In this document: positions 1 through 64,000 of the stretch, piece by piece | Numbering within the stretch: position 1 is the first letter of the stretch | Layout: every line of letters starts with the position of its first letter | DNA from: Armatimonadota bacterium | GTDB lineage: Bacteria > Armatimonadota > HRBIN16 | Direction: 5' to 3' | Length of the DNA stretch: 64,000 nt | Assembly (NCBI GenBank): GCA_026003195.1 | Contig: BPGU01000003.1 | Coordinates: forward strand, 62,001 to 126,000 | The notes under the pieces: model-generated | The model's database searches: none | The model's input: the letters and a program-made list of their open reading frames with translations, nothing else | Told to the model about the DNA's origin: nothing | Translations under genes and position numbers: made by a program

Positions 1-396
1 GGTGAGACACATGGAGCAATGAGCCTGTGTATTCCCTATCTGCTGCTCAAGCCCATCCTGTCCAAGCTCAGCGCACAGCGCTGGTTCTCCGGCAGCAAAC
101 GTGCTCCCTCGCAACACGCCGTGCTCATTGCCCAGCAGATTCAGCAAACGCGCGTACCACTGGTGGCGGTGCTGGGCAGCACCCGTCTGATGTTACGGCA
201 GATACTGGACCTGAAGGAAGGCGATGTCGTGCTGTTGACGCGGCGTACCCACGAACCGATTGACATCATGGTGGGCAACCGGGTGAAGTTTCGGGCACGC
301 CCGGGCTTGCGCGGCAAGCAGGTCGTCGTGCAGATAGAGAGCATCGTGACCAACCATGCTGCCGGAAAAACGAAATCATCCGCGTCATCTGCCTGA
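1..396 (+). CDS. fliM: Flagellar motor switch protein FliM, C-terminal part (start lies before the window)
   Basis: The frame is open from base 1 and ends at 396, leaving about 131 residues of the C-terminus. It contains the FliM signature SLCIPYLLLKPILSKLSAQ followed by a SpoA/FliN-type C-terminal domain (a stretch of LKEGDVVLL, then VGNRVKFRARPG). FliM is the part of the cytoplasmic C-ring that binds phospho-CheY and, with FliG and FliN, sets rotation direction. A FliN-type gene follows after 16 bases with its own ribosome site (gaggaggaag), as in ordinary fliM-fliN-fliO operons. The N-terminal CheY-binding and middle domains are not visible because the gene is cut by the window edge. Confidence 0.93.
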   Translation, partial: GETHGAMSLCIPYLLLKPILSKLSAQRWFSGSKRAPSQHAVLIAQQIQQTRVPLVAVLGSTRLMLRQILDLKEGDVVLLTRRTHEPIDIMVGNRVKFRARPGLRGKQVVVQIESIVTNHAAGKTKSSASSA

Positions 397-412
397 GGAG
401 GAAGGGTAACCG

Positions 413-1384
413 ATGGCATCTTTGAGTCTGGAACATATCAATACGATTACTGCCAAGCAGGAGAGCCTGTGGGGAACCGTCTCGATCTCTCTGTCGGAGG
501 CGATCAACCGACAGGCGAACCTCTCTTCTCCTCTTGTAACCCTGCTGCCCCTTTCCGAACTGGAGAACACCTTCACCGGCAAGCGCGTTTACGGCATAGC
601 CGCCCTTCAAACCACGACCGCCTACACTCTGATCATCACGCTTGAAACCGCGTCGGCGTGCATACTGGCGGATATTGCCGCGGGAGGCGACGGTTCCAGC
701 CCGCCAGCAGAGATCGACGAGAGCGCATTACAGGTGCTGCAGCAGGTGTTGTTCGTTCTTGCCAGCGGGCTGGCGCAGGCGATTACCAACGTCAACGGTG
801 TGGAGTGCAACGTGCTGCAGGTAGAGGCCCACGACGATGTCCTCCAACCTCCTATCGAATGGCTTACTCAGGACAATCTGGTGCGTATGGACGCCGTGTT
901 GCAAGTGGACGGTGGTCCTGTAGGTGCGTTGACGGTGATAGGCGACGAACGGTTTGGGCTATGGCTGGCAGGAGAGGAGACCGAAACGCCTTCGGCACCA
1001 GCAGGCATCGGCACCGCGGAATCCAGCCCCTTCCAGATGCTGGAGGAAGCCGCAGCAGCATCTGCCCAGCCTTTCGTGCCGCTGGCTCAAGCGGCTTCGC
1101 AGCCTCTGCCTGCAGGTATCGAGCTGATACTGGACGTGCCCCTCGAGCTCACCGTCGAACTGGGGCGCAAGCGGATGTTCATCAAGGATGTGCTGGAACT
1201 GACCATCGGCTCTATTGTGGAGCTGGACAGAGTGGCTGGCGAGCCGGTGGATGTGCTGGTGAACGGACGCATCATGGCGCGTGGGGAGGTGGTGGTTATC
1301 GAGGACAACTTTGGCATCCGTATCACCGAGATTATCAACCCGCAGGAGCAGCTGATAGAGATTAGCCGGAGAGCGGTGGCATGA
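413..1384 (+). CDS. fliN: Flagellar motor switch protein FliN/FliY type
   Basis: 323 residues. The last ~85 residues (about 235-320) are a clear FliN/SpoA domain: LDVPLELTVELGRKRMF, then IGSIVELDR, PVDVLVNG and GEVVVIEDNFGIRI. The first ~190 residues resemble the CheC/FliY-like region, and an acidic Ala/Pro-rich linker separates the two, so the architecture is closer to Gram-positive FliY than to short enterobacterial FliN. I saw no obvious CheC phosphatase motif, so phosphatase activity is uncertain. It would form the bottom of the flagellar C-ring and help dock export substrates. It sits between fliM and fliO, and its stop overlaps the fliO start in an ATGA, suggesting translational coupling. 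Confidence 0.9.
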   Translation: MASLSLEHINTITAKQESLWGTVSISLSEAINRQANLSSPLVTLLPLSELENTFTGKRVYGIAALQTTTAYTLIITLETASACILADIAAGGDGSSPPAEIDESALQVLQQVLFVLASGLAQAITNVNGVECNVLQVEAHDDVLQPPIEWLTQDNLVRMDAVLQVDGGPVGALTVIGDERFGLWLAGEETETPSAPAGIGTAESSPFQMLEEAAAASAQPFVPLAQAASQPLPAGIELILDVPLELTVELGRKRMFIKDVLELTIGSIVELDRVAGEPVDVLVNGRIMARGEVVVIEDNFGIRITEIINPQEQLIEISRRAVA

Positions 1385-2049
1385 GCAGAGTCTGTGTCCT
1401 TTTCCTGCTGATGCTTGCCGTGGCGCCGGGGATGGCTTCACCGCCTGAAGCCGTTTTCTCCCCGCCCCCCGCCTCCGGCGTTTCCAGTCTGCATCTGGCG
1501 TCGGAAGCGACGCCACAGGATGGTTCTATCCCCGCTCCCCCTCGTTCGCAACCCACAGAAACCGCTGGTGAGGGCTGGAATGCCCTGCGACGTGAGCCCC
1601 TGCCCGAACCGGTCGGCTCCCCCACCAGTCAGGCGTGGCGGTGGTTGATCGGGCTGGCGATTGCGCTGGCTATCATCAAGTGGGGACTGCCACGTGCCCT
1701 CAACGGCCGCAGCAAAGGACGGGTTGCCCAATGGTTGACCCGCCTGGCTCCTCCTCAGAGCGAGGGCACTATTACCGTGCTGGATACCCGCTTTTTAGGG
1801 GCGGGGGCTGTGCATCTGGTCACCGTACGCGGGAGGACGCTGCTTATCGGCTCCACAGCGCAGCAGGTGAACCTGCTGATAGACCTGACCGAACAGCCGG
1901 ACTCGGCGTCTACCTTTGACAAAGTGCTTGCGCAGTCTAAGCCTTTTACACCGGAACCCACCCTCGGCGACGAAACCAATGAGACCAGGCAGGTGCTCCA
2001 CGATTTCCAGCAGCGATTGCGCCAGGCTCGCCAGCGATTGGCAGGCTAA
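1381..2049 (+). CDS. fliO: Flagellar biosynthesis protein FliO
   Basis: 222 residues. It has a signal-peptide-like N-terminus (residues 1-19), a Pro-rich periplasmic stretch, one transmembrane helix (WRWLIGLAIALAIIKWGLP, about residues 85-105) and a cytoplasmic FliO domain with the typical pattern TVLDTRFLGAGAVHLVTVRG then LLIGSTAQQVNLL. FliO is an accessory inner-membrane protein that helps assemble the FliPQR export gate. The start overlaps the stop of the preceding FliN gene (ATGA). The gene ends 15 bases before the convergent anmK stop, so this is the end of the operon or at least of its visible part; fliP, fliQ and fliR are not next to it here. Confidence 0.85.
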   Translation: MSRVCVLFLLMLAVAPGMASPPEAVFSPPPASGVSSLHLASEATPQDGSIPAPPRSQPTETAGEGWNALRREPLPEPVGSPTSQAWRWLIGLAIALAIIKWGLPRALNGRSKGRVAQWLTRLAPPQSEGTITVLDTRFLGAGAVHLVTVRGRTLLIGSTAQQVNLLIDLTEQPDSASTFDKVLAQSKPFTPEPTLGDETNETRQVLHDFQQRLRQARQRLAG

Positions 2050-2064
2050 TCCCGGCTATCGCCG

Positions 2065-3234
2065 CTAAGGCAGGCAGAGTTTTCCCATCACCACGGCGCG
2101 CCGAGCCCCTGTGGCAGAGGGCAGGTTATTGGTGCATCCACGCATCCGCTGGTAGCCTAACACCGCAAAAGCCACCGCCTCCTTGGCGTCAGGATGGATG
2201 CCATAGCTGTCGCTGGTCTCCACCTGCAGTTCGGGGAGCAGTTCCCGCAATCGTTTCAGGAGCGTGCGGTTATGCACCCCTCCCCCCGACACAATCAACC
2301 GCACCGCCTGCGTCCTGGGGAACACGAAGCGACGGATGCCGTCGGCGATCGTGCGAGCAGTGAGCTCGGTGAGCGTGGGCACCAGCAACTCGGCTTGAGA
2401 AATTTTGTAGCGGCGCAGCAGTTTGCGCACCATCGCCTCACCAAAGGTCTCGCGTCCGGTGGATTTGGGCGGAGGCTGCGTAAAATAGGGATGTTGTAGT
2501 AACTCGTTGAGCCATTGCTCGCGCACCGGGTATCGCTGGGCGAAGGAGCCTTCAGGGTCATAGCGGTATTTGCCTCCGCTGGCAATCTCCATCGCCACGT
2601 TGATCAGCACGTTACCGGGTCCTGTGTCGAAAGCGATCACCTCTTCCGGCGAAGCGTTCGCCGGAATGGCGGTCAGATTGGCGATGCCGCCGATGTTGAG
2701 CAAAATGCGCCCCTCTTCGGGATGTCGGAACAACAGATAGTCTACGTAAGGGACTAACGGTGCCCCCTGACCACCTGCCGCGACATCCGCCACGCGAAAG
2801 TCTCCAACGACAGGAACTCCGGTGCGCTCGGCGATGACTGCTGGCTCACCGATTTGCAGGGTGGAGCGGATAGCCCTTCCCTGCCACTCTATCGGCTCCG
2901 GCTGGTGCCACACGGTCTGCCCATGCGAGGCGATGCAGAGTAGCTTTTCGGGAGCCACATTCGCTTGCTGCATCAGCTGCAGAGCAGCTTCGGCAAACAG
3001 CTCGCCCAACCAGAAGTTCAGGTGGCAGATTTCGGCGACTGCCGTCTCGCCGCGAATGGTGCGCCACAATGCCGCCTGTACGTCGGGGGGATAGGGTGTG
3101 GTGCGGAACGCCAGCGTCTCCACCTGAAAACGGTCGTTTGCCTCGTGAATGCGAACCAGCGCGGCGTCGATGCCGTCCATGCTGGTGCCAGACATCAAAC
3201 CGAGAACCATGCCAGCAGATTCGGGGTGTGTCAT
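2065..3234 (-). CDS. anmK: Anhydro-N-acetylmuramic acid kinase
   Basis: 389 residues from the ATG at 3234; the frame extends further upstream but that part overlaps the sigma gene and is not AnmK-like. The phosphate-binding loop GLMSGTSMDGID is at the very N-terminus, and IAFDTGPGNVLIN and LIVSGGGVHN are further AnmK motifs. The enzyme hydrolyses the 1,6-anhydro ring and phosphorylates anhydro-MurNAc to MurNAc-6-phosphate in cell-wall recycling. It follows the sigma-factor gene by 4 bases, so the two are probably co-transcribed. The functional reason for pairing a wall-recycling kinase with a flagellar-type sigma factor is unclear and may just be an operon of convenience. Confidence 0.93.
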   Translation of the reverse strand: MTHPESAGMVLGLMSGTSMDGIDAALVRIHEANDRFQVETLAFRTTPYPPDVQAALWRTIRGETAVAEICHLNFWLGELFAEAALQLMQQANVAPEKLLCIASHGQTVWHQPEPIEWQGRAIRSTLQIGEPAVIAERTGVPVVGDFRVADVAAGGQGAPLVPYVDYLLFRHPEEGRILLNIGGIANLTAIPANASPEEVIAFDTGPGNVLINVAMEIASGGKYRYDPEGSFAQRYPVREQWLNELLQHPYFTQPPPKSTGRETFGEAMVRKLLRRYKISQAELLVPTLTELTARTIADGIRRFVFPRTQAVRLIVSGGGVHNRTLLKRLRELLPELQVETSDSYGIHPDAKEAVAFAVLGYQRMRGCTNNLPSATGARRAVVMGKLCLP

Positions 3235-3238
3235 CTGT

Positions 3239-4045
3239 TCAGAACATGCCTGCGTCGCGTTGCAGATAGTTGCGGAGGCGCAGTACCGCTTGCGTGTGCA
3301 GCTGATACACGCGCGATTCGGAGACCCCCAGCACCCTGCCGATTTCACGGAAGGTCAAGCCTTCATAGTAGTATAGAGCGATCACCAGCCGTTCGCGTTC
3401 GGGCAGGCGGTCAATAGCCTCCGCCAGCAGTCGGCGCATCTCGCGCTGTTCCACTTCGGCAATGGGGTCGGCGGTGGTATCCGAGAGCACATCGGCAATA
3501 TGCAGCTTCTCGCCGGTGTCCTGTGTGCCCAGAATCAGGTCGTCCAGGGAAAGCAAGTTGGTGCGTCCCGCATCGCAGAGCAACTGGTGGTAATCTTCTA
3601 TATCGATACCCAGTTCGTGGCTGATTTCCTCTTCGGTAGGTGGTCGCCCGAGACGAGATTCCAGCGCGGAGTAGGTGCGTTCCAGATTCTTCACGCGGTC
3701 GCGTACAGAGCGGGGCACCCAGTCTTCCGAGCGCAGCAGTTCCAGAATCGCCCCTCGAATGAGCGCAATCGCGTAGGTTTCGAACTTGACCTGGCGAGAG
3801 GGGTCAAACTGGTCCACCGCTTTAATCAGCCCCATGATGCCCGCGCTCACCAGGTCCTCGCGGTCCAGCGTAGGTGGAAGCGAGCTCACCACACGTCCTG
3901 CGGTGATTTTCACCAGATAGGCATAGCGTTCGATAATCTGGTTTCGCGCCTGGGGGTCGCCATATCGCTTATAGCGCTCCCACGCTCTGTCCATCTCCGC
4001 TGCCGGCATGACCTGCCCGTTCTCCTCCGAGATGTGTTGCTCCAC
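3239..4045 (-). CDS. fliA: RNA polymerase sigma factor, FliA/WhiG (sigma-28) type
   Basis: 268 residues, the usual length for FliA/WhiG. Region 2 is seen in DLVSAGIMGLIKAVDQFDP and FETYAIALIRGAILELLR. The FliA-type segment DWVPRSVRDRVKNLE follows, then region 3 (GRPPTEEEISHELGI) and a region 4 helix-turn-helix (TFREIGRVLGVSESRVYQLH). FliA directs late flagellar and chemotaxis genes; WhiG is its sporulation-specific homologue in actinomycetes. Flagellar genes on the other strand of this window favour the FliA role. It lies between a small membrane protein (6 bases upstream) and anmK (4 bases downstream). No anti-sigma factor FlgM is recognisable nearby; the small membrane protein upstream could be regulatory, but nothing in its sequence shows this. 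Confidence 0.92.
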   Translation of the reverse strand: MEQHISEENGQVMPAAEMDRAWERYKRYGDPQARNQIIERYAYLVKITAGRVVSSLPPTLDREDLVSAGIMGLIKAVDQFDPSRQVKFETYAIALIRGAILELLRSEDWVPRSVRDRVKNLERTYSALESRLGRPPTEEEISHELGIDIEDYHQLLCDAGRTNLLSLDDLILGTQDTGEKLHIADVLSDTTADPIAEVEQREMRRLLAEAIDRLPERERLVIALYYYEGLTFREIGRVLGVSESRVYQLHTQAVLRLRNYLQRDAGMF

Positions 4046-4051
4046 GTGCTT

Positions 4052-4312
4052 TTAAGCCGCTTCTCGCTCCTCTTGCGGTTCTTCTGAGACGGGTGGTTCC
4101 TCCGAGACAGGTCGGTTCTCTACGGGCTGGCGCGTTGTCCGAGAAGCGTCCAAGAGAACCTGCAACACTATCATGACCGCTGCGAGCATCACGAACACGG
4201 TTGCCGCACGCAGGAGGCTCGTGGAAAGCGATATGCCACTCCAGCTCGCCAGGAACCATGTCCACAACGCGCCCCAAAGAGCCACAAACCACGTGAGCCG
4301 ACTTGCGCTCAT
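4052..4312 (-). CDS. Small two-helix membrane protein
   Basis: 86 residues, family not recognised. Two hydrophobic helices (about residues 6-24 and 33-53) form a hairpin. A charged tail follows, with a short repeat (VSEEPPVSEEP) that is rich in Glu and Arg and ends REAA. The ATG at 4312 has GGAGTAGGAG immediately upstream. A good sigma-70 type promoter lies 25-50 bases further upstream. It is the first gene of the unit that continues into the FliA-type sigma factor after 6 bases. A membrane-bound regulator of the sigma factor is conceivable but is only an inference from position. Confidence 0.6.
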   Translation of the reverse strand: MSASRLTWFVALWGALWTWFLASWSGISLSTSLLRAATVFVMLAAVMIVLQVLLDASRTTRQPVENRPVSEEPPVSEEPQEEREAA

Positions 4313-4335
4313 GCTCCTACTCCGCCACGATAGTT

Positions 4336-4365
4336 AGTATAACACAGTAACTGGAGGATTGCCAA
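4336..4365 (-). promoter_or_regulatory. Sigma-70 type promoter for the small membrane protein / fliA / anmK unit
   Basis: On the minus strand, TTGGCA (4360-4365) and TATACT (4336-4341) are separated by 18 bases, and the ATG at 4312 follows about 24 bases after the -10 box. The boxes match the consensus at 4 of 6 and 5 of 6 positions. Confidence 0.55.
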
Positions 4366-4416
4366 TTGCCGGCTCGCCCCATCACCCCGCGCACAGCGAG
4401 GAAATCCGCCGCAAAA

Positions 4417-4523
4417 GCCTTCTGAGCGTTCATTGCGAGCCGCCCCAAAGGCGGCGAAGCAATCCCCAACGAGAACACAGGACCGCTTCGGCACAAAGTG
4501 CCTCGCAATGACGCAGAAAAGGC
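4417..4523. repeat. Small dispersed repeat with imperfect inverted ends
   Basis: The left end GCCTTCTGAGCGTTCATTGC (4417 on) is mirrored by the reverse complement of the right end, GCCTTTTCTGCGTCATTGCG (ending 4523). Between them are CCGCCCCAAAGGCGGCGAAG and a second short palindrome, CTTCGGCACAAAGTGCC. This form (CATTGCGAG ... GAAGCAATC ... CTCGCAATGA) is a common non-coding intergenic repeat type. It fills most of the 228-base gap between glgA and the small membrane protein; otherwise that gap holds only the promoter at 4336-4365. Confidence 0.6.
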
Positions 4524-4540
4524 TGCCCCTCTACGAGATG

Positions 4541-6028
4541 CTACGCCGCCTCCAGAACGGCTTTGCGCAGTTCCAAGGCGCGCAAGTACAGTTCAGCATA
4601 CTCCCCGGCTGCGCGATTCCAGGAGTAATCCGAGCGCAGGGCGGTATCCACCAGCTTGCGCCACGCCTCTGGTCGCTGATATATCTTGAGCGCACGCTGG
4701 ATAGCCTTCAACAGTTCCGCCGGGTCATACGGCTCAAACACGAAACCGTTGCCTTTGCCCGTGCGTGGCGAAAAGTCGGTGATGGTATCTGCCAGTCCGC
4801 CCGTTTTGCGCACGATGGGAATGGTGCCATACCGCAGTGCCATCAGCTGCCCCAACCCACACGGCTCGAAGCGCGAGGGCATCAGGAACATATCACTGCC
4901 CGCGTAGATGCGTTGAGCCAGGTCGGGGTCAAAGCCGATGAAGGCGCGCATCTGTTCGGGATGTTCCTTCGCCAGCTGTTGGAAGAGCTCCTCATAGCGC
5001 GGATCGCCCGTGCCCAGCACCACGAACTGAAATCCCAGCTTCAGTATCTGCTCCGCGATAGGAGCGATAAGGTCCAGCCCCTTCTGGTCTGCCAGGCGGG
5101 TAATCATCCCGAGCACAGGTGCGTTTGGAGCAACGGTGAACCCGCACTCTTTCTGCAAAGCCTCTTTGCATTTCGCCTTGCCCGAGGGGTCCTCTGCACT
5201 GTAATGGGCAGGGATGCGCGGGTCGGTGGCAGGGTTGTATTCTTCGTAGTCGATGCCGTTGACGATGCCCTCCAGCCTGCCCAGTGAGGCGATATACTGC
5301 AGTAGCCCTTCCATCCGACAGCCGTATTCAGGCGTCTGAATCTCCTTCGCGTAGGTCTTGCTGACAGTGTTGACCATATCGGAGTAGACGATACCGCCTT
5401 TGAGGAAGTTCACCTTGCCGTAGAACTCCAGCCGCTCGTAATGGAACAGCCACTCCGGCAAGCCTGCCTTCCACAGCAGCTCGTACCCGAACTCGCCCTG
5501 GTATGCCAGATTGTGGATGGTGAAGACCAACCCTACCTGCTGCCACTCCGGCTGGTGCGCATGGAGGATGCGGATGTACACCGGCACAAACCCCGTATGC
5601 CAGTCATTCGCATGGATGATGTCGGGCATCCAGTCCAGCTCTTCCAGCATCAGCGGAATGGTGCGGTCAAAGAAAATGTAGGGTTCGGGTTCCAGGGCAT
5701 AAATCTTTTTCGACTCGGTGGCTTCGGTGAAGTACCGGGGGTGACCGACGAGATAGACCGGTGTGCCATCCTTCAATCGGGTGCGTCGGATCGTCGCCTC
5801 TTCAGTGGTCATGGGGTTGATAGGCACCGGCAGGCTTTTGATGATCGTGCGCACCGGATAGTCGGGGTTTTTCTCAATCATCCGGTAGCAGGGCATCGCG
5901 ATGCGCACATCGTGTCCCAGTGCACGCAGTGCTTTGGGCAACGCGCCCGCCACGTCCGCCAGTCCGCCGACCTTCGCCAGCGGAGCAACCTCTGCGGAAA
6001 CAATCAACACCTTCAAGCTACGAGCCAT
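4541..6028 (-). CDS. glgA: Glycogen synthase (ADP-glucose dependent)
   Basis: 495 residues from the ATG at 6028, which has GGAGGAACAACC just upstream; the longer open frame overlaps the previous gene and is not GlgA-like. The N-terminal motif LKVLIVSAEVAPLAKVGGLA includes the KxGGL ADP-glucose-binding signature. The GT-B C-terminal half includes ITRLADQKGLDLI and PSRFEPCGLGQLMALRYGT with the catalytic glutamate. The enzyme adds glucose from ADP-glucose to alpha-1,4 glucan chains in glycogen storage. The length is normal for GlgA. It overlaps the end of the FlhG-like gene by 16 bases, so the two are co-transcribed and probably translationally coupled. No other glycogen gene is adjacent. Confidence 0.95.
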   Translation of the reverse strand: MARSLKVLIVSAEVAPLAKVGGLADVAGALPKALRALGHDVRIAMPCYRMIEKNPDYPVRTIIKSLPVPINPMTTEEATIRRTRLKDGTPVYLVGHPRYFTEATESKKIYALEPEPYIFFDRTIPLMLEELDWMPDIIHANDWHTGFVPVYIRILHAHQPEWQQVGLVFTIHNLAYQGEFGYELLWKAGLPEWLFHYERLEFYGKVNFLKGGIVYSDMVNTVSKTYAKEIQTPEYGCRMEGLLQYIASLGRLEGIVNGIDYEEYNPATDPRIPAHYSAEDPSGKAKCKEALQKECGFTVAPNAPVLGMITRLADQKGLDLIAPIAEQILKLGFQFVVLGTGDPRYEELFQQLAKEHPEQMRAFIGFDPDLAQRIYAGSDMFLMPSRFEPCGLGQLMALRYGTIPIVRKTGGLADTITDFSPRTGKGNGFVFEPYDPAELLKAIQRALKIYQRPEAWRKLVDTALRSDYSWNRAAGEYAELYLRALELRKAVLEAA

Positions 6029-6969
6029 GGTTGTTCCTCCTCTTTCGGTATGGGCAGCAGAGCAGGTGGGCGCAGATGGTCCGAAAGCCGCGCTAAGAAC
6101 GCATGGAGCCCTCTGCCCGCGCCGGGATGTGGCATGATTCGAGAACGAACCTCTGCTGCCAGAGCGGACAATCCCTTCGCCGCTGCGCTGTCGGGCGAGC
6201 AAAGCCAGAAACAGGCATTCTGCTCCGCTGCTGCGTTCACATAATTATCTTCCACAATACTGCCCATCATTCGCACTCTTCCCGAAAACTGCCTGGAGAG
6301 CAGCTGCTCGACCTGTGCGCCTATCTTCTGCGCCTGAGTGGGCGAGACACACCGGTTCATCACCCAGCCGACCTGCAGGTCCGCACGCTGGAGAAGCAGC
6401 CGCTTCACCAGACTATACGTGCGCAACAGACTTTCCCGTTGCGGCAGGGCTATCGCCAGCACCATATCCGAGGACAGCGCGTATGCCAGCGTATCGGTAG
6501 ACTCCGGGTGACCTGTGTCGATGAGAACCACATCCGCCAGCACTTCCAGACTGCGCAGGCGCTCGATGATATCGCGCTGTCCCTGAGCGGGGAGGCGTTT
6601 GAGAGCGAGGATGCGTGTTGCTCCCGGCAGCACACGGATACCTGCTGCGCCAGACACCAGGATCTCCGGCAGGTCGCGCCTTTCGGCGAACAGGTCTTCG
6701 AGGGAATAGCGAGGCTCCGTTCCTAGTAGACGGCTACAGGTGAGCGCTCCCACGTTGCCGTCCAGCAACACCACGTGGCGCCCTGTCTGCCCCAGCAGAG
6801 CGGAGAGGTTCGTGGCAAGGGTGGTTTTGCCTGACTCCGGCGTGCCGCTCACCACGCTAATCACCCACGTGCCCATGCGCAAACCGGGCGTAATGCCCAG
6901 CACGCCGTCCGCAGGGCGTTGCGAGATAAGCCTCCGAAGCCCAAATGCCTGATCAGGAACAACAGTCAC
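6013..6969 (-). CDS. MinD/ParA-family ATPase, FlhG-like, with a non-standard Walker A
   Basis: 318 residues; the GTG start at 6969 has AGAGGGAGG 5-8 bases upstream. The SIMIBI fold is seen in WVISVVSGTPESGKTTLATN (about residues 34-53), VVLLDGNVG (Walker A'), a glycine/proline segment like FlhG (GIRVLPGATRI) and VVLIDTGHP (Walker B region). The usual MinD/ParA deviant P-loop KGGVGKTT is replaced by TPESGKTT, so the signature lysine is missing. FlhG regulates flagellum number or placement; MinD places the septum. The nearby sigma-28 factor and the sigma-28-like promoter upstream favour a motility role, though other ParA-like roles remain open. It overlaps glgA by 16 bases. Confidence 0.75.
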   Translation of the reverse strand: MTVVPDQAFGLRRLISQRPADGVLGITPGLRMGTWVISVVSGTPESGKTTLATNLSALLGQTGRHVVLLDGNVGALTCSRLLGTEPRYSLEDLFAERRDLPEILVSGAAGIRVLPGATRILALKRLPAQGQRDIIERLRSLEVLADVVLIDTGHPESTDTLAYALSSDMVLAIALPQRESLLRTYSLVKRLLLQRADLQVGWVMNRCVSPTQAQKIGAQVEQLLSRQFSGRVRMMGSIVEDNYVNAAAEQNACFWLCSPDSAAAKGLSALAAEVRSRIMPHPGAGRGLHAFLARLSDHLRPPALLPIPKEEEQPWLVA

Positions 6970-7005
6970 CGTCTACCTCCCTCTGCACTCTCTCACCTGT
7001 GAGAA

Positions 7006-7031
7006 TTATCGGGTGAGTCCGGAAGTTTTTA
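7006..7031 (-). promoter_or_regulatory. Candidate sigma-28 (FliA) promoter of the FlhG-like gene
   Basis: Minus strand TAAAAACT (7024-7031), 10 bases, then CCCGATAA (7006-7013). The FliA consensus is TAAAGTTT, 11 bases, GCCGATAA, so the -10 box matches 7 of 8 positions and the spacer is one base short. Transcription would begin near 6998 and leave a leader of about 30 bases containing the ribosome site of the GTG start at 6969. Confidence 0.45.
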
Positions 7032-7091
7032 CAGGTCAGGCGGAAGGACGGTGCAGTTTTGGGGGCGTACGCCCTCCATATGCTCTGTCCC

Positions 7092-8090
7092 TCAATACCT
7101 CGCCGCTTCGTGCGCCACCTGATAGGCGAACTCCACTTCCTCCAGCGGGGTGCCGGGCTGTACCATGTGTGAGGTGCAGAAGATGTAGCCACCGCCGGGC
7201 TTCAGCGTGCTCATTACCCGGCGAATCTCATCCGCCAGTTGCTCGCGGGGCAACCCCCGCCCCAACATGGTGCGCACGTCCAGCCCCCCGTAGATGCCCA
7301 GTCTGCCGTAGTAATCACGCTTCACCTGCGCGGGGTCCATCCCCGCCGATTCCTGCACCGGATGCATCACGCGAAAGCCCAGATCCGCCACACCGTCCAG
7401 CACCGGGGTGATGTAGCCGTCGCTGTGCAGGGAGAGCAGTCCTCCCCGGCGCTTCACCGCATCGCAGATAATCTTCTCGGCAGGGTAGATGACCTCCCAC
7501 CACGTTTGCGGGCGGAACATCAGCGCGTGGTTCATGCCCCAGTCGTCGGAGATATGAATGACGTCCGCGCCCAGTTCGAGGCAGTTCTCGGCATAGCGAG
7601 CAGACCATCGTGCGATGCGCTCATACAGTTGCCTGCACAACTCGGGGCGCAACGCCAGCTCCATCAGATTCTGCGCCTGCCCGATCACACCGTTTGCCGC
7701 CTCGAACACGCCCGGCGTCTGCACGAACACGGCTCGCCCGCGTCGCCCTTTGTGGTGCTCTATCTCGGCACGAATAGTGGTGTAGATTTCGGGGTCATCG
7801 GGATCGGTGAACTCCGCTTCCAGAGCCGCATCCAGCGTGTACACCCAGCCGTAGGCAGGTTCATACTCGGAATCAGGGCTGTTGGGCGGCGCCCCCTGTT
7901 TCAGAAACCCCCTGGCGGGGAATGCCTGCGTCATGTCCACATCCAGCGCATCACAGAAGGCTTCGAATGTGCCGTACTTTGCCAGAATATCGTCGATCAC
8001 GCCGGGTTGCCCGAATATCCATATATAAATCGGCACACGGTCCGGCTCCTGAAAGTGTAAAGTCGTCAAAACGCGCTCGCGTGCAAGCAT
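7092..8090 (-). CDS. Uroporphyrinogen decarboxylase-like methyltransferase
   Basis: 332 residues with the URO-D fold: ERVLTTLHFQEPDRVPIY at the N-terminus, ADVIHISDDWG in the middle, and LHSDGYITPVLDGVADLGF, GIYGGLDVRTML and GGYIFCTSH near the end. True HemE catalyses uroporphyrinogen III decarboxylation. This subgroup (MtaA/MtbA-like) instead moves methyl groups between corrinoid proteins and other acceptors, and the downstream position after a RACo gene supports that. The H-x-C zinc motif of MtaA-type enzymes appears here as H-S-D (LHSDGY), so the canonical thiol-activating zinc site is changed. It starts 9 bases after the RACo gene with GAGGTGAACCC before the ATG. The substrate is unknown, and no corrinoid protein gene is adjacent. 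Confidence 0.8.
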   Translation of the reverse strand: MLARERVLTTLHFQEPDRVPIYIWIFGQPGVIDDILAKYGTFEAFCDALDVDMTQAFPARGFLKQGAPPNSPDSEYEPAYGWVYTLDAALEAEFTDPDDPEIYTTIRAEIEHHKGRRGRAVFVQTPGVFEAANGVIGQAQNLMELALRPELCRQLYERIARWSARYAENCLELGADVIHISDDWGMNHALMFRPQTWWEVIYPAEKIICDAVKRRGGLLSLHSDGYITPVLDGVADLGFRVMHPVQESAGMDPAQVKRDYYGRLGIYGGLDVRTMLGRGLPREQLADEIRRVMSTLKPGGGYIFCTSHMVQPGTPLEEVEFAYQVAHEAARY

Positions 8091-8099
8091 GGGTTCACC

Positions 8100-9977
8100 T
8101 CAATCCAGGCTCTCCACAAAGCCGAGATGGTCCATATACGCCTCCTGATATTGCGGATTGCCGGTCATCACCACATGTTTCATCTGCTGTGCCAACCATT
8201 GGGCACGCTTGCGCTCGCGCACGGAACGCAGGGCGATTTTCGCACCTGCACCTGCCGCGTTGCCCACTGGCTCGATGCGCTCCAGCGGGATGGGAGGCAA
8301 CAAGCCGATGCGCTGTGCCGAGCGCAGGTTCACATACATACCGAACGCCCCCGCGACCAGCAGCCGCTGTACATCTCCCCACGTGATACCAGCCTCTTGC
8401 AGCAGCACCTCCATCACCGCGCGGATGGAACCCTTCGCCAGCTGCAGCTCGCGCACGTCCTTCTGGGTCAGTATCACTCCTTCGGGAGTACCCGACGCCT
8501 CTGGCGCGACCAGCTGAAACGCTTTCTGCTCGCACAACATGGTGAGATGGGAACTCCACCACACGCCGCCGTCTTCATTGCTCATACGCCCCGCCTCGTT
8601 CACCGCTCCAATGTCCAGCAGGCACGCGGCGGCATCAATCAGCCCCGAGCCGCAGATGCCTTTGGGCAGCCCACCACCGATGGTGGTCACATGCAGCCAG
8701 TGATTCTTGCCGTTGCTCTGCACGCTTATCTGCGAAACCGCCCCGGTCTCCGCGCGGATGCCCTGATAGATGCGCCCGCCTTCGAAAGCGGGACCTGCCG
8801 CGGCGGAAGTGCAGTAGTACTTGCTCCCATGCCGCAGTACCACCTCGCCGTTGGTGCCGATGTCCAGTGCCAGAACCGTCTCCCCATCAGGCTGATGCAG
8901 ATGCGTCAGTGCCACTGCCACTGTATCCGCTCCCACATAGCCCGCCACGCAGGGCAAAGTAGTTAACAGGGCGGATGGGTTCACCCGCAAGCCAATCTGC
9001 CGCGCCTCCACACTCAGCAGGTCGGTAAACACCGGCACATACGGCGCGACGGCGATGGAGTTCGTGTTCACCCCCAGCAGGAAGTGCAACATGGTGGTGT
9101 TGCCCACCGCCACCACTTCAAAGATGTCGTGTGGGTCTACCCTCGCCGCCTGGCACGCCTCGGCGATAATCTCGTTCATGCCGCGCACGACCGCGTGTTG
9201 CAGTGACCTCAAGCCCGACGGCTCGTGATAGACGAAGGTCAGGCGAGAGACCACGTCGTCGCCGTACTGTACCTGCGGATTGAGGCGGGCAGCATGAGAG
9301 AGCTCCTTCCCGCTTTGCAGGTCTATCAGATACCCCACCAGCGTGGTGGTGCCGATGTCGAAGGCGATGCCCAGCAAGGGTGTAGCCTCGTCGGGTTGCA
9401 CCGCCAGCAGGCGCGTTTCGTCGGGATGCTCCGGATCGTGGAACAGCACGACAAACGGGCGAAAATCCGTTTCTCGCAGCACTTGAGGCAGCTGCCGCGT
9501 GACGCTCAGCGGAACCTGTTCCACCTCTATCGGGATACCGTGTTGCTCGCGCAGAGCATCCAGCAGGCGACGCAGGTCGGAGCGCTCATCGGAAGTGCTC
9601 GGTGTGGGCAGCAGCAGAGGCAAACGGCGCACGGCGGGTTCCAGAGTGACGGCACGCTCCACGGCAGTGGTCAGCACCTGCGCGATGGCAGGACGGCTCT
9701 CCATTGGCACCTCCAGCTGCACATTGCCCATCAGCCGATGCCGGCAGGCGAGCCTCCAGCCCGCTGACAGGTCCTGGGCTGGGACGTGACGCAACTCCTC
9801 TTCAGTCGGTTCAGGAACCGCTCCGCCGATGAACCGTACCCTGCACTTTCCGCATACGCCAAACCCACCGCATGGTGTTTCGACAGCGACCCCTCCCTCC
9901 CACAGTGCACGCACCAGCGGCGTGCCTTCGGGCAGGTCTATGCTTATCTCATCAGGCAGAACAAACACTCGAGCCAT
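8100..9977 (-). CDS. RACo-type corrinoid activation protein: 2Fe-2S ferredoxin plus ASKHA domain (DUF4445)
   Basis: 625 residues from the ATG at 9977; the frame upstream of this has no similarity to the family. Residues 1-80 are a plant-type ferredoxin with C36-x5-C42-x2-C45 and C78 as likely [2Fe-2S] ligands. A linker and the large C-terminal ASKHA ATPase-like domain follow, with GIAFDIGTTTLVGYLIDL, VLALDIGTNGEV and LLVAGAFGMYVNL. RACo uses ATP to drive one-electron reduction of Co(II) corrinoid back to Co(I) in corrinoid methyltransferases. Its partner here is presumably the URO-D-like methyltransferase downstream. Length and order of domains are typical. The corrinoid protein must be encoded elsewhere or be supplied by another system. 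Confidence 0.87.
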   Translation of the reverse strand: MARVFVLPDEISIDLPEGTPLVRALWEGGVAVETPCGGFGVCGKCRVRFIGGAVPEPTEEELRHVPAQDLSAGWRLACRHRLMGNVQLEVPMESRPAIAQVLTTAVERAVTLEPAVRRLPLLLPTPSTSDERSDLRRLLDALREQHGIPIEVEQVPLSVTRQLPQVLRETDFRPFVVLFHDPEHPDETRLLAVQPDEATPLLGIAFDIGTTTLVGYLIDLQSGKELSHAARLNPQVQYGDDVVSRLTFVYHEPSGLRSLQHAVVRGMNEIIAEACQAARVDPHDIFEVVAVGNTTMLHFLLGVNTNSIAVAPYVPVFTDLLSVEARQIGLRVNPSALLTTLPCVAGYVGADTVAVALTHLHQPDGETVLALDIGTNGEVVLRHGSKYYCTSAAAGPAFEGGRIYQGIRAETGAVSQISVQSNGKNHWLHVTTIGGGLPKGICGSGLIDAAACLLDIGAVNEAGRMSNEDGGVWWSSHLTMLCEQKAFQLVAPEASGTPEGVILTQKDVRELQLAKGSIRAVMEVLLQEAGITWGDVQRLLVAGAFGMYVNLRSAQRIGLLPPIPLERIEPVGNAAGAGAKIALRSVRERKRAQWLAQQMKHVVMTGNPQYQEAYMDHLGFVESLD

Positions 9978-10074
9978 CGGCAAAGGATACCTTTCTGCGC
10001 TTGCTTTGTGGTAAAGTTCCGAAAGGCGAGAGGAGAATCCTCTTCGGTTGCTACCGCTTCCATTAAATAGAAAG

Positions 10075-10094
10075 AGGGGCACTGCCGTGCCCCT
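10075..10094 (-). terminator. Hairpin terminator after the dockerin gene
   Basis: Perfect 8-bp stem AGGGGCAC / GTGCCCCT with a TGCC loop, 22 bases past the stop at 10116. On the minus strand it is followed by CTTTCTATTT, a weak U-rich tail. Confidence 0.6.
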
Positions 10095-10115
10095 GAGAGA
10101 GTGAGAGGGGGAGGG

Positions 10116-11264
10116 CTATTCATCGCCGATGGCTCCGAAGTTGCGCACCAGTATCCCGAAGTCGAACAGACTGACCTCTTCATCGCCGTCCAGGTCGGCA
10201 TTGGGGTTCCAGCGGCTGTCTTCGGGGAAGCTTCCAAAAGCTGCGACCAGCATACCGAAGTCGAACAGAGACACTTCGTTGTCCCCATCGACGTCACCGT
10301 TGCGTAGAGAGGTTTCGATGTGCACCGTACCGTTCAGGTTGATCGAGGAAAGGGTGCGGCGCAACCAGTGCTCTCCTTTCAGCGATATATCGTAAACACC
10401 GCGCAAACGTGTGGTTACTTGCAGCCTGCCGTTGCTGTCTAGCGGAAGCAAGTGTTCCTCCAGCGGTTCGGTGCTACCCTGGGTGCGAATCTGCATCTGC
10501 ACCTGACGTCCCTGCAGTGAGCCTAAATAGTCTTCCAGAACCACTTGCGCCACCAGACGAGTCTGTGCGCTGCGCACATGGATGGTCGCTGTCTGCATGG
10601 GCAGATGTTCACCAAAGCGATGATAGCGCCGCACACCGTCTGTAGCGAGCAGCGAATTGGGCAACACGCCACTGGCATCTGGCACACTGGTGAGGGTAAC
10701 CGGTATCTGCGTACCCTCGGCAGTATCCTCTTTCACGCGCAGATAGATATGCCCTACATACCAGGGTTGCGTGAGGTCACTCCCACCGGGAGCCAATACC
10801 ACCCAAAGCGCTCCGGTTGGGGAGAAGACGGCGCTGCTGACATCTTCGGGATGTAGCAGGTTCGCACGCAATGGTGGGGTTTGCTCAGATGCTGCTGCTT
10901 TTGCATGCGCTCGTAGCATCTGTTGCGTTACGTCGGGATGCCAGAAAGCGTTTTCCCGGATGTCGCTAGGGTTGGGCGTGACTATCTCCACAGCAGGATG
11001 GTTCACCTGAAGTAGTGCGCCCAGCAGATACCAGCGGGTGACGTCACCAACAGGCTGAAACTGGAAACCGACAGTCAACCTGACCAGGTCACCCGGCTCC
11101 ACCTCCAGCGAAGAGACGGGTTGACTCGCTATGTGTGGCGTGGGTGACGAGTCCGCTATACTGGCAGGCGAAAGGTCGAAAAAGGCTCTGGGCTGGGCGT
11201 ATACTTGCTGATGCCAACCTGCCCACAGCGACAAAGTCACCATGAAAGCGAAAAGGCTTTTCAT
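10116..11264 (-). CDS. Secreted protein with C-terminal type I dockerin
   Basis: 382 residues. A signal peptide (about 1-23, ending VYAQ) is followed by a beta-rich region of ~270 residues that resembles a cohesin-like or generic Ig-like fold, for example DLVRLTVGFQFQPVGDVTRW. The last ~65 residues form a dockerin with two Ca-binding loops, DVDGDNEVSLFDFGMLV and DLDGDEEVSLFDFGILV. Dockerins bind cohesins; in Armatimonadota-like genomes they often occur singly on surface proteins without a cellulosome. The start overlaps the previous prepilin stop region with TGAGGAGG as ribosome site, so the two are one transcript. A hairpin terminator follows. The function of the middle domain is not recognised. 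Confidence 0.75.
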   Translation of the reverse strand: MKSLFAFMVTLSLWAGWHQQVYAQPRAFFDLSPASIADSSPTPHIASQPVSSLEVEPGDLVRLTVGFQFQPVGDVTRWYLLGALLQVNHPAVEIVTPNPSDIRENAFWHPDVTQQMLRAHAKAAASEQTPPLRANLLHPEDVSSAVFSPTGALWVVLAPGGSDLTQPWYVGHIYLRVKEDTAEGTQIPVTLTSVPDASGVLPNSLLATDGVRRYHRFGEHLPMQTATIHVRSAQTRLVAQVVLEDYLGSLQGRQVQMQIRTQGSTEPLEEHLLPLDSNGRLQVTTRLRGVYDISLKGEHWLRRTLSSINLNGTVHIETSLRNGDVDGDNEVSLFDFGMLVAAFGSFPEDSRWNPNADLDGDEEVSLFDFGILVRNFGAIGDE

Positions 11265-11277
11265 CAGATAAACCTCC

Positions 11278-11982
11278 TCAGTCGTCCCTGCCTGGGTGGT
11301 GCAGGTCTATCCTGCCATCAGGTGTCCAGGTTTGCTCGAAACGGAGCCATCGGGCATGTCCGTCCACAAAGGTGTAGTTAGCTCCTCCCAGATGCCAGTT
11401 CATCGCCAGCTCATCCTCTGGCAAAAAGAATGTGCCGCAATCGTTCGGCCATCGCCACGCAGCAGAGTGATAATGGTCGATGGTGGCGTTTGGTTTTGCC
11501 TCCGAAATGTAGATTGTACGGGCAGGAGCCTTAACCGAAGCGAGTGTATTGTAGCCAGTACAGTGTGTAGTTAGCTCATCTACACCCAGCTGAGGCAGCA
11601 TCCAGAAGTTCGTGATGTAGCTGGTCTTGCGCACCGTGCGGAAGCCTGGTAGAGGGGTTGTCCAGTTTGTGCTGGGGTCGGAAGGGCAGCGGTACAGTAG
11701 TTTGTTTTTGGTATACGGCTCCAGCGTGTGCAACCATACCCAAGGAGCATTGGTGCCGGTATGCGAGTCGAGCGGAAAGCTCTCGTCGTAGTCCTGGGCA
11801 TACATGTTCACTGCCAATCCCATCTGACGCATGTTGCTCAGGCAAGAGGCTTGACGTGCTTTTTCCCGCGCCTGAGCAAAAACGGGGAACAGTATCGCTG
11901 CCAGTATAGCAATAATCGCTATAACTACCAGCAGCTCTATCAGCGTGAACGCCCATACTTGTTGAACAGAAAGACGTTTCAT
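11278..11982 (-). CDS. Prepilin-type protein with H-x9-DG motif (DUF1559-like)
   Basis: 234 residues from the ATG at 11982 (GAAGGAGGAATTGCCG upstream). The N-terminus has a short leader, then [20 protein letters not shown] and [20 protein letters not shown], the standard class III prepilin cleavage and methylation region. The C-terminal part has [17 protein letters not shown], the H-x9-DG motif typical of DUF1559 pseudopilins that are abundant in Planctomycetes and Armatimonadota. It would be processed by PilD-type peptidase (present at 52729-53754). It lies among secreted dockerin and PEP-CTERM genes rather than in the pilus cluster. A pilus subunit or a secretion-related pseudopilin are both possible. 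Confidence 0.85.
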
Positions 11983-12004
11983 CGGCAATTCCTCCTTCTT
12001 GGCG

Positions 12005-12023
12005 GGGGGGCGCAAAGCCCCCC
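12005..12023. other. GC-rich stem-loop before the prepilin gene
   Basis: GGGGGGC-gcaaa-GCCCCCC, a perfect 7-bp stem, lies about 10 bases upstream of the ribosome site of the gene that starts at 11982. There is no U-tract on either strand. It may end or process the upstream transcript. Confidence 0.55.
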
Positions 12024-12075
12024 AACACCATAGTGATATCACATAGTCTGGCGGATTGCTAGCCAGCGCCGCATA

Positions 12076-12099
12076 CAGGTCAGGGAAACAACTGACCTG
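12076..12099. other. Stem-loop after the PEP-CTERM gene
   Basis: CAGGTCAG and CTGACCTG form a perfect 8-bp stem around ggaaacaa, 32 bases beyond the stop at 12131 on the minus strand. No U-tract is seen; it may act as a terminator or stabiliser. Confidence 0.5.
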
Positions 12100-12130
12100 C
12101 CGCGTGGTGTGATGAACACGTGTGCAACTT

Positions 12131-12751
12131 TCATCTCTTGCGCCTGCGCAGCAGGAGCGTGCTAACGCCTGCCCCTAAGATGGCGATAGTGGACGGTTCG
12201 GGAACAGGCTGGAACTTGATGGTGTACACCAGCGAGTTGCCCAGCGGCGTACCATCATGGGCAATGCCATTGGTCAACTGGAACTGGAAAAGGGACGGAG
12301 CAAACTGCGAGGTGGCAAAGATGACGTGCTTGTGCACCGACTCCGGGTCGTTTGGGTCATAGGTGAGCGTCAGCGCACCTGACGTGCCGATGCCAAACAC
12401 CGGGTCTACCTCACCATCCACCACGCCGAACAAGCCTGGCGTGATGAACAGCTGCTGCAGGGTGACCTGCCTCAGCATTGGCTCGTGCTCATGCTGGGGA
12501 TGATGCCCTTCCTCGTGCTCATGTGCGAAGTCCAGCCCGATGTCCACCACGAAGATGCCCAGCCCTGTTGGCTCCATCTGTACCGTTAGCCAGTAGGGTT
12601 CCTGCGTGATTTCATCGGGTGCGAGGATGGCAAGGATACCATTCTGGTAGCCCAGATGCAGGTCGCCCTCGTGTCCATGCTCTTGTGCGCTCAGCGGCAG
12701 CAGCACCAGACAGAACAGCGCCACTGGCGCGAACCACTTCCAGAATTTCAT
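12131..12751 (-). CDS. His-rich PEP-CTERM surface protein
   Basis: 206 residues from the ATG at 12751 (AAAAGGAGGGAG upstream). A signal peptide (ending PLSAQ) is followed by a His-rich segment (HGHEGD; later [15 protein letters not shown], likely metal binding). A central beta domain contains ITPGL and HKHVIFATS. The C-terminal sorting signal [13 protein letters not shown] runs into a hydrophobic helix and the basic tail LLLRRRKR. Exosortase would process this tail. The central domain is homologous to that of the dockerin protein at 12785-13723, which shares GYxNGI, VDxGxDF, xISPGL-like and HxHxxFA motifs. That pattern resembles the 'choice-of-anchor' domains linked to zinc or manganese uptake. 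A zinc role is inferred from the His-rich loop and neighbours. Confidence 0.75.
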
Positions 12752-12784
12752 TGTGTATCTCCCTCCTTTTCGCATAGAGTTTTT

Positions 12785-13723
12785 TTAGCGCACGTCCTGC
12801 CCGCTCTGTCCATAGTTGACCAGCACGGCAACCACATCGTCCAGATTCACTCGTCCGTCACCGGTCAGGTCACCAGAAGGATGGTTCCTACCGAAGTGTT
12901 GCACCACCTGCGTAAGGTCTGCTTCATCAATGCGGTCGTCTTCGTTCGTATCCCCCAGTATGGGGAAAGACCAGTCCAGCCGCTGTGAGCCAGACAGGTT
13001 ACGAGATACTTTCACCGAGAGATGTTTCTGCAGTTTCGCAGCCACTTCCACGCTGCCTGTAGTGTTGAAACCCACCAGATACGGGTAGATCGCCCATGGG
13101 TTCACAGGCTGTTCAAACCTGCCAGCTTCGTTGCCGCCACGCAGCACACGTACCTGCAGTATCAGGTCGTATAGACTGCCCACATACCAGTTAGAGGGCT
13201 GCACGTTACCATACAGCTGACTGGGGCTACCCGCCACCATGTAGATACGGTAGACGAAAGGCATATCCGCGAGGGAACGCCCCTGGTAGTCCATACCATT
13301 CACTGCCTTCAGGTCAAACACATATACTCCTGGCAAAGATGCAGCGAAGACGAAATGGTGATGCGGTGTGCCCCCGTACGGCAGGTCGAAGTAGTTAGGC
13401 GTTGCCCCACTGCTAAACACCGTGCCTACCCCCGATTTGTTGCCTACCAGCCCTGGCGAAATCCATACCTGCTGCACGCGACAGCGCTGGAGCATAAAAC
13501 CTATCCAGCCGTCTGGCACGAAAAAGTCCATACCGACGTCCACCAGGTAGGTGTTCGCTTGTGGGCTGACCATGCGCCGAACAGGGTGTACCTGCGGCTG
13601 CATGACGGTTACTATACCGTTTTCATAGCCGTAGAGCAGGTCCAGCTCGTGCTGAGCAGCAGCAGGAATGCTAAAGAGGCACATTGCCAGTGCCAGTACT
13701 AGGCACGCGAGACGGATATTCAT
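12785..13723 (-). CDS. Surface protein with choice-of-anchor-like domain and type I dockerin
   Basis: 312 residues from the ATG at 13723 (GGAGGTTGCAT upstream). A signal peptide (ending AAAQ) precedes a domain sharing the motif order of the PEP-CTERM protein downstream: YGYENGIVTV, VDVGMDFFV, VWISPGLVG, PHHHFVFAASLPGVYVF. The pattern H-x-H then F-x-PG-x-Y resembles actinobacterial surface-anchored repeats associated with metal ABC transporters. The C-terminal ~60 residues are a dockerin with loops DTNEDDRIDEADLTQVV and DLTGDGRVNLDDVVAVL. The finding that one domain type is coupled to a dockerin here and to a PEP-CTERM signal next door suggests that only the anchor has been exchanged. The ligand is not known. 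Confidence 0.72.
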   Translation of the reverse strand: MNIRLACLVLALAMCLFSIPAAAQHELDLLYGYENGIVTVMQPQVHPVRRMVSPQANTYLVDVGMDFFVPDGWIGFMLQRCRVQQVWISPGLVGNKSGVGTVFSSGATPNYFDLPYGGTPHHHFVFAASLPGVYVFDLKAVNGMDYQGRSLADMPFVYRIYMVAGSPSQLYGNVQPSNWYVGSLYDLILQVRVLRGGNEAGRFEQPVNPWAIYPYLVGFNTTGSVEVAAKLQKHLSVKVSRNLSGSQRLDWSFPILGDTNEDDRIDEADLTQVVQHFGRNHPSGDLTGDGRVNLDDVVAVLVNYGQSGQDVR

Positions 13724-13741
13724 ATGCAACCTCCTTCGGAT

Positions 13742-13770
13742 AACCCTGCCCCCATTGCGGGGGCAGGGTT
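13742..13770. other. Strong GC stem-loop between two surface-protein genes
   Basis: AACCCTGCCCCC and GGGGGCAGGGTT form a perfect 12-bp stem with loop attgc. It sits between the stop at 13780 and the ribosome site of the gene starting at 13723. On the plus strand it is followed by TTGTCT; on the minus strand there is no U-tract. Confidence 0.6.
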
Positions 13771-13779
13771 TTGTCTCCC

Positions 13780-14619
13780 TCACCGTTTACGACGATGGAG
13801 CCACATGCCCAGCAGCCCCATGCCTAAAACCGCCATCGTGGACGGCTCTGGAACAGGATAGAAGTCAAAGTGGAAAACGCCCGAATCGCGCAGCGGACGA
13901 TAACCTGCCGTGTTGTTCAGGTCGATGAGCTGGAAGCTGGCAGAATATATCTGCACCGGTGCGCCCATGGCGACCGAGAAGACAGGCGTGAAGGCGAAAT
14001 TATCCCCCGCGCCGATTTCATACACATTGCCGACGCTGGTGAGAATAGGTGTACCGTCTGGTAAGGTGATGCGCAGACCGGGTGTGATGTCTACCAGACG
14101 CAGACCGATACGTGCTTCTCCCAGCATTCCCGTCCAGCGTCCGCCCGAGGAGTTGTACAGTCGCTGGATAGCCGGATCGCCAGAACCTGCCAGCACCGTC
14201 GTCGGCTGCATCAACAGGTTGCTATACTCCTCACGCGCCGGGTCACGGATGATACCCGACTGGTAGTAACCTGCGAACGCACCGCTGCCAGGATACAGGT
14301 AAATATATTCCTGCCCTGTGGGGCGCTGATACAGTTCCGGTAGACGGTTATTGGCGTTGGTGTTATTCACCGCCGGGTTTGCAGGAGCACCGCTGTAAGA
14401 CCACACGCCAATGGGATGATAGTGTTCAGTGCCAGGCGTGTAGTGAGCGAGCAGCAGGGTGAGCCTGCCAAAGTTTGGTTCCGGCAAGCCTGCGTAGGTG
14501 CCGCTAGGGATAGTGGTGCGGCCGTCTACGCCAATGAAATACACATCGTGCTGCGCTACAGCAGCGCGAGCGAACAAAGCCACCGCGATAGCGATGAGCC
14601 AGTGTGCGAATCGCTTCAT
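13780..14619 (-). CDS. PEP-CTERM protein resembling the all3515 Zur-repressed family
   Basis: 279 residues. The ATG at 14619 has AAGGAGGAGAAGTGAAA upstream, better spaced than the in-frame GTG at 14625. A signal peptide (ending AVAQ) is followed by VYFIGVDGRTTIPSGTYAGL and then FGRLTLLLAHY and EHYHPIGVWSYSG. I recognise this pattern as like the cyanobacterial all3515 family, whose founding member is repressed by the zinc regulator Zur. The C-terminus is VPEPSTMAVLGMGLLGMWLH plus RRKR. It likely sits on the cell surface or outer membrane and may bind metal through HYH. I did not find a convincing Zur box upstream (only a TGAAAATG half-site at 14642-14649), so the zinc link rests on family resemblance. 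Confidence 0.7.
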   Translation of the reverse strand: MKRFAHWLIAIAVALFARAAVAQHDVYFIGVDGRTTIPSGTYAGLPEPNFGRLTLLLAHYTPGTEHYHPIGVWSYSGAPANPAVNNTNANNRLPELYQRPTGQEYIYLYPGSGAFAGYYQSGIIRDPAREEYSNLLMQPTTVLAGSGDPAIQRLYNSSGGRWTGMLGEARIGLRLVDITPGLRITLPDGTPILTSVGNVYEIGAGDNFAFTPVFSVAMGAPVQIYSASFQLIDLNNTAGYRPLRDSGVFHFDFYPVPEPSTMAVLGMGLLGMWLHRRKR

Positions 14620-14752
14620 TTTCACTTCTCCTCCTTATTGCCTGAAAATGTTGTGTTGAAAGCGACAATCGCTATCTGGATTGCAGAATGGCTACCTTAT
14701 GGCAGCGCAAACTGGTGTCTGCCACCATCCAGAAGAGGAAAGAGGTTGCAAG

Positions 14753-15097
14753 TCAGGCAACAGGAGGAGCGCGGACAGGAGGAGTAGAGGTCCGGTCAGC
14801 AGGGTATATGCACGATGTCCAAACGACCAGCGATACACTCTCCAGCACTGGCAACAGTTCGCTGGAAGAGAACGTCACCAACGCAGGAGAATGATTCAGA
14901 TAGCAGATGTAGCATTCGTGGTCGTCGGCATGTGCCGATTGCCATTGTGCCCCTGCGGACGAGACAACACGAGCTTCGTTGTGCTGGTGAAACACAGGCA
15001 CAGCCACCTGCATCACCAGCCAGAGCGCTGTCAACAAACAGAATAGTATGTTGCTCCGCGTCCGCATAGGCATCGTTACCGTAAGTTTCACAGTCAT
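14753..15097 (-). CDS. Small secreted or membrane protein with HQH and CxxC motifs (DUF2946-like)
   Basis: 114 residues. A hydrophobic helix (FCLLTALWLVMQVAV) is followed by PVFHQHNEAR and, about 25 residues later, HADDHECYICYLNHSP; this spacing of HxH and C-x-I-C recalls DUF2946-type proteins often found near copper or zinc genes. The ATG at 15097 has GGTGG 8 bases upstream, and an in-frame ATG at 15073 is an alternative. It opens the minus-strand run of surface proteins and is separated by 133 bases from the all3515-like gene. The short length makes this a less secure gene call, but the metal-ligand pattern is unlikely to be chance. Confidence 0.55.
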   Translation of the reverse strand: MTVKLTVTMPMRTRSNILFCLLTALWLVMQVAVPVFHQHNEARVVSSAGAQWQSAHADDHECYICYLNHSPALVTFSSSELLPVLESVSLVVWTSCIYPADRTSTPPVRAPPVA

Positions 15098-15218
15098 TAA
15101 TCCACCACAGGCAACGCGAGGCTGTCAATACTTTCAGCGCACAGAGGTGCTACTTTTTCGATATTTCGTGTTTCATCATCACAGTTTTGTGGTGTTACGT
15201 ACTGTGTGGTAAGGCTTC

Positions 15219-15248
15219 TTGTTCCACACCGTGCGTTTCTGGTATACT
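15219..15248 (+). promoter_or_regulatory. Promoter of the TlpA-like gene
   Basis: TTGTTC (15219-15224), 18 bases, TATACT (15243-15248); the ATG at 15282 lies 33 bases further on with GAGGAGG between. It sits in the divergent 184-base gap with the DUF2946-like gene. Confidence 0.55.
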
Positions 15249-15281
15249 GCGGCAAAGAGTACTCGCGAGGAGGCGAAGAGG

Positions 15282-16415
15282 ATGAAACGAACCATACTGG
15301 TCGTCTGCGCGGTGTGCACGCTGGCAGCAGGTGCGTTTGCCCAGAGCATGACCCCCAAACAGGTGATGCAGCAGATTCGGCAGGCGTACGACAAAGTGCA
15401 GAGCCTGCGAGCCACCGTGCAGATGAAGAGGGGCGGGGAGACCTTCGTGGCGTCGGTGCAATTCGTGCGCCCGAAGCAGTTTCTGGTGCAGGTGACACAG
15501 AACGGAAAGCTGGTGCAGTCGTTCATCAGTGATGGCACTACCTTTACCACCTACGACGCCCAGAAGAAAACCTACATGCAACTGCCTGTGTCGGAGGACA
15601 AGCCCCTGGCTGGCGGACACCTGAACTTTGCGGGCTTCGCCGCGATAGCGATGGAACCCCAATTCGGGCAGATTCTGGAAGGGTTCGCGGAGAGAAGCTT
15701 TAACAAGGCGCAGGCGAAGGGCACACAAAAGGTGGGAGCCATCCCGTGTCGCGTGGTGGAGCTGACCGGTGAGGGGGGTACCATGACCCTCTCCCTGGGA
15801 CAGAAGGACGGACTGGTGTATAAAATGGTCTATAAAATGTCCGACGGCGACACCTATGAGGAAGTGGTCACCGCTTTGCAGCTCAACACCCCTGTCCAGA
15901 AGACAGCTTTTGCTTTCAAACCGCCGGCAGACGCGAAGAAGGTAGAGCCCGGGCAGCAGGCGGAGCGCGAAGATACCACATCGCTCAAGGGGCAGGAGGC
16001 TCCCGAATTCACCCTGACCGACATGGAGGGCAACGAGGTCTCGCTCAGCAGCCTGCGGGGCAAAGTGGTGTTCCTGGACTTCTGGGCGACGTGGTGTCCG
16101 CCTTGCCGACAGTCCCTCCCACATACGCAGTCGCTCAGCCAGCATGAGAAGGCGAAATCGGGTGACTTGATGGTTCTGGCGGTGAATGCACGCGAGGAGC
16201 TGGACACGGTGAAGAAGTTCATGCAGGACAACAAGTACAGCTTCCGCGTGCTGATGGACAAAGAGGGCACGGTGCTCAATGCTTACAAGGTGCAGGGCAT
16301 CCCCACCTTTGTGCTGATTGACCGCGAGGGGAAGGTCGCCTGGGTACAGGTCGGTTTCGGACCGGGCACCGAGAAGCAAATGGAAGAGGCGGTACAACAG
16401 GCATTGGGGCAGTAG
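15282..16415 (+). CDS. Secreted LolA-like / TlpA thioredoxin fusion
   Basis: 377 residues from the ATG at 15282. A signal peptide (ending GAFAQ) is followed by a LolA/DUF2092-like beta domain (about residues 25-215: QIRQAYDKVQSLRATVQMKR, then DGTTFTTYDAQKKTYMQLP). The second half is a TlpA/ResA-like thioredoxin: APEFTLTDMEGNEVSLSSLR, VFLDFWATWCPPCRQSLPH with the redox pair near residues 272-275, and the cis-proline region QGIPTFVLIDREG. The LolA-like part may bind lipids or a lipoprotein. The C-terminal part would reduce disulfides or cytochrome c apoproteins in the periplasm. Such fusions are common in Armatimonadota and Planctomycetes. It is monocistronic with its own promoter and a following hairpin. 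Confidence 0.85.
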   Translation: MKRTILVVCAVCTLAAGAFAQSMTPKQVMQQIRQAYDKVQSLRATVQMKRGGETFVASVQFVRPKQFLVQVTQNGKLVQSFISDGTTFTTYDAQKKTYMQLPVSEDKPLAGGHLNFAGFAAIAMEPQFGQILEGFAERSFNKAQAKGTQKVGAIPCRVVELTGEGGTMTLSLGQKDGLVYKMVYKMSDGDTYEEVVTALQLNTPVQKTAFAFKPPADAKKVEPGQQAEREDTTSLKGQEAPEFTLTDMEGNEVSLSSLRGKVVFLDFWATWCPPCRQSLPHTQSLSQHEKAKSGDLMVLAVNAREELDTVKKFMQDNKYSFRVLMDKEGTVLNAYKVQGIPTFVLIDREGKVAWVQVGFGPGTEKQMEEAVQQALGQ

Positions 16416-16457
16416 CATTCTGAAGGATGATACTGCAGGTTCGACCTAACCCCCTGA

Positions 16458-16482
16458 CCCCCTTCCCCCCAAGGGAAGGGGG
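16458..16482 (+). terminator. GC hairpin after the TlpA-like gene, part of an intergenic repeat
   Basis: CCCCCTTCCC and GGGAAGGGGG form a 10-bp stem with loop cccaa. The surrounding sequence (CCTAACCCCCTGACCCCC on the left, CGCCCCTCTCCGCCCAGGAG on the right) is of a type of C-rich intergenic repeat common in many environmental bacteria. The U-tract is lacking. The rest of the 265-base gap holds only the RHS promoter. Confidence 0.5.
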
Positions 16483-16568
16483 AACCACAACCGCCCCTCT
16501 CCGCCCAGGAGAGGAGACGGAGGGGAGGTGGAATCTTTAAAAATTTCCCCCTACCCCCGCCCAAATGC

Positions 16569-16597
16569 TTGACAATCACGCAAGGATGTGATATTGT
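16569..16597 (+). promoter_or_regulatory. Promoter of the RHS locus
   Basis: TTGACA (16569-16574), 17 bases, TATTGT (16592-16597). The -35 box is perfect. The signal-peptide start at 16681 follows with AAAGGAGGGGGC. Confidence 0.6.
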
Positions 16598-16680
16598 GTC
16601 ACCAGTAGCGCAGCTCCCGCAGTGTGGCGAAAATCTCCAGAGGGCTTTTCATCACAACACAAAGGAGGGGGCTTACCAAA

Positions 16681-18162
16681 ATGTTACGACGCTTTCCGTC
16701 TCTGCGCACACTGGCTACCGTGTGCATCCTGAGCCTCACCGTGCAGGTAGCCGCTCCGCTCTTCGCCTCCTCCGACATGAGTGGGGGTAGAAAGGACAGT
16801 TTCCTCCCTTTCCACTGACAAAAATCCCTCTTCCAGTAAACTGCTCGCCTGGACAAACGGGCTATGGAACCTCATCCTCTCCCATTTGCAATCGGGTGCA
16901 CCACCTCTGCAACCTGCTCCAGGTTCCCCACAGCCCTGGCAACCCGCTTACCCCGTCTACAGCGGAGTAGCGAGGTGACGGCGGTGACCGACCCGATGGG
17001 CAGGCAGACGCAGTTCACGTATGATGCCACAGGCAACCTGACGCAGGTGCGTGACCCGCTGGGCAACACCACCCGTTACAGTGACCAGTGCTGTCGGGTG
17101 ACGCAGCGCACGGACGCATTGGGCAGAGTGACCACCTACAGTTACGACGGTTGGGGCAGGCGGGTGCAGCAGGTCTCTCCTGCGGGCACGACGACGGCGA
17201 CGTATGATGGGGCAGGCAGGCTGGTTCAGGTAGTGGATGCAGCCACCAACACGACCGAGACGTATGTGTGGAACGCGGACGGCACGTTGGCGAGTTTTCC
17301 GGGTCCGGGTTACACGCGGTTACTGGAGTATGACGAGGAGGGGAGGCTCATCCGCATTCGCCGGGATCACGGTGGTGGCAACGTGCGGTTGGCATACGAA
17401 TACGCCTACGGTTTTGACGGCGGCAGGCGGTGGCGCAAGGATTACCTGAACGGGGTGTGGACACGGTATCCCTGTGGTGTAGCGTGCGGAGCGGGTGATC
17501 TGGTAGAGCAGCAGAAGCCGCTGGAGGGTGGCAGCTGGACGACGAGTGCCCTGTATTTGCAGGGTATCTCTCTGGTACGTCGAAACAGTGAATGGCATCA
17601 CTCTGACCCGTTGGGCACGGCGGGGGTGATCACGAACGGGAGTGCACAGGTGGTGAGCAACAACCTGTACGATGTATTCGGGGTGTTGCGGTATCAGCAG
17701 GGCAGTGCGCAGACGCCGTGGAGGGATTCGATGTTTAGGGCTGCAGATGAAGGCTTCTATCAACTTCGTAGTGGAGTTTATGCAGTTGAAATATCCAAAT
17801 ACAAACGCGGTTGGAGAAAACTCTGCCGTGTGGTTAAAGACTTCATTGTAGACTGCGGCTTAGAGGTCTATGAGAAGTGCAAAGAGATCAAGGACAAGTG
17901 TGACCTCTTCAAGCCAGTTTTTGATTGCACCCAATGTGCTGCCCTAACGATCGAAGCAGGAAGGCAGTGTAATCACTGGCTGGACACAGATGTCGGTTTT
18001 GAGTGGTGTCTCAATCATCCCAAATGCGCAGGCAATAGTCTTTGCTGTGCACAACATTGTGTCAACGATTGGCTAGCCCAGTACGGAGGACAGACATGGA
18101 AGGACTGTATCGATCGATGCGTGGATGTGGTCAAAAAGTCTTGGGAGGTAGCAGCGCAATGA
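16681..18162 (+). pseudogene. Decayed RHS/YD-repeat protein with Cys-rich C-terminal tip
   Basis: A good start at 16681 (AAAGGAGGGGGC before the ATG) encodes a signal peptide (RTLATVCILSLTVQVAAPLF) but stops at 16818. A second frame (about 16781-16978) carries on with ERTVSSLSTDKNPSSSKLLA, and a third segment (open from 16864, coding by similarity from about 16976) gives the YD repeats: VTDPMGRQTQFTYDATGN, ALGRVTTYSYDGWGR. The normal long N-terminal part of RHS proteins is missing, so this is a frameshifted, internally deleted gene. The core ends with the RHS-type motif NLYDVFGVLRYQQG at about residue 270 of the last segment. A divergent C-terminal tip follows with about 14 cysteines (DCTQCAALTIEAGRQC, CCAQHC), unlike the core in base composition. 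Tips of such proteins are usually toxins; this one is not recognised. The remaining open frame (16864-18162, 432 codons) could still be translated. Confidence 0.7.
17660..17730 (+). repeat. RHS core end, copy 1
   Basis: DNA coding NNLYDVFGVLRYQQGSAQTP, just before the Cys-rich tip. A second, diverged copy is at 18793-18857. Confidence 0.8.
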
Positions 18163-18860
18163 GATGGTCTTTTCTTGTCTGGATCTTTATTTCGGTTGTG
18201 TTTTTCACTCACAGTGTTACTGCTCAAAAGCCGCCCTTTTTAGTACTCCATCGCGAGGAACAGCAGGAGGCAGTACACACTACTAGGCAGGCAGTCAAGT
18301 GGTGGCTTGAACGAAAATATTCCAATCTATATTCGTTGTATTCATCAGCAGCAAGTTTTTTGAACAGTGAAGGCGTTCCCGAAAGCGAGAGGAAGGCGCG
18401 TTTTATCAAGTGGTGCTCGGCATGGCGAGAACGTAACCCTTATAACTCGCGTCTGTCCGAGGACGAGAAGATAGAGCGCCTCCGCACAGTGGACGTCAGC
18501 ATCAAGTTACTGACGGGGTTCGTCTTGATGGGCATGAAAAGTAGCTACTCGAATGCTTTGATAAAAGGAACATGGCCTCGCGACACGAAGGTTGCCTTTG
18601 TGGAGTTTCACATCCGTGGTAGAAGATACATTCAGCCGCTTATTCGAGAGGACAAGAGATGGAAGATACTAGCCATACCCTTGACTTTTGATGAGCAGAT
18701 GATACGCGAATATGAGGGAGTTCGGGAAGATGGCACTGATAGACCTCATCCCGCGAGGGGTGGAGCATCCGAACGATCACCTCGTTCCAGCCACAACCTG
18801 TATGACCTGTTCGGGGTGTTGCGGTATCAACAGGGCAACGCCGAGACGCCGAGGAGGTAG
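18159..18860 (+). CDS. Secreted NTF2-like protein, candidate RHS immunity gene, ending in an RHS core remnant
   Basis: 233 residues from the ATG at 18159, which overlaps the RHS stop in an ATGA; GGGAGGTAGCAGCGCA is the ribosome site. A signal peptide (FLVWIFISVVFFTHSVTAQ) is followed by about 170 residues that look like an NTF2/SnoaL-type fold (QAVKWWLERKYSNLYSLYS; VAFVEFHIRGRRYIQPLIRE; DKRWKILAIPLTF). Position directly behind a polymorphic tip suggests an immunity protein, but a signal peptide is unusual for a cytoplasmic immunity protein and would suit a toxin acting in the periplasm. The C-terminal ~40 residues carry SHNLYDLFGVLRYQQG, a diverged copy of the RHS core end, so this protein reads into the remains of a second RHS unit. 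The original end may have been lost. Confidence 0.6.
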   Translation: MRWSFLVWIFISVVFFTHSVTAQKPPFLVLHREEQQEAVHTTRQAVKWWLERKYSNLYSLYSSAASFLNSEGVPESERKARFIKWCSAWRERNPYNSRLSEDEKIERLRTVDVSIKLLTGFVLMGMKSSYSNALIKGTWPRDTKVAFVEFHIRGRRYIQPLIREDKRWKILAIPLTFDEQMIREYEGVREDGTDRPHPARGGASERSPRSSHNLYDLFGVLRYQQGNAETPRR

Positions 18861-19238
18861 AAGGGCAAAGAGTCAGCAGAAGAAGGGTTGCTACGGAGGA
18901 AAACCATCGGTTATCTCCTCCCTGTCGCGAGATTACTGAACCATATTGTCACGGCGCAGTGAGCATACTCGGACGACTTCTTGAAGTGCCTGTACGACTG
19001 CTTTAACCGACGGTGGCGGGAGGAGGGGTTTCCATCTATTGTTGACTGAGCATGTCTCGTTGCGTCAGTGTGTTGTTTCTTGGCGCCGAACCCCTTCTGC
19101 TGCACTCCTGCCACTGTGTGTCTGGGTGCCTATGCTGGAAAGGCTTTCGGGATTATTACATGGTGTGCAGCCTACTGCGCAGGAGTACCGGTCAGCGTGA
19201 AACCGGTAATCCCCAAACCGATCGCCTGCTTACAATAG
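18793..19238 (+). pseudogene. Remnant of a second RHS core end and Cys-rich tip
   Basis: The core motif (NLYDLFGVLRYQQGNAETP, DNA 18793-18857) is followed in the same frame, past stops at 18858, 18960 and 19047, by a coherent Cys-rich sequence. It includes SDDFLKCLYDCFNRRWREEG, CCFLAPNPFCCTPATVC and WCAAYCAGVPV, and ends at 19236-19238. It looks like a displaced older tip that was cut off when the current tip and immunity gene moved in. It occupies most of the gap to the next gene at 19290. Confidence 0.55.
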
Positions 19239-19289
19239 CTACGTCCACCGGTCGATGACACCACGTGCACCCAAAGGGGTGACGACAAG

Positions 19290-19859
19290 ATGAAAGCAAA
19301 AAGAAACATGGCTTCCGCATGGATGATGGGGGTAGCAATATCGCTAGGATGGCTCGCCTATCGCGAAGCGCAAAAAGCCACTTCTCATGCTGCTGGAGCA
19401 GACCAGTCCATCGTCGTCTTGCTGCAATGGGGATCCCTGTCCGTCCTGGCTGTACTCCCTTTCTGGCGGTTATATGGTGAACCTCTTTGGCTTGTGTGGA
19501 CGTCTATACTGACCTTGTTCGGCTGGCTGACTGTCGTCGCCGGCTACCCACTCTACGTAGGTGGTAACTACCACGATTTCAGCTGGAGCCTGACGGTGTA
19601 TGCAGTAGTAGGTGCGATAGTGTACGCCTACTATCGCTCGCTGGACACGAGAGGCGAGACGACTGCTCCTCTGCTTTTGACCTCACTCGTTCCTTCGGCG
19701 GTGGTAGCGATAGTCGCGCTCTTGAATCTCGCCTGGCTCACTGCGCACGGATACTGGCTATCCACAGGAGCGGTAATGCTGTCACTCGTCACGGTAGTCG
19801 GAACAGTCACAGCGATGAGGGTGCTTAACAACCCCCCTGAAGCAACCCAACACCTGTAA
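19290..19859 (+). CDS. Membrane protein of unknown function
   Basis: 189 residues, family not recognised. Five or six hydrophobic helices are seen (for example WMMGVAISLGWLAYR, LLQWGSLSVLAVLPFWRLY, LTVYAVVGAIVYAYY, LVPSAVVAIVALLNLAWLTA, AVMLSLVTVVGTVTAM). Charged loops are short and no motif stands out. The ATG at 19290 has AAGGGGTGACGACAAG upstream. It stands alone between RHS remnants and the end of the larB operon on the other strand. There is a repeat in the 120 bases after it (19899-19923). Confidence 0.6.
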   Translation: MKAKRNMASAWMMGVAISLGWLAYREAQKATSHAAGADQSIVVLLQWGSLSVLAVLPFWRLYGEPLWLVWTSILTLFGWLTVVAGYPLYVGGNYHDFSWSLTVYAVVGAIVYAYYRSLDTRGETTAPLLLTSLVPSAVVAIVALLNLAWLTAHGYWLSTGAVMLSLVTVVGTVTAMRVLNNPPEATQHL

Positions 19860-19898
19860 TCGTACGGTCGTCCATAACGCTCCTGATGGGCGCACACT

Positions 19899-19923
19899 GG
19901 CTCGGCAGGAGCCTCGCCCTCCA
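19899..19923. repeat. 25-bp dispersed repeat, copy 1
   Basis: The 25 bases starting GGCTCGGCAGGAGCCTCG and ending CCCTCCA are identical at 39283-39307. Both copies lie in intergenic space. Confidence 0.7.
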
Positions 19924-19979
19924 AAGAAGATGGCGAGAATCGTTCTTGCTTCCTGACTTCACGGGAACGAGCGCAAACG

Positions 19980-20735
19980 CTAGCCGCAATTCACCAGATG
20001 TGCCAGGTAGCCTGCTCCGAAGCCGTTATCGATATTGACCACCGCCACCCCGGGCGCACAGGAGTTGAGCATGGTCAACAGCGGCGCGAGACCTCCAAAG
20101 TGCGCTCCGTAGCCCACACTGGTCGGCACGGCGATCACGGGACGGCTGACCAGCCCGCCTACCACGCTGGGCAACGCGCCTTCCATCCCTGCCACCACCA
20201 CCAGCACGTGCGCCCCAAACAGCTTTTCCGATTGCGACAGCAGCCGGTGCAATCCGGCAACGCCCACATCGTACAACCGCTCCACGCGACTGCCCATCTC
20301 CGATGCGGTTACCGCCGCCTCTTCCGCCACAGGAAGGTCGGATGTGCCCGCCGCCACCACCAGCACGTAGCGGTCTTGCGGTACCGCGCTCTCCGGCTCG
20401 CTTTCGCCCAGCGCCAGGATGCGCGCCACCTCATGATAGCGGACGCGGGGAAAACGCTCTTTCACGATCGCCGCCAGTTCGGGAGTAGCACGAGTAGCCA
20501 GCACCTTGCGATGGCGGTTGCTCAGCCGTTCTAAAATCGCCAGCACCTGCTCCGGCGTTTTTCCCTGACAGAAGACCACCTCGGGGAAACCGCTGCGCAG
20601 GGCGCGGTGTGTGTCGATACGAGCGAACTCCAGATTCTCATAGGGCAGAACGCGCATCCGCTGCAACGCTTCCTCTACCGAAAGCGTGCCCGCACGCACC
20701 GCCTGCAGAATCCCTTCCAGTGCGCTAACGTCCAT
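19980..20735 (-). CDS. larB: Nickel-pincer cofactor biosynthesis protein LarB
   Basis: 251 residues from the ATG at 20735; a TTG five codons earlier is possible. The C-terminal half resembles the PurE family: VLVVAAGTSDLPVAEEA, LYDVGVAGLHRLL, VVVAGMEGALPSVVGGLV and VAVPTSVGYGAHFGG. LarB carboxylates and hydrolyses nicotinic acid adenine dinucleotide to pyridinium-3,5-bis-carboxylic acid mononucleotide, the first step towards the NPN cofactor of lactate racemase and related enzymes. It overlaps the larE stop by 11 bases. LarC (nickel insertion) and LarA are not in this window, so the pathway must continue elsewhere or be incomplete. Confidence 0.93.
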   Translation of the reverse strand: MDVSALEGILQAVRAGTLSVEEALQRMRVLPYENLEFARIDTHRALRSGFPEVVFCQGKTPEQVLAILERLSNRHRKVLATRATPELAAIVKERFPRVRYHEVARILALGESEPESAVPQDRYVLVVAAGTSDLPVAEEAAVTASEMGSRVERLYDVGVAGLHRLLSQSEKLFGAHVLVVVAGMEGALPSVVGGLVSRPVIAVPTSVGYGAHFGGLAPLLTMLNSCAPGVAVVNIDNGFGAGYLAHLVNCG

Positions 20736-21579
20736 CTGCCACCACTCCAACCGCGCCGGCGGGAATAACGCCCTGCTTGCGTAGCGGCTCGTTCAGGCTG
20801 CCCGTGCGGTAGCCCGCGAGGTCTAACGTCACATAGAGATAACCAATCTCCTTGAATCGGGTGACGATGATGTCTGCCAGATCCACCACGCGGGCGAGGT
20901 CTGCCTTCTCCACCTCGATACGGGCGATGATATCGTGATGGCGCACGCGGAACTGTCGGAAACCCAGCTCGCGCAAGCACCGCTCCGCCGCGTCCACCTG
21001 CGCCAGCAGTTCGGGGGTGATGGTTGTGCCATACGGGAAGCGCGAGGAGAGACACGCAAACGATGGCTTATCCCAGTTGGGCAAGCCCGCCGCCTGCGCC
21101 GCCCGACGGATATCCTCTTTGGTGAATCCCGCTTCGCGCAGAGGACTGCGCACGCCCTTCTCCGCCGCCGCACGCATTCCGGGACGGTAGTCGCCTTCGT
21201 CGCCCGCGTGCGAGCCGTCTGCTACCCAGCGGATACCGTGCTCATCCGCTATCCGCCGTATCACCCCGAACAGTTCGGTTTTGCAGTGGTAGCAACGGTC
21301 GGGGTTATTCACTCGGAAGTGCGGGTTGCTCAGCTCGTGTGTGCGTACGACTACGTAGCGCCAGCCGCGCTCCTCCGCCAATCGGCGTGCCTCTTCGATC
21401 TCGCCGGCAGGAAAAGCCTCTGAATCTCCGATGACCGCCAGCGCGTTCTCGCCCAGCACCTCGTGCGCCGCGTGCATCAGGTAGGTGCTGTCCACACCGC
21501 CCGAATATCCTACAGCCACACTGCCCATCTCGCGCAGGATGGCGAATAAGCGTTGCTCTTTCTCCTGCCAATCCAGCAT
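20725..21579 (-). CDS. larE: ATP-dependent sulfur transferase LarE
   Basis: 284 residues from the ATG at 21579 (GGAGGGGATAGAG upstream); the longer open frame is in the dacA overlap and is not LarE-like. The PP-loop VAVGYSGGVDSTYLMHA (residues 21-37) binds ATP. Cysteines at C96 and C99 (DRCYHCKTELF) and C176 (KPSFACLSSR) are present. In sacrificial LarE a single cysteine, corresponding to C176, donates its sulfur. In the three-cysteine class, known from Thermotoga, the trio holds a 4Fe-4S cluster and the enzyme can turn over. This protein therefore looks like the cluster type. It lies between dacA (3 bases upstream) and larB. Confidence 0.93.
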   Translation of the reverse strand: MLDWQEKEQRLFAILREMGSVAVGYSGGVDSTYLMHAAHEVLGENALAVIGDSEAFPAGEIEEARRLAEERGWRYVVVRTHELSNPHFRVNNPDRCYHCKTELFGVIRRIADEHGIRWVADGSHAGDEGDYRPGMRAAAEKGVRSPLREAGFTKEDIRRAAQAAGLPNWDKPSFACLSSRFPYGTTITPELLAQVDAAERCLRELGFRQFRVRHHDIIARIEVEKADLARVVDLADIIVTRFKEIGYLYVTLDLAGYRTGSLNEPLRKQGVIPAGAVGVVADGR

Positions 21580-21581
21580 CT

Positions 21582-22814
21582 CTATCCCCTCCATCTTATG
21601 GTACCCGAACGGCGCGTATCCACACGACGGCGATAACCGTTCAGCCTGCCTCTTCGGACGAAACGATTGGTCACCCAGATGAACGCTCCCAGTACCACCC
21701 ACAGCGCGAGGCTCAGGCGGGTGACCATCCTCGCCTCTACCGCCGCGGCGACGGGCACTTTCGCCACCACCTTGCCGTTCAGCACCGCCTGCAGCTCCCC
21801 CAACGGCTGCCCCTGCTGGATAGGAGGTCGGGCAGAAGCCAGCTGCAGAACCGGTTTCACCTCGTTCTCCCATCGTCGCGGCACGATGACGCGCAAAGGC
21901 GCAGCGGCCACCACAGGTACCGCCTCTGGCTTGGCTCCCTCTACCTTCACTTCGCCAACCGTACCACCTGCCTGCGCCAGGTCAATGCGCGTGTACTGCT
22001 TATATGCCCACTCGATGAGCGCATGGGTATCCTTATCCGCGTCGGTGCTGCCCAGCACCACCGAAATCAGCCGCCAGCCGTTGCGCGTGACCGAACCCAC
22101 AAAGCACCTGCCCGCCTTTGCCGTGTAGCCCGTCTTGATGCCGTCCGCACCCGGCAGGTGCTTCAGGCAGTGCGCGTGCGTAGTCACTACCACGTCCTGC
22201 TGGTTGACCGAGCGCAGGATGCGTGCCTTCTGCGTGCGCACGATATCGTTAAAGAGCGGGTTCTGGATGCAATAGCGAGCCAGCGTCGCCAGGTCGCGCG
22301 CGGTGGAGTAGTGATTCGGGTCGTCCAGTCCGTGCGAGTTGGCGAAGTGCGTGTTCGTCAAGCCCAGTTCCTGCGCTTTCTCGTTCATCAGCTCCACGAA
22401 ACGCTGTTCGGTGCCGCACAGGTACTCCGCCGCCGCCACGCACCCGTCGTTGGAGGAACGCAGCAGGATAGCGTATAGCATATCGCGCAAGGGAATGGTC
22501 TCGCCGGGCGTCATGTTGAGGTTGGCGTAGCGCGTGCGAATGGCGTTCTCGGTGGCGACCACCAGGTCGTCCAGGTTGCCCCGCTCGATGAGCAAGATAG
22601 CGGTCATCATCTTGGTGGTGCTGGCGATAGCCCGCCGCTCGTCTGCCCGCAGCTCGTACAACACCTGCCCGGTCTCGGCATCCACCAGGATCGCGGATTT
22701 CGCCTTCAAAACCGGCGGCGGGATGGCGTACGCCACCCCTGCAATCAGAGACCAGATGAGAGACAGAATAAGGACTTGTCGCACCGCTTCACCGCTCCTC
22801 CTGCTTTTGCGCAT
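21582..22814 (-). CDS. D-alanyl-D-alanine carboxypeptidase (serine-type, S11 family)
   Basis: 410 residues from the ATG at 22814 (CAGAGGGGAATCTGCTTG upstream). A signal peptide or N-terminal helix (VLILSLIWSLIAGVAYA) is followed by the penicillin-binding motifs SxxK at S65-TTK68, SxN at S120-SN122 and KTG at K227-TG. A C-terminal DUF-type beta domain and a membrane-anchoring helix (LSLALWVVLGAFIWV) end with a basic tail. It trims the terminal D-Ala of peptidoglycan pentapeptides in the periplasm. Its start overlaps the scpB end by 26 bases. The family name dacA/dacF is likely but the exact subgroup is not clear. Confidence 0.92.
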   Translation of the reverse strand: MRKSRRSGEAVRQVLILSLIWSLIAGVAYAIPPPVLKAKSAILVDAETGQVLYELRADERRAIASTTKMMTAILLIERGNLDDLVVATENAIRTRYANLNMTPGETIPLRDMLYAILLRSSNDGCVAAAEYLCGTEQRFVELMNEKAQELGLTNTHFANSHGLDDPNHYSTARDLATLARYCIQNPLFNDIVRTQKARILRSVNQQDVVVTTHAHCLKHLPGADGIKTGYTAKAGRCFVGSVTRNGWRLISVVLGSTDADKDTHALIEWAYKQYTRIDLAQAGGTVGEVKVEGAKPEAVPVVAAAPLRVIVPRRWENEVKPVLQLASARPPIQQGQPLGELQAVLNGKVVAKVPVAAAVEARMVTRLSLALWVVLGAFIWVTNRFVRRGRLNGYRRRVDTRRSGTIRWRG

Positions 22815-23340
22815 CAAGCAGATTCCCCTCTGGGGCGTTCAGTTCCTCCAGTTCGGGGAGTTCCTCTAAAGAGTTCAGACCGAAATAGTGCAAAAACTGC
22901 GGTGTGGTGCCGTACAGCACCGGTCTACCCGCCGTCTGTTTGCGTCCCACTTCCTGAATCAGCCCCCGCTGGAGCAGGGTACGTATCACGCCGTCTGATT
23001 GTACCCCACGAATCGCCTCGATCTCAGGCAAGGTAATGGGCTGGCGGTAGGCAATGATGGCGACCGTCTCCAGCGCGGCACGCGAGAGCTTGCTCGGCTG
23101 CGGCTGCAGATAGCGTGCCACCACCTCTGCAAACTCCGGGCGCGTGCACAGCTGATAGCCTCCCGCCACCTGCACCAGCTGCAACCCGCTCTCCTGCAGT
23201 CGCTGCTCCAGAGCGCACAGCGCAGACTGAATCTGCTCTTCGTCCGTCTGCAACACCTCACCCAGCGTCTGGATCGGCACCGGCTCCGTCGCCACAAACA
23301 ACACGCACTCTAACGCGCGGCTAAGCTGCGGGATGTTCAT
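22789..23340 (-). CDS. scpB: Segregation and condensation protein B
   Basis: 183 residues, typical length. Winged-helix pairs are seen in LSRALECVLFVATEPVPIQT, then SRAALETVAIIAYRQPITLPE and VIRTLLQRGLIQEVGR, with the C-terminal GRPVLYGTTPQFLHYFGL. ScpB dimers bind ScpA as part of the SMC condensin complex. It overlaps the end of scpA by 20 bases, so the two are probably coupled. The C-terminal acidic tail (SLEELPELEELN) is common in ScpB proteins. The next gene, dacA, overlaps its end by 26 bases. Confidence 0.95.
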   Translation of the reverse strand: MNIPQLSRALECVLFVATEPVPIQTLGEVLQTDEEQIQSALCALEQRLQESGLQLVQVAGGYQLCTRPEFAEVVARYLQPQPSKLSRAALETVAIIAYRQPITLPEIEAIRGVQSDGVIRTLLQRGLIQEVGRKQTAGRPVLYGTTPQFLHYFGLNSLEELPELEELNAPEGNLLDAQKQEER

Positions 23341-24082
23341 CCGTTCCCTCCCTTCGCGCCCACAGGGTAATCTCGCCGAACAGATGCTCTTGCCGCGCTT
23401 CTACCCGCTCCTGCCGCATCAACTCTAAAACCGCCAGAAAGGTCAACAGCACATCCCATCGGGTGAACGGCGCGTCCAGCAAATCCTCAAAGCGCAAGCC
23501 ACCCTCCGCCGATTGTATCCGCCGCCACACCTCCACGATTTTGAGCCGGAGCGACAGCCTCTTGCGTGGGATGAGGATAGCGGGTGGCGGCGCATCTACC
23601 GCTTCCACCAGCAACCGTTCCAGTGCACGCAACAGGTGCTGTGGCGTGAGTTCGCCTATCGGGATGGGCAGTTCGTAATCGGGCATGGGCGCATCGGGGC
23701 TGCGGAAGAACCACTGCTTGCGCTCCGCTTCCCACGTTTGCAGGGTCTCCACCAGCGCTTTGTACTTTTGATATTCCACCAGTCGCGCCACCAGTTCCGC
23801 GCGGGGGTCTTCTTCTTCCTCCTCCTCACTGGGGCGGGGCGGTTTGGGCAGCAACATGCGCGATTTGATTTCCAGCAGCGTCGCCGCCATCACCAGGAAC
23901 TCGCTGGCGATTTCCAGGTCTAGCTCCTCCATCAGGCGGAGGTATTGCAGATACTGGTCGGTGATAACGGCGATCGGGATGTCCGTAATCGGCACTTTGT
24001 TTTCGCGCACGAGGTGAAGCAGAAGGTCTAAAGGACCTTCGAAAATGGGCAGATGGAGCACCATCGGAGCCAGGGAGGGCAT
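23321..24082 (-). CDS. scpA: Segregation and condensation protein A
   Basis: 253 residues from the ATG at 24082, which has GGAGGCTATTTGCTG upstream; the in-frame ATG at 24115 has no ribosome site. N-terminal LPIFEGPLDLLLHLVRENKV and AVITDQYLQYLRLMEELDLE are ScpA signatures, the middle has a Glu-rich stretch (SEEEEEEDPRAE) and the end has a winged-helix (FTRWDVLLTFLAVLELMRQE). ScpA is the kleisin that bridges the SMC heads. It begins 17 bases after the DISARM drmC stop with no promoter between, so its transcription may now depend on the DISARM operon. Confidence 0.94.
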   Translation of the reverse strand: MPSLAPMVLHLPIFEGPLDLLLHLVRENKVPITDIPIAVITDQYLQYLRLMEELDLEIASEFLVMAATLLEIKSRMLLPKPPRPSEEEEEEDPRAELVARLVEYQKYKALVETLQTWEAERKQWFFRSPDAPMPDYELPIPIGELTPQHLLRALERLLVEAVDAPPPAILIPRKRLSLRLKIVEVWRRIQSAEGGLRFEDLLDAPFTRWDVLLTFLAVLELMRQERVEARQEHLFGEITLWARREGTDEHPAA

Positions 24083-24099
24083 CAGCAAATAGCCTCCAT

Positions 24100-24594
24100 T
24101 TATTGCGAGTTCCATGATAGCAGATTGCTTATAAGTCTATCTATTACACCAGCAAGCACCCATACAGGCTCTCCTTCCACAAGTACTCCTACCTCATGAT
24201 TGACAACCATACCACCCCACGATAAGTTCGCCGAACCTATGACAGCTTTTTTTCTGTCTGCTATAACTACCTTAGCATGAAGTTCTCCTCCCCCTACATC
24301 GTCGAACGCGTAAATCTCCACGTGCGGAAAGCGTGCTTTCATGTCCAGCAGATTCTTCCGGACAACTGGCGAGAACGTCCATGGCTTGTTCAGAATAAAG
24401 ATTACTCTAACGCCACGTGCTGCAGCCTGCTGAGCCTTCAATAACAGGTCTACAGCCGATTCTGCAATAAGGTATGCAATAATCGTCACCTCATCCTGTG
24501 CCGATAAGATGATCTCTTCAACTGCAGGCTGTACTGCGCGAAATTCGTGGCCGGTGAAGTACCTGCCAGTGACCAGCAGCTGGTACGAACTCAT
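24100..24594 (-). CDS. drmC: DISARM protein DrmC, phospholipase D-like
   Basis: 164 residues from the ATG at 24594, which overlaps the drmB stop in an ATGA. A single PLD (HKD) motif is seen as H106-x-K108-x4-D113 in ELHAKVVIADRKKAVIGSAN. PLD proteins need two HKD motifs, so a dimer is likely. In known DISARM systems DrmC is a nuclease-like PLD protein. It is the last gene of the operon. It shares the lower GC content of the drm block. The product is probably active in phage DNA processing, although in some DISARM tests drmC was dispensable. It is not a phospholipase by context. Confidence 0.85.
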   Translation of the reverse strand: MSSYQLLVTGRYFTGHEFRAVQPAVEEIILSAQDEVTIIAYLIAESAVDLLLKAQQAAARGVRVIFILNKPWTFSPVVRKNLLDMKARFPHVEIYAFDDVGGGELHAKVVIADRKKAVIGSANLSWGGMVVNHEVGVLVEGEPVWVLAGVIDRLISNLLSWNSQ

Positions 24595-26372
24595 GGCGCG
24601 TTCTCCAGCAAAACCTCCCGGTCCAGCCACAGGTTTCTGTGTTCGCATGAGGTTTCCGATATGAGCGCACAGCCATAGCAGGCGGGCCCACTATACTTTC
24701 CTAGATAGAAATGATTTTCTGCACAGAGCGGGTCATTCGAGCATGCTTCCGCCAGTTCAATTGCTTTTTGTAAGATACTATCAAAGTACGGAACAAGAGA
24801 AATCAGCCCACCTGAGGAGCCCTCGCTTCCCGGCTGTGTGGCGTACAGCACAATTCCCCCTTTTGCGCTGTCCGATGTGCAATCTATACGGGTGTAAACG
24901 CGCTCACGTATCGCGGCAGAAGAGTAGCCGGCGTCGACAGAAATCGCTCTGATGAGAAAATGGGACAGCGTATGCCACCAGACAAACACAGGGTGCAATT
25001 CAACTTTTTTCTTGTCTCTGAAGAGGTGGTCAGGATAGTCGGTATGTCCGTTCTGCCACGCCTGCTTCCATTTCAGATTCAGAGGGGATTCGCCGCGGCA
25101 GTCAACTGACTCACTGATCAGCGAGATGAAAATACCTTCCCCTAAGAACTCTGTTCCGGGATACCACCTGTTATTGTCTTTATCCGTGAACGATACATCT
25201 ACAACATCAGGAGGCTGAGATGTACCTCCCACCTCCCTTCTGTAACCTGTCTGCACTGTGACCGATCTCAGCCTCAGCAGGGGAGCTATCCTGAACTGAC
25301 ATTTCCTTCTCGGCCCCCACACACATTTTATCTTTGATAGATCCACCTCAAAAAGAACAACTCCAGACCGATCACGCTTGGGAGGGTATCCGTTAACAGA
25401 TGCATTGAGAAGTTCGTCAAACTCTTCCAGTATTAGGTCAGAATAGTTCGATGATCGCAGCTGGCTGATATCCTGTAGTGCTTGCTGTATATCCTGCCAA
25501 TCGTAGCTATTGATTTCTGCACACACAGAACGTTCCAGCAATCCCTCTTTCGCGGTCTTCTCCAGCTCGCTTATAAAGTCAGACTTGCTAGCAAAAGAAT
25601 TTTTGCATGCAATAACCGTCCTTATAGTTCGAGATTCAAGCAAACGGTGAAGTCGTGTAGCACGAGGCGGGATGGTGAAAAGGGTACGCAGCTCAGGTAT
25701 GCGCAGGTTAGCAGCCTGCCTTTGTATCATAAAAGCTTTTTCAGAGCACCCTGGACGCTCGGCACTGTTTCCGATACTCTCCCTTTCGGGAAAGCGACCG
25801 GAGCATTTCCATGCCTGCCTGTAAGCCCAGCCCAAGTTCACCTTTCTGCTGCACTCAGGACACTCAATCTGCACTTGGCTGAGGCTGCTACCCGCTTGGC
25901 ACCAATTATAATACTTTGATTGTCTGGAGCACGAGTTTCCGCCATGTACAACAGCAAACCAGTCCACATCATCCAGATGCCCCTTCGGACAGGCAAGCAC
26001 AAAACGTATCGCCTCTATATGACCTCCTTCGGTATGGCAAACAGGACAGGTTTGGCCGAGGTATAACACATAGCACCCCCGCGGGTGGCATACCGTGCAC
26101 AGGTTCCAAGATGGAAAACTCTTTGTTTTGTAGATATCGCTCGACTCAGGTTTCCCCAGCTCAGCGTTAGAAGGTAGCCGGAAGACCCTAGCTCCAGCGA
26201 GCAACCCCTGAGAAACCCTCTGGTCCGAAATCTCGAAATCCTCCGGCAGGTGTTCGCCGTAGAACAGACCTTTATCCGGGAGAGGGATCAGACGGGGCCC
26301 GTGAACCCCTTCAATGATAGCACCAGGACCATAGGTATAAACGAACTGTGAACGTCTGATGTGCTGGGTCAT
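24591..26372 (-). CDS. drmB: DISARM protein DrmB (DUF1998)
   Basis: 593 residues from the ATG at 26372 (GAGGAGGAGAAG upstream); a TTG at 26387 is less likely. The N-terminal RRSQFVYTYGPGAIIEG and the C-terminal PACYGCALISETSC with NLWLDRE are typical of DUF1998. Many Cys pairs suggest zinc sites (CTVCHPRGC, CPVCHTEGG, CPECSRK). DrmB forms a complex with the helicase DrmA in the DISARM system that loads on free-end or unmethylated phage DNA. It starts 11 bases after the drmA stop and its own stop overlaps the drmC start. Length is in the usual range (~600). Confidence 0.9.
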   Translation of the reverse strand: MTQHIRRSQFVYTYGPGAIIEGVHGPRLIPLPDKGLFYGEHLPEDFEISDQRVSQGLLAGARVFRLPSNAELGKPESSDIYKTKSFPSWNLCTVCHPRGCYVLYLGQTCPVCHTEGGHIEAIRFVLACPKGHLDDVDWFAVVHGGNSCSRQSKYYNWCQAGSSLSQVQIECPECSRKVNLGWAYRQAWKCSGRFPERESIGNSAERPGCSEKAFMIQRQAANLRIPELRTLFTIPPRATRLHRLLESRTIRTVIACKNSFASKSDFISELEKTAKEGLLERSVCAEINSYDWQDIQQALQDISQLRSSNYSDLILEEFDELLNASVNGYPPKRDRSGVVLFEVDLSKIKCVWGPRRKCQFRIAPLLRLRSVTVQTGYRREVGGTSQPPDVVDVSFTDKDNNRWYPGTEFLGEGIFISLISESVDCRGESPLNLKWKQAWQNGHTDYPDHLFRDKKKVELHPVFVWWHTLSHFLIRAISVDAGYSSAAIRERVYTRIDCTSDSAKGGIVLYATQPGSEGSSGGLISLVPYFDSILQKAIELAEACSNDPLCAENHFYLGKYSGPACYGCALISETSCEHRNLWLDREVLLENAP

Positions 26373-26383
26373 TCTTCTCCTCC

Positions 26384-29300
26384 TCAAGTTTCAAAGCCGC
26401 AAGTTTCCTCGATATCCCTCAGAGACTGCGGAGCGTTTTCATAGACGACTTGGAGATCCTTATGATGCTGGTGCTGAGGATCGCCAAGAACCACATGATG
26501 CTTTGGAGCACTGGATATAGCGTATTCGACATAGCGAAGAGAGATCTTCTGTTGACGGGCAACCTGGTGCCACTTGTCCAGAAGTGCACCTGCTTGGTTT
26601 TCGACGTATCCTTCCGAAGGTTGTCGGTAGGGGGGCTGGGCCCGGGCGCGCCGTTCAAGCAGAACAGGTAAGGACTGTACCTCCTTACTTTGTCTCTCTT
26701 TGCTCATCTCCATAGCGTCATCCTCACGATACCATTTAACACTGGTGAACCGCTGATTTCTCAGCACCGCTACAGCAATTGGCCCCGCCGCACGCAGGAC
26801 AACTCCCGGAGCAAAGGGGCTCACCGATATCGGCTCTACAAACCGGTGCAGCTGGGCGTGGTAACCACAGAAGAACTCATAGTGGCTTAGGTCTCTGGGA
26901 CGGGTTGCTCTCAGGAAAGCGACCACCAGAGCACCTGTACGCCTCCCTACACGTCCTGTGGACTGGATGTACGCAGATGTTGTCTTCGGTTGCCCGTGAA
27001 CGACCATCAGACTGATGCGGGGGATATCCACACCAGTGCCAAACATCGAAGTGGTAAACAGCGCCTCTGATGCATCAGGATACTGCCTGTTGAGCGTTTC
27101 CAGCACCGCCGGCAGATGAACAGACGGAGTACGGCTGGAAAGCTCCTGAACCTTTGCATCATCTATCTGCCTCACCGACACTCCTTCCATGGTTGCTATG
27201 TCCTGCAAGCGCTGGGGTATATCCTGTCGATACAGAGCGCGGGCACCACCCAGCTCACGAATTGCGTTAAAGTATCCAGTCAGCGTCCAGAATGGGTCTA
27301 TTTGCGCAGAAGCACACTTGTTTGCCGTATGCAACAGGCGTGCCCAGATGCGTACAACAGGAGTCAACGGCCCCCTGCCGGGCGCGCAGACCCCAACGTA
27401 CAAGCGCCCCGGCTTTCTATCCTGAAGTGGGTGCTCCTGAGCGAAACGGATAAAGAAGCTATCCTTCACGGTCAACCCGGGTGGGGGAAAGGTTTGCAAC
27501 GAGCGGTTGAAAACAGACTTCACCTGTTCTTGGGCTCGCCTGACTGTAGCTGTGGAGGCAATATACTTTGGCGAATGGTTTTCCGCCTCAGAACACAGGA
27601 AGTCTACCGCAGTTTCATAAATACCCACGAGCCCTCCCAGAGGTCCCTCAATGAGGTGAAGCTCATCCTGTAGAATGAGGTCTGGGGGTTCGAGTGATGG
27701 AATAGAAATATAATTACGTGCATTTTTGCTACCGGTGGGGCTGGGGTGTTCCTGACTATCCTGCTGCGAAGGATGTGCATATGGACGATAATATCCCCAA
27801 ATACAGTGATAGTGGTTTACATTGCCAAATAACGCCGAAGCACGGGGTTCGAAAGCGAGGCGAGCAAATTTGTCCACAGTTGCTATCACGATGGAAGGAC
27901 AGCGATGATATACCTGCTCGTCCACAGTGTAAGCAGGGATGGGTACTCTATCGGAATAGTAAGGCTGCCCTTTGAGCCTGAAGGGTTCCTGCGCATAGAT
28001 GCTCAGATTACCATCAGGAAGTTTACAAAGTGGTAGCTTCTCACTGTGGTACGCCTGATAATCTCCCATCGGAGCTCCTTCGAGCCAAGGTATGTGAAGT
28101 GGGCAGTTTGGATTGGGACAGTAGATATCAAAGTCGTAGACGACGGGAGTATCCTGTTTCCCGATGTATCTGCGCATGAAGTAACCGGGGCGAGAGGCAC
28201 GTGCAAAGGCTCTTCTGCCTTTTAACTGGTTGAGAACCTTTTCCACAGCCTGTTGCCACCACTCGTCGACCTCATCCCCAGTCACTTTTTGTTTACACGA
28301 TAGTTCAACCTGCAAGGTATTAAAACCCGGAGATAGAGGATCCACTTTCAGAAGGGTTACCTGAAAGGCACCTTGCTGAGGCTGCGGCAAGCTTGGCGGA
28401 ATGGAAGACAGATTGCTGACAACATAGTAGAGTATATGTGATCCTGCTGAGAGATCAGAAAACGCCAGCAGAGTATTACAGGCTGGGCAGTTCAAGACCT
28501 GAGCCGGTTCTCCTGCTCCTCTGTTGCCATTTAATATGTCAATTGCTCCATAAATGTATCCTTTACCTCCCCATGTCTTACGTAGACGATTGGGAGTAAC
28601 ACCACCTCCGACCCATAATCCTGCACCGAAACGGGAAGACCCCCAGATGAAGTTATCAGTCATATTACACGTTCGCGGTCGCCAGCCGACAGTTCCACAC
28701 TTGCCCAGACCATATACCCTGAGATATTCACAGGCTGTTACCATCTTGAGCGTGCGGCGGAACTGCTGGATGGTCAACAGACGAAGCGTATACCGCGAAA
28801 TGACGGCAACACCAGCGCCTGTCCTGTCACCACTCTCCCGCTTTAGAGCTCTGCGCCTGCGGTAAGCCATGGTGAAGGCTGCCAGTGCAAGGTACGCCTC
28901 CGTTTTACCAGCTCCTGTAGGTACCCACAACAGGTCGCACACATTGCGTTCCGCTGATTGAGGATTGGCGATAGACTCCAGACACATCAGAATAAATGCG
29001 AGCTGAAACGGATGCCACTCCAGTGTTTTCTTACCGTTTCCTTCTGGCCATTGCGCCTGTACAGCCATTGCCTTCATCGCAAAACAGAAAGACAACCGAA
29101 CATCATCGTTCTTAAGCAGAAGATTAACACCCTCCTGTATCCTGTTCGCAACTCGCTCACTTTCGGCTATCAGCTCATTAGCAATCCTTTTCTCGTCTAA
29201 TGGTAGCGATTCTGCCTCAGCACGAAGTCCTCCGATCCACCGCTTGTATCCATCAACCAAGGGTTGAAGCCCTCTTTCCATCTGCTCTGGTTCCCATAGT

Positions 29301-30307
29301 TCCGCGAGTTTGTCTGCACTGGTTTCTGGACCCGGACCGTATTCACTGCACCAACTCAGGAGCGGCGCCTGCACAGCGTAGAGCGGCACAAACTCCGTTC
29401 TGACATCGGGAGGTGAGAAACGCTGGCGGTCCTGTTCCGACAGAAGATCTCCATCAACCCAGTAAAATGGCGGTTGTTTCTGTGCGTCGGGGAAATCCAG
29501 ATTGAGGTTCTCCACCTTCGCCTCCGGGTCAATTTTTCTCCACACAGCAGAACACAGATACCCTCTCGCCAGAACAGGATACTCTCGATACAGAAAATGA
29601 AGTCGCTTATCCTCCTCGTCAGCGGAGGGACAGGTGATAAAGGAAATGATGTTTGTGCCCGGCAAACACGTGACACGTATCTGAGGTTGAAAAACACAGC
29701 ATTCTGTAAAGAACCGCTTTTTTCCCTCGTCCTCCATACCTTGGTTCTGAGCACGCATTCTGTTTACGAGATACAGTATGATGATAAATGTATTGTCTCC
29801 CAGTTGTCTGCGGCGCGCGTATAGCGAAACTTCAGCCAGCATATTATTGCTCTGGCACAGTTTACCTTCTGCGTCAATCCACAGCTCCTGAGCTTCACAC
29901 TGAAACTGGAGGCGCTGAATGCTAAAACGGGGTTTTCTCTCCCACTTTTCGCCCGAACCGCTCTGAGAGTAACGTGCCCAAGTGATGCACACTTCAATCT
30001 CTGGGGCTCCCTCTGCTTGAACAGCAAAAAACAAACCAATAGAGTGCGGTCGACTCTGCGGATCAAGTAATGGCGAGAGAAGAGGAGGTGCAAGGATGTC
30101 CATATCCGCCGACTCGTCTTCTGCGTCTTCGGTGTATCCTTCAGCAGGTAGATCTGCTGTCGCGTCAATATCGCGCTCAGGCTCCTCCTGTGGAGCCAGA
30201 ACGCCAGTGATGTACTCGTTCACGGGACTCTGTAGTAGGGTTTCATACATCCCTCCACGCGGACCAAGTACATCCTTCACCAGTTCAGTGACAAACATCT
30301 CTCGCAT
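26384..30307 (-). CDS. drmA: DISARM helicase DrmA
   Basis: 1307 residues. Walker A (LLWVPTGAGKTEAYLAL) is near residue 460, Walker B (PDLILQDELHLIEGP) near 880, motif III (STATVRRA) just after. FGTGVDIPRISLMVVHGQPK and TTSAYIQSTGRVGRRTG near 1090-1120 are motifs V and VI of an SF2 helicase. The long N-terminal part before Walker A is typical of DrmA. A partial zinc-like pair (NCPACNTLL) lies about residue 610. DrmA together with DrmB binds and unwinds phage DNA. It overlaps the end of the glycosylase gene by 23 bases, and drmB follows at 11 bases. The start at 30307 has AGGAGGAACACGGCAGTC upstream. Confidence 0.93.
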   Translation of the reverse strand: MREMFVTELVKDVLGPRGGMYETLLQSPVNEYITGVLAPQEEPERDIDATADLPAEGYTEDAEDESADMDILAPPLLSPLLDPQSRPHSIGLFFAVQAEGAPEIEVCITWARYSQSGSGEKWERKPRFSIQRLQFQCEAQELWIDAEGKLCQSNNMLAEVSLYARRRQLGDNTFIIILYLVNRMRAQNQGMEDEGKKRFFTECCVFQPQIRVTCLPGTNIISFITCPSADEEDKRLHFLYREYPVLARGYLCSAVWRKIDPEAKVENLNLDFPDAQKQPPFYWVDGDLLSEQDRQRFSPPDVRTEFVPLYAVQAPLLSWCSEYGPGPETSADKLAELWEPEQMERGLQPLVDGYKRWIGGLRAEAESLPLDEKRIANELIAESERVANRIQEGVNLLLKNDDVRLSFCFAMKAMAVQAQWPEGNGKKTLEWHPFQLAFILMCLESIANPQSAERNVCDLLWVPTGAGKTEAYLALAAFTMAYRRRRALKRESGDRTGAGVAVISRYTLRLLTIQQFRRTLKMVTACEYLRVYGLGKCGTVGWRPRTCNMTDNFIWGSSRFGAGLWVGGGVTPNRLRKTWGGKGYIYGAIDILNGNRGAGEPAQVLNCPACNTLLAFSDLSAGSHILYYVVSNLSSIPPSLPQPQQGAFQVTLLKVDPLSPGFNTLQVELSCKQKVTGDEVDEWWQQAVEKVLNQLKGRRAFARASRPGYFMRRYIGKQDTPVVYDFDIYCPNPNCPLHIPWLEGAPMGDYQAYHSEKLPLCKLPDGNLSIYAQEPFRLKGQPYYSDRVPIPAYTVDEQVYHRCPSIVIATVDKFARLAFEPRASALFGNVNHYHCIWGYYRPYAHPSQQDSQEHPSPTGSKNARNYISIPSLEPPDLILQDELHLIEGPLGGLVGIYETAVDFLCSEAENHSPKYIASTATVRRAQEQVKSVFNRSLQTFPPPGLTVKDSFFIRFAQEHPLQDRKPGRLYVGVCAPGRGPLTPVVRIWARLLHTANKCASAQIDPFWTLTGYFNAIRELGGARALYRQDIPQRLQDIATMEGVSVRQIDDAKVQELSSRTPSVHLPAVLETLNRQYPDASEALFTTSMFGTGVDIPRISLMVVHGQPKTTSAYIQSTGRVGRRTGALVVAFLRATRPRDLSHYEFFCGYHAQLHRFVEPISVSPFAPGVVLRAAGPIAVAVLRNQRFTSVKWYREDDAMEMSKERQSKEVQSLPVLLERRARAQPPYRQPSEGYVENQAGALLDKWHQVARQQKISLRYVEYAISSAPKHHVVLGDPQHQHHKDLQVVYENAPQSLRDIEETCGFET

Positions 30308-31016
30308 GACTGCCGTGTTCCTCCTGTATTGAAACTGTACTCATGCCAGAAGAACAGTACATTCGAACCGGACACGATAGACACGCTGGATTGCGACTTC
30401 TACACACCGTTGCTCCCAAGTCGATGAGCGCAAAGTTGAAGTCTCTGGGACACTCTTTATCCAGAAGGCGGTTCAGCACACTCCGAAACAGCCTGCTGCG
30501 CCTTGAACCATCGGTAATCCGCAGACCAAACAATCTCCCAACAATCCTGACGGTGTTCGTATCAAGGAGAGCCTCAGGGTATCCCCATGCAAAACACCTT
30601 ACCGCTGAGGCAATATAGTGGCTTATGCCTGGCAGCGATTGTAACTGTGCACTGTCTTCAGGCAAAGTGCCTCCGTGCTTTTCCACAATTTGCTTTGCCA
30701 TCTCGTACAGCAACCGTACTCTCCAGATCAGCCCGGCTGACCGAAGCTCATCCTCAACTTCTTGGTAGTCTGCGACAGCCAGTCGTACAACATCTGGAAA
30801 CCTGCGCAGAAAGCGATGATACAGAGAAACTACCTGCTCTGCACGGGTTCTGTGCAGCAGGATTTCAGCAACAAGTATTCTATACGGGTCGCGAGTCTGC
30901 CTCCACGGAAAAACTCGCTGATTATCCTTCCACCATCTGAGCAGATCGCGGCGGAAGGCGACGACGTCGAATTCCGCAGGGAGGTGCCACTCTAGTTTCT
31001 GTCTCTCTGCACTCAA
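30285..31016 (-). CDS. Mig.MthI-like DNA mismatch (G:T) glycosylase of the HhH-GPD superfamily
   Basis: 243 residues with a TTG start that overlaps the methyltransferase stop (TTGA). It follows the MutY/endonuclease III layout: VFPWRQTRDPYRILVAEILL, then HRTRAEQV, LPGISHYIASAVRCFAWGY and LLDTNTVRIVGRLFG. The 4Fe-4S site is C205-x6-C212-x2-C215-x5-C221. Tyr134 stands where endonuclease III has a catalytic lysine, and Asp152 is the conserved acid. The tyrosine is the mark of Mig.MthI, the thymine glycosylase that sits beside a 5-methylcytosine restriction-modification system in Methanothermobacter and removes T from G:T mismatches caused by 5mC deamination. An A:G (MutY) specificity is less likely because the MutY C-terminal NUDIX-like domain is missing. 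It is embedded in the DISARM operon between drmMII and drmA. Confidence 0.85.
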   Translation of the reverse strand: MSAERQKLEWHLPAEFDVVAFRRDLLRWWKDNQRVFPWRQTRDPYRILVAEILLHRTRAEQVVSLYHRFLRRFPDVVRLAVADYQEVEDELRSAGLIWRVRLLYEMAKQIVEKHGGTLPEDSAQLQSLPGISHYIASAVRCFAWGYPEALLDTNTVRIVGRLFGLRITDGSRRSRLFRSVLNRLLDKECPRDFNFALIDLGATVCRSRNPACLSCPVRMYCSSGMSTVSIQEEHGSHARDVCH

Positions 31017-31957
31017 GAACCATCACGCTCCAGCATTTCCCGAATGATTCGTGCACAGGACAATGATACCACCGGGCTGACAGCATCTGCAATCATCTGG
31101 TATTTTTTCGACATGGCAAGACCTTCTGGCAGGCGAAACCCCCGGTCAAAACCCATGATACACAGGGCTTCACGCACAGATATTACACGCAATGGGAAGC
31201 TGTTTTGTCCTGCTTCTGGATGCAGGATATAGGTCTTCATAATATTTCCAAACGAAGGGGCAGGTCTTTCATAATTCAACCGGTACCAGCCGTATTTACC
31301 CGTCTTGTAGTACTTTTCATAACGCCCGATGGTGTGAAGCTGTGGCCAGACGTGGTCTGGATATTCACCACGCTGAAAATCTCTCAGCCATCCTATTGCC
31401 GAACCCACAGTTGCTGGCTCTTTCTGGTTCATTTTAAGGCGCAGGAAGAACTCGCTTGCCCCCGACCGAGACCTTCGTATACCTATGGTAAACAAACGGT
31501 GCCTTGCTACAGGCGCGCCGAAATTGCTGTAACATACCACCTCACGGTCGACCGTATATCCGTTCTTGAGCATGTCCTCAACCGCACAACGATACCTTTC
31601 ATCGTTCCGCAAGAGGGGAACATTTTCCATAAAGAAAATCTCAGGACGGATCTCTAAGACATGCACAAAAAAGATATCCAGCAAGCCACTGTCTGGGTGT
31701 TTGTCGCCACGACGCATTATATTCAGACTCGACCATGGGCGGCATGGAGGGCCTCCAATGACTACAGGGGTATTTTCGAAAGTTGTGTAGACGGATTCAC
31801 TTACCAGATCAACCTGCAATGCAGTGCCGATATTGTTGATTTCGAATATCTGCTTCGTAGCTGGCTCAACGTCGACGCCCGTGACCCTGAAGCCAGCTTT
31901 TCTGAAACCTGCGGATAGCCCACCAACGCCTGCGAATAAATCGAGGACATTCAGCAT
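31013..31957 (-). CDS. drmMII: DISARM 5-methylcytosine DNA methyltransferase DrmMII
   Basis: 314 residues. Motif I (DLFAGVGGLSAGF, residues 6-18), motif IV with catalytic Cys72 (IGGPPCRPWSSL), motif VI (MENVPLL, about 110-116), motif VIII (ARHRLFTIGI), a target recognition region and motif X (GNIMKTYILH...; ADAVSPVVS) are in normal order. It would mark host DNA at a cytosine so that the DrmAB complex spares it. The recognition sequence cannot be read here. The ATG at 31957 has AAAGGATGCTGA upstream. It is the first gene of the operon, and its stop overlaps the start of the glycosylase gene. A C-rich base composition of the neighbouring genes is absent. Confidence 0.92.
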   Translation of the reverse strand: MLNVLDLFAGVGGLSAGFRKAGFRVTGVDVEPATKQIFEINNIGTALQVDLVSESVYTTFENTPVVIGGPPCRPWSSLNIMRRGDKHPDSGLLDIFFVHVLEIRPEIFFMENVPLLRNDERYRCAVEDMLKNGYTVDREVVCYSNFGAPVARHRLFTIGIRRSRSGASEFFLRLKMNQKEPATVGSAIGWLRDFQRGEYPDHVWPQLHTIGRYEKYYKTGKYGWYRLNYERPAPSFGNIMKTYILHPEAGQNSFPLRVISVREALCIMGFDRGFRLPEGLAMSKKYQMIADAVSPVVSLSCARIIREMLERDGS

Positions 31958-32024
31958 CCTTTCTCAACCTCGTTGCCAGGTTTTCTGCTAACCTTTATTG
32001 GCGCAAGGAACTGCAGATTCCTCC

Positions 32025-32039
32025 AAGTGATATACACTT
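32025..32039. promoter_or_regulatory. Small inverted repeat upstream of the DISARM operon
   Basis: AAGTG-atata-CACTT lies 68 bases upstream of drmMII. It overlaps a possible TATATC -10 box on the minus strand. It is a candidate operator only, with 5-bp arms. Confidence 0.3.
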
Positions 32040-32073
32040 ATATGTTCTTAGACAGGCGCATGAGGAGGCGAAC

Positions 32074-32258
32074 ATGAGGATTCGGCAGGATCACAAAAAC
32101 GATGCTCTGTATCTGAGGCAGGATGAGGCGGCAATCGTGGACTCGGAAGAGTCCGTCCTAGTGTTACCCTGGGCTACGATGAAAACGACAATGTCGTCGG
32201 TATCGAGAGATTGGGTTTGAGTGAGCGTGTAGAATCGCAAAACCTGAACAGTGTGTAG
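32074..32258 (+). pseudogene. Frameshifted DUF2283 fragment
   Basis: A start at 32074 with TGAGGAGGCGAAC upstream reads MRIRQDHKNDALYLRQDEA, the DUF2283 N-terminus. After about residue 28 the family pattern continues in another frame (GYDENDNVVGIERLGL, stop at 32256-32258), so one frameshift around 32150-32163 has split the gene. DUF2283 proteins are tiny, often near toxin or defence genes. Together with the operator-like repeat at 32025 and the terminator at 32287 it accounts for the 378 bases between drmMII and the giant propeller gene. Confidence 0.65.
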
Positions 32259-32286
32259 AGAGAAACAATCACCTGAGAAACAAGAA

Positions 32287-32314
32287 CCCCTCTCCCAAAC
32301 CTCTGGGAGAGGGG
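32287..32314 (-). terminator. Terminator of the giant propeller gene
   Basis: CCCCTCTCCC and GGGAGAGGGG form a perfect 10-bp stem. On the minus strand TTCTTGTTTCTC follows, a U-rich tail. It is 22 bases past the stop at 32336. Confidence 0.7.
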
Positions 32315-32335
32315 CGAGGGAGAGAGCAGCACCCC

Positions 32336-35300
32336 TTACGGCACTATCACATCAGGATAGAGCCTGGGGCTGAATGTCTGGAAGAACAGGTCACTGGTGC
32401 CTGTGCGTGTGCTGCTCCAGAACAGCCACACCTTCGGTTCAAACTCGTCCTTCAGCGCGAACAGTCCGCTTTCGCTCGTGGCGCCAACCAGAGGCACCAT
32501 CGCCTGCGAACCTTCGCTGGCTTCGGAGGTTTCGTCTATCCAGCGTACCACACCCACCACCGTGCGGGGCGATGCCTCCGGGTTCCCCTGCGCATCGAGG
32601 GCGGTGTAGGTGATGCTCACCAGTTTGCCTTCATCCGCCTCGGTGAAGTAGATCCGCCCTCGTGCAAAGTCCACCTCTACCGGTCCAATGGGTGTGCTGA
32701 TGCCTGTTACCGTCACGCCCGACACATCGGGACGACGTTCACCCTGTCCATCGGTGATCACCGGGGTGAACACAGGTGCAGGAAGCTGCACGCCCAGACG
32801 CATGGTCTTCACCACAAACACCTCTGCTGGCGTGGAGCCAGTGGACTTGCGATAGAACAGCCACAGCCGGTCTACCGGAGGCGACTGCGTGGGGTTGTTG
32901 AGCGCGGGCAGGATGTACTTCCAGCGCGGGTTCTGCGACTTCTCCAACCCTCCGGTAGGTGCGCTGTTTGCGCCAGCGTAGAAGGCGATAGGCTGCGGAA
33001 CCGGCACGCCATCGTTCGGCACGAGCGAGTTCCAGCCGTGATTGGCGGTCAGCCGCATGGCGCGCGGCGTGTAGTCCGCGAACACCACATCGGTGCGCGA
33101 TGGCGCACGGTACGGGAACGTCACCGTGCCCGCCGACAGGTCAATCACCGCCTGCCAGTCGATTTGCGTGCGTGCGCTGTCGGTATAGCGCGTCAGGTAC
33201 AGGATGCCCGTATTCGAGTCGTAACGCTGGTCGTACCAGTAGACTGCCGGGTCGCCCGATTGCTGGATATCGTTGGCTGCCAGCGGGTGCGGGTCGCCCA
33301 CGCGCCAGATACGGATGCGCTGCCCTCGTGCCCACGACAGGTCGCGCGACATCCACACATTGGTGGTTCCGATGCGCTGCAACACCTCTCCGCGCACCGG
33401 CGGCAGGTTCACCGGAACCAGTCTGCCTCCACCGCCCAGCGTAAAGCGAGTGAGTATCAGCTCGTTGGTCTGCCGGGTCTTGGTGGAAGCGGTGTAGATG
33501 ACGTCCAGTGCGCCCTGGCGCGGGATCGCCAGCGGTTCAAAGGCGTTGGTCACCACGGCGGGTACCGGCAGCTGCTGGTCGCGCGTCCACGCGCTGGGGT
33601 TCAGCGGGTTGCCTAAGCAGGCGTTGTAGTAGATGGTGTAGCGCCCGCTGGCACCGCTGTACCAGAACATCACCGGCGTATTGCCCACCACCACTACGCG
33701 AGGCTGGAAGCGCGGCAGCCAGACATCGTTGCCCAGCGCGACAGGGGTGCCTGGCACACCGTTTACCACAGGTGCAACGAAGGTGACGTTCTCCGTGAGC
33801 ACGACGCCCGTCTCCTGCCGCTTCGCCGCCTGCCCCTGCCAGAGCAGGTAGGTTTGCCCGCCCACGACGAAGAAGGTGGGCGAGTAGTGTTTGATAGAGG
33901 ACGGTATCACCGTGCCCGGCTGGGTGGTGAACAGCCTGCCGTACTTGTCGCGCACGGAGCTGTTCGTCGGGTCGCGCGGGTACTCCACGCCGCGTCCACT
34001 CCACCATTGAGTGGGCGAAGCAGCCGTCCACACGCCGCGCCCTGTATCGCGCGGCAGCACCGCCACGTGCAGGAACCAGGCATTGCTCCCCGAAGGCTGC
34101 GTCTCGCGATAGCTGTCGCTTCCGTCTTCGGTCACGCGGTTTCGGCTCCAGTTGCTGCTCCATGCCAGCAGCATCCCGTCAGGCAACATCAGCGCAGCGG
34201 GCTGCACGTTCGCGGCGAGGTAGCCGGGCTGCCCGGGCTGCGGTGGGGTGCCCTGCCATGCGGTGTCCAGCTGAGGCAGAGAACCGCTCGTCCAGCTATT
34301 GGTCAGGCGCGATTCGGTCACTGTCACCTTCACGCGCATGGTGGGTTCGCTGACGGGCTGTGCCGGCTCGTTGTTCGCCAGAATACCCAGCACGTACGGG
34401 CTCCACGAGGCGGCTTCGAAAACGCGGATGTAGTTGCTGTAAGTGCCCGCCGGCGTACCCAGCGGAACCTGCACACTCACCAGCGGTTTGGAAGTTGGTA
34501 CGTTGTCGAACGCGCCTCCTGCCGCGCCCGGATAGGGCTTGTCGGGGATGGATAGCACCGTCGGACTATGGTCGGGACGCGGCTTGTGCAACGTATGCAT
34601 GCCCGGAAAGCCCTGATACTGCGGCGGGCGGAACGTCAGCCACATCGGGTCGTAAACCAGGTCGAGCGAAGTAAACACGTTCTGCTGTACCACGCTGCCG
34701 TCCGATCGGCGCACCCAGCCTGCGGTGAGCGCGGGCTTGTGGAAGGTGAAAGTCGGGTCGCCCGTTGGGCTGACCTCCCAGTAGAACGGGTTCACCTGGT
34801 CGCTCACCAGCGTAATGGGCAGCGGGTTCTGGAACAGCGGGTTACCGCTCGCATCCAGATAGTCCACCGAGCCTGCAGCACGCACGTTCAGCAGGTTCAC
34901 ATTGCTCAGGCTGCGCACCGTGAAAGGCTTCCAGGCAGGTTTCAACGCCTGGTACCAGGGGTTCGTGTTGTACACAGGGTCCATATCCGACACAGGCGGT
35001 CGGAACGCGAAGTTCGCTGGGTCTGGATGTACGCCGAAACCGTGAGGCACCGCGCCGATATCGACGGTCTCCTCCTCCACCCGCAGGCGCATATCGGGCG
35101 GCACACCCAGCGTGATTCGGAACTCGCGATACGGCTCCTCGCGGGTAGCCGGAGGCGTTTGCCTCAGTGCGGCGCCGCCCGGCAGGTCCAGCTGACCGTT
35201 GTTGTTCACATCCACGTAGACGCGAATCGGTCGTCGGATACGGGTGGCATAGCCGCGTGCGGTGAACGGGTTCTGTCCGTCGAAGCCTACGAGGTTCGCT

Positions 35301-38300
35301 GGCTGGAACTGCGGCACCTGCACGTTGACCTCCCCCACCGTAGGAACCAGTGTCCAGCTGGTCCACTCCGGCTCCACACCTACCGGGTCGGTGGGAGCTG
35401 CCAGTGCACCGCCGCGCGATGAAGCGTACAGGTCGGCACCGCCAGCCGCCACCTTCACCGCCCGCTCGGGAATATCGGGGTAGTCCACACTGGTGTTGGG
35501 GATGCTTACGGGCAGATCATCCCACGGTAGCGGGTTGATCACCGCCAGCGTGCCGTCCTCGTTATTGTGCCAGGCGACATTTGCCCGCTGCAACTTCACA
35601 CGCAGAGGGTCTCCACCCCGCAGGGCGACCTTCGATCGGTCGGCAATCTGTATCAGTCGCGCGCTGCTGGCACCATGTGGAACCAGTCCCAGCTCCAGCT
35701 GCAGGAACTTGCCCGCGTTGCCGTTGATGCTCAGTTCCTGCGGCACGGAACCTCCCACCACTGTTTGCCCAATCCAGCCCACTTCCAGATTCGGGTTCAC
35801 CGTGCCGTCCGGGTTCAGGATGCGCAGTGCCAGCGGATGGGCGATAGTGAACTCGAAGTAAGGCTCTGGTGTGCGTTCCAGCGTCATGGTTGTCTGCTGC
35901 TGTCCGCCGCTTGTGGTGGTGGTAGAAGTCACCCGCACTGCGGCAGCATAGCGCGCGCCGGGCGTCCAGGCGTCGCCGTCCTGGGTGGGAGTGATGCGGA
36001 AGGCATGATATGCCATCCATTTCTGGTTCACCCCCACGTCGGTGCCATAAGGCACCACGCCGACGGTACGGTTGACTGTGGCAGCACGGCTGCGCAGGGT
36101 GAGGGTGACCGAACGCGCAGGAGGCACCAGCCCCTGCATGCCGTAGGCAATCACGTACACCGTATCGCCCCATTCGTAGCCGATTTTGCGCGTATGTCCA
36201 CCGGACACCACTTCCTCTGGAGTGCGGGTGCGTCGCTGCACGATGTCGGCGTACTCCTGCGCGGTAAAGACCTCCACTTGCAGGTTCTGCAGGTTGGGAC
36301 TGAGCGCCGCGTCTACCAGCTCCCCGCCTGGAGGTTCGCCCGGTGTCAGGAAACCGCCGGTGGGCGAGAACGCATAGATGATGCCGTCGTCGCCGGCGAT
36401 GTACATCCAGTTGTTGGCGACGGCAGGCGAGGCGAATACTTGCTCACCCAGCGTTTGCCAGCCCCAGATGACGTCGCCGCGCACGTTAATCAGGTTGTTA
36501 TTGTTGTCCAGCACCTGCCGGAAGGTGCCCGGTCCGCCGTTGAAGGCGTTGAGCGCAAGCAGCTTACCGTCCATCAAACCAAACACGACAGCGGGTAGCG
36601 GTGTCGCTCCTGTCGCCGATCGGCTCGGAATTATCTGGGTAAAGGTACACGAGGAATACACCGCTGCGCCCAGCGAGCCACTGCCCGACGGTTTGGGGTT
36701 CAGCGGGTCGGTCACATCCTGCCACACCAGTTCCGTCTTGCCGTTGCCCGTACCCTGTGCGTCCAGCGCGTATACTGTGCCTCCTCTGTCGCCAATGAAT
36801 ACCACATCACGCACGCCGATGACGGTGTTCACCTGCGCTGCCACAGTCGGTGAGGAGTACAGGAAGGGTTCCACCGGCTCCTCATCCCCAGCGGTGCTGA
36901 CGGGTGGTCGCTGGGCGTAGGGCCACACCCACACGCGCTCGGTGCGTCGGCGACCCGTGCCCTTCTCCTTCACGCAGTACACGCGCCCATCCGCCGCCGC
37001 GAAGTACACCTTACTGTCAAACACAGCGGGCGTGGTGGAGATGGGATCCAGCGGCAGCTCTTCCGGCAGAGCAGGGTCATCCCCGGCAGCAGGCTCGTAC
37101 TTGCCCGGGTACACCCAGCGCTCGGTAGTGGTGCCGTTATCCCCTTCCGCATCCAGAGCGTACAGGCGCCCATCCAAGCCGCCGACGAAAATGGTAGGTC
37201 CTTCACCCTGTGTACGGTTATAGGCTGGAGACGACACGAAACCATTCACCACCGCCGCTTTGTCCGCTGCAGGATAAATCCAGATGCGGTCGGTTGTACC
37301 GGGGTTACTCGTGCTGAAGTCGCCGTTGCCGGAAGCATCCAGGCAGTACACCCGCCCGTTAGAGTTGGCGACGTACACCCGCCAGTCAGGAGTGCCGCCC
37401 GTGCCGATGTTCACCACCAGTGGCGAGGAGTAACCAAACGAGCCCACCGCAGGCCGCTCATTCAGAGGCTCCTGCGGCCACACCCAGTACGAGAAGGTGG
37501 TGCCGTCACCGTTGCCCACCGCGTCCAATGCGTATACCTTTCCATTATTCGCCGAGAAGAAGACCACCTGTCTCTCCACGACCGTTCCCCCTGCCACACG
37601 CATCGGCAGCGTTTGCACTACAGGGGTGGAAAAGATACCGCTCGCGCCCGTGCCCTGCTCCACAAATCGCGCGGCGTCGGCAATCACCACACGCCCTTGG
37701 GTGAACTCGCTGGCAACACGGCTATAGTTGACCAGCTCCACGTAATTCGTGCTGCCTCGGCTCATACGATAGGTGCCCAGGCTGAACCACTGTCCGCCTG
37801 CGGTATTTTGCGTCTGGTCGACCTCCACCACCGTATCGCCCTCGTCGTGATGCACAATATACCGTGCGACCGTGGTACGCTGCACCGAACCGTCGTCCTG
37901 CGGCAGCCAGACGTAGATGGTGTATCTTGCGGTATCCGCGCCGTTAGACGGTTGCAGGTCGGGCTGCCAGCGCACGCGCGACCAGGCGGTGGGATTCGTG
38001 CTGGCGGTCACGGTCGTTTGCACATAGCTGGTGCTAAAGGGATCGGGTTGCAACACGCCGGGCACTGTCCAGCCGGGATCCGCCTGGAAAAAGGGAACGC
38101 CGTCTGCGTCATCCACCGTGACCGCACGTTGACCGGTGACGTTCAACGGATACCGCCACACCACGCGCCCTGCGTTGTCAAAGCAGTACATGACGCCGAT
38201 TTCCACGCTGGCAGTGGGGTCATCATCCGAGGGAACCCGCTCGATGCGTCCGATGTACACCAGCTGTTCAGAGCGTCCCGGTGCCACCTGCAGTGTCGCC

Positions 38301-39160
38301 GCCACCGGCGAAGAATAAAACGCCCCCACATCCGGCATAAAGCGTACACCGTCAAACACCACCAGCCGACCAGCGTCGTCGAAATTGCCATTCTCGTCGG
38401 TGTGGGTGGAAGTATTGTAAGCATAGACCTCCACCGGGCGGCGACCGTCAAAGGGAAACATCAGGTCGCTGCGAAGCAGGGTACGCTCCCATTTGCCCGT
38501 GCTGGAGTTGTAAAGATATGCCGTGCTGCCGGCTGTTCCTAGCCGCACCCACCTTCCACCGGTTGTCTGGTCTATGACCAGGATAATCTCTTTATAGTCG
38601 CTAGCTCCTACCGGATAGCGAACTTTGACCACCGCCTCCCGGGCGTTCCGTCCGTTTGCTGTTCCACTGGAGGGGAACCATAGCGCCACCTGATAGCGAG
38701 TAGGTCTGGCAACGAGCGGGTTGTAAGCAGGATCGTTCGGGTCCAGTTCATTCGGTGTGGCGTTACGCCAGCGCACCACCACCGTTGCGCCGCTGGTCGG
38801 GTCATCCGCATTGCTGGGGTGGACCGCGGTGGCATAGTCATAGGAGTCCCGGAAGCAGTCGGTGACAGCATTGGTGTCGGTAATGTTGATGGTGGCCACC
38901 GAGCCCTGAACCACAGCGTAATCGCCCGCGCGATTGACGCCGTCGCGGTCTATCTCCAGCGTGATGCCCCTGTCCTGCTGGGCAGGCCACCACCAGCGCA
39001 GGTATGCCCTGCCCGGCCCGGGTTCTGTGCTCAAATTCGTTGCCCCCGTGCGCTGGGGGTCTCGGCGGAACATCGGAAAATCGTCTGCCCGAGATGCATA
39101 TTGCATGAGCAGTACGATTCCGATGACACAAGCCAGTAAACATGCTCTCGCTGTTGCCAT
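32336..39160 (-). CDS. Giant secreted PQQ-like beta-propeller protein with golvesin-like domains
   Basis: 2274 residues. A signal peptide (VIGIVLLMQYASRA) is followed by DFPMFRRDPQRTGAT, the usual entry into PQQ-propeller blades. Two golvesin C-terminal-like beta sandwiches occur near residues 85-270 and 375-500 (YQVALWFPSSGTANGRNA; TIYVWLPQDDGSV). Many propeller blades follow, with VYVANSNGRVYCLDASGNGD, IFVGGLDGRLYALDAEGD and FAAADGRVYCVKEKG. The second half is beta-rich with no catalytic motif seen. Together with the 1511-residue protein just upstream, and the large pilin-like genes beyond it, this resembles a PilY1-type tip adhesin at the end of a minor-pilin operon. No PilY1 von Willebrand domain was recognised. 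Ends in LYPDVIVP. The gene follows a 274-base gap that contains only repeats. Confidence 0.75.
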   Translation of the reverse strand: MATARACLLACVIGIVLLMQYASRADDFPMFRRDPQRTGATNLSTEPGPGRAYLRWWWPAQQDRGITLEIDRDGVNRAGDYAVVQGSVATINITDTNAVTDCFRDSYDYATAVHPSNADDPTSGATVVVRWRNATPNELDPNDPAYNPLVARPTRYQVALWFPSSGTANGRNAREAVVKVRYPVGASDYKEIILVIDQTTGGRWVRLGTAGSTAYLYNSSTGKWERTLLRSDLMFPFDGRRPVEVYAYNTSTHTDENGNFDDAGRLVVFDGVRFMPDVGAFYSSPVAATLQVAPGRSEQLVYIGRIERVPSDDDPTASVEIGVMYCFDNAGRVVWRYPLNVTGQRAVTVDDADGVPFFQADPGWTVPGVLQPDPFSTSYVQTTVTASTNPTAWSRVRWQPDLQPSNGADTARYTIYVWLPQDDGSVQRTTVARYIVHHDEGDTVVEVDQTQNTAGGQWFSLGTYRMSRGSTNYVELVNYSRVASEFTQGRVVIADAARFVEQGTGASGIFSTPVVQTLPMRVAGGTVVERQVVFFSANNGKVYALDAVGNGDGTTFSYWVWPQEPLNERPAVGSFGYSSPLVVNIGTGGTPDWRVYVANSNGRVYCLDASGNGDFSTSNPGTTDRIWIYPAADKAAVVNGFVSSPAYNRTQGEGPTIFVGGLDGRLYALDAEGDNGTTTERWVYPGKYEPAAGDDPALPEELPLDPISTTPAVFDSKVYFAAADGRVYCVKEKGTGRRRTERVWVWPYAQRPPVSTAGDEEPVEPFLYSSPTVAAQVNTVIGVRDVVFIGDRGGTVYALDAQGTGNGKTELVWQDVTDPLNPKPSGSGSLGAAVYSSCTFTQIIPSRSATGATPLPAVVFGLMDGKLLALNAFNGGPGTFRQVLDNNNNLINVRGDVIWGWQTLGEQVFASPAVANNWMYIAGDDGIIYAFSPTGGFLTPGEPPGGELVDAALSPNLQNLQVEVFTAQEYADIVQRRTRTPEEVVSGGHTRKIGYEWGDTVYVIAYGMQGLVPPARSVTLTLRSRAATVNRTVGVVPYGTDVGVNQKWMAYHAFRITPTQDGDAWTPGARYAAAVRVTSTTTTSGGQQQTTMTLERTPEPYFEFTIAHPLALRILNPDGTVNPNLEVGWIGQTVVGGSVPQELSINGNAGKFLQLELGLVPHGASSARLIQIADRSKVALRGGDPLRVKLQRANVAWHNNEDGTLAVINPLPWDDLPVSIPNTSVDYPDIPERAVKVAAGGADLYASSRGGALAAPTDPVGVEPEWTSWTLVPTVGEVNVQVPQFQPANLVGFDGQNPFTARGYATRIRRPIRVYVDVNNNGQLDLPGGAALRQTPPATREEPYREFRITLGVPPDMRLRVEEETVDIGAVPHGFGVHPDPANFAFRPPVSDMDPVYNTNPWYQALKPAWKPFTVRSLSNVNLLNVRAAGSVDYLDASGNPLFQNPLPITLVSDQVNPFYWEVSPTGDPTFTFHKPALTAGWVRRSDGSVVQQNVFTSLDLVYDPMWLTFRPPQYQGFPGMHTLHKPRPDHSPTVLSIPDKPYPGAAGGAFDNVPTSKPLVSVQVPLGTPAGTYSNYIRVFEAASWSPYVLGILANNEPAQPVSEPTMRVKVTVTESRLTNSWTSGSLPQLDTAWQGTPPQPGQPGYLAANVQPAALMLPDGMLLAWSSNWSRNRVTEDGSDSYRETQPSGSNAWFLHVAVLPRDTGRGVWTAASPTQWWSGRGVEYPRDPTNSSVRDKYGRLFTTQPGTVIPSSIKHYSPTFFVVGGQTYLLWQGQAAKRQETGVVLTENVTFVAPVVNGVPGTPVALGNDVWLPRFQPRVVVVGNTPVMFWYSGASGRYTIYYNACLGNPLNPSAWTRDQQLPVPAVVTNAFEPLAIPRQGALDVIYTASTKTRQTNELILTRFTLGGGGRLVPVNLPPVRGEVLQRIGTTNVWMSRDLSWARGQRIRIWRVGDPHPLAANDIQQSGDPAVYWYDQRYDSNTGILYLTRYTDSARTQIDWQAVIDLSAGTVTFPYRAPSRTDVVFADYTPRAMRLTANHGWNSLVPNDGVPVPQPIAFYAGANSAPTGGLEKSQNPRWKYILPALNNPTQSPPVDRLWLFYRKSTGSTPAEVFVVKTMRLGVQLPAPVFTPVITDGQGERRPDVSGVTVTGISTPIGPVEVDFARGRIYFTEADEGKLVSITYTALDAQGNPEASPRTVVGVVRWIDETSEASEGSQAMVPLVGATSESGLFALKDEFEPKVWLFWSSTRTGTSDLFFQTFSPRLYPDVIVP

Positions 39161-39282
39161 GTCTATCCCAACCTCGCTTCACTCGGCAGTGGTCGTTTTC
39201 CTCTTCCGTGCTTTTTGACGAGATTCGCAGGAAGTTCGTTCGCTAAAGTGCCCTGCGTTGTCTTTTGTAAGGAACGTATCAC

Positions 39283-39307
39283 GGCTCGGCAGGAGCCTCG
39301 CCCTCCA
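39283..39307. repeat. 25-bp dispersed repeat, copy 2
   Basis: Identical to 19899-19923. It stands beside the inverted-repeat element at 39341-39413 in the gap between the two giant genes. Confidence 0.7.
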
Positions 39308-39340
39308 GACAGGTGCGAGTACATCCGCAGAGCGTTTCCC

Positions 39341-39413
39341 TGTCATGCTGAGCGTCAACAAAGCACCTCCGTCTGTCGCCACGCAGAGATTCTTCGCTTC
39401 GCTCAGAATGACA
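39341..39413. repeat. 73-bp dispersed element with inverted ends
   Basis: TGTCATGCTGAGCG (39341-39354) is mirrored by CGCTCAGAATGACA (39400-39413). The same end type occurs at 51211-51227. It makes up much of the 274 bases between the giant genes. Confidence 0.6.
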
Positions 39414-39434
39414 TATCGTTCAGCAAGAACCTTG

Positions 39435-42400
39435 CTAGAACGGTCTATCCGCAAAGAAGGGTGTATCCACCCTGTACGTATCACTGCTGATGACTTCGCT
39501 CACGTTTGCCCAGCTTTTTACCCTCCTCGGCGTCCACCATACGATGTCTTCCGGGCGCATCCCATCGGTCAGGTAGGTGTGTGGCCCGTCTATTTCGTTC
39601 TCGGTGCGCGTCGCACCCGGGTTGTAGTTGCTGGGGTCTATTTCGAACACCTCGCCGTTGAAGCGACTGCTATCGGGCAGCACTCCACGGTAGGCGTTGC
39701 ATATCAGATAGTGTCCGTTCGACAACCGCACCGCGCTGACCGCCCAAAGCGGAATAGCACGACTGATGTACGTATCCACCGGCTGGGGTCCCCGGATGCG
39801 GTCACGCAGATGAGTGAGGCTTCGGTAGACCTCATCGGTCAATCGCCACCTGATGCGCCACTGGTTGGGAGCAAGGCGTTCCAGATCGAACACACCTTTG
39901 TCCGTCGCCAGCACGATGTTATACACGACCTCCCCTGTGCCGCTGTCATAGCGCACCGGATACACCTGCACGCTGTTGGGGCTGCCGATGGGCACACGGT
40001 TGTTCGAACCCAGTGGCTCGTTAGGCAGAAGCACCTCGCTGAATGCTTCGGTGATGTCCAGTCCGCCGCCGATGGTGCGCACCATCACCGTACCACCAAC
40101 ACCCTCTTCGCCCGTTCCATCTGGGCGTACCCGGTAGTTTGCTACCGTCGCCACCAGCGTGAATACCGGCGCTCCGCCTCTGTACCCCGAAACCACTCGC
40201 TGAACGCCCGTGTAGCGGTACTTTCGCCGCTCCGCACCCTCTGCGCTCGTCCAGAACAGCTGTCGCGCGGCGATGAGCGGACCGACCGCACCGGTGGTAC
40301 TGTCTGCCGCGTACCGGTCTATCACATCCACCAGCCGCCCGTTGCCCGTATCGGCAATCAGGTAGTGCACCCAGAACTCCAGCGGCTGAGCATCCTCAAA
40401 GGGGTTGAGGCGGTTGCCGTTCGCCTCGCGAGGCACATACTCGGTATAGACGCTCACGTCCTGTGGCTCGCGCAGCTCGTGCGGGTCGCCCGGAGCCAGG
40501 GGGGCAGGAGGCTGGCTCGGATCAGTCAGGTTCAGGCGCGGCGGGTTCTCGAAGCGACGCAGTTCCGACGTGACGTTGCCTGCCTTATCCACCCACACGA
40601 TGCGGTTATTGCCCGTATCCACCACAATCATCTCGTTCGTGCTGGTGCGATACACCCGGGCGGGGCGAGCCACCGAGGTGGGGGTGACGCTTACCACCGG
40701 CGCAGAGCCACCCGATGCTGCTCCCCAGAGCTTGCTGGCGTCCATACTCCACGCCACTTTGCCGCCGGGGTCCATCTCCAGCAAGCGATGGCTATCGGCA
40801 ATCAGCGTCATCTGCCGCTCGAAGACCTTGATGCCCGTATCACCGACGGCTGCCAGCAGACCATTAGAGGCTGCCACCGCCGCAATGCCCTGCGTTCCCA
40901 CCTGTGCCCGGCGAAGCTCATTCAAAGTGGCGTTCAGCAGGTTTATGAGCGACGGTCCCCATGTCGCCGGGTTCGTGGGCTCGTAGCCGTAATCGCCGGG
41001 CTTGCCCAACGCAGGCCAGAGCACGTGGTTCGGTTTATCCGAATCCTGCGTCATCAGAGGCACATCATCGCCCTTCTGGATACTGGGGTCGGTCGCAGTG
41101 GGGTCCGCCGAAACCGCAATCACCGTAGATACCTGCACCCCGGGAGCATCCACCTGCGCCGACAGATACACGACGTCGCCCGCCACCACCGGCGACGCCT
41201 TCACCCGCACCGCCGGGATGAACATGAACCACTTCAGGTTGCTGTATTCGGTGGGCTGGATGAAGTACTGGCGCGGAGGCTCGCTGCCTGCGGTCACCAC
41301 TACCAGCGTAGGCTGCGACAGGCTAAAGGCGAACACCGCCCCACCTCCCCCCGCGCCGGGCATCATGTTGTGGATGGTGATGACACCGCCTGCACGGTTC
41401 ACCGAGTATTGCGCTGGCTGCACGTAAGTGTACTGTGTCGTACCGCCTGCACTGCGTATCACGTCCACCTGCCGAATCTGCAGGGTAGCGTTGGCAGGGA
41501 TGGATACAGGGTTGCCGTTCTCATCGCGCAGGCGCAGTTCTACCTTCGGGTTATTGTCGAACGCCATCAGCACCGTGCCCAAGATGGGGAAAGGAATACC
41601 GGGGAAGGTGCCCCTTGCCTCTGCCACTGCGTAGGTAGTGTCTCCGAACACAGCAGGTGGTGCGGTGAAGCCACCCGGTGTCAGCCCGACCTCAAATCCC
41701 GGTGGCACCGGAGTGCCAAACAGCGTACGCTTCAGCACCAGTGACGGAGGCACCGTGATCGACTGCTGGGGGGTAATCTGATCGGTGTAACCGCCGTGCA
41801 GTTGCCAGCGCCAGCGCATCACCGTGCGGTTTCCCGGCTGTTCCAGGACACCATAGATGCTTCCGTTGTCGGTGGTGTAAATCACATTATCGTTGGCATC
41901 CAGCGCAGGCTGCTCCATAATGGTCTTGCTGGGATTGGGAACGATATCCGCGATGCCCACCGTGCTGCGGATGGGCGTGCCGGGCGATTTACCCCAGTCG
42001 ATAAAGTAGTTCATCACCACCACGGGGTTCGCCGCGGGCTGGTTGGCGAAGACGATAGTGCCTGCATTGACGGTGATGCGCGAGTCGGGCAGGTCGTAAC
42101 GCTCTACCAGCACCAGCGAACCGTCCGTTTGGCGATTGTATACCCACACCACCGGGTTGAGGGCGGTGTAGGGGCTACTGGTGTCCGCCACGAAGATGTG
42201 CAGCTGTCGCCCCTGCGCCCGGGTGACGAAGGTGCGTTTGTCGTTGTTCGGGTTGCTGAGCACCTCGCCCTTCGTGCCCAGCCAGAAGGCGTACACCGAG
42301 CTCGTCAGTGTACCTGTCGTGGAGCTGGGCGCAGTGGAGGCATAAGCCATCAAGTCGTTGGCGATGGAACCTTCACCGGTTTGCCCCCTATCCTGCACAT

Positions 42401-43970
42401 AGCCCAGCGTGACGCCGCCGCGGATCAGCGACAGGTTGGTTCGTGGCTGTATCCAGTCCTGTCCCGCGCTGCCGGAGTTCAACACGTCTCCCGTCGCTGC
42501 CCACAACACGTAAAGCCGTCCGTTGTTGCCTCCAGCACCCGACTGCACCGCGGGCACCACGATCAGTCCTTCCGCGAAGGCAGAAGCGGGCACCGTATCT
42601 TCATCGAAGGGCACGGCGTTGGGCAGAGAACGCTCCCACACCAGATTCGAGCCGTCGGAAAGCCCTGCAATCGGCGAGTTGATACCTCCAGCACGCGGGA
42701 AAGCGCGGTACGCTTGCACCGTTCCGTTTTTGAGCGTTACCACCACCAGCGCACGCCGCAGTGGGTCGTTACTGCCGGTAGGTATCTCCACAATCTGTGG
42801 CGTGGAGACAGGTTCGCTACCCAGCGGAGCCTCCCAAACCTCGTCGTATGGCGTGCCACGCTGCCACAGGTCGGGTAGACCGTCGTCTTCGTTGCCGTCG
42901 CCGTCCAGGTCTCGGCGAGGGTTCGCGTCGAAGCAGTACAGACGCAGGTCACCGAATGGAGATGCCCCGACCACAAACAGCGCGCCGTTGTAAAACACCG
43001 GAGCGGAGGCGAAGGTTCCCACCGCCTGCAGCCCGGTCAATCCCCACTTCTCCACCAGCGGCGCGCCGATGCTCTCGAAAGTGCCCGCCGTGCGACGAGC
43101 GTTCTTGCGCTGAGCGGTAAACGCCGACGCCCACTGTATCATGTTGTAGCCGAACTTCAGGTTCTGCGGCGCGGCTGCGGCGAAGTTCTCATTCGCTACC
43201 GGCACCCCCGGCGGCGCGACCGCGTGGCTGAGGGCATACGCAATGCCTATCGAGGAAACTACCACTGCCCCACTGCCATACTGCCCTGCCACCAGCACCG
43301 GACGGCGATTATCCTGACGCACCACAATCGGAGCCAGCACGCCGGGCGCAGGGGGCGCATTCAAATCCGCACCGACCGCGCTGAGAGAGCCGCGAATGCC
43401 CGCCCCCATCCGGTTGATTTCGCCCACGCCAATGGGATAGGGCGCGTTGACCAGCGGATGGGTAGGATACGCCAGCAGTCCATTCGTAGAGCCTTCGTCG
43501 TTGAACTGCAGGTCCAGAAAGAGCGGAGCGCGTGTATCGATCGTGTAAGCGGTCTGGTTATCGATCCAGAGCAGACCACCCGCGTCTACGAACTTGCGCA
43601 GCTTTTCGCGCTGTTCGGGGGTGAAGCCGACATTGCTACCCTGTGTGGCGATGACCAGCGCGTCGAATTTGCGCAGGTCTTCCATGGATATCTGGTCCAG
43701 GTTCACCACCCAGTAGGGCGCCATGTTCTTGCGGCTTCCCGGACCTGCCAGCGGGTTCACAAAGTCCCATCCGGCGGGTTTGTAGTCGGTGCGCCGGTCC
43801 AGCACATGCCACACGAAGGGCGTCAACACCGGATTGCTGCCCATTTGCAATACAGCGACGCGAATCTGTTTGCGCACGGCGGTATAGGTATAGGCGTCTG
43901 CCCGTGCCGTGCGAACGATACAACTAGCCAGGATACCCAGTCCTATCAGGAAAACCAGTCGGTTTCGCAT
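39435..43970 (-). CDS. Large secreted protein with GATase-like N-terminus and propeller repeats
   Basis: 1511 residues from the ATG at 43970 (GAGAGAAGGG upstream; the in-frame GTG at 43979 is less likely). A signal peptide (ends TARA) is followed by a DUF4159/class I GATase-like Rossmann region: VAVLQMGSNPVLTPFVW, FDALVIATQGSNVGFTPEQR, FVDAGGLLWIDNQTA. PQQ-like and then NHL-like blades follow, with RLYCFDANPRRDLDGDGNED, IIVVDTGNNRIVWVDKAG and YLIADTGNGRLVDVIDRYA. No catalytic triad was seen. It comes after an Uma2 gene and before the giant propeller. An adhesive or tip role on the pilus is inferred from operon position and propeller content. A very long antisense reading frame across it is not a gene. 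Confidence 0.7.
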   Translation of the reverse strand: MRNRLVFLIGLGILASCIVRTARADAYTYTAVRKQIRVAVLQMGSNPVLTPFVWHVLDRRTDYKPAGWDFVNPLAGPGSRKNMAPYWVVNLDQISMEDLRKFDALVIATQGSNVGFTPEQREKLRKFVDAGGLLWIDNQTAYTIDTRAPLFLDLQFNDEGSTNGLLAYPTHPLVNAPYPIGVGEINRMGAGIRGSLSAVGADLNAPPAPGVLAPIVVRQDNRRPVLVAGQYGSGAVVVSSIGIAYALSHAVAPPGVPVANENFAAAAPQNLKFGYNMIQWASAFTAQRKNARRTAGTFESIGAPLVEKWGLTGLQAVGTFASAPVFYNGALFVVGASPFGDLRLYCFDANPRRDLDGDGNEDDGLPDLWQRGTPYDEVWEAPLGSEPVSTPQIVEIPTGSNDPLRRALVVVTLKNGTVQAYRAFPRAGGINSPIAGLSDGSNLVWERSLPNAVPFDEDTVPASAFAEGLIVVPAVQSGAGGNNGRLYVLWAATGDVLNSGSAGQDWIQPRTNLSLIRGGVTLGYVQDRGQTGEGSIANDLMAYASTAPSSTTGTLTSSVYAFWLGTKGEVLSNPNNDKRTFVTRAQGRQLHIFVADTSSPYTALNPVVWVYNRQTDGSLVLVERYDLPDSRITVNAGTIVFANQPAANPVVVMNYFIDWGKSPGTPIRSTVGIADIVPNPSKTIMEQPALDANDNVIYTTDNGSIYGVLEQPGNRTVMRWRWQLHGGYTDQITPQQSITVPPSLVLKRTLFGTPVPPGFEVGLTPGGFTAPPAVFGDTTYAVAEARGTFPGIPFPILGTVLMAFDNNPKVELRLRDENGNPVSIPANATLQIRQVDVIRSAGGTTQYTYVQPAQYSVNRAGGVITIHNMMPGAGGGGAVFAFSLSQPTLVVVTAGSEPPRQYFIQPTEYSNLKWFMFIPAVRVKASPVVAGDVVYLSAQVDAPGVQVSTVIAVSADPTATDPSIQKGDDVPLMTQDSDKPNHVLWPALGKPGDYGYEPTNPATWGPSLINLLNATLNELRRAQVGTQGIAAVAASNGLLAAVGDTGIKVFERQMTLIADSHRLLEMDPGGKVAWSMDASKLWGAASGGSAPVVSVTPTSVARPARVYRTSTNEMIVVDTGNNRIVWVDKAGNVTSELRRFENPPRLNLTDPSQPPAPLAPGDPHELREPQDVSVYTEYVPREANGNRLNPFEDAQPLEFWVHYLIADTGNGRLVDVIDRYAADSTTGAVGPLIAARQLFWTSAEGAERRKYRYTGVQRVVSGYRGGAPVFTLVATVANYRVRPDGTGEEGVGGTVMVRTIGGGLDITEAFSEVLLPNEPLGSNNRVPIGSPNSVQVYPVRYDSGTGEVVYNIVLATDKGVFDLERLAPNQWRIRWRLTDEVYRSLTHLRDRIRGPQPVDTYISRAIPLWAVSAVRLSNGHYLICNAYRGVLPDSSRFNGEVFEIDPSNYNPGATRTENEIDGPHTYLTDGMRPEDIVWWTPRRVKSWANVSEVISSDTYRVDTPFFADRPF

Positions 43971-43991
43971 TGTCATCACCCTTCTCTCGGC

Positions 43992-44645
43992 TCACAGAAT
44001 CTGCTCAGGATCGATACCCATCTCCCGCAAGCGTTGCGCCAGCCTTTCGGCGCGTTGACGTTCCTGCTCCGCTTGCTGCTGCAGTTTCAGATAAGTCAGA
44101 AACCGTTGCCCGTCGGGGCGGATGATACGCAGGTCGCCGTTCTCCTTCTCGAAACGCACGCCCAGACGCGGGCTTGTCCAGCCCTCAATGGGGTCTATCA
44201 CCTGCAGGCGACCGTCTTCTGCACGTATCCAGCCGGTGAAGTCGCCCGAGTCGGGGTCATACAGGTAGTACTCCTCCACGCCGTAGCGGTCGTAAAACTC
44301 CAGATTCTTCGCCATCTCCAGCAGGGAGTTACCCGGCGACAGCACCTCAAACACCACCTGCGGGGTGATACCTTCTTCCTCCCACTGCTTGTAGGAGCCT
44401 CTATCTGCCTTCGGACGACCGAACACAATCATCACATCAGGAGCCATACGGATATCAGGACGCCCCTCCACGGGGTACCAGAACAGGTCCCCTGCGACGA
44501 ACACATCCTCGCGGTCGCGGAAGAGCGCCTCGAAGCCTCCTTCGAGGGTCACGATCCACCGAAACTGCTTCGTGTGTTCCGCGATCGGCTTCCCATCCGA
44601 TTCGGGGTAGACGATTTGTTCCCTACGCGAAGCGACAACCGCCAT
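43992..44645 (-). CDS. Uma2 family endonuclease-like protein (PD-(D/E)XK fold)
   Basis: 217 residues. The Uma2/DUF820 pattern is APDVMIVFG, QVVFEVLSPGNSLLEMAKNL and EFYDRYGVEEYYLYDPDSG, with a long charged tail (QQQAEQERQRAERLAQRLRE). Uma2 proteins have a nuclease fold and are abundant in cyanobacteria and Armatimonadota; their function is not settled. It starts 1 base after the PilX-like stop and its end is 21 bases before the next start, so it is inside the pilus operon. It may be unrelated to pilus function. Confidence 0.88.
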   Translation of the reverse strand: MAVVASRREQIVYPESDGKPIAEHTKQFRWIVTLEGGFEALFRDREDVFVAGDLFWYPVEGRPDIRMAPDVMIVFGRPKADRGSYKQWEEEGITPQVVFEVLSPGNSLLEMAKNLEFYDRYGVEEYYLYDPDSGDFTGWIRAEDGRLQVIDPIEGWTSPRLGVRFEKENGDLRIIRPDGQRFLTYLKLQQQAEQERQRAERLAQRLREMGIDPEQIL

Positions 44646-44646
44646 C

Positions 44647-47352
44647 TCACCTCATCTCCCCCGTATAGAGCAGCCCGGGGCACACCGGCAAGCGGGGCAT
44701 CGGAGGTAACCGGCGCCCATACGCATCAACTCGCACCACGCCCGCGCTGGTAAACACCGGGTCGTACTCCATGACCAGATTGTAGCCCATTGGCAAGGTG
44801 CGCGTCGGATCACGCGGGTCGCGCAGATGGAATGGCGGGATGGGAATACCGGAGTTGCCGTATTGGGGCGGTATCCATCCCCACTTCTTCAGCCATTCGC
44901 CCTGATCCTGTATCGCCCAGGGCAGGTTTTCGGCAATCGCGCCCCGAATCACGATGCGAATATCCAGAGGCTGTGCGTAGAACGGATACACTGGCGACAT
45001 CACCCCATAGAGCTGCCTTCGCAGGTTCTGGTCTACGGAAGAGGGACTGGAGCCGACAGGGAAGGTATCGCGCGGGTCGGTATTGAACCACTCGCCCGGC
45101 AACACCACAAACGACCCCTCTTGCGCGTACATCAGTGCTTCGATAGCGATATCCAGAGGCTGCACCGCCACCCGGCTGAGGTGATATTCGTTGGCGGGCG
45201 CATTACCCCAGCCGCTGTTGACCTCGAAGGTCAGCCGGTTCTCCGCGCCGGGAGCGGTGTTCAGCACGTAATCGCTGCGGGGGTTGGTAGGATGAGTGGG
45301 CGGATTGGTGTTGAACGGCGACAGGTTGCGTATCAGCTCCAGTCCCAGATGCTCGTAGTTCACCCCCGAAGCGTTCACCAGATAGATGGTGGGCAATCCC
45401 AGCGCGTCCAGAACACCGCCCGGGAAGCGGTACAGGTCCTCGTCCAGAATGCCGTTGCCATTGGTATCGTTCACCGGGTAGTTCACGTGCAAGAAGATGC
45501 TGGTCTGCTCGTTCTCGATAGCGGCATGGCGCACCAGCAGCTTCAAGCCGTGCGGCCAGGTGTTACTGAAATAGTTGTTCAACGAGATCGCCGACGAGAA
45601 CACAAACGATTGCCTCTGGGTGGGCAACATCGCCCGGTGCCACGAGGGGAAGTTCAACGGCGCGTCCTGCTCGTTCCAGCTGCCCGCCTCGGTGCCCAGC
45701 TCAGGGTCGATGAACAACGTGGTATTGACCACCACGTTCTCCTTCGCCAGCAGGGCGATGGCGCTGGTGTTATCGGGCTGTCCATTGGGCAGACGGGGCT
45801 TCATCAGGTTGCCCTCGATAAAGATATTGCCCCCAGAAACCACCGTCAGTTGCTTCCCTTGCGGGATAATACCGCGGATGCGCACGTTGCCCTCCGCGTA
45901 AATCACCCCCGAGAAGGGAGTGACAAACGGCAGTCCCACCGCCGCCTTGTTGAGAGAGGGGTCCAGCAGGTCCTGCGACAATCGTCCATCCGGCAGGTAC
46001 ATGCACACCATCGTCACCGCATTGGTGGGTGCACCGTTGGGAGCACGCCATCGCCCGCGCGTGAGCTGAATGGTGAACCCAAAGGGGTTCAGGCGGATAA
46101 TCGCCCCCGGCGGCACGTAGTAGGGTCCCTGCCAGTTGCGCGTGTCTATCAGTCGCAGGAATTCACTGCGCACCGTAGGACCGCCGAACAAGCCCGGCTC
46201 GCGCAGCACATCGGCGCGGTTATTAATGTAGATGCCTCTGCCGAAGCCGAACAGCCCACTGTTGCGCCCGCCGACCAGCGCACCTGAGTTGCGCGTCATG
46301 CTCCAGTAGCGGTTCACGTTGGTGGCGGGGTCGGTCAGGTCGATGAGGGGCGGTTCCAGGCGCGTTGCGGAACGCGCTCCACCATCCACGCCGACACCGG
46401 TGCGCCCGTCGCGCACCACACCACCATAGGTATTAAAGGTGGGGCTGTTGCTGGGGAGCAGGGCGTTGTTGTTCACCGTCACCTGCGCCCGAGGCGCCAG
46501 AAGGATGTCGCCTGCCACCTCCAGCCGGTCTCCGGCTTGGGGATTGAGGGTCAGCTCCACCTCTCCGTACCACTTGAGGTTGCCGTTCACATGGATAGGC
46601 GCACCGCTGGTGCTATTGCCCCAGACCAGTCGCACCGGCAGAGGGTTGCCACCGGCGTCATGTCCGACGATACCTTCCGGCACACCGAGCTCCACCACCA
46701 CGTTGGCGCGATTATCGCGGTTGGTCACGAAGCGCAGGTAGTCGGTAATGCCGATAGCCTTGTAAGCCACCATCTCACGCCGCAAGCCGGTCGCGGCGGA
46801 GGTGAGCATGGTCGGGTCATTGGGGTCCATCCGCCCCACCCGTCCGATGGACTCGATCTTGATAAAGCGCGAGAGGGGTCCCGACTCGGGGTCGTTGGGG
46901 TCATATGGGCGCGGGTTATAGCTCACCCGTATCAGTGCGCGCCCATTCTCAAAGAGCATCCGGCTGTAGCCCCCGCTCGGTCCGGCAACAGGCGTGCCGC
47001 ACGGGTTCAGCGTGGAGGATTCGGTAGCGGCGTATGGACGCAGCCACGGGTAGTCCGGGTCGCGGCACTGGTCAGGAGGCAGGTTCGCCGGCACGGGACG
47101 CCAGTCTGCCCCCTCTTCGCTGAAGGTCAGCTGCTGGTCGGCGTACTGGATGCCCGCTTCCGCAAAGTACTGGGCATCGGTCACCCTGCCGCTACGTGCC
47201 GCATTCTCCAGGTTTCGCCCGATAATCGCCACGAACAGCGCGCCCATGAACATCATCACGAACATCACCACTACCGCCACAATGAGCGTCTGCCCACGCT
47301 GCGCGTACGCAGTTCGAGTCCACACCGCTTTCGTCCGCACTGGTTTACTCAT
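44647..47352 (-). CDS. PilX-like minor pilin, large
   Basis: 901 residues from the ATG at 47352 (GGGAGGGGGAAGTGCG upstream). A cationic N-terminus with QRGQTLIVAVVVMFVMMFMG followed by a helix with RNLENAARS and TDAQYFAEAGIQYADQQL is like PilX/type II secretion GspK-like pilins. The very long remainder is beta-rich with no known domain, unlike ordinary PilX (about 200 residues). GspK-like subunits sit at the pseudopilus tip. It lies between the PilW-like gene and the Uma2 gene. The prepilin cleavage site is not of the classic G/A-F type (Q-T-L), as in PilX. Confidence 0.68.
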   Translation of the reverse strand: MSKPVRTKAVWTRTAYAQRGQTLIVAVVVMFVMMFMGALFVAIIGRNLENAARSGRVTDAQYFAEAGIQYADQQLTFSEEGADWRPVPANLPPDQCRDPDYPWLRPYAATESSTLNPCGTPVAGPSGGYSRMLFENGRALIRVSYNPRPYDPNDPESGPLSRFIKIESIGRVGRMDPNDPTMLTSAATGLRREMVAYKAIGITDYLRFVTNRDNRANVVVELGVPEGIVGHDAGGNPLPVRLVWGNSTSGAPIHVNGNLKWYGEVELTLNPQAGDRLEVAGDILLAPRAQVTVNNNALLPSNSPTFNTYGGVVRDGRTGVGVDGGARSATRLEPPLIDLTDPATNVNRYWSMTRNSGALVGGRNSGLFGFGRGIYINNRADVLREPGLFGGPTVRSEFLRLIDTRNWQGPYYVPPGAIIRLNPFGFTIQLTRGRWRAPNGAPTNAVTMVCMYLPDGRLSQDLLDPSLNKAAVGLPFVTPFSGVIYAEGNVRIRGIIPQGKQLTVVSGGNIFIEGNLMKPRLPNGQPDNTSAIALLAKENVVVNTTLFIDPELGTEAGSWNEQDAPLNFPSWHRAMLPTQRQSFVFSSAISLNNYFSNTWPHGLKLLVRHAAIENEQTSIFLHVNYPVNDTNGNGILDEDLYRFPGGVLDALGLPTIYLVNASGVNYEHLGLELIRNLSPFNTNPPTHPTNPRSDYVLNTAPGAENRLTFEVNSGWGNAPANEYHLSRVAVQPLDIAIEALMYAQEGSFVVLPGEWFNTDPRDTFPVGSSPSSVDQNLRRQLYGVMSPVYPFYAQPLDIRIVIRGAIAENLPWAIQDQGEWLKKWGWIPPQYGNSGIPIPPFHLRDPRDPTRTLPMGYNLVMEYDPVFTSAGVVRVDAYGRRLPPMPRLPVCPGLLYTGEMR

Positions 47353-47376
47353 TTTTCGCACTTCCCCCTCCCGCAT

Positions 47377-49242
47377 TTATCGTAACAGGTTGCGCACCCG
47401 CACCTGCGTGGTCAGGGACATCAACAGCGGGTCGCCCGTTGTTGGGTCATACAGCTTGATGCTTATCGCCAGCGTGTATTGCGAGCGCGTCATGTAATCC
47501 ACTTTCACCACATCGTCTCTGGTGTTCGCCTGTATCGCGTAGGTCACGCGCAACAGGTCGTAAGGCGTGCCGTCTGCTCGCGTGCCCGAAGGCACCTGCC
47601 ACAGTGACCAGAACTCCACGTAGCCGGTCTGCAGGGTGGGATGACCGCTGCTCGTTCCCCGGTAGTTGATGCGATACTGGTTCGGTCCGGGCGTGACGTT
47701 CCAGGGGACGCGGGTGTAAGGCACCAGGCGAGGCTCCACCCCGGGTGGAGTGGTCTGGTCTGGTCCCCAAATCCTCTCCGAGCCGGGCACAATAGACACC
47801 GTCTGTAGCAGCTTCAACGGGCTCTGCCGGTTGTTCGAAGCGGTGTTATGGATGTCCGGTTCCGAAAGCAGCAGGTATCGCCTTCCGCTTTCATCCACCC
47901 GCGTATTGCGGGCAAGGTATTCAAACACCGGTCTCTCGCCCGGTCGGAACACCGCTACCGCAGGGATAGCGAAACTGACCATGCCGGAACGCGCGTCTAC
48001 GCTGAACGGCAGATAGGGATACGGCGCGTTGAGCGAAGCGGGGTTCCGCTCCCACGAACCGCTCCCCTGTATCCAGGGATCGGGTAGGTTGGAACATACT
48101 CCTGCGTCCCACGTACCCTCGTCGTAACAGCCCGCCGATTGCATCAGCTGATAAGCGGTGATGTTGAAACGGAAGGCGTCGGAAGCCCCCCGCGCAACCA
48201 TCAGCTGGTCGTTCACGTTTCCAGTCAGATACACGGTGCTGAAGCCGTTGCGATAGACTGTGACCACAAAGGGACTACTCCAGCCACCTTTTTGGGTCAC
48301 GTATGCAGTAGGAATAGCATTGGGCACTTCGTTGGCAGCATCATCCAGACTGGTGGGCACCGCCGGGTCATCCGTGACCAGACCAGGCAGGAACTGGATC
48401 AAAGGCGTCACCTGCACAATCTGCCCCGTGCGCGGGTCGTACCGCACGTTCAGCAGGTCGATATCCTCCACTTCGGTCACCGGGCGGCTAACCTCCAGCC
48501 AGTTCTGCATGTACGACTTGCCGTTGGGTGCGGTGCTGGTATCATAGAAGAACCACGGCTCGTCGATAATGGGTTGACCGTTATCGTCCAGCTTAAACAG
48601 CCTGGTGTTGGGCACATACTGTCCATTGCCATTGCGTTCATACAGCACAAATTGCGCACGCCACAAGATGTACGGATTATCCGCCGACGCCGTAGCCAGC
48701 AGTTGCTCGTTGCGGTTGCTGTAGGGGCGGCTGGGATCCCGTCGCGCGATGAAATAGCGCACCACCGTACGCCCCGCCAGTACAGGCAGCAAAGGCGGCT
48801 TGCCGACCCGACGGTCTGGCGGAATGTAGTCGCTGCCATCGGTAGGATCGGTAATGCCAGTGCCGTTCGCCGTAGCACGTTCGGGCAACACGAAGTCAAT
48901 CTTGGTATACGGCAGGTAGAAGGTGACCGGGGTACCCCGCTGGTCTATCAGCGTGAATTGCAGGGTAGCATCGTTCACCGGGTTGCTGGTGGTCAACGGG
49001 TTCAGCACGCGCGAGTTGTCAAACACGTACGCCGCATCGGCAATCTCACGGGTGATGGTCTCCATCAGGTCACGGGCGACGTCCTGTGCTTGAGCCACCC
49101 GCTGCACCCGCCGCGTGAAGTTGAAGCTTTGCAACATGGGACCCAGCAGCAGTCCCAGCATGACAGCGGTTATCGCCATGACCACCAGCAGCTCCACCAG
49201 CGTGAAAGCTGCCTTGAACTTCGTGTTGCCTTTCTCTCTCAT
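47377..49242 (-). CDS. PilW/PulJ-like minor pilin, large
   Basis: 621 residues from the ATG at 49242. The class III leader gives AAFTLVELLVVMAITAVMLG, cleavage after AA, and then VARDLMETITREIADAAYVF, as in PilW/GspJ. The long C-terminal part is beta-rich with no recognised domain and is far above the ~200-350 residues usual for this family. Together with the PilV-like and PilX-like neighbours it forms a minor-pilin set. The prepilin peptidase is in the same operon (52729-53754). Confidence 0.75.
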   Translation of the reverse strand: MREKGNTKFKAAFTLVELLVVMAITAVMLGLLLGPMLQSFNFTRRVQRVAQAQDVARDLMETITREIADAAYVFDNSRVLNPLTTSNPVNDATLQFTLIDQRGTPVTFYLPYTKIDFVLPERATANGTGITDPTDGSDYIPPDRRVGKPPLLPVLAGRTVVRYFIARRDPSRPYSNRNEQLLATASADNPYILWRAQFVLYERNGNGQYVPNTRLFKLDDNGQPIIDEPWFFYDTSTAPNGKSYMQNWLEVSRPVTEVEDIDLLNVRYDPRTGQIVQVTPLIQFLPGLVTDDPAVPTSLDDAANEVPNAIPTAYVTQKGGWSSPFVVTVYRNGFSTVYLTGNVNDQLMVARGASDAFRFNITAYQLMQSAGCYDEGTWDAGVCSNLPDPWIQGSGSWERNPASLNAPYPYLPFSVDARSGMVSFAIPAVAVFRPGERPVFEYLARNTRVDESGRRYLLLSEPDIHNTASNNRQSPLKLLQTVSIVPGSERIWGPDQTTPPGVEPRLVPYTRVPWNVTPGPNQYRINYRGTSSGHPTLQTGYVEFWSLWQVPSGTRADGTPYDLLRVTYAIQANTRDDVVKVDYMTRSQYTLAISIKLYDPTTGDPLLMSLTTQVRVRNLLR

Positions 49243-49288
49243 CGGTGACACTCCTGTTTCACCCTTGTGTTTTCATTTTCTATCAGTG

Positions 49289-51121
49289 TTATTCCACTTC
49301 GCGCGTGAGGATGGTTTCCACCTCGTAGCGCTGCCAGCGATTGTTCTCCTTCCAGATAACACGCGCCTTGAACGACGCACCCTTCACACCACGCACGACG
49401 TATCCGTACGTGTTGTAGGCATCCAGGTCCAGCGACACCGCCGTGGGTTTGATGTCGCGGATATCGATGTAGCACAAGGGTCGTCCCGCCACTGTCTCGG
49501 TACGGTTGCTGATGCGTGCCAGCACGCCGCGCATCACGTCCTTGCCCAGCACGCTATCGACATAGTACACCTCCCCCAGTATCACCTGCTTGCCCGCGTC
49601 GCACACCGGGAAGTAGATGCGCGTTGGGGAGCCGCCGTCGGAACCGCCGCCCACGTAAAACTCGCGGTAGCTGAGCAGGTTGCCATACCGCTCGCGATAG
49701 AGCTCGTACGGCTTCAGAACCAGAACGCCCCAGTCGCCGTCCGCCTGATAGTAGAAGCGCAGGGTATGCCCTGCCAGGGTGGGGTCAAGCACATTCACAA
49801 TGCCGTTCCGATAATCTACCTGATACGAGCCGGTATCTCCCTGTCCGATAACGGGGTCGATGACCTGTCCCGTCTGCAGGTCCACCGCCACAAAGTCCGG
49901 CTGCTGACGCACCGGGTCGTTGGGCGGCAGGGCGTTCCAGTTGACGCCACGGATCAGCCCTTCGTAAGTGGTCTGGTCATCCAGCTTGTCTCCGCGCTTG
50001 CGCAGAAAGCGCAGGTTCAGCCTGATTTCGGCAGGTACCGTGGGGACCAGACGGTCCTCGCGAATAATATGCCAGTCCAGCACGGTATAGTCGATGTGTG
50101 CAGTGAGCGGTACCACACCGCGAGCGGTGCGCTCGGTATAATCACGCCCCCGGGGGTTGAACAGCAAAACGCCCACATTGGCGTAGGGACCGATATTGCC
50201 ATACAGTATCTTGAACTCGTAGGGGTCTTCCGACCAGGCTTGTGCCAGCGGAAGCAGCCGGAACTCCCGGCTAACCAGCTCGCTTCCCCCGCGCATGCGC
50301 CATCCCGACTCCAGAATGGGCTTGCCGTCGGGCCCGACATAACTGCGCAGTTCCATTTTCACCGGCTCGCCAGTCAGGCTCACGACGTTGGGAATAGTTT
50401 TGGAAACCGATTTCAGCTTCCACCCGTCGTTGCCATCGTAGTAGTCGTACGAGATGGTGAAGTCGCGCGGATAGGGTGTCGGATAGAACCATATCACTAC
50501 GTCGTCATGCGAACCATCGTCGCTGGCGTCGTAGTCGATCGCGTACTGATGTGGACCGCGCAGAGGCGGCGGAGAGTCTTCTTGAGCCTGCCACAAGAGA
50601 CGCACCATAGGCGAGCCGTACACGTTCAGATTGCTCAGTCGCCACACCTGCGAGACCGGGTCATACAGCGGCTGGTCGACAAATGGACCCGCTCCCAACA
50701 CATACACGGAGCCCTGTCCGACCATTGTGGGCACAGGGATGGGGATTCGCACCTTTTCCCCCACCACCCGTCGCCAGCGGTTGATGTCGGAATAGTAGTA
50801 CGGGTCGATACCAGCTGGCAACGAGGGCGTTGCCAGGTTATCGGGATGTGCCCCCACATCGATAGACTCCCCTGTGGTGCTGCCGTCGCTGTAAGGTGCC
50901 AGAGCCAGGATACCCGCAGGCAGCGCGGCGGCGCTATTTTTCCACCGCTCTATCTCCTGCTGAGCCAGTCGGCTGGCGAACGAGCGGTTCTCCGCCGCAC
51001 GGGTCACGAAGAACCCGCCTGGGAACAGCTTCAGAATCACCAGAATGCCGATGGTCAGCACGGCGATTGCCGCCAGCACCTCAATCAGCGAAAAGGCGTA
51101 TGTTGTTGTGTTTCTTCTCAT
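49289..51121 (-). CDS. PilV-like minor pilin, large
   Basis: 610 residues from the ATG at 51121 (GGAGGCGAAC upstream). The N-terminus YAFSLIEVLAAIAVLTIGIL carries the type IV prepilin cleavage and hydrophobic core with the PilV/GspI pattern (SLIEVLAAIAV). LAQQEIERWKN follows, as in PilV. The remainder is beta-rich (golvesin or Ig-like guess only) and much longer than ordinary PilV. In the Pseudomonas fimU-pilV-W-X-Y1-E cluster the same order of subunit types is found. It begins 170 bases before the pseudopilin gene upstream ends. Confidence 0.75.
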   Translation of the reverse strand: MRRNTTTYAFSLIEVLAAIAVLTIGILVILKLFPGGFFVTRAAENRSFASRLAQQEIERWKNSAAALPAGILALAPYSDGSTTGESIDVGAHPDNLATPSLPAGIDPYYYSDINRWRRVVGEKVRIPIPVPTMVGQGSVYVLGAGPFVDQPLYDPVSQVWRLSNLNVYGSPMVRLLWQAQEDSPPPLRGPHQYAIDYDASDDGSHDDVVIWFYPTPYPRDFTISYDYYDGNDGWKLKSVSKTIPNVVSLTGEPVKMELRSYVGPDGKPILESGWRMRGGSELVSREFRLLPLAQAWSEDPYEFKILYGNIGPYANVGVLLFNPRGRDYTERTARGVVPLTAHIDYTVLDWHIIREDRLVPTVPAEIRLNLRFLRKRGDKLDDQTTYEGLIRGVNWNALPPNDPVRQQPDFVAVDLQTGQVIDPVIGQGDTGSYQVDYRNGIVNVLDPTLAGHTLRFYYQADGDWGVLVLKPYELYRERYGNLLSYREFYVGGGSDGGSPTRIYFPVCDAGKQVILGEVYYVDSVLGKDVMRGVLARISNRTETVAGRPLCYIDIRDIKPTAVSLDLDAYNTYGYVVRGVKGASFKARVIWKENNRWQRYEVETILTREVE

Positions 51122-51169
51122 GTTCGCCTCCACCGCCTTGCGTCTGGTGGGTTTGGACTATCGTTCCTG

Positions 51170-51295
51170 CCCTGCTGAGCACCAGTGAAGCATCTCATCT
51201 CCATTCTTCGCTCCGCTCAGAATGACACTGGTTTCCCTGTCCTGCTGAGCGCCAGCGAAGCATCTTCTCTACTGCCCCTGAGATTCTTCGCTTAG
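51170..51295. repeat. Two adjacent copies of an intergenic repeat with ends TGCTGAGC / GCTCAGAATGACA
   Basis: Copy A, 51170-51227, and copy B, from 51231 to the stop of the prepilin gene, share CCTGCTGAGC, CCAG(T/C)GAAGCATCT and ATTCTTCGCT. Copy B lacks its right end and runs into the 3' end of the gene. Related to the element at 39341-39413. Confidence 0.6.
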
Positions 51296-52080
51296 TCCAG
51301 GCACCAGAACTTATTTTGACCCGAGTTGCTGAAGTTCGGGTCGTTGCCGGTCATTTTCTGCGTGATAATGCGCGAGTCTATTACCTTCGCCGTGCCGCTC
51401 AGCAACAGCACAATATCTTTACTGCCGGATGTCGGCCTGCCCGAGCTATCGCAGCTGCGGTGATCGGATACCCAGGTGACGATCGTGTTCTCAGGCGGCA
51501 GGTTGTACTGCAGCTGGCACATATCGTCCAGCGGACCGGCAGTATTGCCCGTAGGCATGTAAGGGCGATACAGGCTGTAGTGCTGCTCGAACACTCCGCT
51601 GCCCGGACAGGTCTGCCCCACGTCCACGCTGTCGAGGAGGTAGAACGGGCGCGTGACCAGAACCCCGTTGATCTCGTTAGAGCGCATACTGGGGTTGTTG
51701 GGGTCGGGCAGCATCACCTCCACCGCCCGCCAGCTGACCTTGTCGTTCACCGGGTTGTTCGGGCTGCGGAAGATGTTGATGTCGCGGATGTACGCCTGAT
51801 ACAGGAAGCCACCGCGGACCCGGTCTGCCGGGATCGGATTGTTGTTGCTATCGAACTCCACGTAGCCCAGCAGCGCCTCGGGATACACCCGGTTATCCTG
51901 CTTGTACATCTTCAAAGCCACCTGTATCTGGTGCAGGTTGGACATGGTGGTGGTGCGACGTGCCTGTTCGCGCACCGTCGCTGCTACGGGAAAGATGATG
52001 GCGGCGAGCACGGCGATAATCGCTATCACCGTCAGCATCTCCACCATCGTAAAAGCTCTGGTGTTGTTCCGGTCTCGCAT
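51292..52080 (-). CDS. Prepilin-type protein (GspG/FimT-like)
   Basis: 262 residues. AFTMVEMLTVIAIIAVLAAI at residues 9-28 is a class III prepilin leader and hydrophobic core; TTTMSNLHQIQVALKMYKQD is typical of GspG-like pilins. The rest is beta-rich with NPNNPSM-type loops and ends SGQNKFWCLD. It is the first of four pilin-like genes of the operon and probably either the major pilin of an Armatimonadota pilus or a pseudopilin. A repeat copy reaches into its end. Confidence 0.82.
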   Translation of the reverse strand: MRDRNNTRAFTMVEMLTVIAIIAVLAAIIFPVAATVREQARRTTTMSNLHQIQVALKMYKQDNRVYPEALLGYVEFDSNNNPIPADRVRGGFLYQAYIRDINIFRSPNNPVNDKVSWRAVEVMLPDPNNPSMRSNEINGVLVTRPFYLLDSVDVGQTCPGSGVFEQHYSLYRPYMPTGNTAGPLDDMCQLQYNLPPENTIVTWVSDHRSCDSSGRPTSGSKDIVLLLSGTAKVIDSRIITQKMTGNDPNFSNSGQNKFWCLD

Positions 52081-52140
52081 AGTCGGTCACCTCGTTCCTT
52101 TCCTGTCGGTTTTGACGACGCCTCCGGGCGTATTGTTCCC

Positions 52141-52716
52141 CTACGCGAAGAGGCGGTTGGTATCTATCTGCAACTCTGGCAACAATTCGGAGCGTACGGT
52201 GTCACCTCGCCCATACAATCCGACACGCCCGATGCCGGCTTCGCCGAGACGCAGTACCTCCACCGTTTCCGCTTCGGGGCTTACCACCCAGAATTCCTTG
52301 ACCCCGATGCGACGGTAGTCCTCTATCTTCTCTTCGACGGATTGCCTTCTCTCACTCGGAGACAGAACCTCCACCACTAAATCCGGCACCACCTCTCCAG
52401 GAGGAGCTTCCAGCACCGCCTGCAGGTTCCGCCAACCGCTCTCGCGGAACAGGACTACCATAATGTCCGGCTGCCGAGTTCTGAAGGGTGAGCGCGAAAC
52501 CACTACATCTACCGGGGAGCGCAACACCACTCCCTTCTCTTTGGACACGTATTCACGCAGCAGAGAGAATATCTCCCCGACGAGAAACTGGTGTATTAAG
52601 TTTGGCACAGGGGACATCCTGATCTCCCCATCGATAATCTCACACGGCTGATTGGTCTCCGGCATCTGCAGCCACTCTTCGTAAGTTATCTTCTTAGTCA
52701 CAGCCTGCACCGCCAT
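52141..52716 (-). CDS. Uma2 family endonuclease-like protein, second copy
   Basis: 191 residues from the ATG at 52716 (AGGGAGGGACGGTG upstream). Uma2 motifs: KITYEEWLQMPETNQPCEII, QPDIMVVLFRESG, PDLVVEVLSPSERRQSVEEK and DYRRIGVKEFWVVSPEAE. It is a diverged relative of the copy at 43992-44645. It lies between pilD (12 bases upstream) and the pseudopilin gene, in the same direction, so it is in the operon. Confidence 0.88.
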   Translation of the reverse strand: MAVQAVTKKITYEEWLQMPETNQPCEIIDGEIRMSPVPNLIHQFLVGEIFSLLREYVSKEKGVVLRSPVDVVVSRSPFRTRQPDIMVVLFRESGWRNLQAVLEAPPGEVVPDLVVEVLSPSERRQSVEEKIEDYRRIGVKEFWVVSPEAETVEVLRLGEAGIGRVGLYGRGDTVRSELLPELQIDTNRLFA

Positions 52717-52728
52717 CACCGTCCCTCC

Positions 52729-53754
52729 CTAGCCGCCCCCGGTCGCCCAGCGCCAGTAGGCATCCCACAGCGACAGCACATAGGGCTTGCCGATAAGCGC
52801 GATGAGGGTAGAAGCAACGATGTACGGACCGAAGGGGATAGTGGTCAAGCCGGGTACAAACTCATCCTCTTCCAGAGGAGCTGCAGAAGGTTTGGTGGAA
52901 GAAAACAGGGAACGCACGCCATCGTAAAGGAACACCAGCACATCTATCGCCAGCAGCAGCGCGAGACTGTAGAGGAGCATCTGCCCCAGAGGTTGCACAG
53001 ACGTGGGAGGAGCAGCCCCAGATGCAGAAGGAACCTCGGCGGGCGATTGTCGCTTCAGCGTGAGGAGCACCAGCAACCCTCCCACCACCGCTCCCAGCGC
53101 CACTGCGCCCGCAAAAGCCAGTAATACCAGTTTCAAAGGCATCAGCGTGCCGATAGCCCGCGCCAATTTCACATCTCCAAAGCCCATAGCGTCCTTTCGA
53201 AACATCACACGCCCCATCACAGCGATGGTTGCAAAAAGCAGCGTACACACTATCGCGCCTACCAGCGCATAAGGCAGCTGCCATCCACCGACGGTTATCC
53301 ACGCCTGCGGGTCACCCTCTGCAATCAGCACTGCGTTGCGAGCAATGCCCAGCATCAGCATAAAAACGTTTAAACCGTCGGGTATTAAAAAGTGCTCCAG
53401 GTCTATGAAGAAGGCAGCAATTAACGCCGCCGTGAAAAACACATAGAAGACCGTATCCCAGCTCCAGCCGTAGCGCCAGTAGATACCCCAGAACAGCAAT
53501 CCGGTGGTCAACTCCACCCAGAAGTATCGCCAGGAGATACGCGCGCCGCAGTACCGACACTTACCGCGTTGCCACAAGAAGCTGAGCAGAGGCACCAGAT
53601 CTCTGGCGCGCAGCTCCGTCTTGCAGTTCGGGCAGTGGGAGCGTGGTTTGACGATGGACAAACCACGCGGGAGGCGGTAGATCAGCACGTTCAGGAAGCT
53701 TCCTACCACCGTTCCATAGATAAACACCACCAGCCCGATGTACCATTCCGGCAT
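52729..53754 (-). CDS. pilD: Prepilin peptidase / N-methyltransferase (A24)
   Basis: 341 residues. The N-terminal GTVVGSFLNVLIYRLPRG and cytoplasmic zinc site (CPNCKTELRARD, later KCRYCGARISWRY) lead to 7-8 helices. The two catalytic aspartates are in AFFIDLEHFLIPD and MGFGDVKLARAIG. PilD cleaves prepilin leaders and methylates the new N-terminus. An extra segment of about 60 residues (Pro/Ala-rich QSPAEVPSASGAAPP with LFSSTKPSAAPLEED) lies between late helices. It follows pilC, with a GC hairpin in the 63-base gap. Confidence 0.95.
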   Translation of the reverse strand: MPEWYIGLVVFIYGTVVGSFLNVLIYRLPRGLSIVKPRSHCPNCKTELRARDLVPLLSFLWQRGKCRYCGARISWRYFWVELTTGLLFWGIYWRYGWSWDTVFYVFFTAALIAAFFIDLEHFLIPDGLNVFMLMLGIARNAVLIAEGDPQAWITVGGWQLPYALVGAIVCTLLFATIAVMGRVMFRKDAMGFGDVKLARAIGTLMPLKLVLLAFAGAVALGAVVGGLLVLLTLKRQSPAEVPSASGAAPPTSVQPLGQMLLYSLALLLAIDVLVFLYDGVRSLFSSTKPSAAPLEEDEFVPGLTTIPFGPYIVASTLIALIGKPYVLSLWDAYWRWATGGG

Positions 53755-53788
53755 AATCTGTCGGTTTGTGACCTCCGCGGTAAGGAAG

Positions 53789-53810
53789 GGGGGGCGGATA
53801 CACGCCCCCC
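53789..53810. other. GC-rich stem-loop between pilC and pilD
   Basis: GGGGGGCG-gataca-CGCCCCCC, a perfect 8-bp stem with no U-tract, like the hairpins at 12005 and 13742. Confidence 0.6.
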
Positions 53811-53817
53811 GTGCTCA

Positions 53818-55053
53818 CTATCCGCCGCCTTCGGCGCCTCCTCCCTGTCCGCCGGCAAGGCTCTGCACCGCCGTAATCAACGGCAGCAGCAACGAGATGA
53901 CGATGAAGCCCACCATGCCGCCCAGCAGCACGATGAGCACCGGCTCAATCGCCGACGTGAGCGATTGCAGGGTGGACTCCACCTCGGACTCGTAGAAGTC
54001 CGCCACTTTGGACAGCATCTGGTCGAGCGCACCCGACTCCTCACCGATGGAGATCATGTGCACCACCATCGGCGGGAACAAGCCGCTCTTCTCCAGAGGT
54101 GGCCCGATACGGTCACCCTCGCGGATGCGGGCGCGCGCTTCCATCACCGCTTCGGCGATAATCTCGTTGGCTACCGTCCCTGCCACCGTCTCCAGTGCCT
54201 GCAGGATAGGCACACCGGAGCTCAGCAGGGTACTGAGCGTGCGCGAGAACCGCGCCAGAGCGATTTTGTGGTTGAGCGGTCCAAACACCGGCAACTTCAG
54301 TTTCAGGCGGTCGTAGAGCCTTCGTCCGATGCGTGTGCGCACAAACATGCGGAAGGCGATGACCACCAGTATCACGATGGCAATCATCACATACCATCGG
54401 CTGGTAAGGAAGTTGCTGAAGTCCATCAGCATCTGCGTCATTACGGGGAACTCCTTGATGCCCAGGTCCCTGAACACGTCAAAGAACTTGGGCAGGATAA
54501 AGGTCACCAGCCCGATGACGATTGCCAGCGCGGCGATCACCACGATGGTGGGGTAGGTCATCGCGGCGCGCACCTTACGTCGCAGGGCTACGTCCGCCTC
54601 GAGAAACGCCGCCAGACGCTGCAGGCTTTCCTCCAGAACACCACCCACTTCTCCGGCGCGTATCAAGCCGATGAACAGGTTGGAGAACACGTTGGGGTAT
54701 TTGCTCATCGCCTTGGAAAGCGTCTGACCAGCCTCTACCTCCGCCTGAATATCCATCAGGATGCGGCGCAACTTGGGGCTCTGTGTCTGCTGAGACAAAA
54801 CGTCCAGGCTGCGCACGATGGAGACGCCCGCATCCTGCATGGTAGAGAACTGGCGGCAGAAAATCGCCAGGTCGCTGAGCTTCACCCGTCCCCAACCACC
54901 ACCGGGGCGCTGTGCGCGAATCTGGCGTACCTCGGTGACGGTAAAGCCCTGCTCCTGCAATCGCCTGCGCAGGGTTTCTGCGCTTTCCGCCTCTGAGGTA
55001 CCCGAACGCACAGTACCCGCCGCATCGCGGAAGGTGTACGCAAAAGTTGGCAT
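53818..55053 (-). CDS. pilC: Type IV pilus inner-membrane platform protein PilC
   Basis: 411 residues. TFAYTFRDAAGTVRSGTSEA at the N-terminus and two T2SSF domains (LAIFCRQFSTMQDAGVSIVR...; KIALARFSRTLSTLLSSGVP), each with a helix pair, are typical. Three transmembrane segments (AMTYPTIVVIAALAIVIGLV, AIVILVVIAF, and MVGFIVISLLLPLI) are seen. PilC anchors the extension and retraction ATPases. It lies between pilT (98 bases upstream) and pilD. Confidence 0.95.
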   Translation of the reverse strand: MPTFAYTFRDAAGTVRSGTSEAESAETLRRRLQEQGFTVTEVRQIRAQRPGGGWGRVKLSDLAIFCRQFSTMQDAGVSIVRSLDVLSQQTQSPKLRRILMDIQAEVEAGQTLSKAMSKYPNVFSNLFIGLIRAGEVGGVLEESLQRLAAFLEADVALRRKVRAAMTYPTIVVIAALAIVIGLVTFILPKFFDVFRDLGIKEFPVMTQMLMDFSNFLTSRWYVMIAIVILVVIAFRMFVRTRIGRRLYDRLKLKLPVFGPLNHKIALARFSRTLSTLLSSGVPILQALETVAGTVANEIIAEAVMEARARIREGDRIGPPLEKSGLFPPMVVHMISIGEESGALDQMLSKVADFYESEVESTLQSLTSAIEPVLIVLLGGMVGFIVISLLLPLITAVQSLAGGQGGGAEGGG

Positions 55054-55110
55054 CGTTCATCCCTCCTCTGCGTGACCGGCTAGCGCCCGTCACTGCCATT
55101 CCGTTCGAAG

Positions 55111-55128
55111 CGCAGGCTCAAGCCTGCG
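55111..55128. repeat. Short palindrome in the pilT-pilC gap
   Basis: CGCAGGCT-CA-AGCCTGCG, followed by GCTACC; this form is a common dispersed intergenic palindrome in environmental bacteria. Confidence 0.45.
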
Positions 55129-55151
55129 GCTACCATTCCGTCTGTGCGAAG

Positions 55152-56345
55152 CTATCGTCCACGCGCGACCACTGTGCCCTCGGTCACGGTCGTGGGCGTA
55201 ATCATCTTCTTCAGCTCTTCGGGGTTCATTGCCCGTGACAGAGCCTCTTCCAGTGTAATCCAGCCCTTCATGTACAGGTCGCGCAGCGACTGGTCCATCG
55301 TCTGCATGCCCACGTTCGCGCTGGTCTGGATGACCGAGGTAATCTGGTGCGCCTTGTTTTCGCGAATCAGGTTGCGAATCGCCGGGGTGGCAATCATCAC
55401 TTCCACCGCTGGCACGCGCCCCGGCTGTCCCGCACGCGGAAGCAGCTGCTGACAGATGACCGCCTGGATACTGTTGGACAACTGGATGCGGATTTGCTCC
55501 TGTTGTCCGGGCGGGAACACGTCCACGATACGGTCAATCGTGGTAGCGGCGCTGTTGGTGTGCAGTGTTGCCAGCACCAGGTGCCCCGTTTCGGCTGCGG
55601 TGATGGCGAGTGCAATGGTTTCGGGGTCGCGCATCTCGCCAACGAGGATCACGTCGGGGTCCTCGCGCAACACTGCCCGCAGTGCGTTATGGAACGACTT
55701 GGTGTCCTGCCCCAGCTCGCGCTGGTTGATAATGCTGAAGCGGTGAGAGTGCAGGTACTCAATCGGGTCTTCGATGGTGACGATGTGCACGCTCCGCTCC
55801 ATGTTAATCTGGTTAATCATCGCCGCTTGCGTCGTGGACTTTCCTGAGCCGGTAGGTCCGGTGACGATAATCAATCCACGAGGCAGGCGGGTGAGCTCTT
55901 CCAGCACGGGTGGCAGGTTGAGCTCGCGGATCGTGGGGATGCGGGTCGGGATGAGACGGAACGCCGCCGCCACCGCGCCTCTGTCGCGATACACGTTCAC
56001 GCGGAAGCGTGCCATCTTGCCCAGCGAGTACGAGAAGTCCAGCTCCAGGGTGCTCTCGAACCGCTGGATTTGCTCGTCGGTCAGGATATCGTACATGAGC
56101 CGTTGGGTGTCCTGCGGCGTCGCTTTTTCATAGTTGGTAGGTATCAGCCTGCCGTCCACACGGATGACAGGGGGTACACCGGCGCACAGGTGCAGGTCGG
56201 ATGCTCCCTTTTCGACGACGATACGCAGCAGGTCGTCGATGTGGGCATCCTCCAGACTGCGCGGGCGTACCGCCGTCGCCGCAGAGGTAGTACCCGGCTG
56301 CTGTCCAATGGTTGGTTCGATATCGAACTGCGTCGTCTGTTCCAC
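55152..56345 (-). CDS. pilT: Type IV pilus retraction ATPase PilT
   Basis: 397 residues with a GTG start at 56345 (CTCAGGGAGG about 11 bases upstream). A ~35-residue linker precedes LRIVVEKGASDLHLCAGVPP. The Walker A (VTGPTGSGKSTTQAAM), Asp box (DPIEYLHSH), Walker B (DPDVILVGEMRDPETIALAI) and His box (LVLATLHTNSAATT) are all present. The family PilT motif AIRNLIRENKAHQI is clear. It hydrolyses ATP to remove pilin subunits at the base during twitching. It follows pilB and precedes pilC. Confidence 0.95.
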   Translation of the reverse strand: MEQTTQFDIEPTIGQQPGTTSAATAVRPRSLEDAHIDDLLRIVVEKGASDLHLCAGVPPVIRVDGRLIPTNYEKATPQDTQRLMYDILTDEQIQRFESTLELDFSYSLGKMARFRVNVYRDRGAVAAAFRLIPTRIPTIRELNLPPVLEELTRLPRGLIIVTGPTGSGKSTTQAAMINQINMERSVHIVTIEDPIEYLHSHRFSIINQRELGQDTKSFHNALRAVLREDPDVILVGEMRDPETIALAITAAETGHLVLATLHTNSAATTIDRIVDVFPPGQQEQIRIQLSNSIQAVICQQLLPRAGQPGRVPAVEVMIATPAIRNLIRENKAHQITSVIQTSANVGMQTMDQSLRDLYMKGWITLEEALSRAMNPEELKKMITPTTVTEGTVVARGR

Positions 56346-56373
56346 GGAAACTGCTGCCTCCCTGAGTATAGGT

Positions 56374-58143
56374 TTAGTGCCCTGCGGTGAAGACCACGCG
56401 CATCACCTCGTCCGGCGTGGTGACGCCTTCCAGAACCTTCAGCAAGCCGTCCTCGCGCAGCTCATGCATTCCGTTCGCCTTGGCAGCGTCACGGATGTCC
56501 GCCAGCGGCGCACGCCGGACGATGAGCTCGGCGATTTCGTCGTTCACGCGCATCAGTTCAAAGATACCGATACGTCCACGAAAACCGGTGTATCGACACG
56601 CCTCACAGCCTCGCCCTCGCCAGAGCGTCACCATCTGGTCGGGGTGCTCCGGGCGGAAGCCAAACCGCCGCAGTTCGGCGGCAGGCACCTCATACGGTTC
56701 CTTGCAGTGCGGACAGAGACGGCGTGCCAGACGCTGTGCCAGAACGCCAATGACGGTCGCGGAGATAAGGTATGGCTCCACGCCCATATCGACCATACGG
56801 ATCACCGCAGAGGGTGCGTCGTTGGTGTGCAGAGTGGTCAACACCAGGTGTCCGGTCAGTGATGCTTCAATCGCGATTTCGGCGGTCTCCAGGTCACGCA
56901 TTTCACCGACCATGATGATATCCGGGTCCTGGCGCAGGAAGGAACGCAGAGCGTTCGCAAACGTCAGACCCGCTTTACGGTTTACCTGCACCTGGCTGAT
57001 GCCCGGCAGCTGGTACTCCACCGGGTCCTCGATGGTGATGATGTTCTTCTCAATCGAGTTCAGCTTGTGCAGCACCGAGTACTGGGTAGTGGTCTTTCCA
57101 GAACCCGTCGGACCGGTAGAAAGCACCATACCGTTCGGCTGGATGACCAATTCTTCCAGCTGCGCCTGAACCTCCGGCGTGAACCCCAGCTTCTCCAGAC
57201 CGATGAGGATGCTGGTTTTGTCCAGGATACGCATGACGATTTTCTCGCCCATGCCGGAGCTCAGGTGAACGGGGATAGAGGACACGCGCAGGTCATAGTC
57301 TTTGCCTTCCACACGGATGGGGATGCGTCCGTCTTGCGGCAGGCGTCGCTCCGCGATGTTCATTTCCGCCATAATCTTATAGCGCGAAATCAGCGGAGCC
57401 TGAATGTACTTGGGCAAGGTCATAATCTCGTGCAATACACCGTCAATACGGTAGCGGATTCGCACACCGCGCTCCTGGGGTTCCACGTGAATATCCGACG
57501 CCCTCTCCTTGACCGCCTGCTGGATGATGGTATTGGCGATGCGCACGATAGGAGCTTCCTCTGCCACACGCGCTGCGCTTTCCACATCCTCTTCGTCCAC
57601 ATCTATGCCCACGCTAATCTGCGCCATATCCGCTTTAATCTGCGCCATCATCCCCCCACCAACAGGCGCGGCTGCAGTTTGTGCTTCTGCCTCTGGTGCT
57701 TTGCCCACCACCGACTGGTAGGCGCGGTTAATAGCGTCCTCAATCGCATCGGCTGCCGCCAGCGCGGGGCGGATGGTACAGCGCGAGACCAGCCGCAGGT
57801 CATCGAACGCCAGCACGTTGTTCACGTCCGCCATCGCCACGGTCAACACGTTGCCGTCTTTGAGGATAGGAACCACCTTGTGCTGGCGGGCGATCCGCTC
57901 GGGCACCACGTTCACCGCGCTGGGGTCAATGGTGAAGGTGTTGAGGTCGACAAAGGGGACCCCCAGTTCCTGAGCACGCGCCTCCGCCACCTGCGCAGGC
58001 GTTGCCCACTGGTTGTCCACCAGTATCCTGCCCAGATCTCCGCCAGAGCTGCGCTGGATTTTCTGCGCCTGTTCCAGTTGTTCGCGCGTGATGTACCCCC
58101 GCTCGACCAGATACTCGCCGAGACTCTTCCGTACGGTTGCCAT
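56374..58143 (-). CDS. pilB: Type IV pilus extension ATPase PilB
   Basis: 589 residues from the ATG at 58143 (GGGGTGAGAGAGCG upstream). The N-terminal T2SSE-N region (SLGEYLVERGYITREQLEQ) is followed by a GspE domain with STGPTGSGKTTTQYSV (Walker A), DPVEYQLPGIS, DPDIIMVGEMRDLETAEI (Walker B) and VLTTLHTNDAPSAV. The zinc tetracysteine is CPHCKEPYE ... CEACRYTGFRG. PilB drives pilus assembly. It is the first gene of the operon, preceded by a good promoter at 58241-58269. Confidence 0.95.
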   Translation of the reverse strand: MATVRKSLGEYLVERGYITREQLEQAQKIQRSSGGDLGRILVDNQWATPAQVAEARAQELGVPFVDLNTFTIDPSAVNVVPERIARQHKVVPILKDGNVLTVAMADVNNVLAFDDLRLVSRCTIRPALAAADAIEDAINRAYQSVVGKAPEAEAQTAAAPVGGGMMAQIKADMAQISVGIDVDEEDVESAARVAEEAPIVRIANTIIQQAVKERASDIHVEPQERGVRIRYRIDGVLHEIMTLPKYIQAPLISRYKIMAEMNIAERRLPQDGRIPIRVEGKDYDLRVSSIPVHLSSGMGEKIVMRILDKTSILIGLEKLGFTPEVQAQLEELVIQPNGMVLSTGPTGSGKTTTQYSVLHKLNSIEKNIITIEDPVEYQLPGISQVQVNRKAGLTFANALRSFLRQDPDIIMVGEMRDLETAEIAIEASLTGHLVLTTLHTNDAPSAVIRMVDMGVEPYLISATVIGVLAQRLARRLCPHCKEPYEVPAAELRRFGFRPEHPDQMVTLWRGRGCEACRYTGFRGRIGIFELMRVNDEIAELIVRRAPLADIRDAAKANGMHELREDGLLKVLEGVTTPDEVMRVVFTAGH

Positions 58144-58240
58144 CGCTCTCTCACCCCGTTTGCTTGTTTCGCTCCCCACCCGTGCCAGAGACGGGTGTGC
58201 CCCGCGAATAGGCTGATGATTCCTGATTTCAGACTACACG

Positions 58241-58269
58241 ATTATAGCACTTTGCTCCCAGCTACACAA
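58241..58269 (-). promoter_or_regulatory. Promoter of the type IV pilus operon
   Basis: On the minus strand TTGTGT (58264-58269), 17 bases, TATAAT (58241-58246), with an extended TGC directly before the -10. The leader to the pilB ATG at 58143 is about 90 bases. The gap 58144-58272 has nothing else. Confidence 0.7.
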
Positions 58270-58272
58270 CCT

Positions 58273-59148
58273 CTACACCACCTGTCCTGCGAACTCCATG
58301 CCTAACGCTTTGCGCACCACCTGCTCCATCACATCCACAGGTGGATACTGCCCCGTCCACAACCGAAACGATTCCGCCCCCTGATACACGAGCATTTTTA
58401 CGCCATTCATCGTCGCACATCCTCTTTTTTGCGCCTCACGCAGCAATCGGCTCACCGGCGGGTTGTAAATCAGGTCGTAAACGAGCATGTCCGAGTGTAA
58501 TCCCTCCAGGGGAATGGGAGGCATCTCCTCCACATGAGGATACAGTCCCAGCGGAGTGGTGTTTACCAGTACTTGCGCCCGATGCATCACGTGCACCACT
58601 GCCGGATCGTTGTACTGCAGCGCGTGTGCCTCTGCTCCCAGTTCCCACAGCATCTGTGCCGCTCTATCCCGATGTCGGCTAACCACCGTGACCTTTGCCC
58701 CGACCTGAATCAGTGCGTTCGCCACCGCTCGCGCCGACCCACCCGTGCCCAGTACCACCACTTCCAGGTCTTCACCCACAGATATCCGTTCCGACTCCAG
58801 CGAGCGCAGGAAGCCAATGCCATCGGTGCTGGTACCATACAGTGTACCGTCTTCCCGTCGGCAGACGGTGTTCACCGCACCGATTTGCTTCGCCACCTCG
58901 CTCAGTTCGTCCATCAAGGGCGGTATCAACTCCTTCAGGGGCACGGTGATATTGGCGCCTCGAAAGCTCATCGCACGCAGCCCCGCTATCGCTTCCTGAA
59001 CGTTTTCGGGTGGGGTGAGCAGGGGAACATAAATCCAGTCCATATTCAACGCCTCGAAGGCGGCATTGTGCATTGCCGGAGAGAGGCTATGCTCTACCGG
59101 ATATCCCATCACGCCCACCACTTGCGTCCGCCCGGTAATCACTCTCAC
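58273..59148 (-). CDS. aroE: Shikimate dehydrogenase
   Basis: 291 residues with a GTG start at 59148 (GGGGGAGTCGGTTC upstream). VMGYPVEHSLSPAMHNAAFE, GANITVPLKELIPPLMDEL and the NADPH site VVVLGTGGSARAVANALI are clear, as is LVYDLIYNPPVSRLLREAQK. It reduces 3-dehydroshikimate in aromatic amino acid synthesis. The start overlaps the yqeG stop by 4 bases; it is the last gene of the ruvX-mltG-yqeG-aroE run. Confidence 0.95.
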   Translation of the reverse strand: MRVITGRTQVVGVMGYPVEHSLSPAMHNAAFEALNMDWIYVPLLTPPENVQEAIAGLRAMSFRGANITVPLKELIPPLMDELSEVAKQIGAVNTVCRREDGTLYGTSTDGIGFLRSLESERISVGEDLEVVVLGTGGSARAVANALIQVGAKVTVVSRHRDRAAQMLWELGAEAHALQYNDPAVVHVMHRAQVLVNTTPLGLYPHVEEMPPIPLEGLHSDMLVYDLIYNPPVSRLLREAQKRGCATMNGVKMLVYQGAESFRLWTGQYPPVDVMEQVVRKALGMEFAGQVV

Positions 59149-59720
59149 GAACCGACTCCCCCTTTATTCCTTTGACGTTCAAATGGTTTCGCTGGTTCCC
59201 GCTTCAATAACCCTGCTCGGCGATACACCCACAGTAATATTCGTTCCAGAAGGCGACTTACCCTCGTGCCGATGAACTCGCGCCGCGCCATCGGCAACAC
59301 CAGAATCGTGCGCATTCCCATGCGGTTGCCCCCCCACACGTCGGTAAAAATCTGGTCGCCTATCATCACCGCCCGCTCTGGGGTAGACTGCAGCTGCGCC
59401 AGCGCCTGGCGCAAACCGTACCGGCGCGGTTTGAACGCTTTCGGCACGTAAGCGATGCCCAGCTCTTTAGCCAGAACCTCCAGCCTGCGCCGACGGCGCG
59501 TGTTGGACACCAGACACAGGCGTAAGCCTGCCTCCTTCATCGCCTCAATCCATTGTCGTACCGCATCCGGTACGTCCACCTTCTGCCAGGGTACCAGCGT
59601 GTTGTCCAGGTCTAGCAACACCGCCTGAATGCCTCGCTCGACCAGTTGTGCCGGATGAATATCCGTCACGCTAGAGACCACCTCATCGGGGCACCAGAGT
59701 AACCAGCCGCGTTTGTTCAT
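59145..59720 (-). CDS. YqeG family HAD IIIA-type phosphatase
   Basis: 191 residues. HAD motif I is VLLDLDNTLVPWQ, motif II VSNTRRRR, motif III KAFKPRRYGLRQAL and motif IV VMIGDQIFTDVWGGNRMGM. YqeG phosphatases of Firmicutes-type genomes are often next to aroE, as here. The physiological substrate is uncertain (phosphatidylglycerophosphate phosphatase in some). It overlaps mltG by 4 bases and aroE by 4 bases. Confidence 0.9.
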   Translation of the reverse strand: MNKRGWLLWCPDEVVSSVTDIHPAQLVERGIQAVLLDLDNTLVPWQKVDVPDAVRQWIEAMKEAGLRLCLVSNTRRRRRLEVLAKELGIAYVPKAFKPRRYGLRQALAQLQSTPERAVMIGDQIFTDVWGGNRMGMRTILVLPMARREFIGTRVSRLLERILLWVYRRAGLLKREPAKPFERQRNKGGVGS

Positions 59721-60745
59721 GGTGTCGCTCGTGCTCGCTCTGCCCGCGCCCGCGCAATGGCGATGTGGTGTTCCTGCAGCGAGCGCGTGAAGATATGGCT
59801 GCCGTCCGGTCGCGCTACATAATACAGGTAATCTACCTGCGCCGGTCGCAACGCCGCTTCCACACAGGCGCGTCCCGGATTGGCAATCGGTCCCGGAGGC
59901 AGCCCTTTCCGCCTGTATGTATTATAATCGGAATCCACCTCCAGGTCACGATACAGCACGCGCGATTTGTGCCTGCCCAGCGCATACAGCACCGTCGCAT
60001 CGATCTCCAGCTTCATTCCCCGCTTCAGACGGTTGCGAATCACGGCGGAGATCAACGGGCGGTCTTCGGGCACTTTCGCCTCGCGCTCAATCAACGAAGC
60101 GATGGTCAGAATCTGGTGAAAGGTGAAACCCGACCTCTCTATCTCGGAGCGGTATCTCTGGTACACCTCCCTGTCCAGCAGGGAGAGCATGCCCTGTATT
60201 GCAACGCGCGCTCCCGTGCCGCGAGGCAAGCGGTAGGTATTCGGGAAAAGGTATCCCTCCAGATTCTTCGGCAGGGGAAAGGAGGCGGTGAAGGTATCGC
60301 CTTCCTGAGTGGCAAGTCGCAGGAACTCCTCGGCATCCGCCACGCCGCGCTCTTGCAGGAGCCGGGCAATCTGCCGCACGGTGTAGCCCTCGGGAATGGT
60401 CACCCAGCTGGTTGCCACACGTCCTTCCGCTATCAGACGCGCGATATGCAGGGGTGACATGCTGGGACGCAGTTCATACGTGCCCGGCTTCAGGCGACCG
60501 CCCCATCCCTTCAGACGCACCACCCACTCGAAGGCGCGCGCGCTGCGAACAATGCCTTGCGCCTGCAGCTTCTGCCCAATCTGGCGGGCGTTCATGCCGG
60601 GCGTGATGCGCACCAGTCTCAGCGAGCCTTTCCCCACCGGCTGAAACTGCCACCAGAGCCATCCCCCTGCCGCCAGCAGTAATGCCAGAATCCCCAGCGC
60701 CACGCCCACCAGCAGCCATTTACGTCGTGTGCTCTGTGTCTCCAT
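59717..60745 (-). CDS. mltG: Endolytic murein transglycosylase MltG
   Basis: 342 residues. A short cytoplasmic tail and one helix (LLVGVALGILALLLAAGGWL) precede a LysM-like region (GYTVRQIARLLQERGVAD) and the YceG catalytic domain with ASLIEREAKVPEDRPLISAV (catalytic Glu in IERE) and LEIDATVLYALG. It cuts nascent glycan strands at the inner membrane and so sets their length. It overlaps the ruvX end by 26 bases and yqeG by 4. Confidence 0.95.
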   Translation of the reverse strand: METQSTRRKWLLVGVALGILALLLAAGGWLWWQFQPVGKGSLRLVRITPGMNARQIGQKLQAQGIVRSARAFEWVVRLKGWGGRLKPGTYELRPSMSPLHIARLIAEGRVATSWVTIPEGYTVRQIARLLQERGVADAEEFLRLATQEGDTFTASFPLPKNLEGYLFPNTYRLPRGTGARVAIQGMLSLLDREVYQRYRSEIERSGFTFHQILTIASLIEREAKVPEDRPLISAVIRNRLKRGMKLEIDATVLYALGRHKSRVLYRDLEVDSDYNTYRRKGLPPGPIANPGRACVEAALRPAQVDYLYYVARPDGSHIFTRSLQEHHIAIARARAERARATP

Positions 60746-61166
60746 CCGCGCGTGCCCTTTGTGCGCTCAGATATCTTTCCAGAATCAGCGCGGCAGCCAC
60801 CGCGTCCACGCTCTGTCGGCGTTTGTCGCGCCGCACCTCCGCCTCCCTCATGCGCCGGTCCGCTTCCACGGTGCTCAACCGCTCGTCCACCAGCACAATC
60901 GGGATATCGACCGCATCCCGCAGGTGGGAAACAAAGCGCTGCACCTTCTCCGCCGCCTGAGCCTGCTCGCCGCGCAGGGTGACAGGCAAACCCACGACGA
61001 CCCTCTCCGCCTGTTGCTCGCGTACCACCTGCGCAATGCGTGCCACATCCTGTGCGCTCCCCTGTCGCAGCAGCACCATCAGCGGCTGCGCGAGGATACC
61101 TCTCTCATCGCTCACCGCCACGCCGATGCGCCGTTCGCCGATATCTAACGCCAGCACCCTTCCCAT
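60720..61166 (-). CDS. ruvX: Holliday junction resolvase-like / pre-16S rRNA nuclease RuvX (YqgF)
   Basis: 148 residues from the ATG at 61166 (AAGGAGAAATCG upstream); upstream codons of the long frame are not family-like. RNase H-like motifs: VLALDIGERRIGVAVSDE, VVGLPVTLRGE, PIVLVDERLSTVEADRRM and DAVAAALILERYL. Known to process the 5' end of 16S rRNA; a Holliday-junction role was proposed from the fold. Normal length. It is the first gene of the run that ends at aroE. Confidence 0.95.
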   Translation of the reverse strand: MGRVLALDIGERRIGVAVSDERGILAQPLMVLLRQGSAQDVARIAQVVREQQAERVVVGLPVTLRGEQAQAAEKVQRFVSHLRDAVDIPIVLVDERLSTVEADRRMREAEVRRDKRRQSVDAVAAALILERYLSAQRARADGDTEHTT

Positions 61167-61278
61167 CGATTTCTCCTTATTGTACCGCAGGCACGGGCAA
61201 AGGGGCAAACGGACACACCCTTCCCGGAAACTGAAGAGGCGAGAGAGACAGAGTCCAACACGAAGTGCGCAACAAGGC

Positions 61279-61296
61279 ACGGACAGGGATGTCCGT
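61279..61296 (-). terminator. Hairpin after the zinc-ribbon gene
   Basis: ACGGACA-ggga-TGTCCGT, 7-bp stem, 19 bases beyond the stop at 61315 on the minus strand. Flanks add GGC/ACC partial pairing. No U-tract. Confidence 0.4.
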
Positions 61297-61314
61297 ACCT
61301 CGTTCCACCTTCCC

Positions 61315-61836
61315 CTACGCCTTTGGCTGGGCAAGCGGGGTGTGCTTCTTCTGGCAGCTGGCGCATAGCGGACGACCGTAGCGGTTCTCCGACAGCTTGT
61401 ACACGCCCTCGGTGATGGCGGCGCCACAGTCAGAACAGCGCAGCTCGCGGGTTGCCTCCTCGCGCTCACGCAGGGCGGCGACGGGCGTGTCCACCGGATG
61501 CACTACCCCGCCCTCCGACAGCTCGGGCGCAAACTGCGTGCCGAAACCCGCCACTGCTAACGCACGACCGATGGCTCCGGTCTCCGCTTTCTCGACGAAG
61601 TCCGCGAAGCCCTCGCGCGTCTCCATCTTGGTACCAGTAGCAATCACGTTACCGTCTTCATCGAGGACGCGCGCGCGGAAGATGGCAACGCCACGCTCTT
61701 CATCGATCTCCAGAGGCTCCGTTTCAATGCGCCAGCCGGGATGCTCCTCGCGGAACCACACCAGCCGTGCTGCCACGGGCAGGTAGTAACGCCCACCCTG
61801 CACCTTGATCAGATAGCGCTTAAAGTTGAACGGCAT
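61315..61836 (-). CDS. Putative DNA-recombination-like protein (Rad52/ERF-like) with C-terminal zinc ribbon
   Basis: 173 residues from the ATG at 61836 (AGGGAGAAACAACG upstream). YLPVAARLVWFREEHPGWRI, then FADFVEKAETGAIGRALAVA and GFGTQFAPELSEG, resemble single-strand annealing proteins of the ERF/Rad52 type (the GRA-x-A-x-x-G-T pattern). The C-terminus has two CxxC knuckles (RCSDCGAA ... CASCQKK), a zinc ribbon that is rare in that family. The fit is partial; another ssDNA-binding role is possible. It is monocistronic with an inverted repeat in its promoter region (61957-61986). A leaderless ATG at 61950 would extend it by 38 non-conserved residues and is less likely. Confidence 0.5.
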   Translation of the reverse strand: MPFNFKRYLIKVQGGRYYLPVAARLVWFREEHPGWRIETEPLEIDEERGVAIFRARVLDEDGNVIATGTKMETREGFADFVEKAETGAIGRALAVAGFGTQFAPELSEGGVVHPVDTPVAALREREEATRELRCSDCGAAITEGVYKLSENRYGRPLCASCQKKHTPLAQPKA

Positions 61837-61956
61837 CGTTGTTTCTCCCTCCTGCATGAAGCTGAACAGTCCTCCCCAGCGGGGCACCCACCACGGTGAC
61901 GCCCCGCAGCCGGAGAGCAACACCTGTGCCTGGGCATGACCACGTGCCATAGCACA

Positions 61957-61986
61957 GGAATTATACCATATTTTGTATACTATTCC
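61957..61986 (-). promoter_or_regulatory. Promoter with an overlapping imperfect inverted repeat
   Basis: GGAATTATAC (61957-61966) and GTATACTATTCC (61975-61986) form an inverted repeat with one 2-base insertion. A TATAAT -10 box (minus strand, 61960-61965) lies inside the left arm. It could be an operator of the zinc-ribbon gene, whose ATG is about 120 bases on. Confidence 0.4.
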
Positions 61987-62107
61987 CCGAAGAATGTAAA
62001 AGAATACTGTCGCCCTGCTCCAGAACGTGTAAACAGTCCCCCTGTTTTAGCAATGAGCACACATGGCAATGGAGATAGTACCAAGATTACACAAGACATA
62101 GACAGAG

Positions 62108-62204
62108 ATGGCTATAGCCGTTCCCTACCAAACGAACCCCTGTCTTCGCAGGGTTATCAGCCAGTACAAGCTGACCCCATCTGGTAGGGAGCGGCTTTAG
62201 CTAC
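62108..62204. repeat. 97-base structured palindrome
   Basis: Left arm 62108-62130 (ATGGCTATAGCCGTTCCC on) pairs with right arm 62182-62204 (TGGTAGGGAGCGGCTTTAG on) over 23 bases with three mismatches. Inside are a bulged hairpin AACCCCTG-tcttcg-CAGGGTT (62135-62155) and a small CAGC/GCTG hairpin. It may be a palindromic mobile repeat or a structured RNA. The rest of 61987-62326 shows no gene. Confidence 0.5.
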
Positions 62205-62326
62205 AGGTACTTCGCTGTCGAGACCTTGCCATACATCTTAACGAAAGCGGTGGTGCGTCCAGGCTGATTGTTCTGTGAGTAGCAAGATAGCAACGCCATT
62301 CGTGTCATTCTGAACTTGACGCACTA

Positions 62327-63979
62327 CTATGGCGTTTTCGGAAGCATCCTCTCGCGGATGCGTTGTTCCGTCGCTTCGTCTTTCAGTCTGCCGCTATCGG
62401 TCAGAATATGCGGCGTGACGAAGATGAGCAGCTCCGAGTTGATGCGGCTGGTCTTCGTGCCCTGGAACAGCGTGCCCAGTATCGGGATGTCGCCCAGAAG
62501 AGGTATCTTCGTGCGCGTTTTGTACTCCTGCTGTTGAGTCAACCCGCCGATGACGATGGTCTCGCCGTCTTTCACGCGCACGGTGGTCTGAGCGCGGCGT
62601 GTGGAGAGCACGGGCATACCCGTCTCGCGGTCCAGCTCGCTGATGTTGCTCACTTCGGGCTCGATGGTCAGTGTGATTTCGCCGTTGCCACCTGTCCACG
62701 GTCGCACGGAGAGCTTCACGCCCACATCCACTCCCTGAATACGCTCCTGTTTACCGCCGTACGAGGTCACTTCCACCTTGATGAACTTGGTCTGTCCGAT
62801 GAAGATGTCGGCGTCCTGCCCGTTCACCGCTGCCATGCGCGGGTTCGCCCGCACACGCGCTTTGCCCTGTGCCTCCAGCGCATTCAGCTTCGCCCGAAAG
62901 TCTTCGGGCAGAGTGCCTATGGTGCGATACAGGAAATCACCGGTGCCCGAATCGGAGGAGGCGGTGATCCAGCTGTCTGTAAAAGATAGCCCGAGCGAGG
63001 CATCCAGGTCCTCGGTGGAGGCTATCTCCACCGCCAGCGCCTCTATCATAATCTGCGGCGGGGGCAGGTCAATCTTCTGGAAGTCGGCGCGGATTTTCTC
63101 CAGCATCTGCGTGGGAGCGGTGACCACCACGGCGTTCTGTGCCTCGTTCACGTGCAGGTAGCTGTACAGGAAGGTGGGCAGCAAGCCCGACGCCACCTGT
63201 GCCTTGATGTATTTCATGCGGAACGACTCCGTGCCCGACAGCCGGTACGGGGCAAGGTCGGTAGGCACGCCATCGCTCACCATGTATACCCCGTTCACCT
63301 GCGAGAGAGCCAGTCCGTAGGCGCTCGCGATGCCGCGTATCATCTCGTCCACAGGCAGGTTCTCCACCGACATAGACACCTCGCGGTTGCGTACCGAGTC
63401 GTCGACCGCGATGTTGACCCCCGTCTTGCGGGCGATTTCCGCCAGAAGCAGGTACAGCCGCGTTTTGACGCTGTGGATGGACAGCAAGCCGTTTTCGTAT
63501 TCCACCTGTAGCTGGGTGGTGGCTTCGGTGCGGGTGGTATCGTTGTTGGCGCTCTGCCTGCCTACCAGCGTGCGCTCGCTGCTGACGGTGATGATGACGC
63601 TTTGCTGGTCGTTACTGCGTTCCACGTTCACCCGCGACGGCTCGAAAAGCGCCACTACCATCAACACCCCGACGCCTTCTACCGCGTTCTGCGGGACAGA
63701 GAGCTGGATGTAGCTGACAGGGAATTTGCTGACGTCGATGAAGTTCTTGCCGATTTGCGATTTGGCATTGTTAAAGCGGAGGGTGATCCGATTACGCCGC
63801 CCCCAAAGCCCACCTTCCGCCTGCCATTCCAGCACGCCGTCGGCTCGCACGGTAATCTGCACGCCGTTGCTCAGCTGGTCGGCGCGGATGTCGGTGATAT
63901 TGCAGTACGCGGTAGTCTGCGCCAGCGACGGCAGAGCCAGAACCAGGCTCAACAGGATAAGGAGTATGTGACGTTTCAT
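62327..63979 (-). CDS. pilQ: Type IV pilus secretin PilQ-like (AMIN plus secretin domain)
   Basis: 550 residues. A signal peptide (ends PSLAQ) precedes an AMIN-like domain (NITDIRADQLSNGVQITVRA), a secretin N0/STN region (LLLAEIARKTGVNIAVDDSV) and an N1 domain (VVTAPTQMLEKIRADFQKID). The secretin core reads QIMIEALAVEIAS, RVRANPRMAAVNGQDADIF, TVRVKDGETIVIGGLTQQQ and IPLLGDIPILGTLFQGTKTS, and the end is LLIFVTPHIL. It forms the outer-membrane pore for the pilus. It is apart from the pilB-pilD operon. The gene starts 21 bases before the window end and may be preceded by pilM/N/O genes outside it. Confidence 0.93.
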   Translation of the reverse strand: MKRHILLILLSLVLALPSLAQTTAYCNITDIRADQLSNGVQITVRADGVLEWQAEGGLWGRRNRITLRFNNAKSQIGKNFIDVSKFPVSYIQLSVPQNAVEGVGVLMVVALFEPSRVNVERSNDQQSVIITVSSERTLVGRQSANNDTTRTEATTQLQVEYENGLLSIHSVKTRLYLLLAEIARKTGVNIAVDDSVRNREVSMSVENLPVDEMIRGIASAYGLALSQVNGVYMVSDGVPTDLAPYRLSGTESFRMKYIKAQVASGLLPTFLYSYLHVNEAQNAVVVTAPTQMLEKIRADFQKIDLPPPQIMIEALAVEIASTEDLDASLGLSFTDSWITASSDSGTGDFLYRTIGTLPEDFRAKLNALEAQGKARVRANPRMAAVNGQDADIFIGQTKFIKVEVTSYGGKQERIQGVDVGVKLSVRPWTGGNGEITLTIEPEVSNISELDRETGMPVLSTRRAQTTVRVKDGETIVIGGLTQQQEYKTRTKIPLLGDIPILGTLFQGTKTSRINSELLIFVTPHILTDSGRLKDEATEQRIRERMLPKTP

Positions 63980-64000
63980 CGAATGCTGCTAACCTCCCTG

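Follow-up and report, generated by a model that had tools for sequence, protein, structure and literature searches.

A conserved gene run encoding a ZepA-family exoprotein, two related surface proteins and a pilin in Armatimonadota: a probable system for extracellular metal capture

ZepA of Anabaena is a zinc-binding exoprotein that is repressed by Zur and whose loss impairs growth under chelators (PMC10957091). Homologs from other lineages behaved like ZepA in E. coli, and those that were assayed were zinc-specific (PMC10957091). In the same study the zinc motif H-X2-9-H-F/Y-H is proposed, the route by which ZepA-bound metal returns to the cell is stated to be unknown, and a receptor route is proposed for Anabaena (PMC10957091). 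The lineages given there were Cyanobacteria, Proteobacteria, Nitrospirota and PVC, and neither "dockerin" nor "Armatimonad" occurred in the main text (PMC10957091). A further comparison is with C. diphtheriae, for which a published account describes several mutually similar zinc- and Zur-regulated surface proteins whose genes either adjoin an anchored-repeat metal ABC transporter or lie elsewhere (PMC6711530).

The window analyzed here, a 64,000-nucleotide stretch of DNA from an Armatimonadota bacterium, encodes a ZepA homolog within a run of genes on the minus strand. A cluster of secreted proteins with HxH-type motifs together with a small HQH/CxxC protein had been predicted, and the open reading frames agreed, with four adjacent minus-strand genes filling 12131-15097. 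These limits were too narrow for the cluster as a whole, since two further genes (11278-12042 and 10116-11264) follow in the same direction; the pilin encoded by the first of these had been missed by the original prediction. The features are listed below, where Pdom denotes the domain shared by the two proteins encoded 3' of zepA.

15098..15218, no strand: intergenic region upstream of the run, with a divergent thioredoxin-fold protein on its other side
14753..15097, minus: small secreted or membrane protein, 114 aa, C-terminal RAPPxA, first of the run; DUF2946-like, sub-threshold
14981..14989, minus: HQH motif of the small protein
14903..14914, minus: CYIC motif (CxxC) of the small protein
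13780..14625, minus: zepA, all3515-family PEP-CTERM exoprotein, 281 aa, matching NF040463
14416..14445, minus: H-X6-H-Y-H of ZepA (H61, H68, H70)
12785..13783, minus, likely start ATG 13723: Pdom protein 1, 332 aa; ZepA-C-like domain, linker region, two dockerin-like EF-hand repeats
13355..13363, minus: HHH, the invariant HxH of Pdom protein 1
12131..12775, minus, likely start 12751: Pdom protein 2, 214 aa; His-rich ZepA-C-like domain and PEP-CTERM
12326..12334, minus: HKH, the invariant HxH of Pdom protein 2 (H148, H150)
11278..12042, minus, likely start 11982: DUF1559 type IV pilin-like protein, above Pfam and NCBIfam cut-offs
11467..11478, minus: DHYH motif of the cassette pilin
10116..11264, minus: dockerin-type secreted protein 3' of the pilin, Dockerin_1 24.8 against a cut-off of 22.9

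The order of the window's four genes was kept in five of the ten genomes of the genus, and because of this conservation the cluster is far beyond chance. Homologs of the pilin and of the dockerin-type protein trailed three other clusters of the genus (L023, L025 and L026), and the only remaining one (L024) lies at a contig end. Both zepA and Pdom were missing from five of the ten genus genomes. A scan of 9500-17000 against Rfam gave no match at the gathering score, and no prior description of the cassette was found in the open-license PubMed Central literature.

Judged by its sequence, the 281-aa protein is a clear member of the all3515/ZepA family, and the likeness that had been proposed was borne out. 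Like Anabaena ZepA, it matched the family over its full length (NF040463, 6.8e-75, 251.8 bits against a cut-off of 75, positions 1-227 of 227), ended in a PEP-CTERM segment (TIGR02595, 26.3 against 16) and carried an H-X-H-Y-H motif, here H-X6-H-Y-H, which fits the published form and whose histidines were invariant in all 11 relatives. A putative N-terminal signal peptide was read by eye. Unlike in Anabaena, its gene belongs to a run of constant order that also encodes Pdom proteins and a pilin, and neither a Zur partner nor a Zur box was found in the genus.

The 332-aa and 214-aa proteins were predicted to be two paralogs of one domain with different ends, and this held: they are paralogous over Pdom (blastp E ~1e-12; profile-profile probability 99.7). 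When the Pdom profile, from which the sequence G226_x was excluded as too divergent, was compared with the C-terminal half of ZepA after removal of PEP-CTERM, the hhalign score was 42.1; the highest score in 60 column shuffles was 25.4, and the reversed profile and the N-terminal half of ZepA scored 11.9 and 11.5, respectively. On these profile comparisons Pdom is a distant homolog of the C-terminal half of ZepA. All 46 Pdom sequences had the HxH, and H148 and H150 of Pdom protein 2 were invariant in all 15 sequences of alignment A1. AlphaFold gave a confident beta-sandwich for the Pdom of the 214-aa protein (pLDDT 90.2) and a fair model of ZepA (pLDDT 82.2), in which the last six strands occur in the same order along the Pdom profile alignment. 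The structure 6kjk was recovered by both models (rank 5 and rank 1), which is consistent with, though not proof of, Pdom and ZepA having one fold. Sequence searches of solved structures with Pdom and ZepA gave no match at E 10.

A link of these paralogs to a metal-linked actinomycete family had also been proposed, and of this only a weak profile similarity among relatives stood. TIGR03769 was matched by two of the 15 Pdom relatives and choice-of-anchor M by three, while the two window proteins matched neither; the best scores among the relatives were 19.5 against a cut-off of 30.9 and 16.3 against 55, respectively, and the sub-threshold matches, where shown, spanned the HxH...PGxYxF core. Because all of these matches lay far below the cut-offs, Pdom was assigned to neither family. 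The zinc-regulated surface proteins of C. diphtheriae presumably carry this choice-of-anchor M/TIGR03769 domain. The window genes resemble that actinobacterial group in this weak similarity and in consisting of paralogs with varied anchors; they differ in that their cluster lacks an ABC transporter and in that the Pdom tails are PEP-CTERM or EF-hand segments instead of sortase signals.

Single-sequence profile searches with the two window Pdom proteins matched their tails and nothing else. The 214-aa protein ended in PEP-CTERM (28.1 against a cut-off of 16), while the two dockerin-like EF-hand repeats of the 332-aa protein were sub-threshold in both NCBIfam (20 against 29) and Pfam, where the score of 19.5 fell short of the gathering score for dockerin type I (22.9). 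Cohesin (PF00963) was matched in one of the 14 genomes searched, G248, and had no match in the genome of the window; because of the latter, the dockerin-like tail of Pdom protein 1 is a candidate anchor only. The original prediction saw a swap of anchors between the adjacent paralogs. No local swap was found: a dockerin-like Pdom protein preceded a PEP-CTERM one, always in that order, in 17 of 27 loci, in which the tails were classed by eye because script patterns missed several. Exceptions to this arrangement included G226, G227 and G248, in which the longer of the Pdom proteins ends differently. As far as the gene order indicates, the pairing of the two tails is old and stable, with no recent swap.

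The small protein opened the run in all five genus clusters, with H37, H39, C62 and C65 invariant in all five, and similar proteins were found 5' of Pdom in several other loci. Its match to DUF2946 (16.0 bits) was below the gathering cut-off of 23.7, and four of the five genus members matched this family weakly. The window pilin resembles DUF1559 type IV pilin-like proteins with an H-X9-DG tail, scoring above the cut-offs for SBP_bac_10 (39.5 against 23.3) and N_methyl (22.4 against 21.2) in Pfam and for H-X9-DG (24.9 against 19) in NCBIfam. A DUF1559 pilin bearing [DE]HxH adjoined Pdom in 21 of the 27 loci; five of the six loci without one were contig ends with <500 bases on the pilin side (L024, L098, L101, L104 and L114), and L110 was a true absence. 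The own genome had 75 DUF1559 matches, of which 70 were fetched and 69 were readable (L179 gave none). Only one of these 69 contained DHxH, that of the cassette, which differs from the others in this motif and in its fixed place beside Pdom. In a quick tree the cassette pilins lay to one side of a branch whose support was only 36; a group of 22 rows, made up of 20 cassette pilins and two others, was starred at 99. In pairwise comparison the window pilin was as close to its best own-genome paralog (149 bits) as to the cassette pilin furthest from it (141 bits).

Of the 291 genomes of the phylum, 11 had zepA and 28 had Pdom; 17 of the latter lacked zepA. All 11 zepA genomes carried Pdom (Fisher p 8e-13, not corrected for relatedness), and the two genes co-occurred even where they were apart (G195 and G200). 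The 27 loci that were read cover 25 Pdom genomes, all of the 28 except G091, G094 and G202; an additional Pdom match in G099 (C88) also lay outside this set.

The conserved gene order, the ZepA match and the shared HxH sites suggest that the six minus-strand genes between 15097 and 10116 probably encode a system for capture of a transition metal at the cell surface, most likely zinc, which is favored because of ZepA. The six genes would form one operon. ZepA and the PEP-CTERM Pdom protein would be exported and trimmed by an exosortase, which was detected in all 14 genomes searched. The surface layer would retain the EF-hand Pdom protein and the pilin. Metal, most likely zinc, would be bound outside the cell by ZepA and Pdom, with HxH sites as the ligands. 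The different tails may place the two Pdom proteins in different locations, one via the exosortase and the other held by contacts that, because the own genome gave no cohesin match, need not involve cohesin; the pilin may display or organize both. Metal would then pass to the periplasm and to one of the ZnuABC-type importers. ZnuA was found in all ten genus genomes, and the own genome has three ZnuA genes, whose loci were read and were not near the cassette. The location of the ABC importer genes elsewhere in the genome counts against zinc capture, as do the five genus genomes that lack zepA and Pdom.

A receptor for the captured metal was sought as well, and no clear candidate for a zinc-linked TonB-dependent receptor was found in the genomes searched, a further point against this reading. 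Two TonB-dependent receptors, one present throughout the genus, including the zepA-minus genomes, and one about 15 kb from the cassette in G248, were dropped as partners because their neighbors, read by eye, were YfiR-like, sensor-kinase and response-regulator genes. A second receptor of the own genome (C17, L211) is on a 10-kb contig that looks like contamination (genome contamination 4.82).

A more specific and tentative version of metal capture, which we think possible but would not favor, is that one phylum has a pilin-based form of extracellular zinc scavenging, in which the HxH pilin displays or organizes the ZepA-C-like pair and ZepA is an add-on. If so, ZepA would have arisen by fusion of an N-terminal zinc domain to a Pdom-type surface domain, Pdom would be distantly related to the choice-of-anchor M metal proteins of actinobacteria, and control by Zur would not be obligatory.

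In itself, the fixed run offers concrete candidates for the return of ZepA-bound metal, namely a dedicated HxH pilin and two partners that each resemble half of ZepA but differ in their tails, and it ties ZepA to a wider family of HxH surface domains.

Copper or another metal in place of zinc is possible. The broader alternative, in which copper or manganese is handled, the Pdom sandwich and the small His/Cys protein are copper-related, and ZepA was recruited in some lineages only, appears unlikely. It would account for the Pdom genomes without zepA, and in a Caulobacter Zur study DUF2946 proteins are among the genes listed as downregulated, one of them adjoining czr efflux genes (PMC4176598). 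Foldseek and VIA searches with the Pdom and ZepA models found only common sandwiches; the VIA matches of Pdom, with Z from 6.4 to 7.1, were mostly multicopper oxidase domains with one plastocyanin among them, but the best of these values is middling, and a Z under 8 may mean no more than a common arrangement. A type 1 copper site requires Cys, and the HxH of Pdom differs from it. The zinc specificity of the assayed ZepA homologs (PMC10957091) and the presence of Pdom in every zepA genome also argue against this alternative.

Several findings on regulation also count against zinc capture. Zur repression had been predicted, and a Zur box upstream had been proposed as a check; in the window, no palindrome with 7 or 8 of 8 matching pairs and no near Zur match was found upstream of the small gene or zepA, so this prediction was not supported in this organism. 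The own genome has a single Fur-family match, which is PerR-like and lies beside a peroxiredoxin gene. Exactly one Fur-family gene was found in nine of the ten genus genomes, zepA-plus and zepA-minus alike; the tenth (G007, 77% complete) had no match. The family name of NF040463 includes Zur repression, though this is a matter of the name and not of the model. In total, 30 upstream regions, some with roughly guessed start coordinates, were scanned for palindromes and for seven Zur, Fur and PerR consensus forms, and a clear site was found in G248 only. In that genome an additional, divergently oriented Fur-family gene (62.9 bits against 23.1) is back to back with a small gene, a pilin and Pdom, and a perfect Fur/Zur palindrome, TGATAATAATTATCA, is located at L111:9841, between the Fur-family gene and the cassette. 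No other exact site occurred in the 856,284 bases fetched. The palindrome fits Fur as well, so it points to Fur-family control rather than to Zur alone, and at least one relative is likely to use control of the Fur type. It is doubtful that the run is nevertheless a zinc-starvation cluster under genuine Zur repression, either through a Zur box of divergent sequence or because the single Fur protein takes the role of Zur: the G248 arrangement and the family name of NF040463 speak for it, while the lack of a palindrome in the window, the position of the sole Fur gene beside a peroxiredoxin gene and its presence in genomes without zepA speak against it. As part of the best explanation, Zur control appears to be absent or replaced in the genus of the window. 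Genomes G210, G213 and G082 have the Pdom cassette and no Fur match, and such cassettes bear on the idea of an ancient Zur-zepA pair raised in the ZepA study (PMC10957091).

The least probable alternative is that the PEP-CTERM and dockerin-like proteins form a cluster with a general role in the surface layer or a pilus, with structural or incidental histidines and zepA present by chance in one genus; such genes are common neighbors, given the 75 DUF1559 matches and several PEP-CTERM tails of the own genome, but the constant HxH of Pdom, the co-occurrence of zepA and Pdom even when apart, and the absence of the cassette pilin motif from the other readable own-genome pilins make it improbable. 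Metal capture at the cell surface is the preferred reading. A gene for a SaoD/DsrE protein, which a pure zinc account leaves unexplained, occurred 3' of Pdom in some loci, scoring 201.3 bits against 152 in L023 and being recognized by eye in the others.

The cassettes of two relatives, G226 and G248, contained members of a further PEP-CTERM family, in which the N-terminal start was His-rich and an HxH motif (HDH, HKH) was central. This family is perhaps another divergent Pdom, the HxH domain common to the two paralogues in the window.
L049 (cassette locus of G226), 9789-10556: further PEP-CTERM family member
L111 (cassette locus of G248), 7819-8589: further PEP-CTERM family member

Beyond the cassettes themselves, neighboring genes were found upstream of the cassette in the window and on the opposite side of the Fur-family gene in G248.
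Window, 15219-16415, divergent: DUF2092 and thioredoxin-fold protein
L111, 10515-13964: second DUF2946-like protein, MacB-type ABC transporter, and peptidyl-prolyl isomerase
The DUF2092/thioredoxin-fold gene had no conserved position immediately next to the cassette in the relatives, and the second DUF2946-like protein of G248 scored 18.1 bits, below the cut-off of 23.7.

The genome from which the window was taken had 75 DUF1559 pilin-like matches, a striking expansion. Other loci in the window were as follows.
Window, 7092-10082: RACo/AcsV-like corrinoid activator and adjoining protein, which by eye resembles a uroporphyrinogen-decarboxylase-type methyltransferase
Window, 19980-20750: LarB (300.9 bits, cut-off 175), a protein for making the nickel pincer cofactor

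A DISARM-type defence cluster was also present (24100-31957). It comprised DrmC, DrmB, DrmA, and the methyltransferase DrmMII, and a match to a nicking-endonuclease model lay between the last two. The G+C content of the stretch containing this cluster was low, 0.50-0.53 compared to approximately 0.60.

What the first reader, a model, noticed from the sequence alone, without database searches (positions are those of the whole stretch)
24100..31957. DISARM operon with a reduced or altered gene set
Known class 2 DISARM has drmE with drmMII-drmA-drmB-drmC, and class 1 has drmD with drmMI. Here neither drmE nor drmD is present in the operon, and the glycosylase occupies the extra position. It may be a third arrangement in which drmE is lost or replaced.
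Basis: partly seen in the sequence, partly recalled or inferred. Interest (0 to 1): 0.7.

Follow-up and report, generated by a model that had tools for sequence, protein, structure and literature searches.

The report
DrmE-less DISARM with methylation-linked glycosylase
This is a real anti-phage DISARM operon that lacks the gene drmE, as do its close relatives; the extra glycosylase gene is best read not as a stand-in for drmE but as a repair partner of the system's DNA-cytosine methyltransferase, mending the mutations that methylation causes.

Summary
The window holds a compact minus-strand operon of five overlapping genes: C5-cytosine methyltransferase (DrmMII), HhH-GPD glycosylase, long DrmA, DrmB and a short DrmC. 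It sits as a low-GC insertion between two conserved host genes. DrmE is absent from the whole genome by two independent models, and DrmD by one. No long-DrmA (DrmAL) genome tested has DrmE (0 of 24), so a drmE-less layout is normal for this lineage. In 12 of 12 DISARM loci with both genes in view, the glycosylase lies directly beside a C5 methyltransferase, even when the pair is on the opposite strand from drmA. The same pair occurs without DISARM (Thermus plasmids, other defence loci). In one locus (L184) it sits beside an intact DrmE. Its active site matches the thymine/uracil-DNA glycosylase Mig at six of seven diagnostic positions and differs from MutY, of which the genome has a separate copy. 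Best explanation: drmE-less, class-2-like DISARM carrying a Mig/Vsr-type repair enzyme that corrects T:G mismatches from deaminated 5-methylcytosine. New variant of a known kind; enzyme activity not shown.

The parts
31013..31957 (-). C5-cytosine DNA methyltransferase, DrmMII type (314 aa)
   Evidence: PF00145 121 bits; PADLOC DrmMII PDLC02655 351 bits over 3-311; motifs DLFAGVGG, GGPPC, ENV
30285..31016 (-). HhH-GPD DNA glycosylase of Mig type, predicted T:G/U:G mismatch glycosylase (243 aa); start overlaps the methyltransferase stop by 4 bp
   Evidence: PF00730; best PDB relatives MutY and Mig 1KEA; [4Fe-4S] Cys motif; Mig-type specificity residues F27/E42/R47/A50/Y126/D144
26384..30307 (-). 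DrmA, long form (1307 aa), SF2 helicase
   Evidence: NCBIfam DISARM_DrmAL 1604 bits > 999; PDB DrmA 7S9V E=2e-122; PTGAGKT, DELH, QSTGRVGR
24591..26387 (-). DrmB (598 aa) with MZB/DUF1998 zinc-binding domain
   Evidence: NF038324 451 bits > 240; PF09369; PDB DrmB 7S9V E=4.5e-42
24100..24648 (-). DrmC, short form (182 aa): a single PLD nuclease domain without the N-terminal ~72 profile positions
   Evidence: PADLOC DrmC 147 bits; NF038319 matched only at profile 73-222 of 236, 88.6 bits, below cut-off 133; HKD motif HAKVVIADRKKAVIGSAN
24100..31957 (-). whole DISARM operon: ~8-kb insertion between scpA and a 2274-aa ORF
   Evidence: In G187 (L090) the two flanking genes lie ~180 bp apart; in window and G184 the DISARM genes fill this place; GC 0.511 vs 0.583/0.618

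Best explanation
It is a drmE-less, class-2-like DISARM system of the long-DrmA (DrmAL) lineage. The C5 methyltransferase marks host DNA. The DrmA-DrmB helicase complex engages foreign DNA lacking the mark, and the DrmC PLD nuclease probably degrades it. The glycosylase belongs to the methyltransferase, not to the DrmAB machine. Methylated host cytosines deaminate to thymine, giving T:G mismatches. The enzyme excises that T so that base-excision repair can restore C, sparing the methylated sites from C-to-T mutation. It is the functional counterpart of Vsr beside Dcm and of Mig on plasmid pFV1. Shown: gene content, absence of drmE and drmD, methyltransferase-glycosylase linkage inside and outside DISARM, coexistence with DrmE in one relative, Mig-type active-site residues, purifying selection. 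Inferred: substrate, biological role, and the anti-phage mechanism, which is carried over from studied DISARM.
For: Gene assignments. DrmE absent in own and all 24 long-DrmA genomes tested, with positive controls. Glycosylase beside a C5 methyltransferase in 12 of 12 DISARM loci with both in view (spacing from -79 to +43 bp) and in 0 of 25 loci without such a methyltransferase, Fisher p=3e-5. Independently of DISARM, the eight best glycosylase matches in 400 genomes of one phylum all sit beside a C5 methyltransferase; three of those loci have no DISARM genes in view. Same pair on Thermus plasmids and near MthTI R-M on pFV1. L184 holds MTase-glycosylase-DrmE-DrmA-DrmB. Residues F27, E42, R47, A50, Y126, D144 equal Mig; all seven MutYs compared have L/M, Q, V, Q at 27, 47, 50, 187, and 50 and 187 are reported to set specificity (PMC2714593). 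Separate full-length MutY and an endonuclease III-like gene in the genome. All five genes at dN/dS 0.15-0.34 against G184.
Against: No activity data. Position 187 is Phe, not Mig's Leu; several DISARM relatives have Val at position 50 as MutY does. By overall sequence the protein scores somewhat higher against MutY (163 bits) than Mig (128 bits). The tree is weakly resolved for Mig and the plasmid proteins. About half of the C5-methyltransferase DISARM loci have no glycosylase, so it is not essential to DISARM.
Confidence: 0.8

Rival explanations
1. The glycosylase is a true DISARM effector that replaces drmE: it makes abasic sites in unmethylated or base-modified phage DNA, like a restriction glycosylase or the Brig enzymes.
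For: Conserved in the operon of many long-DrmA systems; DNA glycosylases can act in defence (PMC11078745, PMC13160076, PMC10273834); pairing with a methyltransferase also fits a modification-restriction pair.
Against: Coexists with DrmE in L184; found in non-DISARM contexts with the methyltransferase; absent from about half of the C5-methyltransferase DISARM loci; Mig-type pocket; the Brig enzymes are described as uracil-DNA-glycosylase superfamily and PabI as a HALFPIPE fold, not HhH.
Confidence: 0.08
2. The glycosylase is a MutY-type adenine glycosylase captured by the island, a second A:8-oxoG repair enzyme unrelated to methylation.
For: TIGR01084 MutY matches at 185 bits; MutY chains are the best PDB matches by sequence.
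Against: Far below the MutY cut-off (185 vs 286.5); no C-terminal domain; MutY-specific Q47/V50/Q187 replaced by R/A/F; the genome already has a full-length MutY; strict linkage to C5 methyltransferases.
Confidence: 0.06
3. A decaying class 2 DISARM that has recently lost drmE and is no longer functional.
For: drmE missing; DrmC short.
Against: Same five genes intact and under purifying selection in G184 at the same site; drmE absent across the long-DrmA lineage; catalytic motifs intact; short DrmC is usual in long-DrmA loci.
Confidence: 0.05

Closest known systems
DISARM class 2 (drmE, drmMII, drmA, drmB, drmC)
   Same: C5 methyltransferase of DrmMII type, DrmA, DrmB and DrmC in one operon
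   Different: drmE absent from operon and genome; long DrmA; short DrmC; extra glycosylase beside the methyltransferase. PADLOC requires DrmE for type II (PMC9252829)
DISARM class 1 (drmD, drmMI, drmA, drmB, drmC)
   Same: DrmA and DrmB are detectable homologues of the solved DrmAB 7S9V
   Different: No drmD anywhere in the genome; C5 instead of N6-adenine methyltransferase
NCBIfam DISARM_DrmAL (NF038326) systems
   Same: DrmA passes the curated cut-off (1604 vs 999 bits); same drmE-less operons in Chloroflexota and an archaeal MAG
   Different: Cyanobacterial and Streptomyces members have no glycosylase and place the methyltransferase elsewhere
Mig (thymine/uracil-DNA glycosylase of plasmid pFV1) next to the MthTI restriction-modification genes
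   Same: HhH-GPD fold with [4Fe-4S], no C-terminal domain, six of seven specificity residues, encoded near a C5 methyltransferase
   Different: F instead of L at position 187; linked to DISARM instead of a type II restriction enzyme
Dcm/Vsr
   Same: A T:G repair enzyme genetically tied to a C5 methyltransferase
   Different: Vsr is a PD-(D/E)XK nicking endonuclease, not a glycosylase (PMC12907096)

Membership tests
DISARM (any class) | DrmA helicase plus DrmB (MZB/DUF1998) encoded together | tested here: met
   DrmA 1604 bits and DrmB 451 bits over curated cut-offs; both match 7S9V DrmA/DrmB
DISARM (any class) | DrmC PLD nuclease | tested here: met
   PADLOC DrmC 147 bits, HKD motif intact; N-terminal part missing and below the NCBIfam cut-off
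DISARM (any class) | Protects against phage | not testable with these tools
   Needs an infection assay
DISARM class 2 | DrmMII C5 methyltransferase | tested here: met
   PDLC02655 351 bits; PF00145
DISARM class 2 | DrmE | tested here: not met
   No match to NF038316 or PF24957 in the genome; positive controls ring
DISARM class 1 | DrmD | tested here: not met
   No match to NF038317 in the genome
DISARM class 1 | DrmMI N6-adenine methyltransferase | tested here: not met
   None in the operon; its only methyltransferase is C5; rest of the genome not searched for DrmMI
Mig-type T:G glycosylase | HhH-GPD domain with [4Fe-4S], catalytic Asp, no C-terminal domain | tested here: met
   PF00730, C-X6-C-X2-C-X5-C and LLDTNT, 243 aa
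Mig-type T:G glycosylase | Specificity residues F27, E42, R47, A50, Y126, D144, L187 | tested here: inconclusive
   Six of seven identical; 187 is F
Mig-type T:G glycosylase | Encoded with a C5 methyltransferase | tested here: met
   12 of 12 DISARM loci with both genes; also Thermus plasmids and other loci
Mig-type T:G glycosylase | Excises T or U opposite G | not testable with these tools
   Needs an enzyme assay
MutY | Adenine-specificity residues V and Q (EcMutY V45, Q182) and C-terminal domain | tested here: not met
   A and F at these places; protein ends after the Fe-S motif

The most novel reading that the evidence does not exclude
The glycosylase takes part in defence: the methyltransferase-glycosylase pair is a base-excision module that abasic-marks unmethylated or modified phage DNA for DrmAB/DrmC, making a glycosylase-armed DISARM class.
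Probability: 0.08. Interest if true: 0.8.

Novelty: new variant of a known kind. Interest (0 to 1): 0.38.

Why it matters
It suggests drmE is not a universal part of cytosine-methylating DISARM: a widespread long-DrmA lineage lacks it, so whatever drmE does is dispensable or done otherwise there. It also points to a mutational cost of carrying a cytosine-methylating defence system and shows a paired repair enzyme that travels with the methyltransferase from one defence system to another. Annotation pipelines that require DrmE for type II would not call this locus class 2.

Tried and rejected
Single-protein DrmA scan of genome contigs found nothing; an alignment query gave 20 loci. Viral contigs gave no relative. 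The ~740-aa gene upstream of drmA in L034, L058 and L059 was tested as a possible DrmE; it is a two-HATPase protein, not DrmE. Literature search for DISARM with a glycosylase found no paper in the held library; the primary DISARM paper (PMC5739279) is not held. No structure prediction was run: residue-level comparison with Mig and MutY already separated the options. A thermophily argument was not pressed: the IVYWREL estimate of about 50 C is crude, and not all glycosylase-bearing hosts look thermophilic.

Full report
Observation. The window (G000:C3:62001-126000) carries on the minus strand a tightly packed operon: C5 methyltransferase, HhH-GPD glycosylase, DrmA, DrmB, DrmC. Gene overlaps of 4, 23, 4 and 58 bp suggest translational coupling. 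PADLOC, Pfam and NCBIfam name them unambiguously. DrmA passes the long-form model DISARM_DrmAL (1604 vs 999 bits). DrmA and DrmB match the solved DrmAB pair 7S9V. Catalytic motifs are intact. DrmC is short and lacks the N-terminal part of the DrmC_I model (profile 73-222 of 236); a preprint says most DISARM DrmC proteins carry an N-terminal four-helix bundle (PMC12458937).

drmE and drmD. DrmE_fam, DrmE_C and DISARM_DrmD find nothing in the 4.58-Mb, 100%-complete assembly. The two DrmE models find nothing in 24 genomes with long DrmA, while both ring in other DISARM genomes. So the layout is lineage-wide. Whether drmE was lost or never present is not settled.

Island and inheritance. The operon lies between scpA and a 2274-aa ORF. 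In the same-genus genome G187 these neighbours are about 180 bp apart; G184 carries the same five genes at the same place. dS of the methyltransferase and glycosylase (0.48, 0.42) is close to that of scpA (0.43), and dN/dS is 0.15-0.34 for all five, which fits vertical descent under purifying selection since the split. GC is 0.511 against 0.583 and 0.618 in the flanks, pointing to acquisition from outside at some time.

What the glycosylase goes with. Long-DrmA loci were gathered from the phylum and from genome contigs and mapped. Of 49 DISARM loci kept after leaving out fragments, 12 have both a C5 methyltransferase and this glycosylase, 12 have the methyltransferase only, 25 have neither, and none has the glycosylase alone (Fisher p=3e-5). 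In all 12 the two genes touch or lie within 43 bp, including L034, L131 and L186, where the pair is separated from drmA by strand or by another gene. These loci share ancestry in part, so the p-value is only indicative. Searching 400 genomes of one phylum with the glycosylase profile, without reference to DISARM, gives eight top matches at 220-376 bits; all eight sit beside a C5 methyltransferase, and three of the loci show no DISARM genes (L183, L185, L187). More distant relatives adjoin C5 methyltransferases on Thermus plasmids and a haloarchaeal plasmid. In L184 the order is methyltransferase, glycosylase, DrmE, DrmA, DrmB. The glycosylase therefore neither replaces nor excludes DrmE.

What kind of glycosylase. 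It is alignable with both MutY and Mig but has no C-terminal domain. Aligned with Mig itself, taken from plasmid pFV1, it shares F27, E42, R47, A50, Y126 and D144. Seven MutYs, including the genome's own 370-aa copy, carry L/M, Q, V and Q at 27, 47, 50 and 187; the window protein has F, R, A and F. Published work names the 50 and 187 positions as specificity determinants (PMC2714593), with the caveat that swapping two residues did not turn MutY into a thymine glycosylase. In the tree, MutY is one clade (100/98), and non-DISARM pairs L183 and L185 nest among DISARM ones (starred branches force at least three changes of the DISARM label), so the pair has moved between systems. Deep branches are poorly resolved.

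Mechanism. By analogy with studied DISARM, DrmAB is activated by unmethylated foreign DNA and 5mC damps it (PMC9142583); DrmC is a probable nuclease. Cytosine methylation creates C-to-T hot spots by deamination, and Vsr-type enzymes counter this beside C5 methyltransferases (PMC12907096). The glycosylase fits that role here. This step is inferred, not shown.

Novelty. No paper in the held library combines DISARM, DrmA/DrmB and a glycosylase, but the founding DISARM paper could not be read. PADLOC's DrmMII and DrmA models already cover these proteins, so the loci are known to annotators as DISARM; the glycosylase link and its meaning seem undescribed. I call it a new variant of a known kind.

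Noticed in passing
L184 (G368:C6), 1481-11284: A canonical-looking class 2 DISARM with DrmE that also carries the methyltransferase-glycosylase pair at its head.
   Followed up: yes
L034 1343-3547; L058 3090-5330; L059 7693-9999; L185 7527-9701: A ~740-aa protein with two HATPase domains directly upstream of long drmA in three distant phyla, and beside a methyltransferase-glycosylase pair in L185: a candidate DISARM accessory gene.
   Followed up: partly
G000:C3:306780-307394 (L098) and same-genus L070, L071: The genus's own MutY has Ala where other MutYs have the catalytic Glu (VAATMLQQT), so it may be altered in activity.
   Followed up: no
L093 4590-7212; L094 6958-9290: Two same-genus genomes hold 2.3-2.6 kb of other DNA at the same scpA / large-ORF junction, which may be an integration hot spot.
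   Followed up: no
L034 9714-11456; L057 8295-10151; L186 10149-11888: A ~600-aa ResIII/DEAD helicase sits beside DISARM or the methyltransferase-glycosylase pair in several loci.
   Followed up: no
L183 (G291:C180): Methyltransferase-glycosylase pair beside TIR, SLOG/LSDAT and TPR genes, a possible different defence locus; the same genome's DISARM contig (L048) shows no methyltransferase.
   Followed up: partly

Follow-up and report, generated by a model that had tools for sequence, protein, structure and literature searches.

A Mig-like DNA glycosylase encoded in a DISARM operon of the 5mC type, a predicted repair partner of the cytosine methyltransferase

Introduction

Type II restriction-modification (R-M) systems are known to carry their own remedy for the mutational cost of cytosine methylation, which is either Vsr or Mig (V genes). 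The two are unrelated: Vsr, of very-short-patch repair, is a nicking endonuclease for T:G derived from 5mC, with its gene beside that of the 5mC methyltransferase, and Mig.MthI, from the Methanothermobacter plasmid pFV1 (PDB 1KEA), is a thymine/uracil-DNA glycosylase, a single-domain HhH-GPD protein with a 4Fe-4S site, encoded near a NgoPII REase and a 5mC methyltransferase gene. The residues proposed to form the thymine pocket of Mig.MthI are F27, R30, R47, A50 and Y126, with A50 and L187 as the published T-versus-A switch, and the corresponding V45A/Q182L exchange in E. coli MutY gave no T:G activity (PMC2714593). The locus described here has a gene resembling that of Mig.MthI, attached to a DISARM system and not to a Type II nuclease. 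We found no earlier report of an association between DISARM and a glycosylase, the parts themselves being known.

Operon organisation

The window, that is, the whole stretch of DNA analysed, is 64,000 nucleotides long, and it contains an operon of five overlapping genes on the minus strand (24100-31957) in the order drmMII-gly-drmA-drmB-drmC, where gly is the glycosylase gene. The features are as follows:

31013..31957, minus strand: drmMII, C5-cytosine methyltransferase, 314 aa (PADLOC DrmMII PDLC02655 1.2e-105; PF00145 8e-35)
30285..31016, minus strand: gly, Mig-like HhH-GPD 4Fe-4S glycosylase, 243 aa, TTG start (PF00730; PADLOC PDLC03398)
26384..30307, minus strand: drmA long form, SF2 helicase, 1307 aa (NF038326 DISARM_DrmAL 1604 bits, cut-off 999; PADLOC DrmA 1613 bits)
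24591..26387, minus strand: drmB, MZB/DUF1998 protein, 598 aa (NF038324 451 bits, cut-off 240; PADLOC DrmB 693 bits)
24100..24648, minus strand: drmC, PLD-family nuclease, 182 aa (PADLOC DrmC 8e-44; PF13091)
31013..31016, minus strand: stop/start overlap of drmMII and gly, 4 nt, TTGA (sequence; kept in sister species L032)
30285..30307, minus strand: overlap of gly and drmA, 23 nt (sequence; kept in sister species L032)
32286..32315, minus strand: terminator-like hairpin upstream of drmMII, 13-pair stem and T-rich tail (consensus match only)

DrmA, DrmB, DrmC and DrmMII were each recognised by a profile, DrmC with a score under the NF038319 cut-off (88.6 versus 133), and from these genes the locus is predicted to be a DISARM of the 5mC type that restricts phages. 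It shares drmMII, drmA, drmB and drmC with DISARM class 2, but it differs in its long DrmA, in the additional glycosylase gene that separates drmMII from drmA, and in having no drmE in the operon, as all five overlapping genes of 24100-31957 were assigned to other families; it is thus not class 2 in the strict sense, which has drmE within the operon. The hairpin is likely to mark the end of the preceding gene (32336-39160, minus strand), and the DISARM operon would then begin downstream of it.

The 4-nt TTGA overlap suggests that drmMII and gly are translationally coupled, and the ends of drmA/drmB and drmB/drmC overlap too. Both junctions of gly, on the drmMII side and on the drmA side, are kept in the sister species. 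The dN/dS values of gly (0.23), drmA (0.21) and drmB (0.24) indicate purifying selection of like strength. No Vsr was found in the genome to which the window belongs, and drmMII is its only PF00145 match, that is, the only 5mC methyltransferase found. An earlier, sequence-only reading of this DNA expected such an enzyme to matter most in a thermophile; the 16S GC content of 61% and a composition-predicted growth optimum of about 49 C lend weak support to host thermophily.

The glycosylase and its base pocket

The same reading had described a 243-residue HhH-GPD protein with a 4Fe-4S site and Tyr134, whose gene overlaps both drmMII and drmA, and the open reading frame, the PF00730 match (38.9 bits, cut-off 26.2), the cysteines and the two overlaps all confirm this. 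The key residues, placed by alignment, are encoded at the following positions:

30864..30866, minus strand: codon of Glu51 (Mig E42, E. coli MutY E37)
30615..30617, minus strand: codon of Tyr134 (Mig Y126; Lys in endonuclease III)
30561..30563, minus strand: codon of Asp152, the catalytic Asp (Mig D144)
30354..30404, minus strand: 4Fe-4S cysteine loop C205-X6-C212-X2-C215-X5-C221 (sequence and alignment)

The protein is a single HhH-GPD domain with the 4Fe-4S site, without the C-terminal domain of MutY, and it has the catalytic set of Glu, Tyr and Asp of Mig.MthI. Assignment as endonuclease III (Nth) was rejected, as Tyr134 replaces the catalytic lysine; a separate Nth is encoded in the genome (L003). 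Tyr134 thus does part of what had been claimed for it: it separates the protein from endonuclease III, but as a discriminator between Mig and MutY it had to be given up, because all 13 MutY relatives compared also have a tyrosine there.

F36, R39, R56, A59 and Y134 align with F27, R30, R47, A50 and Y126 of Mig.MthI, so that every proposed pocket residue is matched, and F195 takes the position of L187. The protein thus has the features of the Mig type: alanine at position 50, a residue other than Gln at 187, and the equivalents of the methyl-pocket residues F27 and R47. Over the 17 members of the family the six positions are F/Y, R, R, A or V, Y (17 of 17) and F/Y/L, the last being that of L187, as against L/M, R, Q, V, Y and Q/E/A in MutY. 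The family pocket is not identical to that of Mig, because 5 of the 17 members have Val at position 59 and most have an aromatic residue, Phe or Tyr, in place of Leu187; an invariant Trp98 is a further difference. The alignment also bears on one of two observations that the sequence-only reading had named as telling against itself, active-site residues of the MutY type. These were not seen: the MutY signature of Q-Q, Val45 and Gln182 (mostly Gln/Glu) is replaced by H-R, Ala and Phe, and L/M at the base pocket by Phe. This supports the reading of the protein as a probable Mig-like enzyme for T:G repair.

In overall sequence and fold the closest match is MutY, of which the protein keeps the Glu, Tyr, Asp and Asn. 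The top PDB matches, by sequence and by fold, are MutY catalytic domains; the identity is 37.5% to GsMutY versus 32% to Mig, and Foldseek with the AlphaFold2 model (pLDDT 87.4) gave a TMt of 0.90 for the MutY N-terminal domain and 0.88 for Mig 1kea. The match to TIGR01084 mutY, 185 bits, is far under the cut-off of 286.5. The profile PDLC03398 gave 124 bits for the protein and 531 bits for Mig.MthI itself, but was set aside as evidence of class because its score ranges for DISARM glycosylases (106-127 bits) and for MutY (89-119 bits) overlap. In the phylogeny the 17 proteins form a clade (support 96/94) apart from the MutY clade (95/97), and the grouping of this clade with Mig.MthI has a support of 67/59. 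With an earlier and smaller set of 12 members, a grouping with MutY was not rejected (p-AU 0.48).

These similarities could mean that the protein is a second, shortened MutY, which excises A paired with G or 8-oxoG and has come into the operon by accident. The chromosomal MutY of the genus lacks the catalytic Glu, genus-wide, and might leave a role vacant. We regard this as improbable, since Q-Q, V and Q/E are all altered, the C-terminal 8-oxoG domain is missing, and neither the linkage to a 5mC methyltransferase nor the substitution by Vsr described below would be explained. A role as replacement for the chromosomal MutY was rejected, because a gene of this type is present in only 2 of 10 genomes of the genus and absent from 7 of the 9 relatives, whose MutY is equally without Glu.

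Occurrence at 5mC methyltransferase genes

The other observation named in advance, a co-occurrence no better than chance, was not borne out, the level seen being far higher. Wherever the contig reaches far enough, the family member lies at most 44 bp from, or overlaps, a 5mC methyltransferase gene (16 of 16: 12 of 12 in DISARM loci, and L101, L165, L167 and L169), and 7 of these 16 were found by the glycosylase sequence alone, outside the set used for building the search models. The family is spread over Armatimonadota, Chloroflexota, a MAG filed as Proteobacteria and an archaeon, in several arrangements but always at a 5mC gene, and the partner methyltransferases belong to several dissimilar lineages. 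The loci include DISARM of the DrmA-long and DrmE types (Armatimonadota, Chloroflexota and the archaeon; the DrmE-type locus with a glycosylase is L166), and outside DISARM a Type II R-M system of the MvaI/BcnI kind, MORC and Z1/AIPR. In Thermoflexus (L048/L101) drmA lies on one contig and the glycosylase gene on another, both with similar TPR genes, and we therefore claim no linkage of the two there.

Among DISARM loci, the glycosylase was present in 10 of 23 with a 5mC gene versus 0 of 26 without one (p=1.4e-4, Fisher's test uncorrected for phylogeny, loci ascertained through the glycosylase excluded). When loci found through the glycosylase are included the counts are 12 of 25 and 0 of 26 (p=3e-5, same test, again uncorrected for phylogeny). 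A phylogenetic pairwise test had only 5 pairs and low power, and on the DrmA tree the presence of the glycosylase changes state at least 5 times. Gene overlaps can arise randomly and part of the 5mC-DISARM loci lack the gene, but that an unrelated repair gene has landed here as a chance neighbour is hardly credible given these changes of state and the recurrence at 5mC genes in such distant groups.

Some of the loci without the glycosylase have another enzyme in its place. In two of them (L134 and L142) a Vsr (PF03852) overlaps the methyltransferase, and in a third (L058) an endonuclease III-like protein does so. The Mig-like glycosylase and Vsr, which are unrelated, thus stand as alternatives beside DISARM methyltransferases, probably for the same lesion, and the endonuclease III-like protein is possibly a third. 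About ten 5mC-DISARM loci, in cyanobacteria, Streptomyces, one Ardenticatenales and one Armatimonadota, had no such enzyme nearby; because the cyanobacterial and Streptomyces loci do without any, the glycosylase is best described as a recurrent accessory. The idea that DISARM carries its own repair enzyme is supported, in that the arrangement recurs and has stand-ins, but the glycosylase is not exclusive to DISARM and about half of the 5mC-DISARM loci lack it.

The position in a defence operon could also point to an antiviral restriction glycosylase, attacking DNA that lacks the DISARM mark or carries unusual pyrimidines, for example uracil or hydroxymethyluracil. The R.PabI enzymes, one precedent for such a function, have a different fold. 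There are restriction glycosylases in this family, and a function in generalised restriction has been suggested for uracil glycosylases (PMC10273834); where cytosine methylation is lacking, a Vsr-like enzyme can be harmful to the cell (PMC12907096). We consider this role unlikely. With DrmA/DrmB/DrmC, the operon has a machinery of its own already; some 5mC-DISARM loci do without the glycosylase, and the Vsr stand-in agrees with G:T repair. The glycosylase is, furthermore, common to an ordinary Type II R-M system: L165, which has its own MvaI/BcnI nuclease, is the sister of the DISARM member L033 (support 100/99). Similarly unlikely is that the enzyme, in addition to repair, has a working part in DISARM immunity, either by attacking invading DNA, from which it would excise T, U or modified pyrimidines, or by killing cells that lose DrmMII, which would make 5mC-DISARM a helicase/nuclease and base-excision defence.

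Proposed role

Our preferred reading, to which we give a probability of about 0.8, is that the protein is a monofunctional thymine(/uracil)-DNA glycosylase of the Mig type and the repair partner of DrmMII, a role like that of Vsr. DrmMII presumably writes 5-methylcytosine as the DISARM self mark. Deamination of this base to T would give a G:T mispair, from which the glycosylase would flip out and remove the T opposite G. By analogy with Mig.MthI, the chemistry would involve Glu51 and Asp152 in a hydrophobic pocket where Tyr134 touches the base, and base-excision repair of the host would then restore C. If the enzyme has this T:G activity and acts at the DrmMII motif, the methylation sites would be spared from mutation and the self mark preserved, to the probable benefit of the host.

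The plant enzymes ROS1 and DEMETER belong to the same superfamily of HhH-GPD proteins with a 4Fe-4S site, and a 5mC writer always adjoins the gene, so an eraser of 5mC that resets or regulates the mark can be imagined. ROS1/DME are, however, bifunctional and have a catalytic Lys where Tyr is invariant in the family (17 of 17), an eraser co-expressed with the writer would undo the self-marking, and the Vsr stand-ins are inactive on 5mC:G pairs, all of which makes such a function very improbable.

Immunity that tells self by methylated cytosine pays for it in mutations. With a T:G repair role, the own-remedy logic of Type II R-M systems would hold for multi-gene 5mC defence as well, and what the self mark costs becomes directly testable. 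As candidate T:G glycosylases the members of the family constitute a new clade, and for annotation it follows that a short "MutY" without Q-Q and the C-terminal domain should, if it lies beside a 5mC methyltransferase, be read as a probable T:G glycosylase.

A scan of the genome contigs with the glycosylase protein only gave no match, and the alignment search with DrmA-long yielded 20 loci. No relatives were found in viral contigs. Phage records contained matches of less than 41% identity, mostly in unannotated records.

Operon organisation

Every element described by the sequence-only reading is present in the window. Five consecutive genes overlap on the minus strand, with the glycosylase gene among them:

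31957-31013, minus strand: drmMII, 5mC methyltransferase
31016-30285, minus strand: glycosylase
30307-26384, minus strand: drmA
26387-24591, minus strand: drmB
24648-24100, minus strand: drmC

TTGA is common to the drmMII stop and the glycosylase start, and 23 nt are shared between the glycosylase gene and drmA. Both glycosylase junctions are kept in the sister species (L032), as are the flanking genes downstream of drmC. Between the two species dN/dS is 0.23 for the glycosylase, which indicates purifying selection on the gene, and 0.15, 0.21 and 0.24 for drmMII, drmA and drmB. The window genome has a single PF00145 methyltransferase, the DISARM one, and no Vsr, an unrelated T:G repair endonuclease, was found in it.

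Identity of the glycosylase

HhH-GPD was the only Pfam domain in the glycosylase. The AlphaFold2 model (nine-member alignment) had a pLDDT of 87.4, and the closest folds were the catalytic domain of MutY, at a TM of 0.90 normalised to 5kn9, and, at 0.88, 1kea, the structure of Mig.MthI, which is the thymine/uracil-DNA glycosylase of plasmid pFV1. The Mig-type identity had been argued from Tyr134; the residue is tyrosine and not the lysine of endonuclease III, but it cannot decide between Mig and MutY, because all MutY relatives compared share it. The published residues for thymine or adenine choice, unlike the tyrosine, do decide between MutY and a Mig-type enzyme, as judged from the sequence. 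Published work ties this choice to A50 and L187 of Mig and to F27, R30, R47 and Y126, the proposed pocket for the thymine methyl group (PMC2714593).

Residues at the Mig positions (Mig: window protein; 17 family members; 13 MutYs)
F27: F36; F/Y; L/M
R30: R39; R; R (one H)
R47: R56; R; Q
A50: A59; A (12) or V (5); V
Y126: Y134; Y; Y
L187: F195; F/Y/L (14 aromatic, 3 Leu); Q/E/A

The predicted pocket is Mig-like, though not identical to that of Mig. MutY has a C-terminal domain, whereas the window protein stops after the 4Fe-4S loop. Trp98-Arg99 is invariant in the family, and none of the Mig-like or MutY proteins in the comparison has Trp98. Two identities were ruled out, endonuclease III by Tyr in place of Lys, and standard MutY by the pocket residues and the missing C-terminal domain.

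In the tree the 17 glycosylases form one supported clade (96/94) and MutY another (95/97), and the Mig-like plasmid proteins fall into no single group. The 17-member clade groups with Mig-like proteins at 67/59, and for an earlier set of 12 members the topology test did not reject a grouping with MutY (p-AU 0.48). Our claim is therefore that the window glycosylase works like Mig, and descent from the Mig family is no part of it. One family member, in a MORC-Z1-DUF4420-AIPR locus (L169:9521-10204), has His in place of the second 4Fe-4S cysteine.

Linkage to 5mC methyltransferases

Among DISARM loci with readable context, from Armatimonadota and Chloroflexota genomes and a genome_contigs scan, the glycosylase occurs in 12/25 with a 5mC gene as compared to 0/26 without (Fisher 3e-5, relatedness ignored). 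With the loci found via the glycosylase left out, the counts are 10/23 and 0/26 (Fisher 1.4e-4, relatedness ignored). Supported branches of the DrmA tree carry five or more switches in glycosylase presence; a phylogenetic pairs test of the association was uninformative, with too few pairs. In the sampled genus, two of ten genomes have DrmA-long, and exactly these two have the glycosylase. Ten 5mC-DISARM loci, mostly cyanobacterial, with Streptomyces, Ardenticatenales and one Armatimonadota, had no glycosylase or Vsr-type gene nearby.

From the glycosylase side, 400 Chloroflexota and 291 Armatimonadota genomes were searched by the glycosylase model alone. It matched 12 genes, all 12 adjoining a 5mC methyltransferase gene, and seven of them were outside model building (genomes G403, G426, G036, G368, G675, G538 and G366). 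The contexts include DrmA-long DISARM, other DISARM (G403, G538), DrmE-type DISARM (G368; PF24957 DrmE 1.8e-40), an MvaI/BcnI-type R-M system (G036; PF15515) and two MORC loci, one with a response regulator (G675) and one of the form MORC-Z1-DUF4420-AIPR (G366). The R-M glycosylase of G036 is sister (100/99) to a DISARM glycosylase. By best-query scores the partner methyltransferases belong to several dissimilar lineages, which ties the glycosylase to 5mC chemistry and not to one methyltransferase.

Double-HATPase (paraMORC-like) genes recur beside 5mC/glycosylase or 5mC/DISARM loci (L033:1343-3547, L058:3090-5330, L167:7527-9701). Two cyanobacterial Mig-like glycosylases (L068:7950-8633, L102:9327-10001), a separate well-supported pair outside the family, had no 5mC methyltransferase seen nearby. 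In Thermoflexus, DrmABC and 5mC-glycosylase lie on different contigs (L048/L101); both contigs carry closely similar TPR genes towards one end and are possibly a single locus split in assembly.

Replacement by Vsr or an endonuclease III-like protein

Vsr repairs T:G formed by 5mC deamination. L134 is a DrmA-long DISARM locus that has a 5mC gene and lacks the glycosylase. Its methyltransferase gene is overlapped at the 3' end by the gene of a Vsr endonuclease (PF03852, 69.6 bits, cut-off 27), and L142 has the same arrangement. In L058 a Lys-type endonuclease III-like HhH-GPD gene overlaps the methyltransferase gene instead of Vsr; in this Schekmanbacteria DISARM (L058:5330-15690) DrmA and DrmB are fused in one 1876-aa ORF. 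Vsr in the glycosylase slot is the strongest available functional evidence for a T:G role short of an assay, because a protein of different ancestry that repairs this lesion takes the same place. A counter-example is L149:5597-6064, a Vsr-family gene directly behind drmC with no detectable 5mC gene. This DISARM locus carries an MmeI/Eco57I-type adenine methyltransferase. The ten 5mC-DISARM loci with neither kind of gene nearby likewise count against the reading.

The proposal that the operon carries its own T:G repair enzyme is thus supported by the pocket residues, the 5mC linkage and the Vsr replacement, with the tyrosine reasoning corrected; the biochemical activity is what we infer. A 16S GC of 61.1% and a composition-based temperature estimate of ~49 C are consistent with moderate thermophily but do not prove it.

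Relation to known systems

On pFV1 the Mig.MthI gene has genes for an NgoPII-family nuclease and a 5mC methyltransferase nearby, and Mig-like genes were also found near 5mC methyltransferases on Thermus, Caldicellulosiruptor and haloarchaeal plasmids. Vsr genes have been reported near 5mC/MORC loci (PMC8011034). The parts and the principle are already known; the glycosylase-DISARM combination, the distinct clade and the alternation with Vsr appear to be new. The glycosylase is not mentioned in the DISARM structure paper (PMC9142583) or the YprA survey (PMC12458937), and a full-text literature search, of incomplete coverage so that absence is no proof, gave no report of the combination.

Chromosomal MutY of the genus

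The chromosomal MutY of the genus (L002, G000:C3:306735-307829, and L171-L178) has Ala for the catalytic Glu in 9/9 genomes and His or Gln for the PWR Arg, and keeps Q-Q, V, Q, Tyr and Asp. It is possibly inactive or altered throughout the genus, and that of the window genome also has His at the active-site Asn position.
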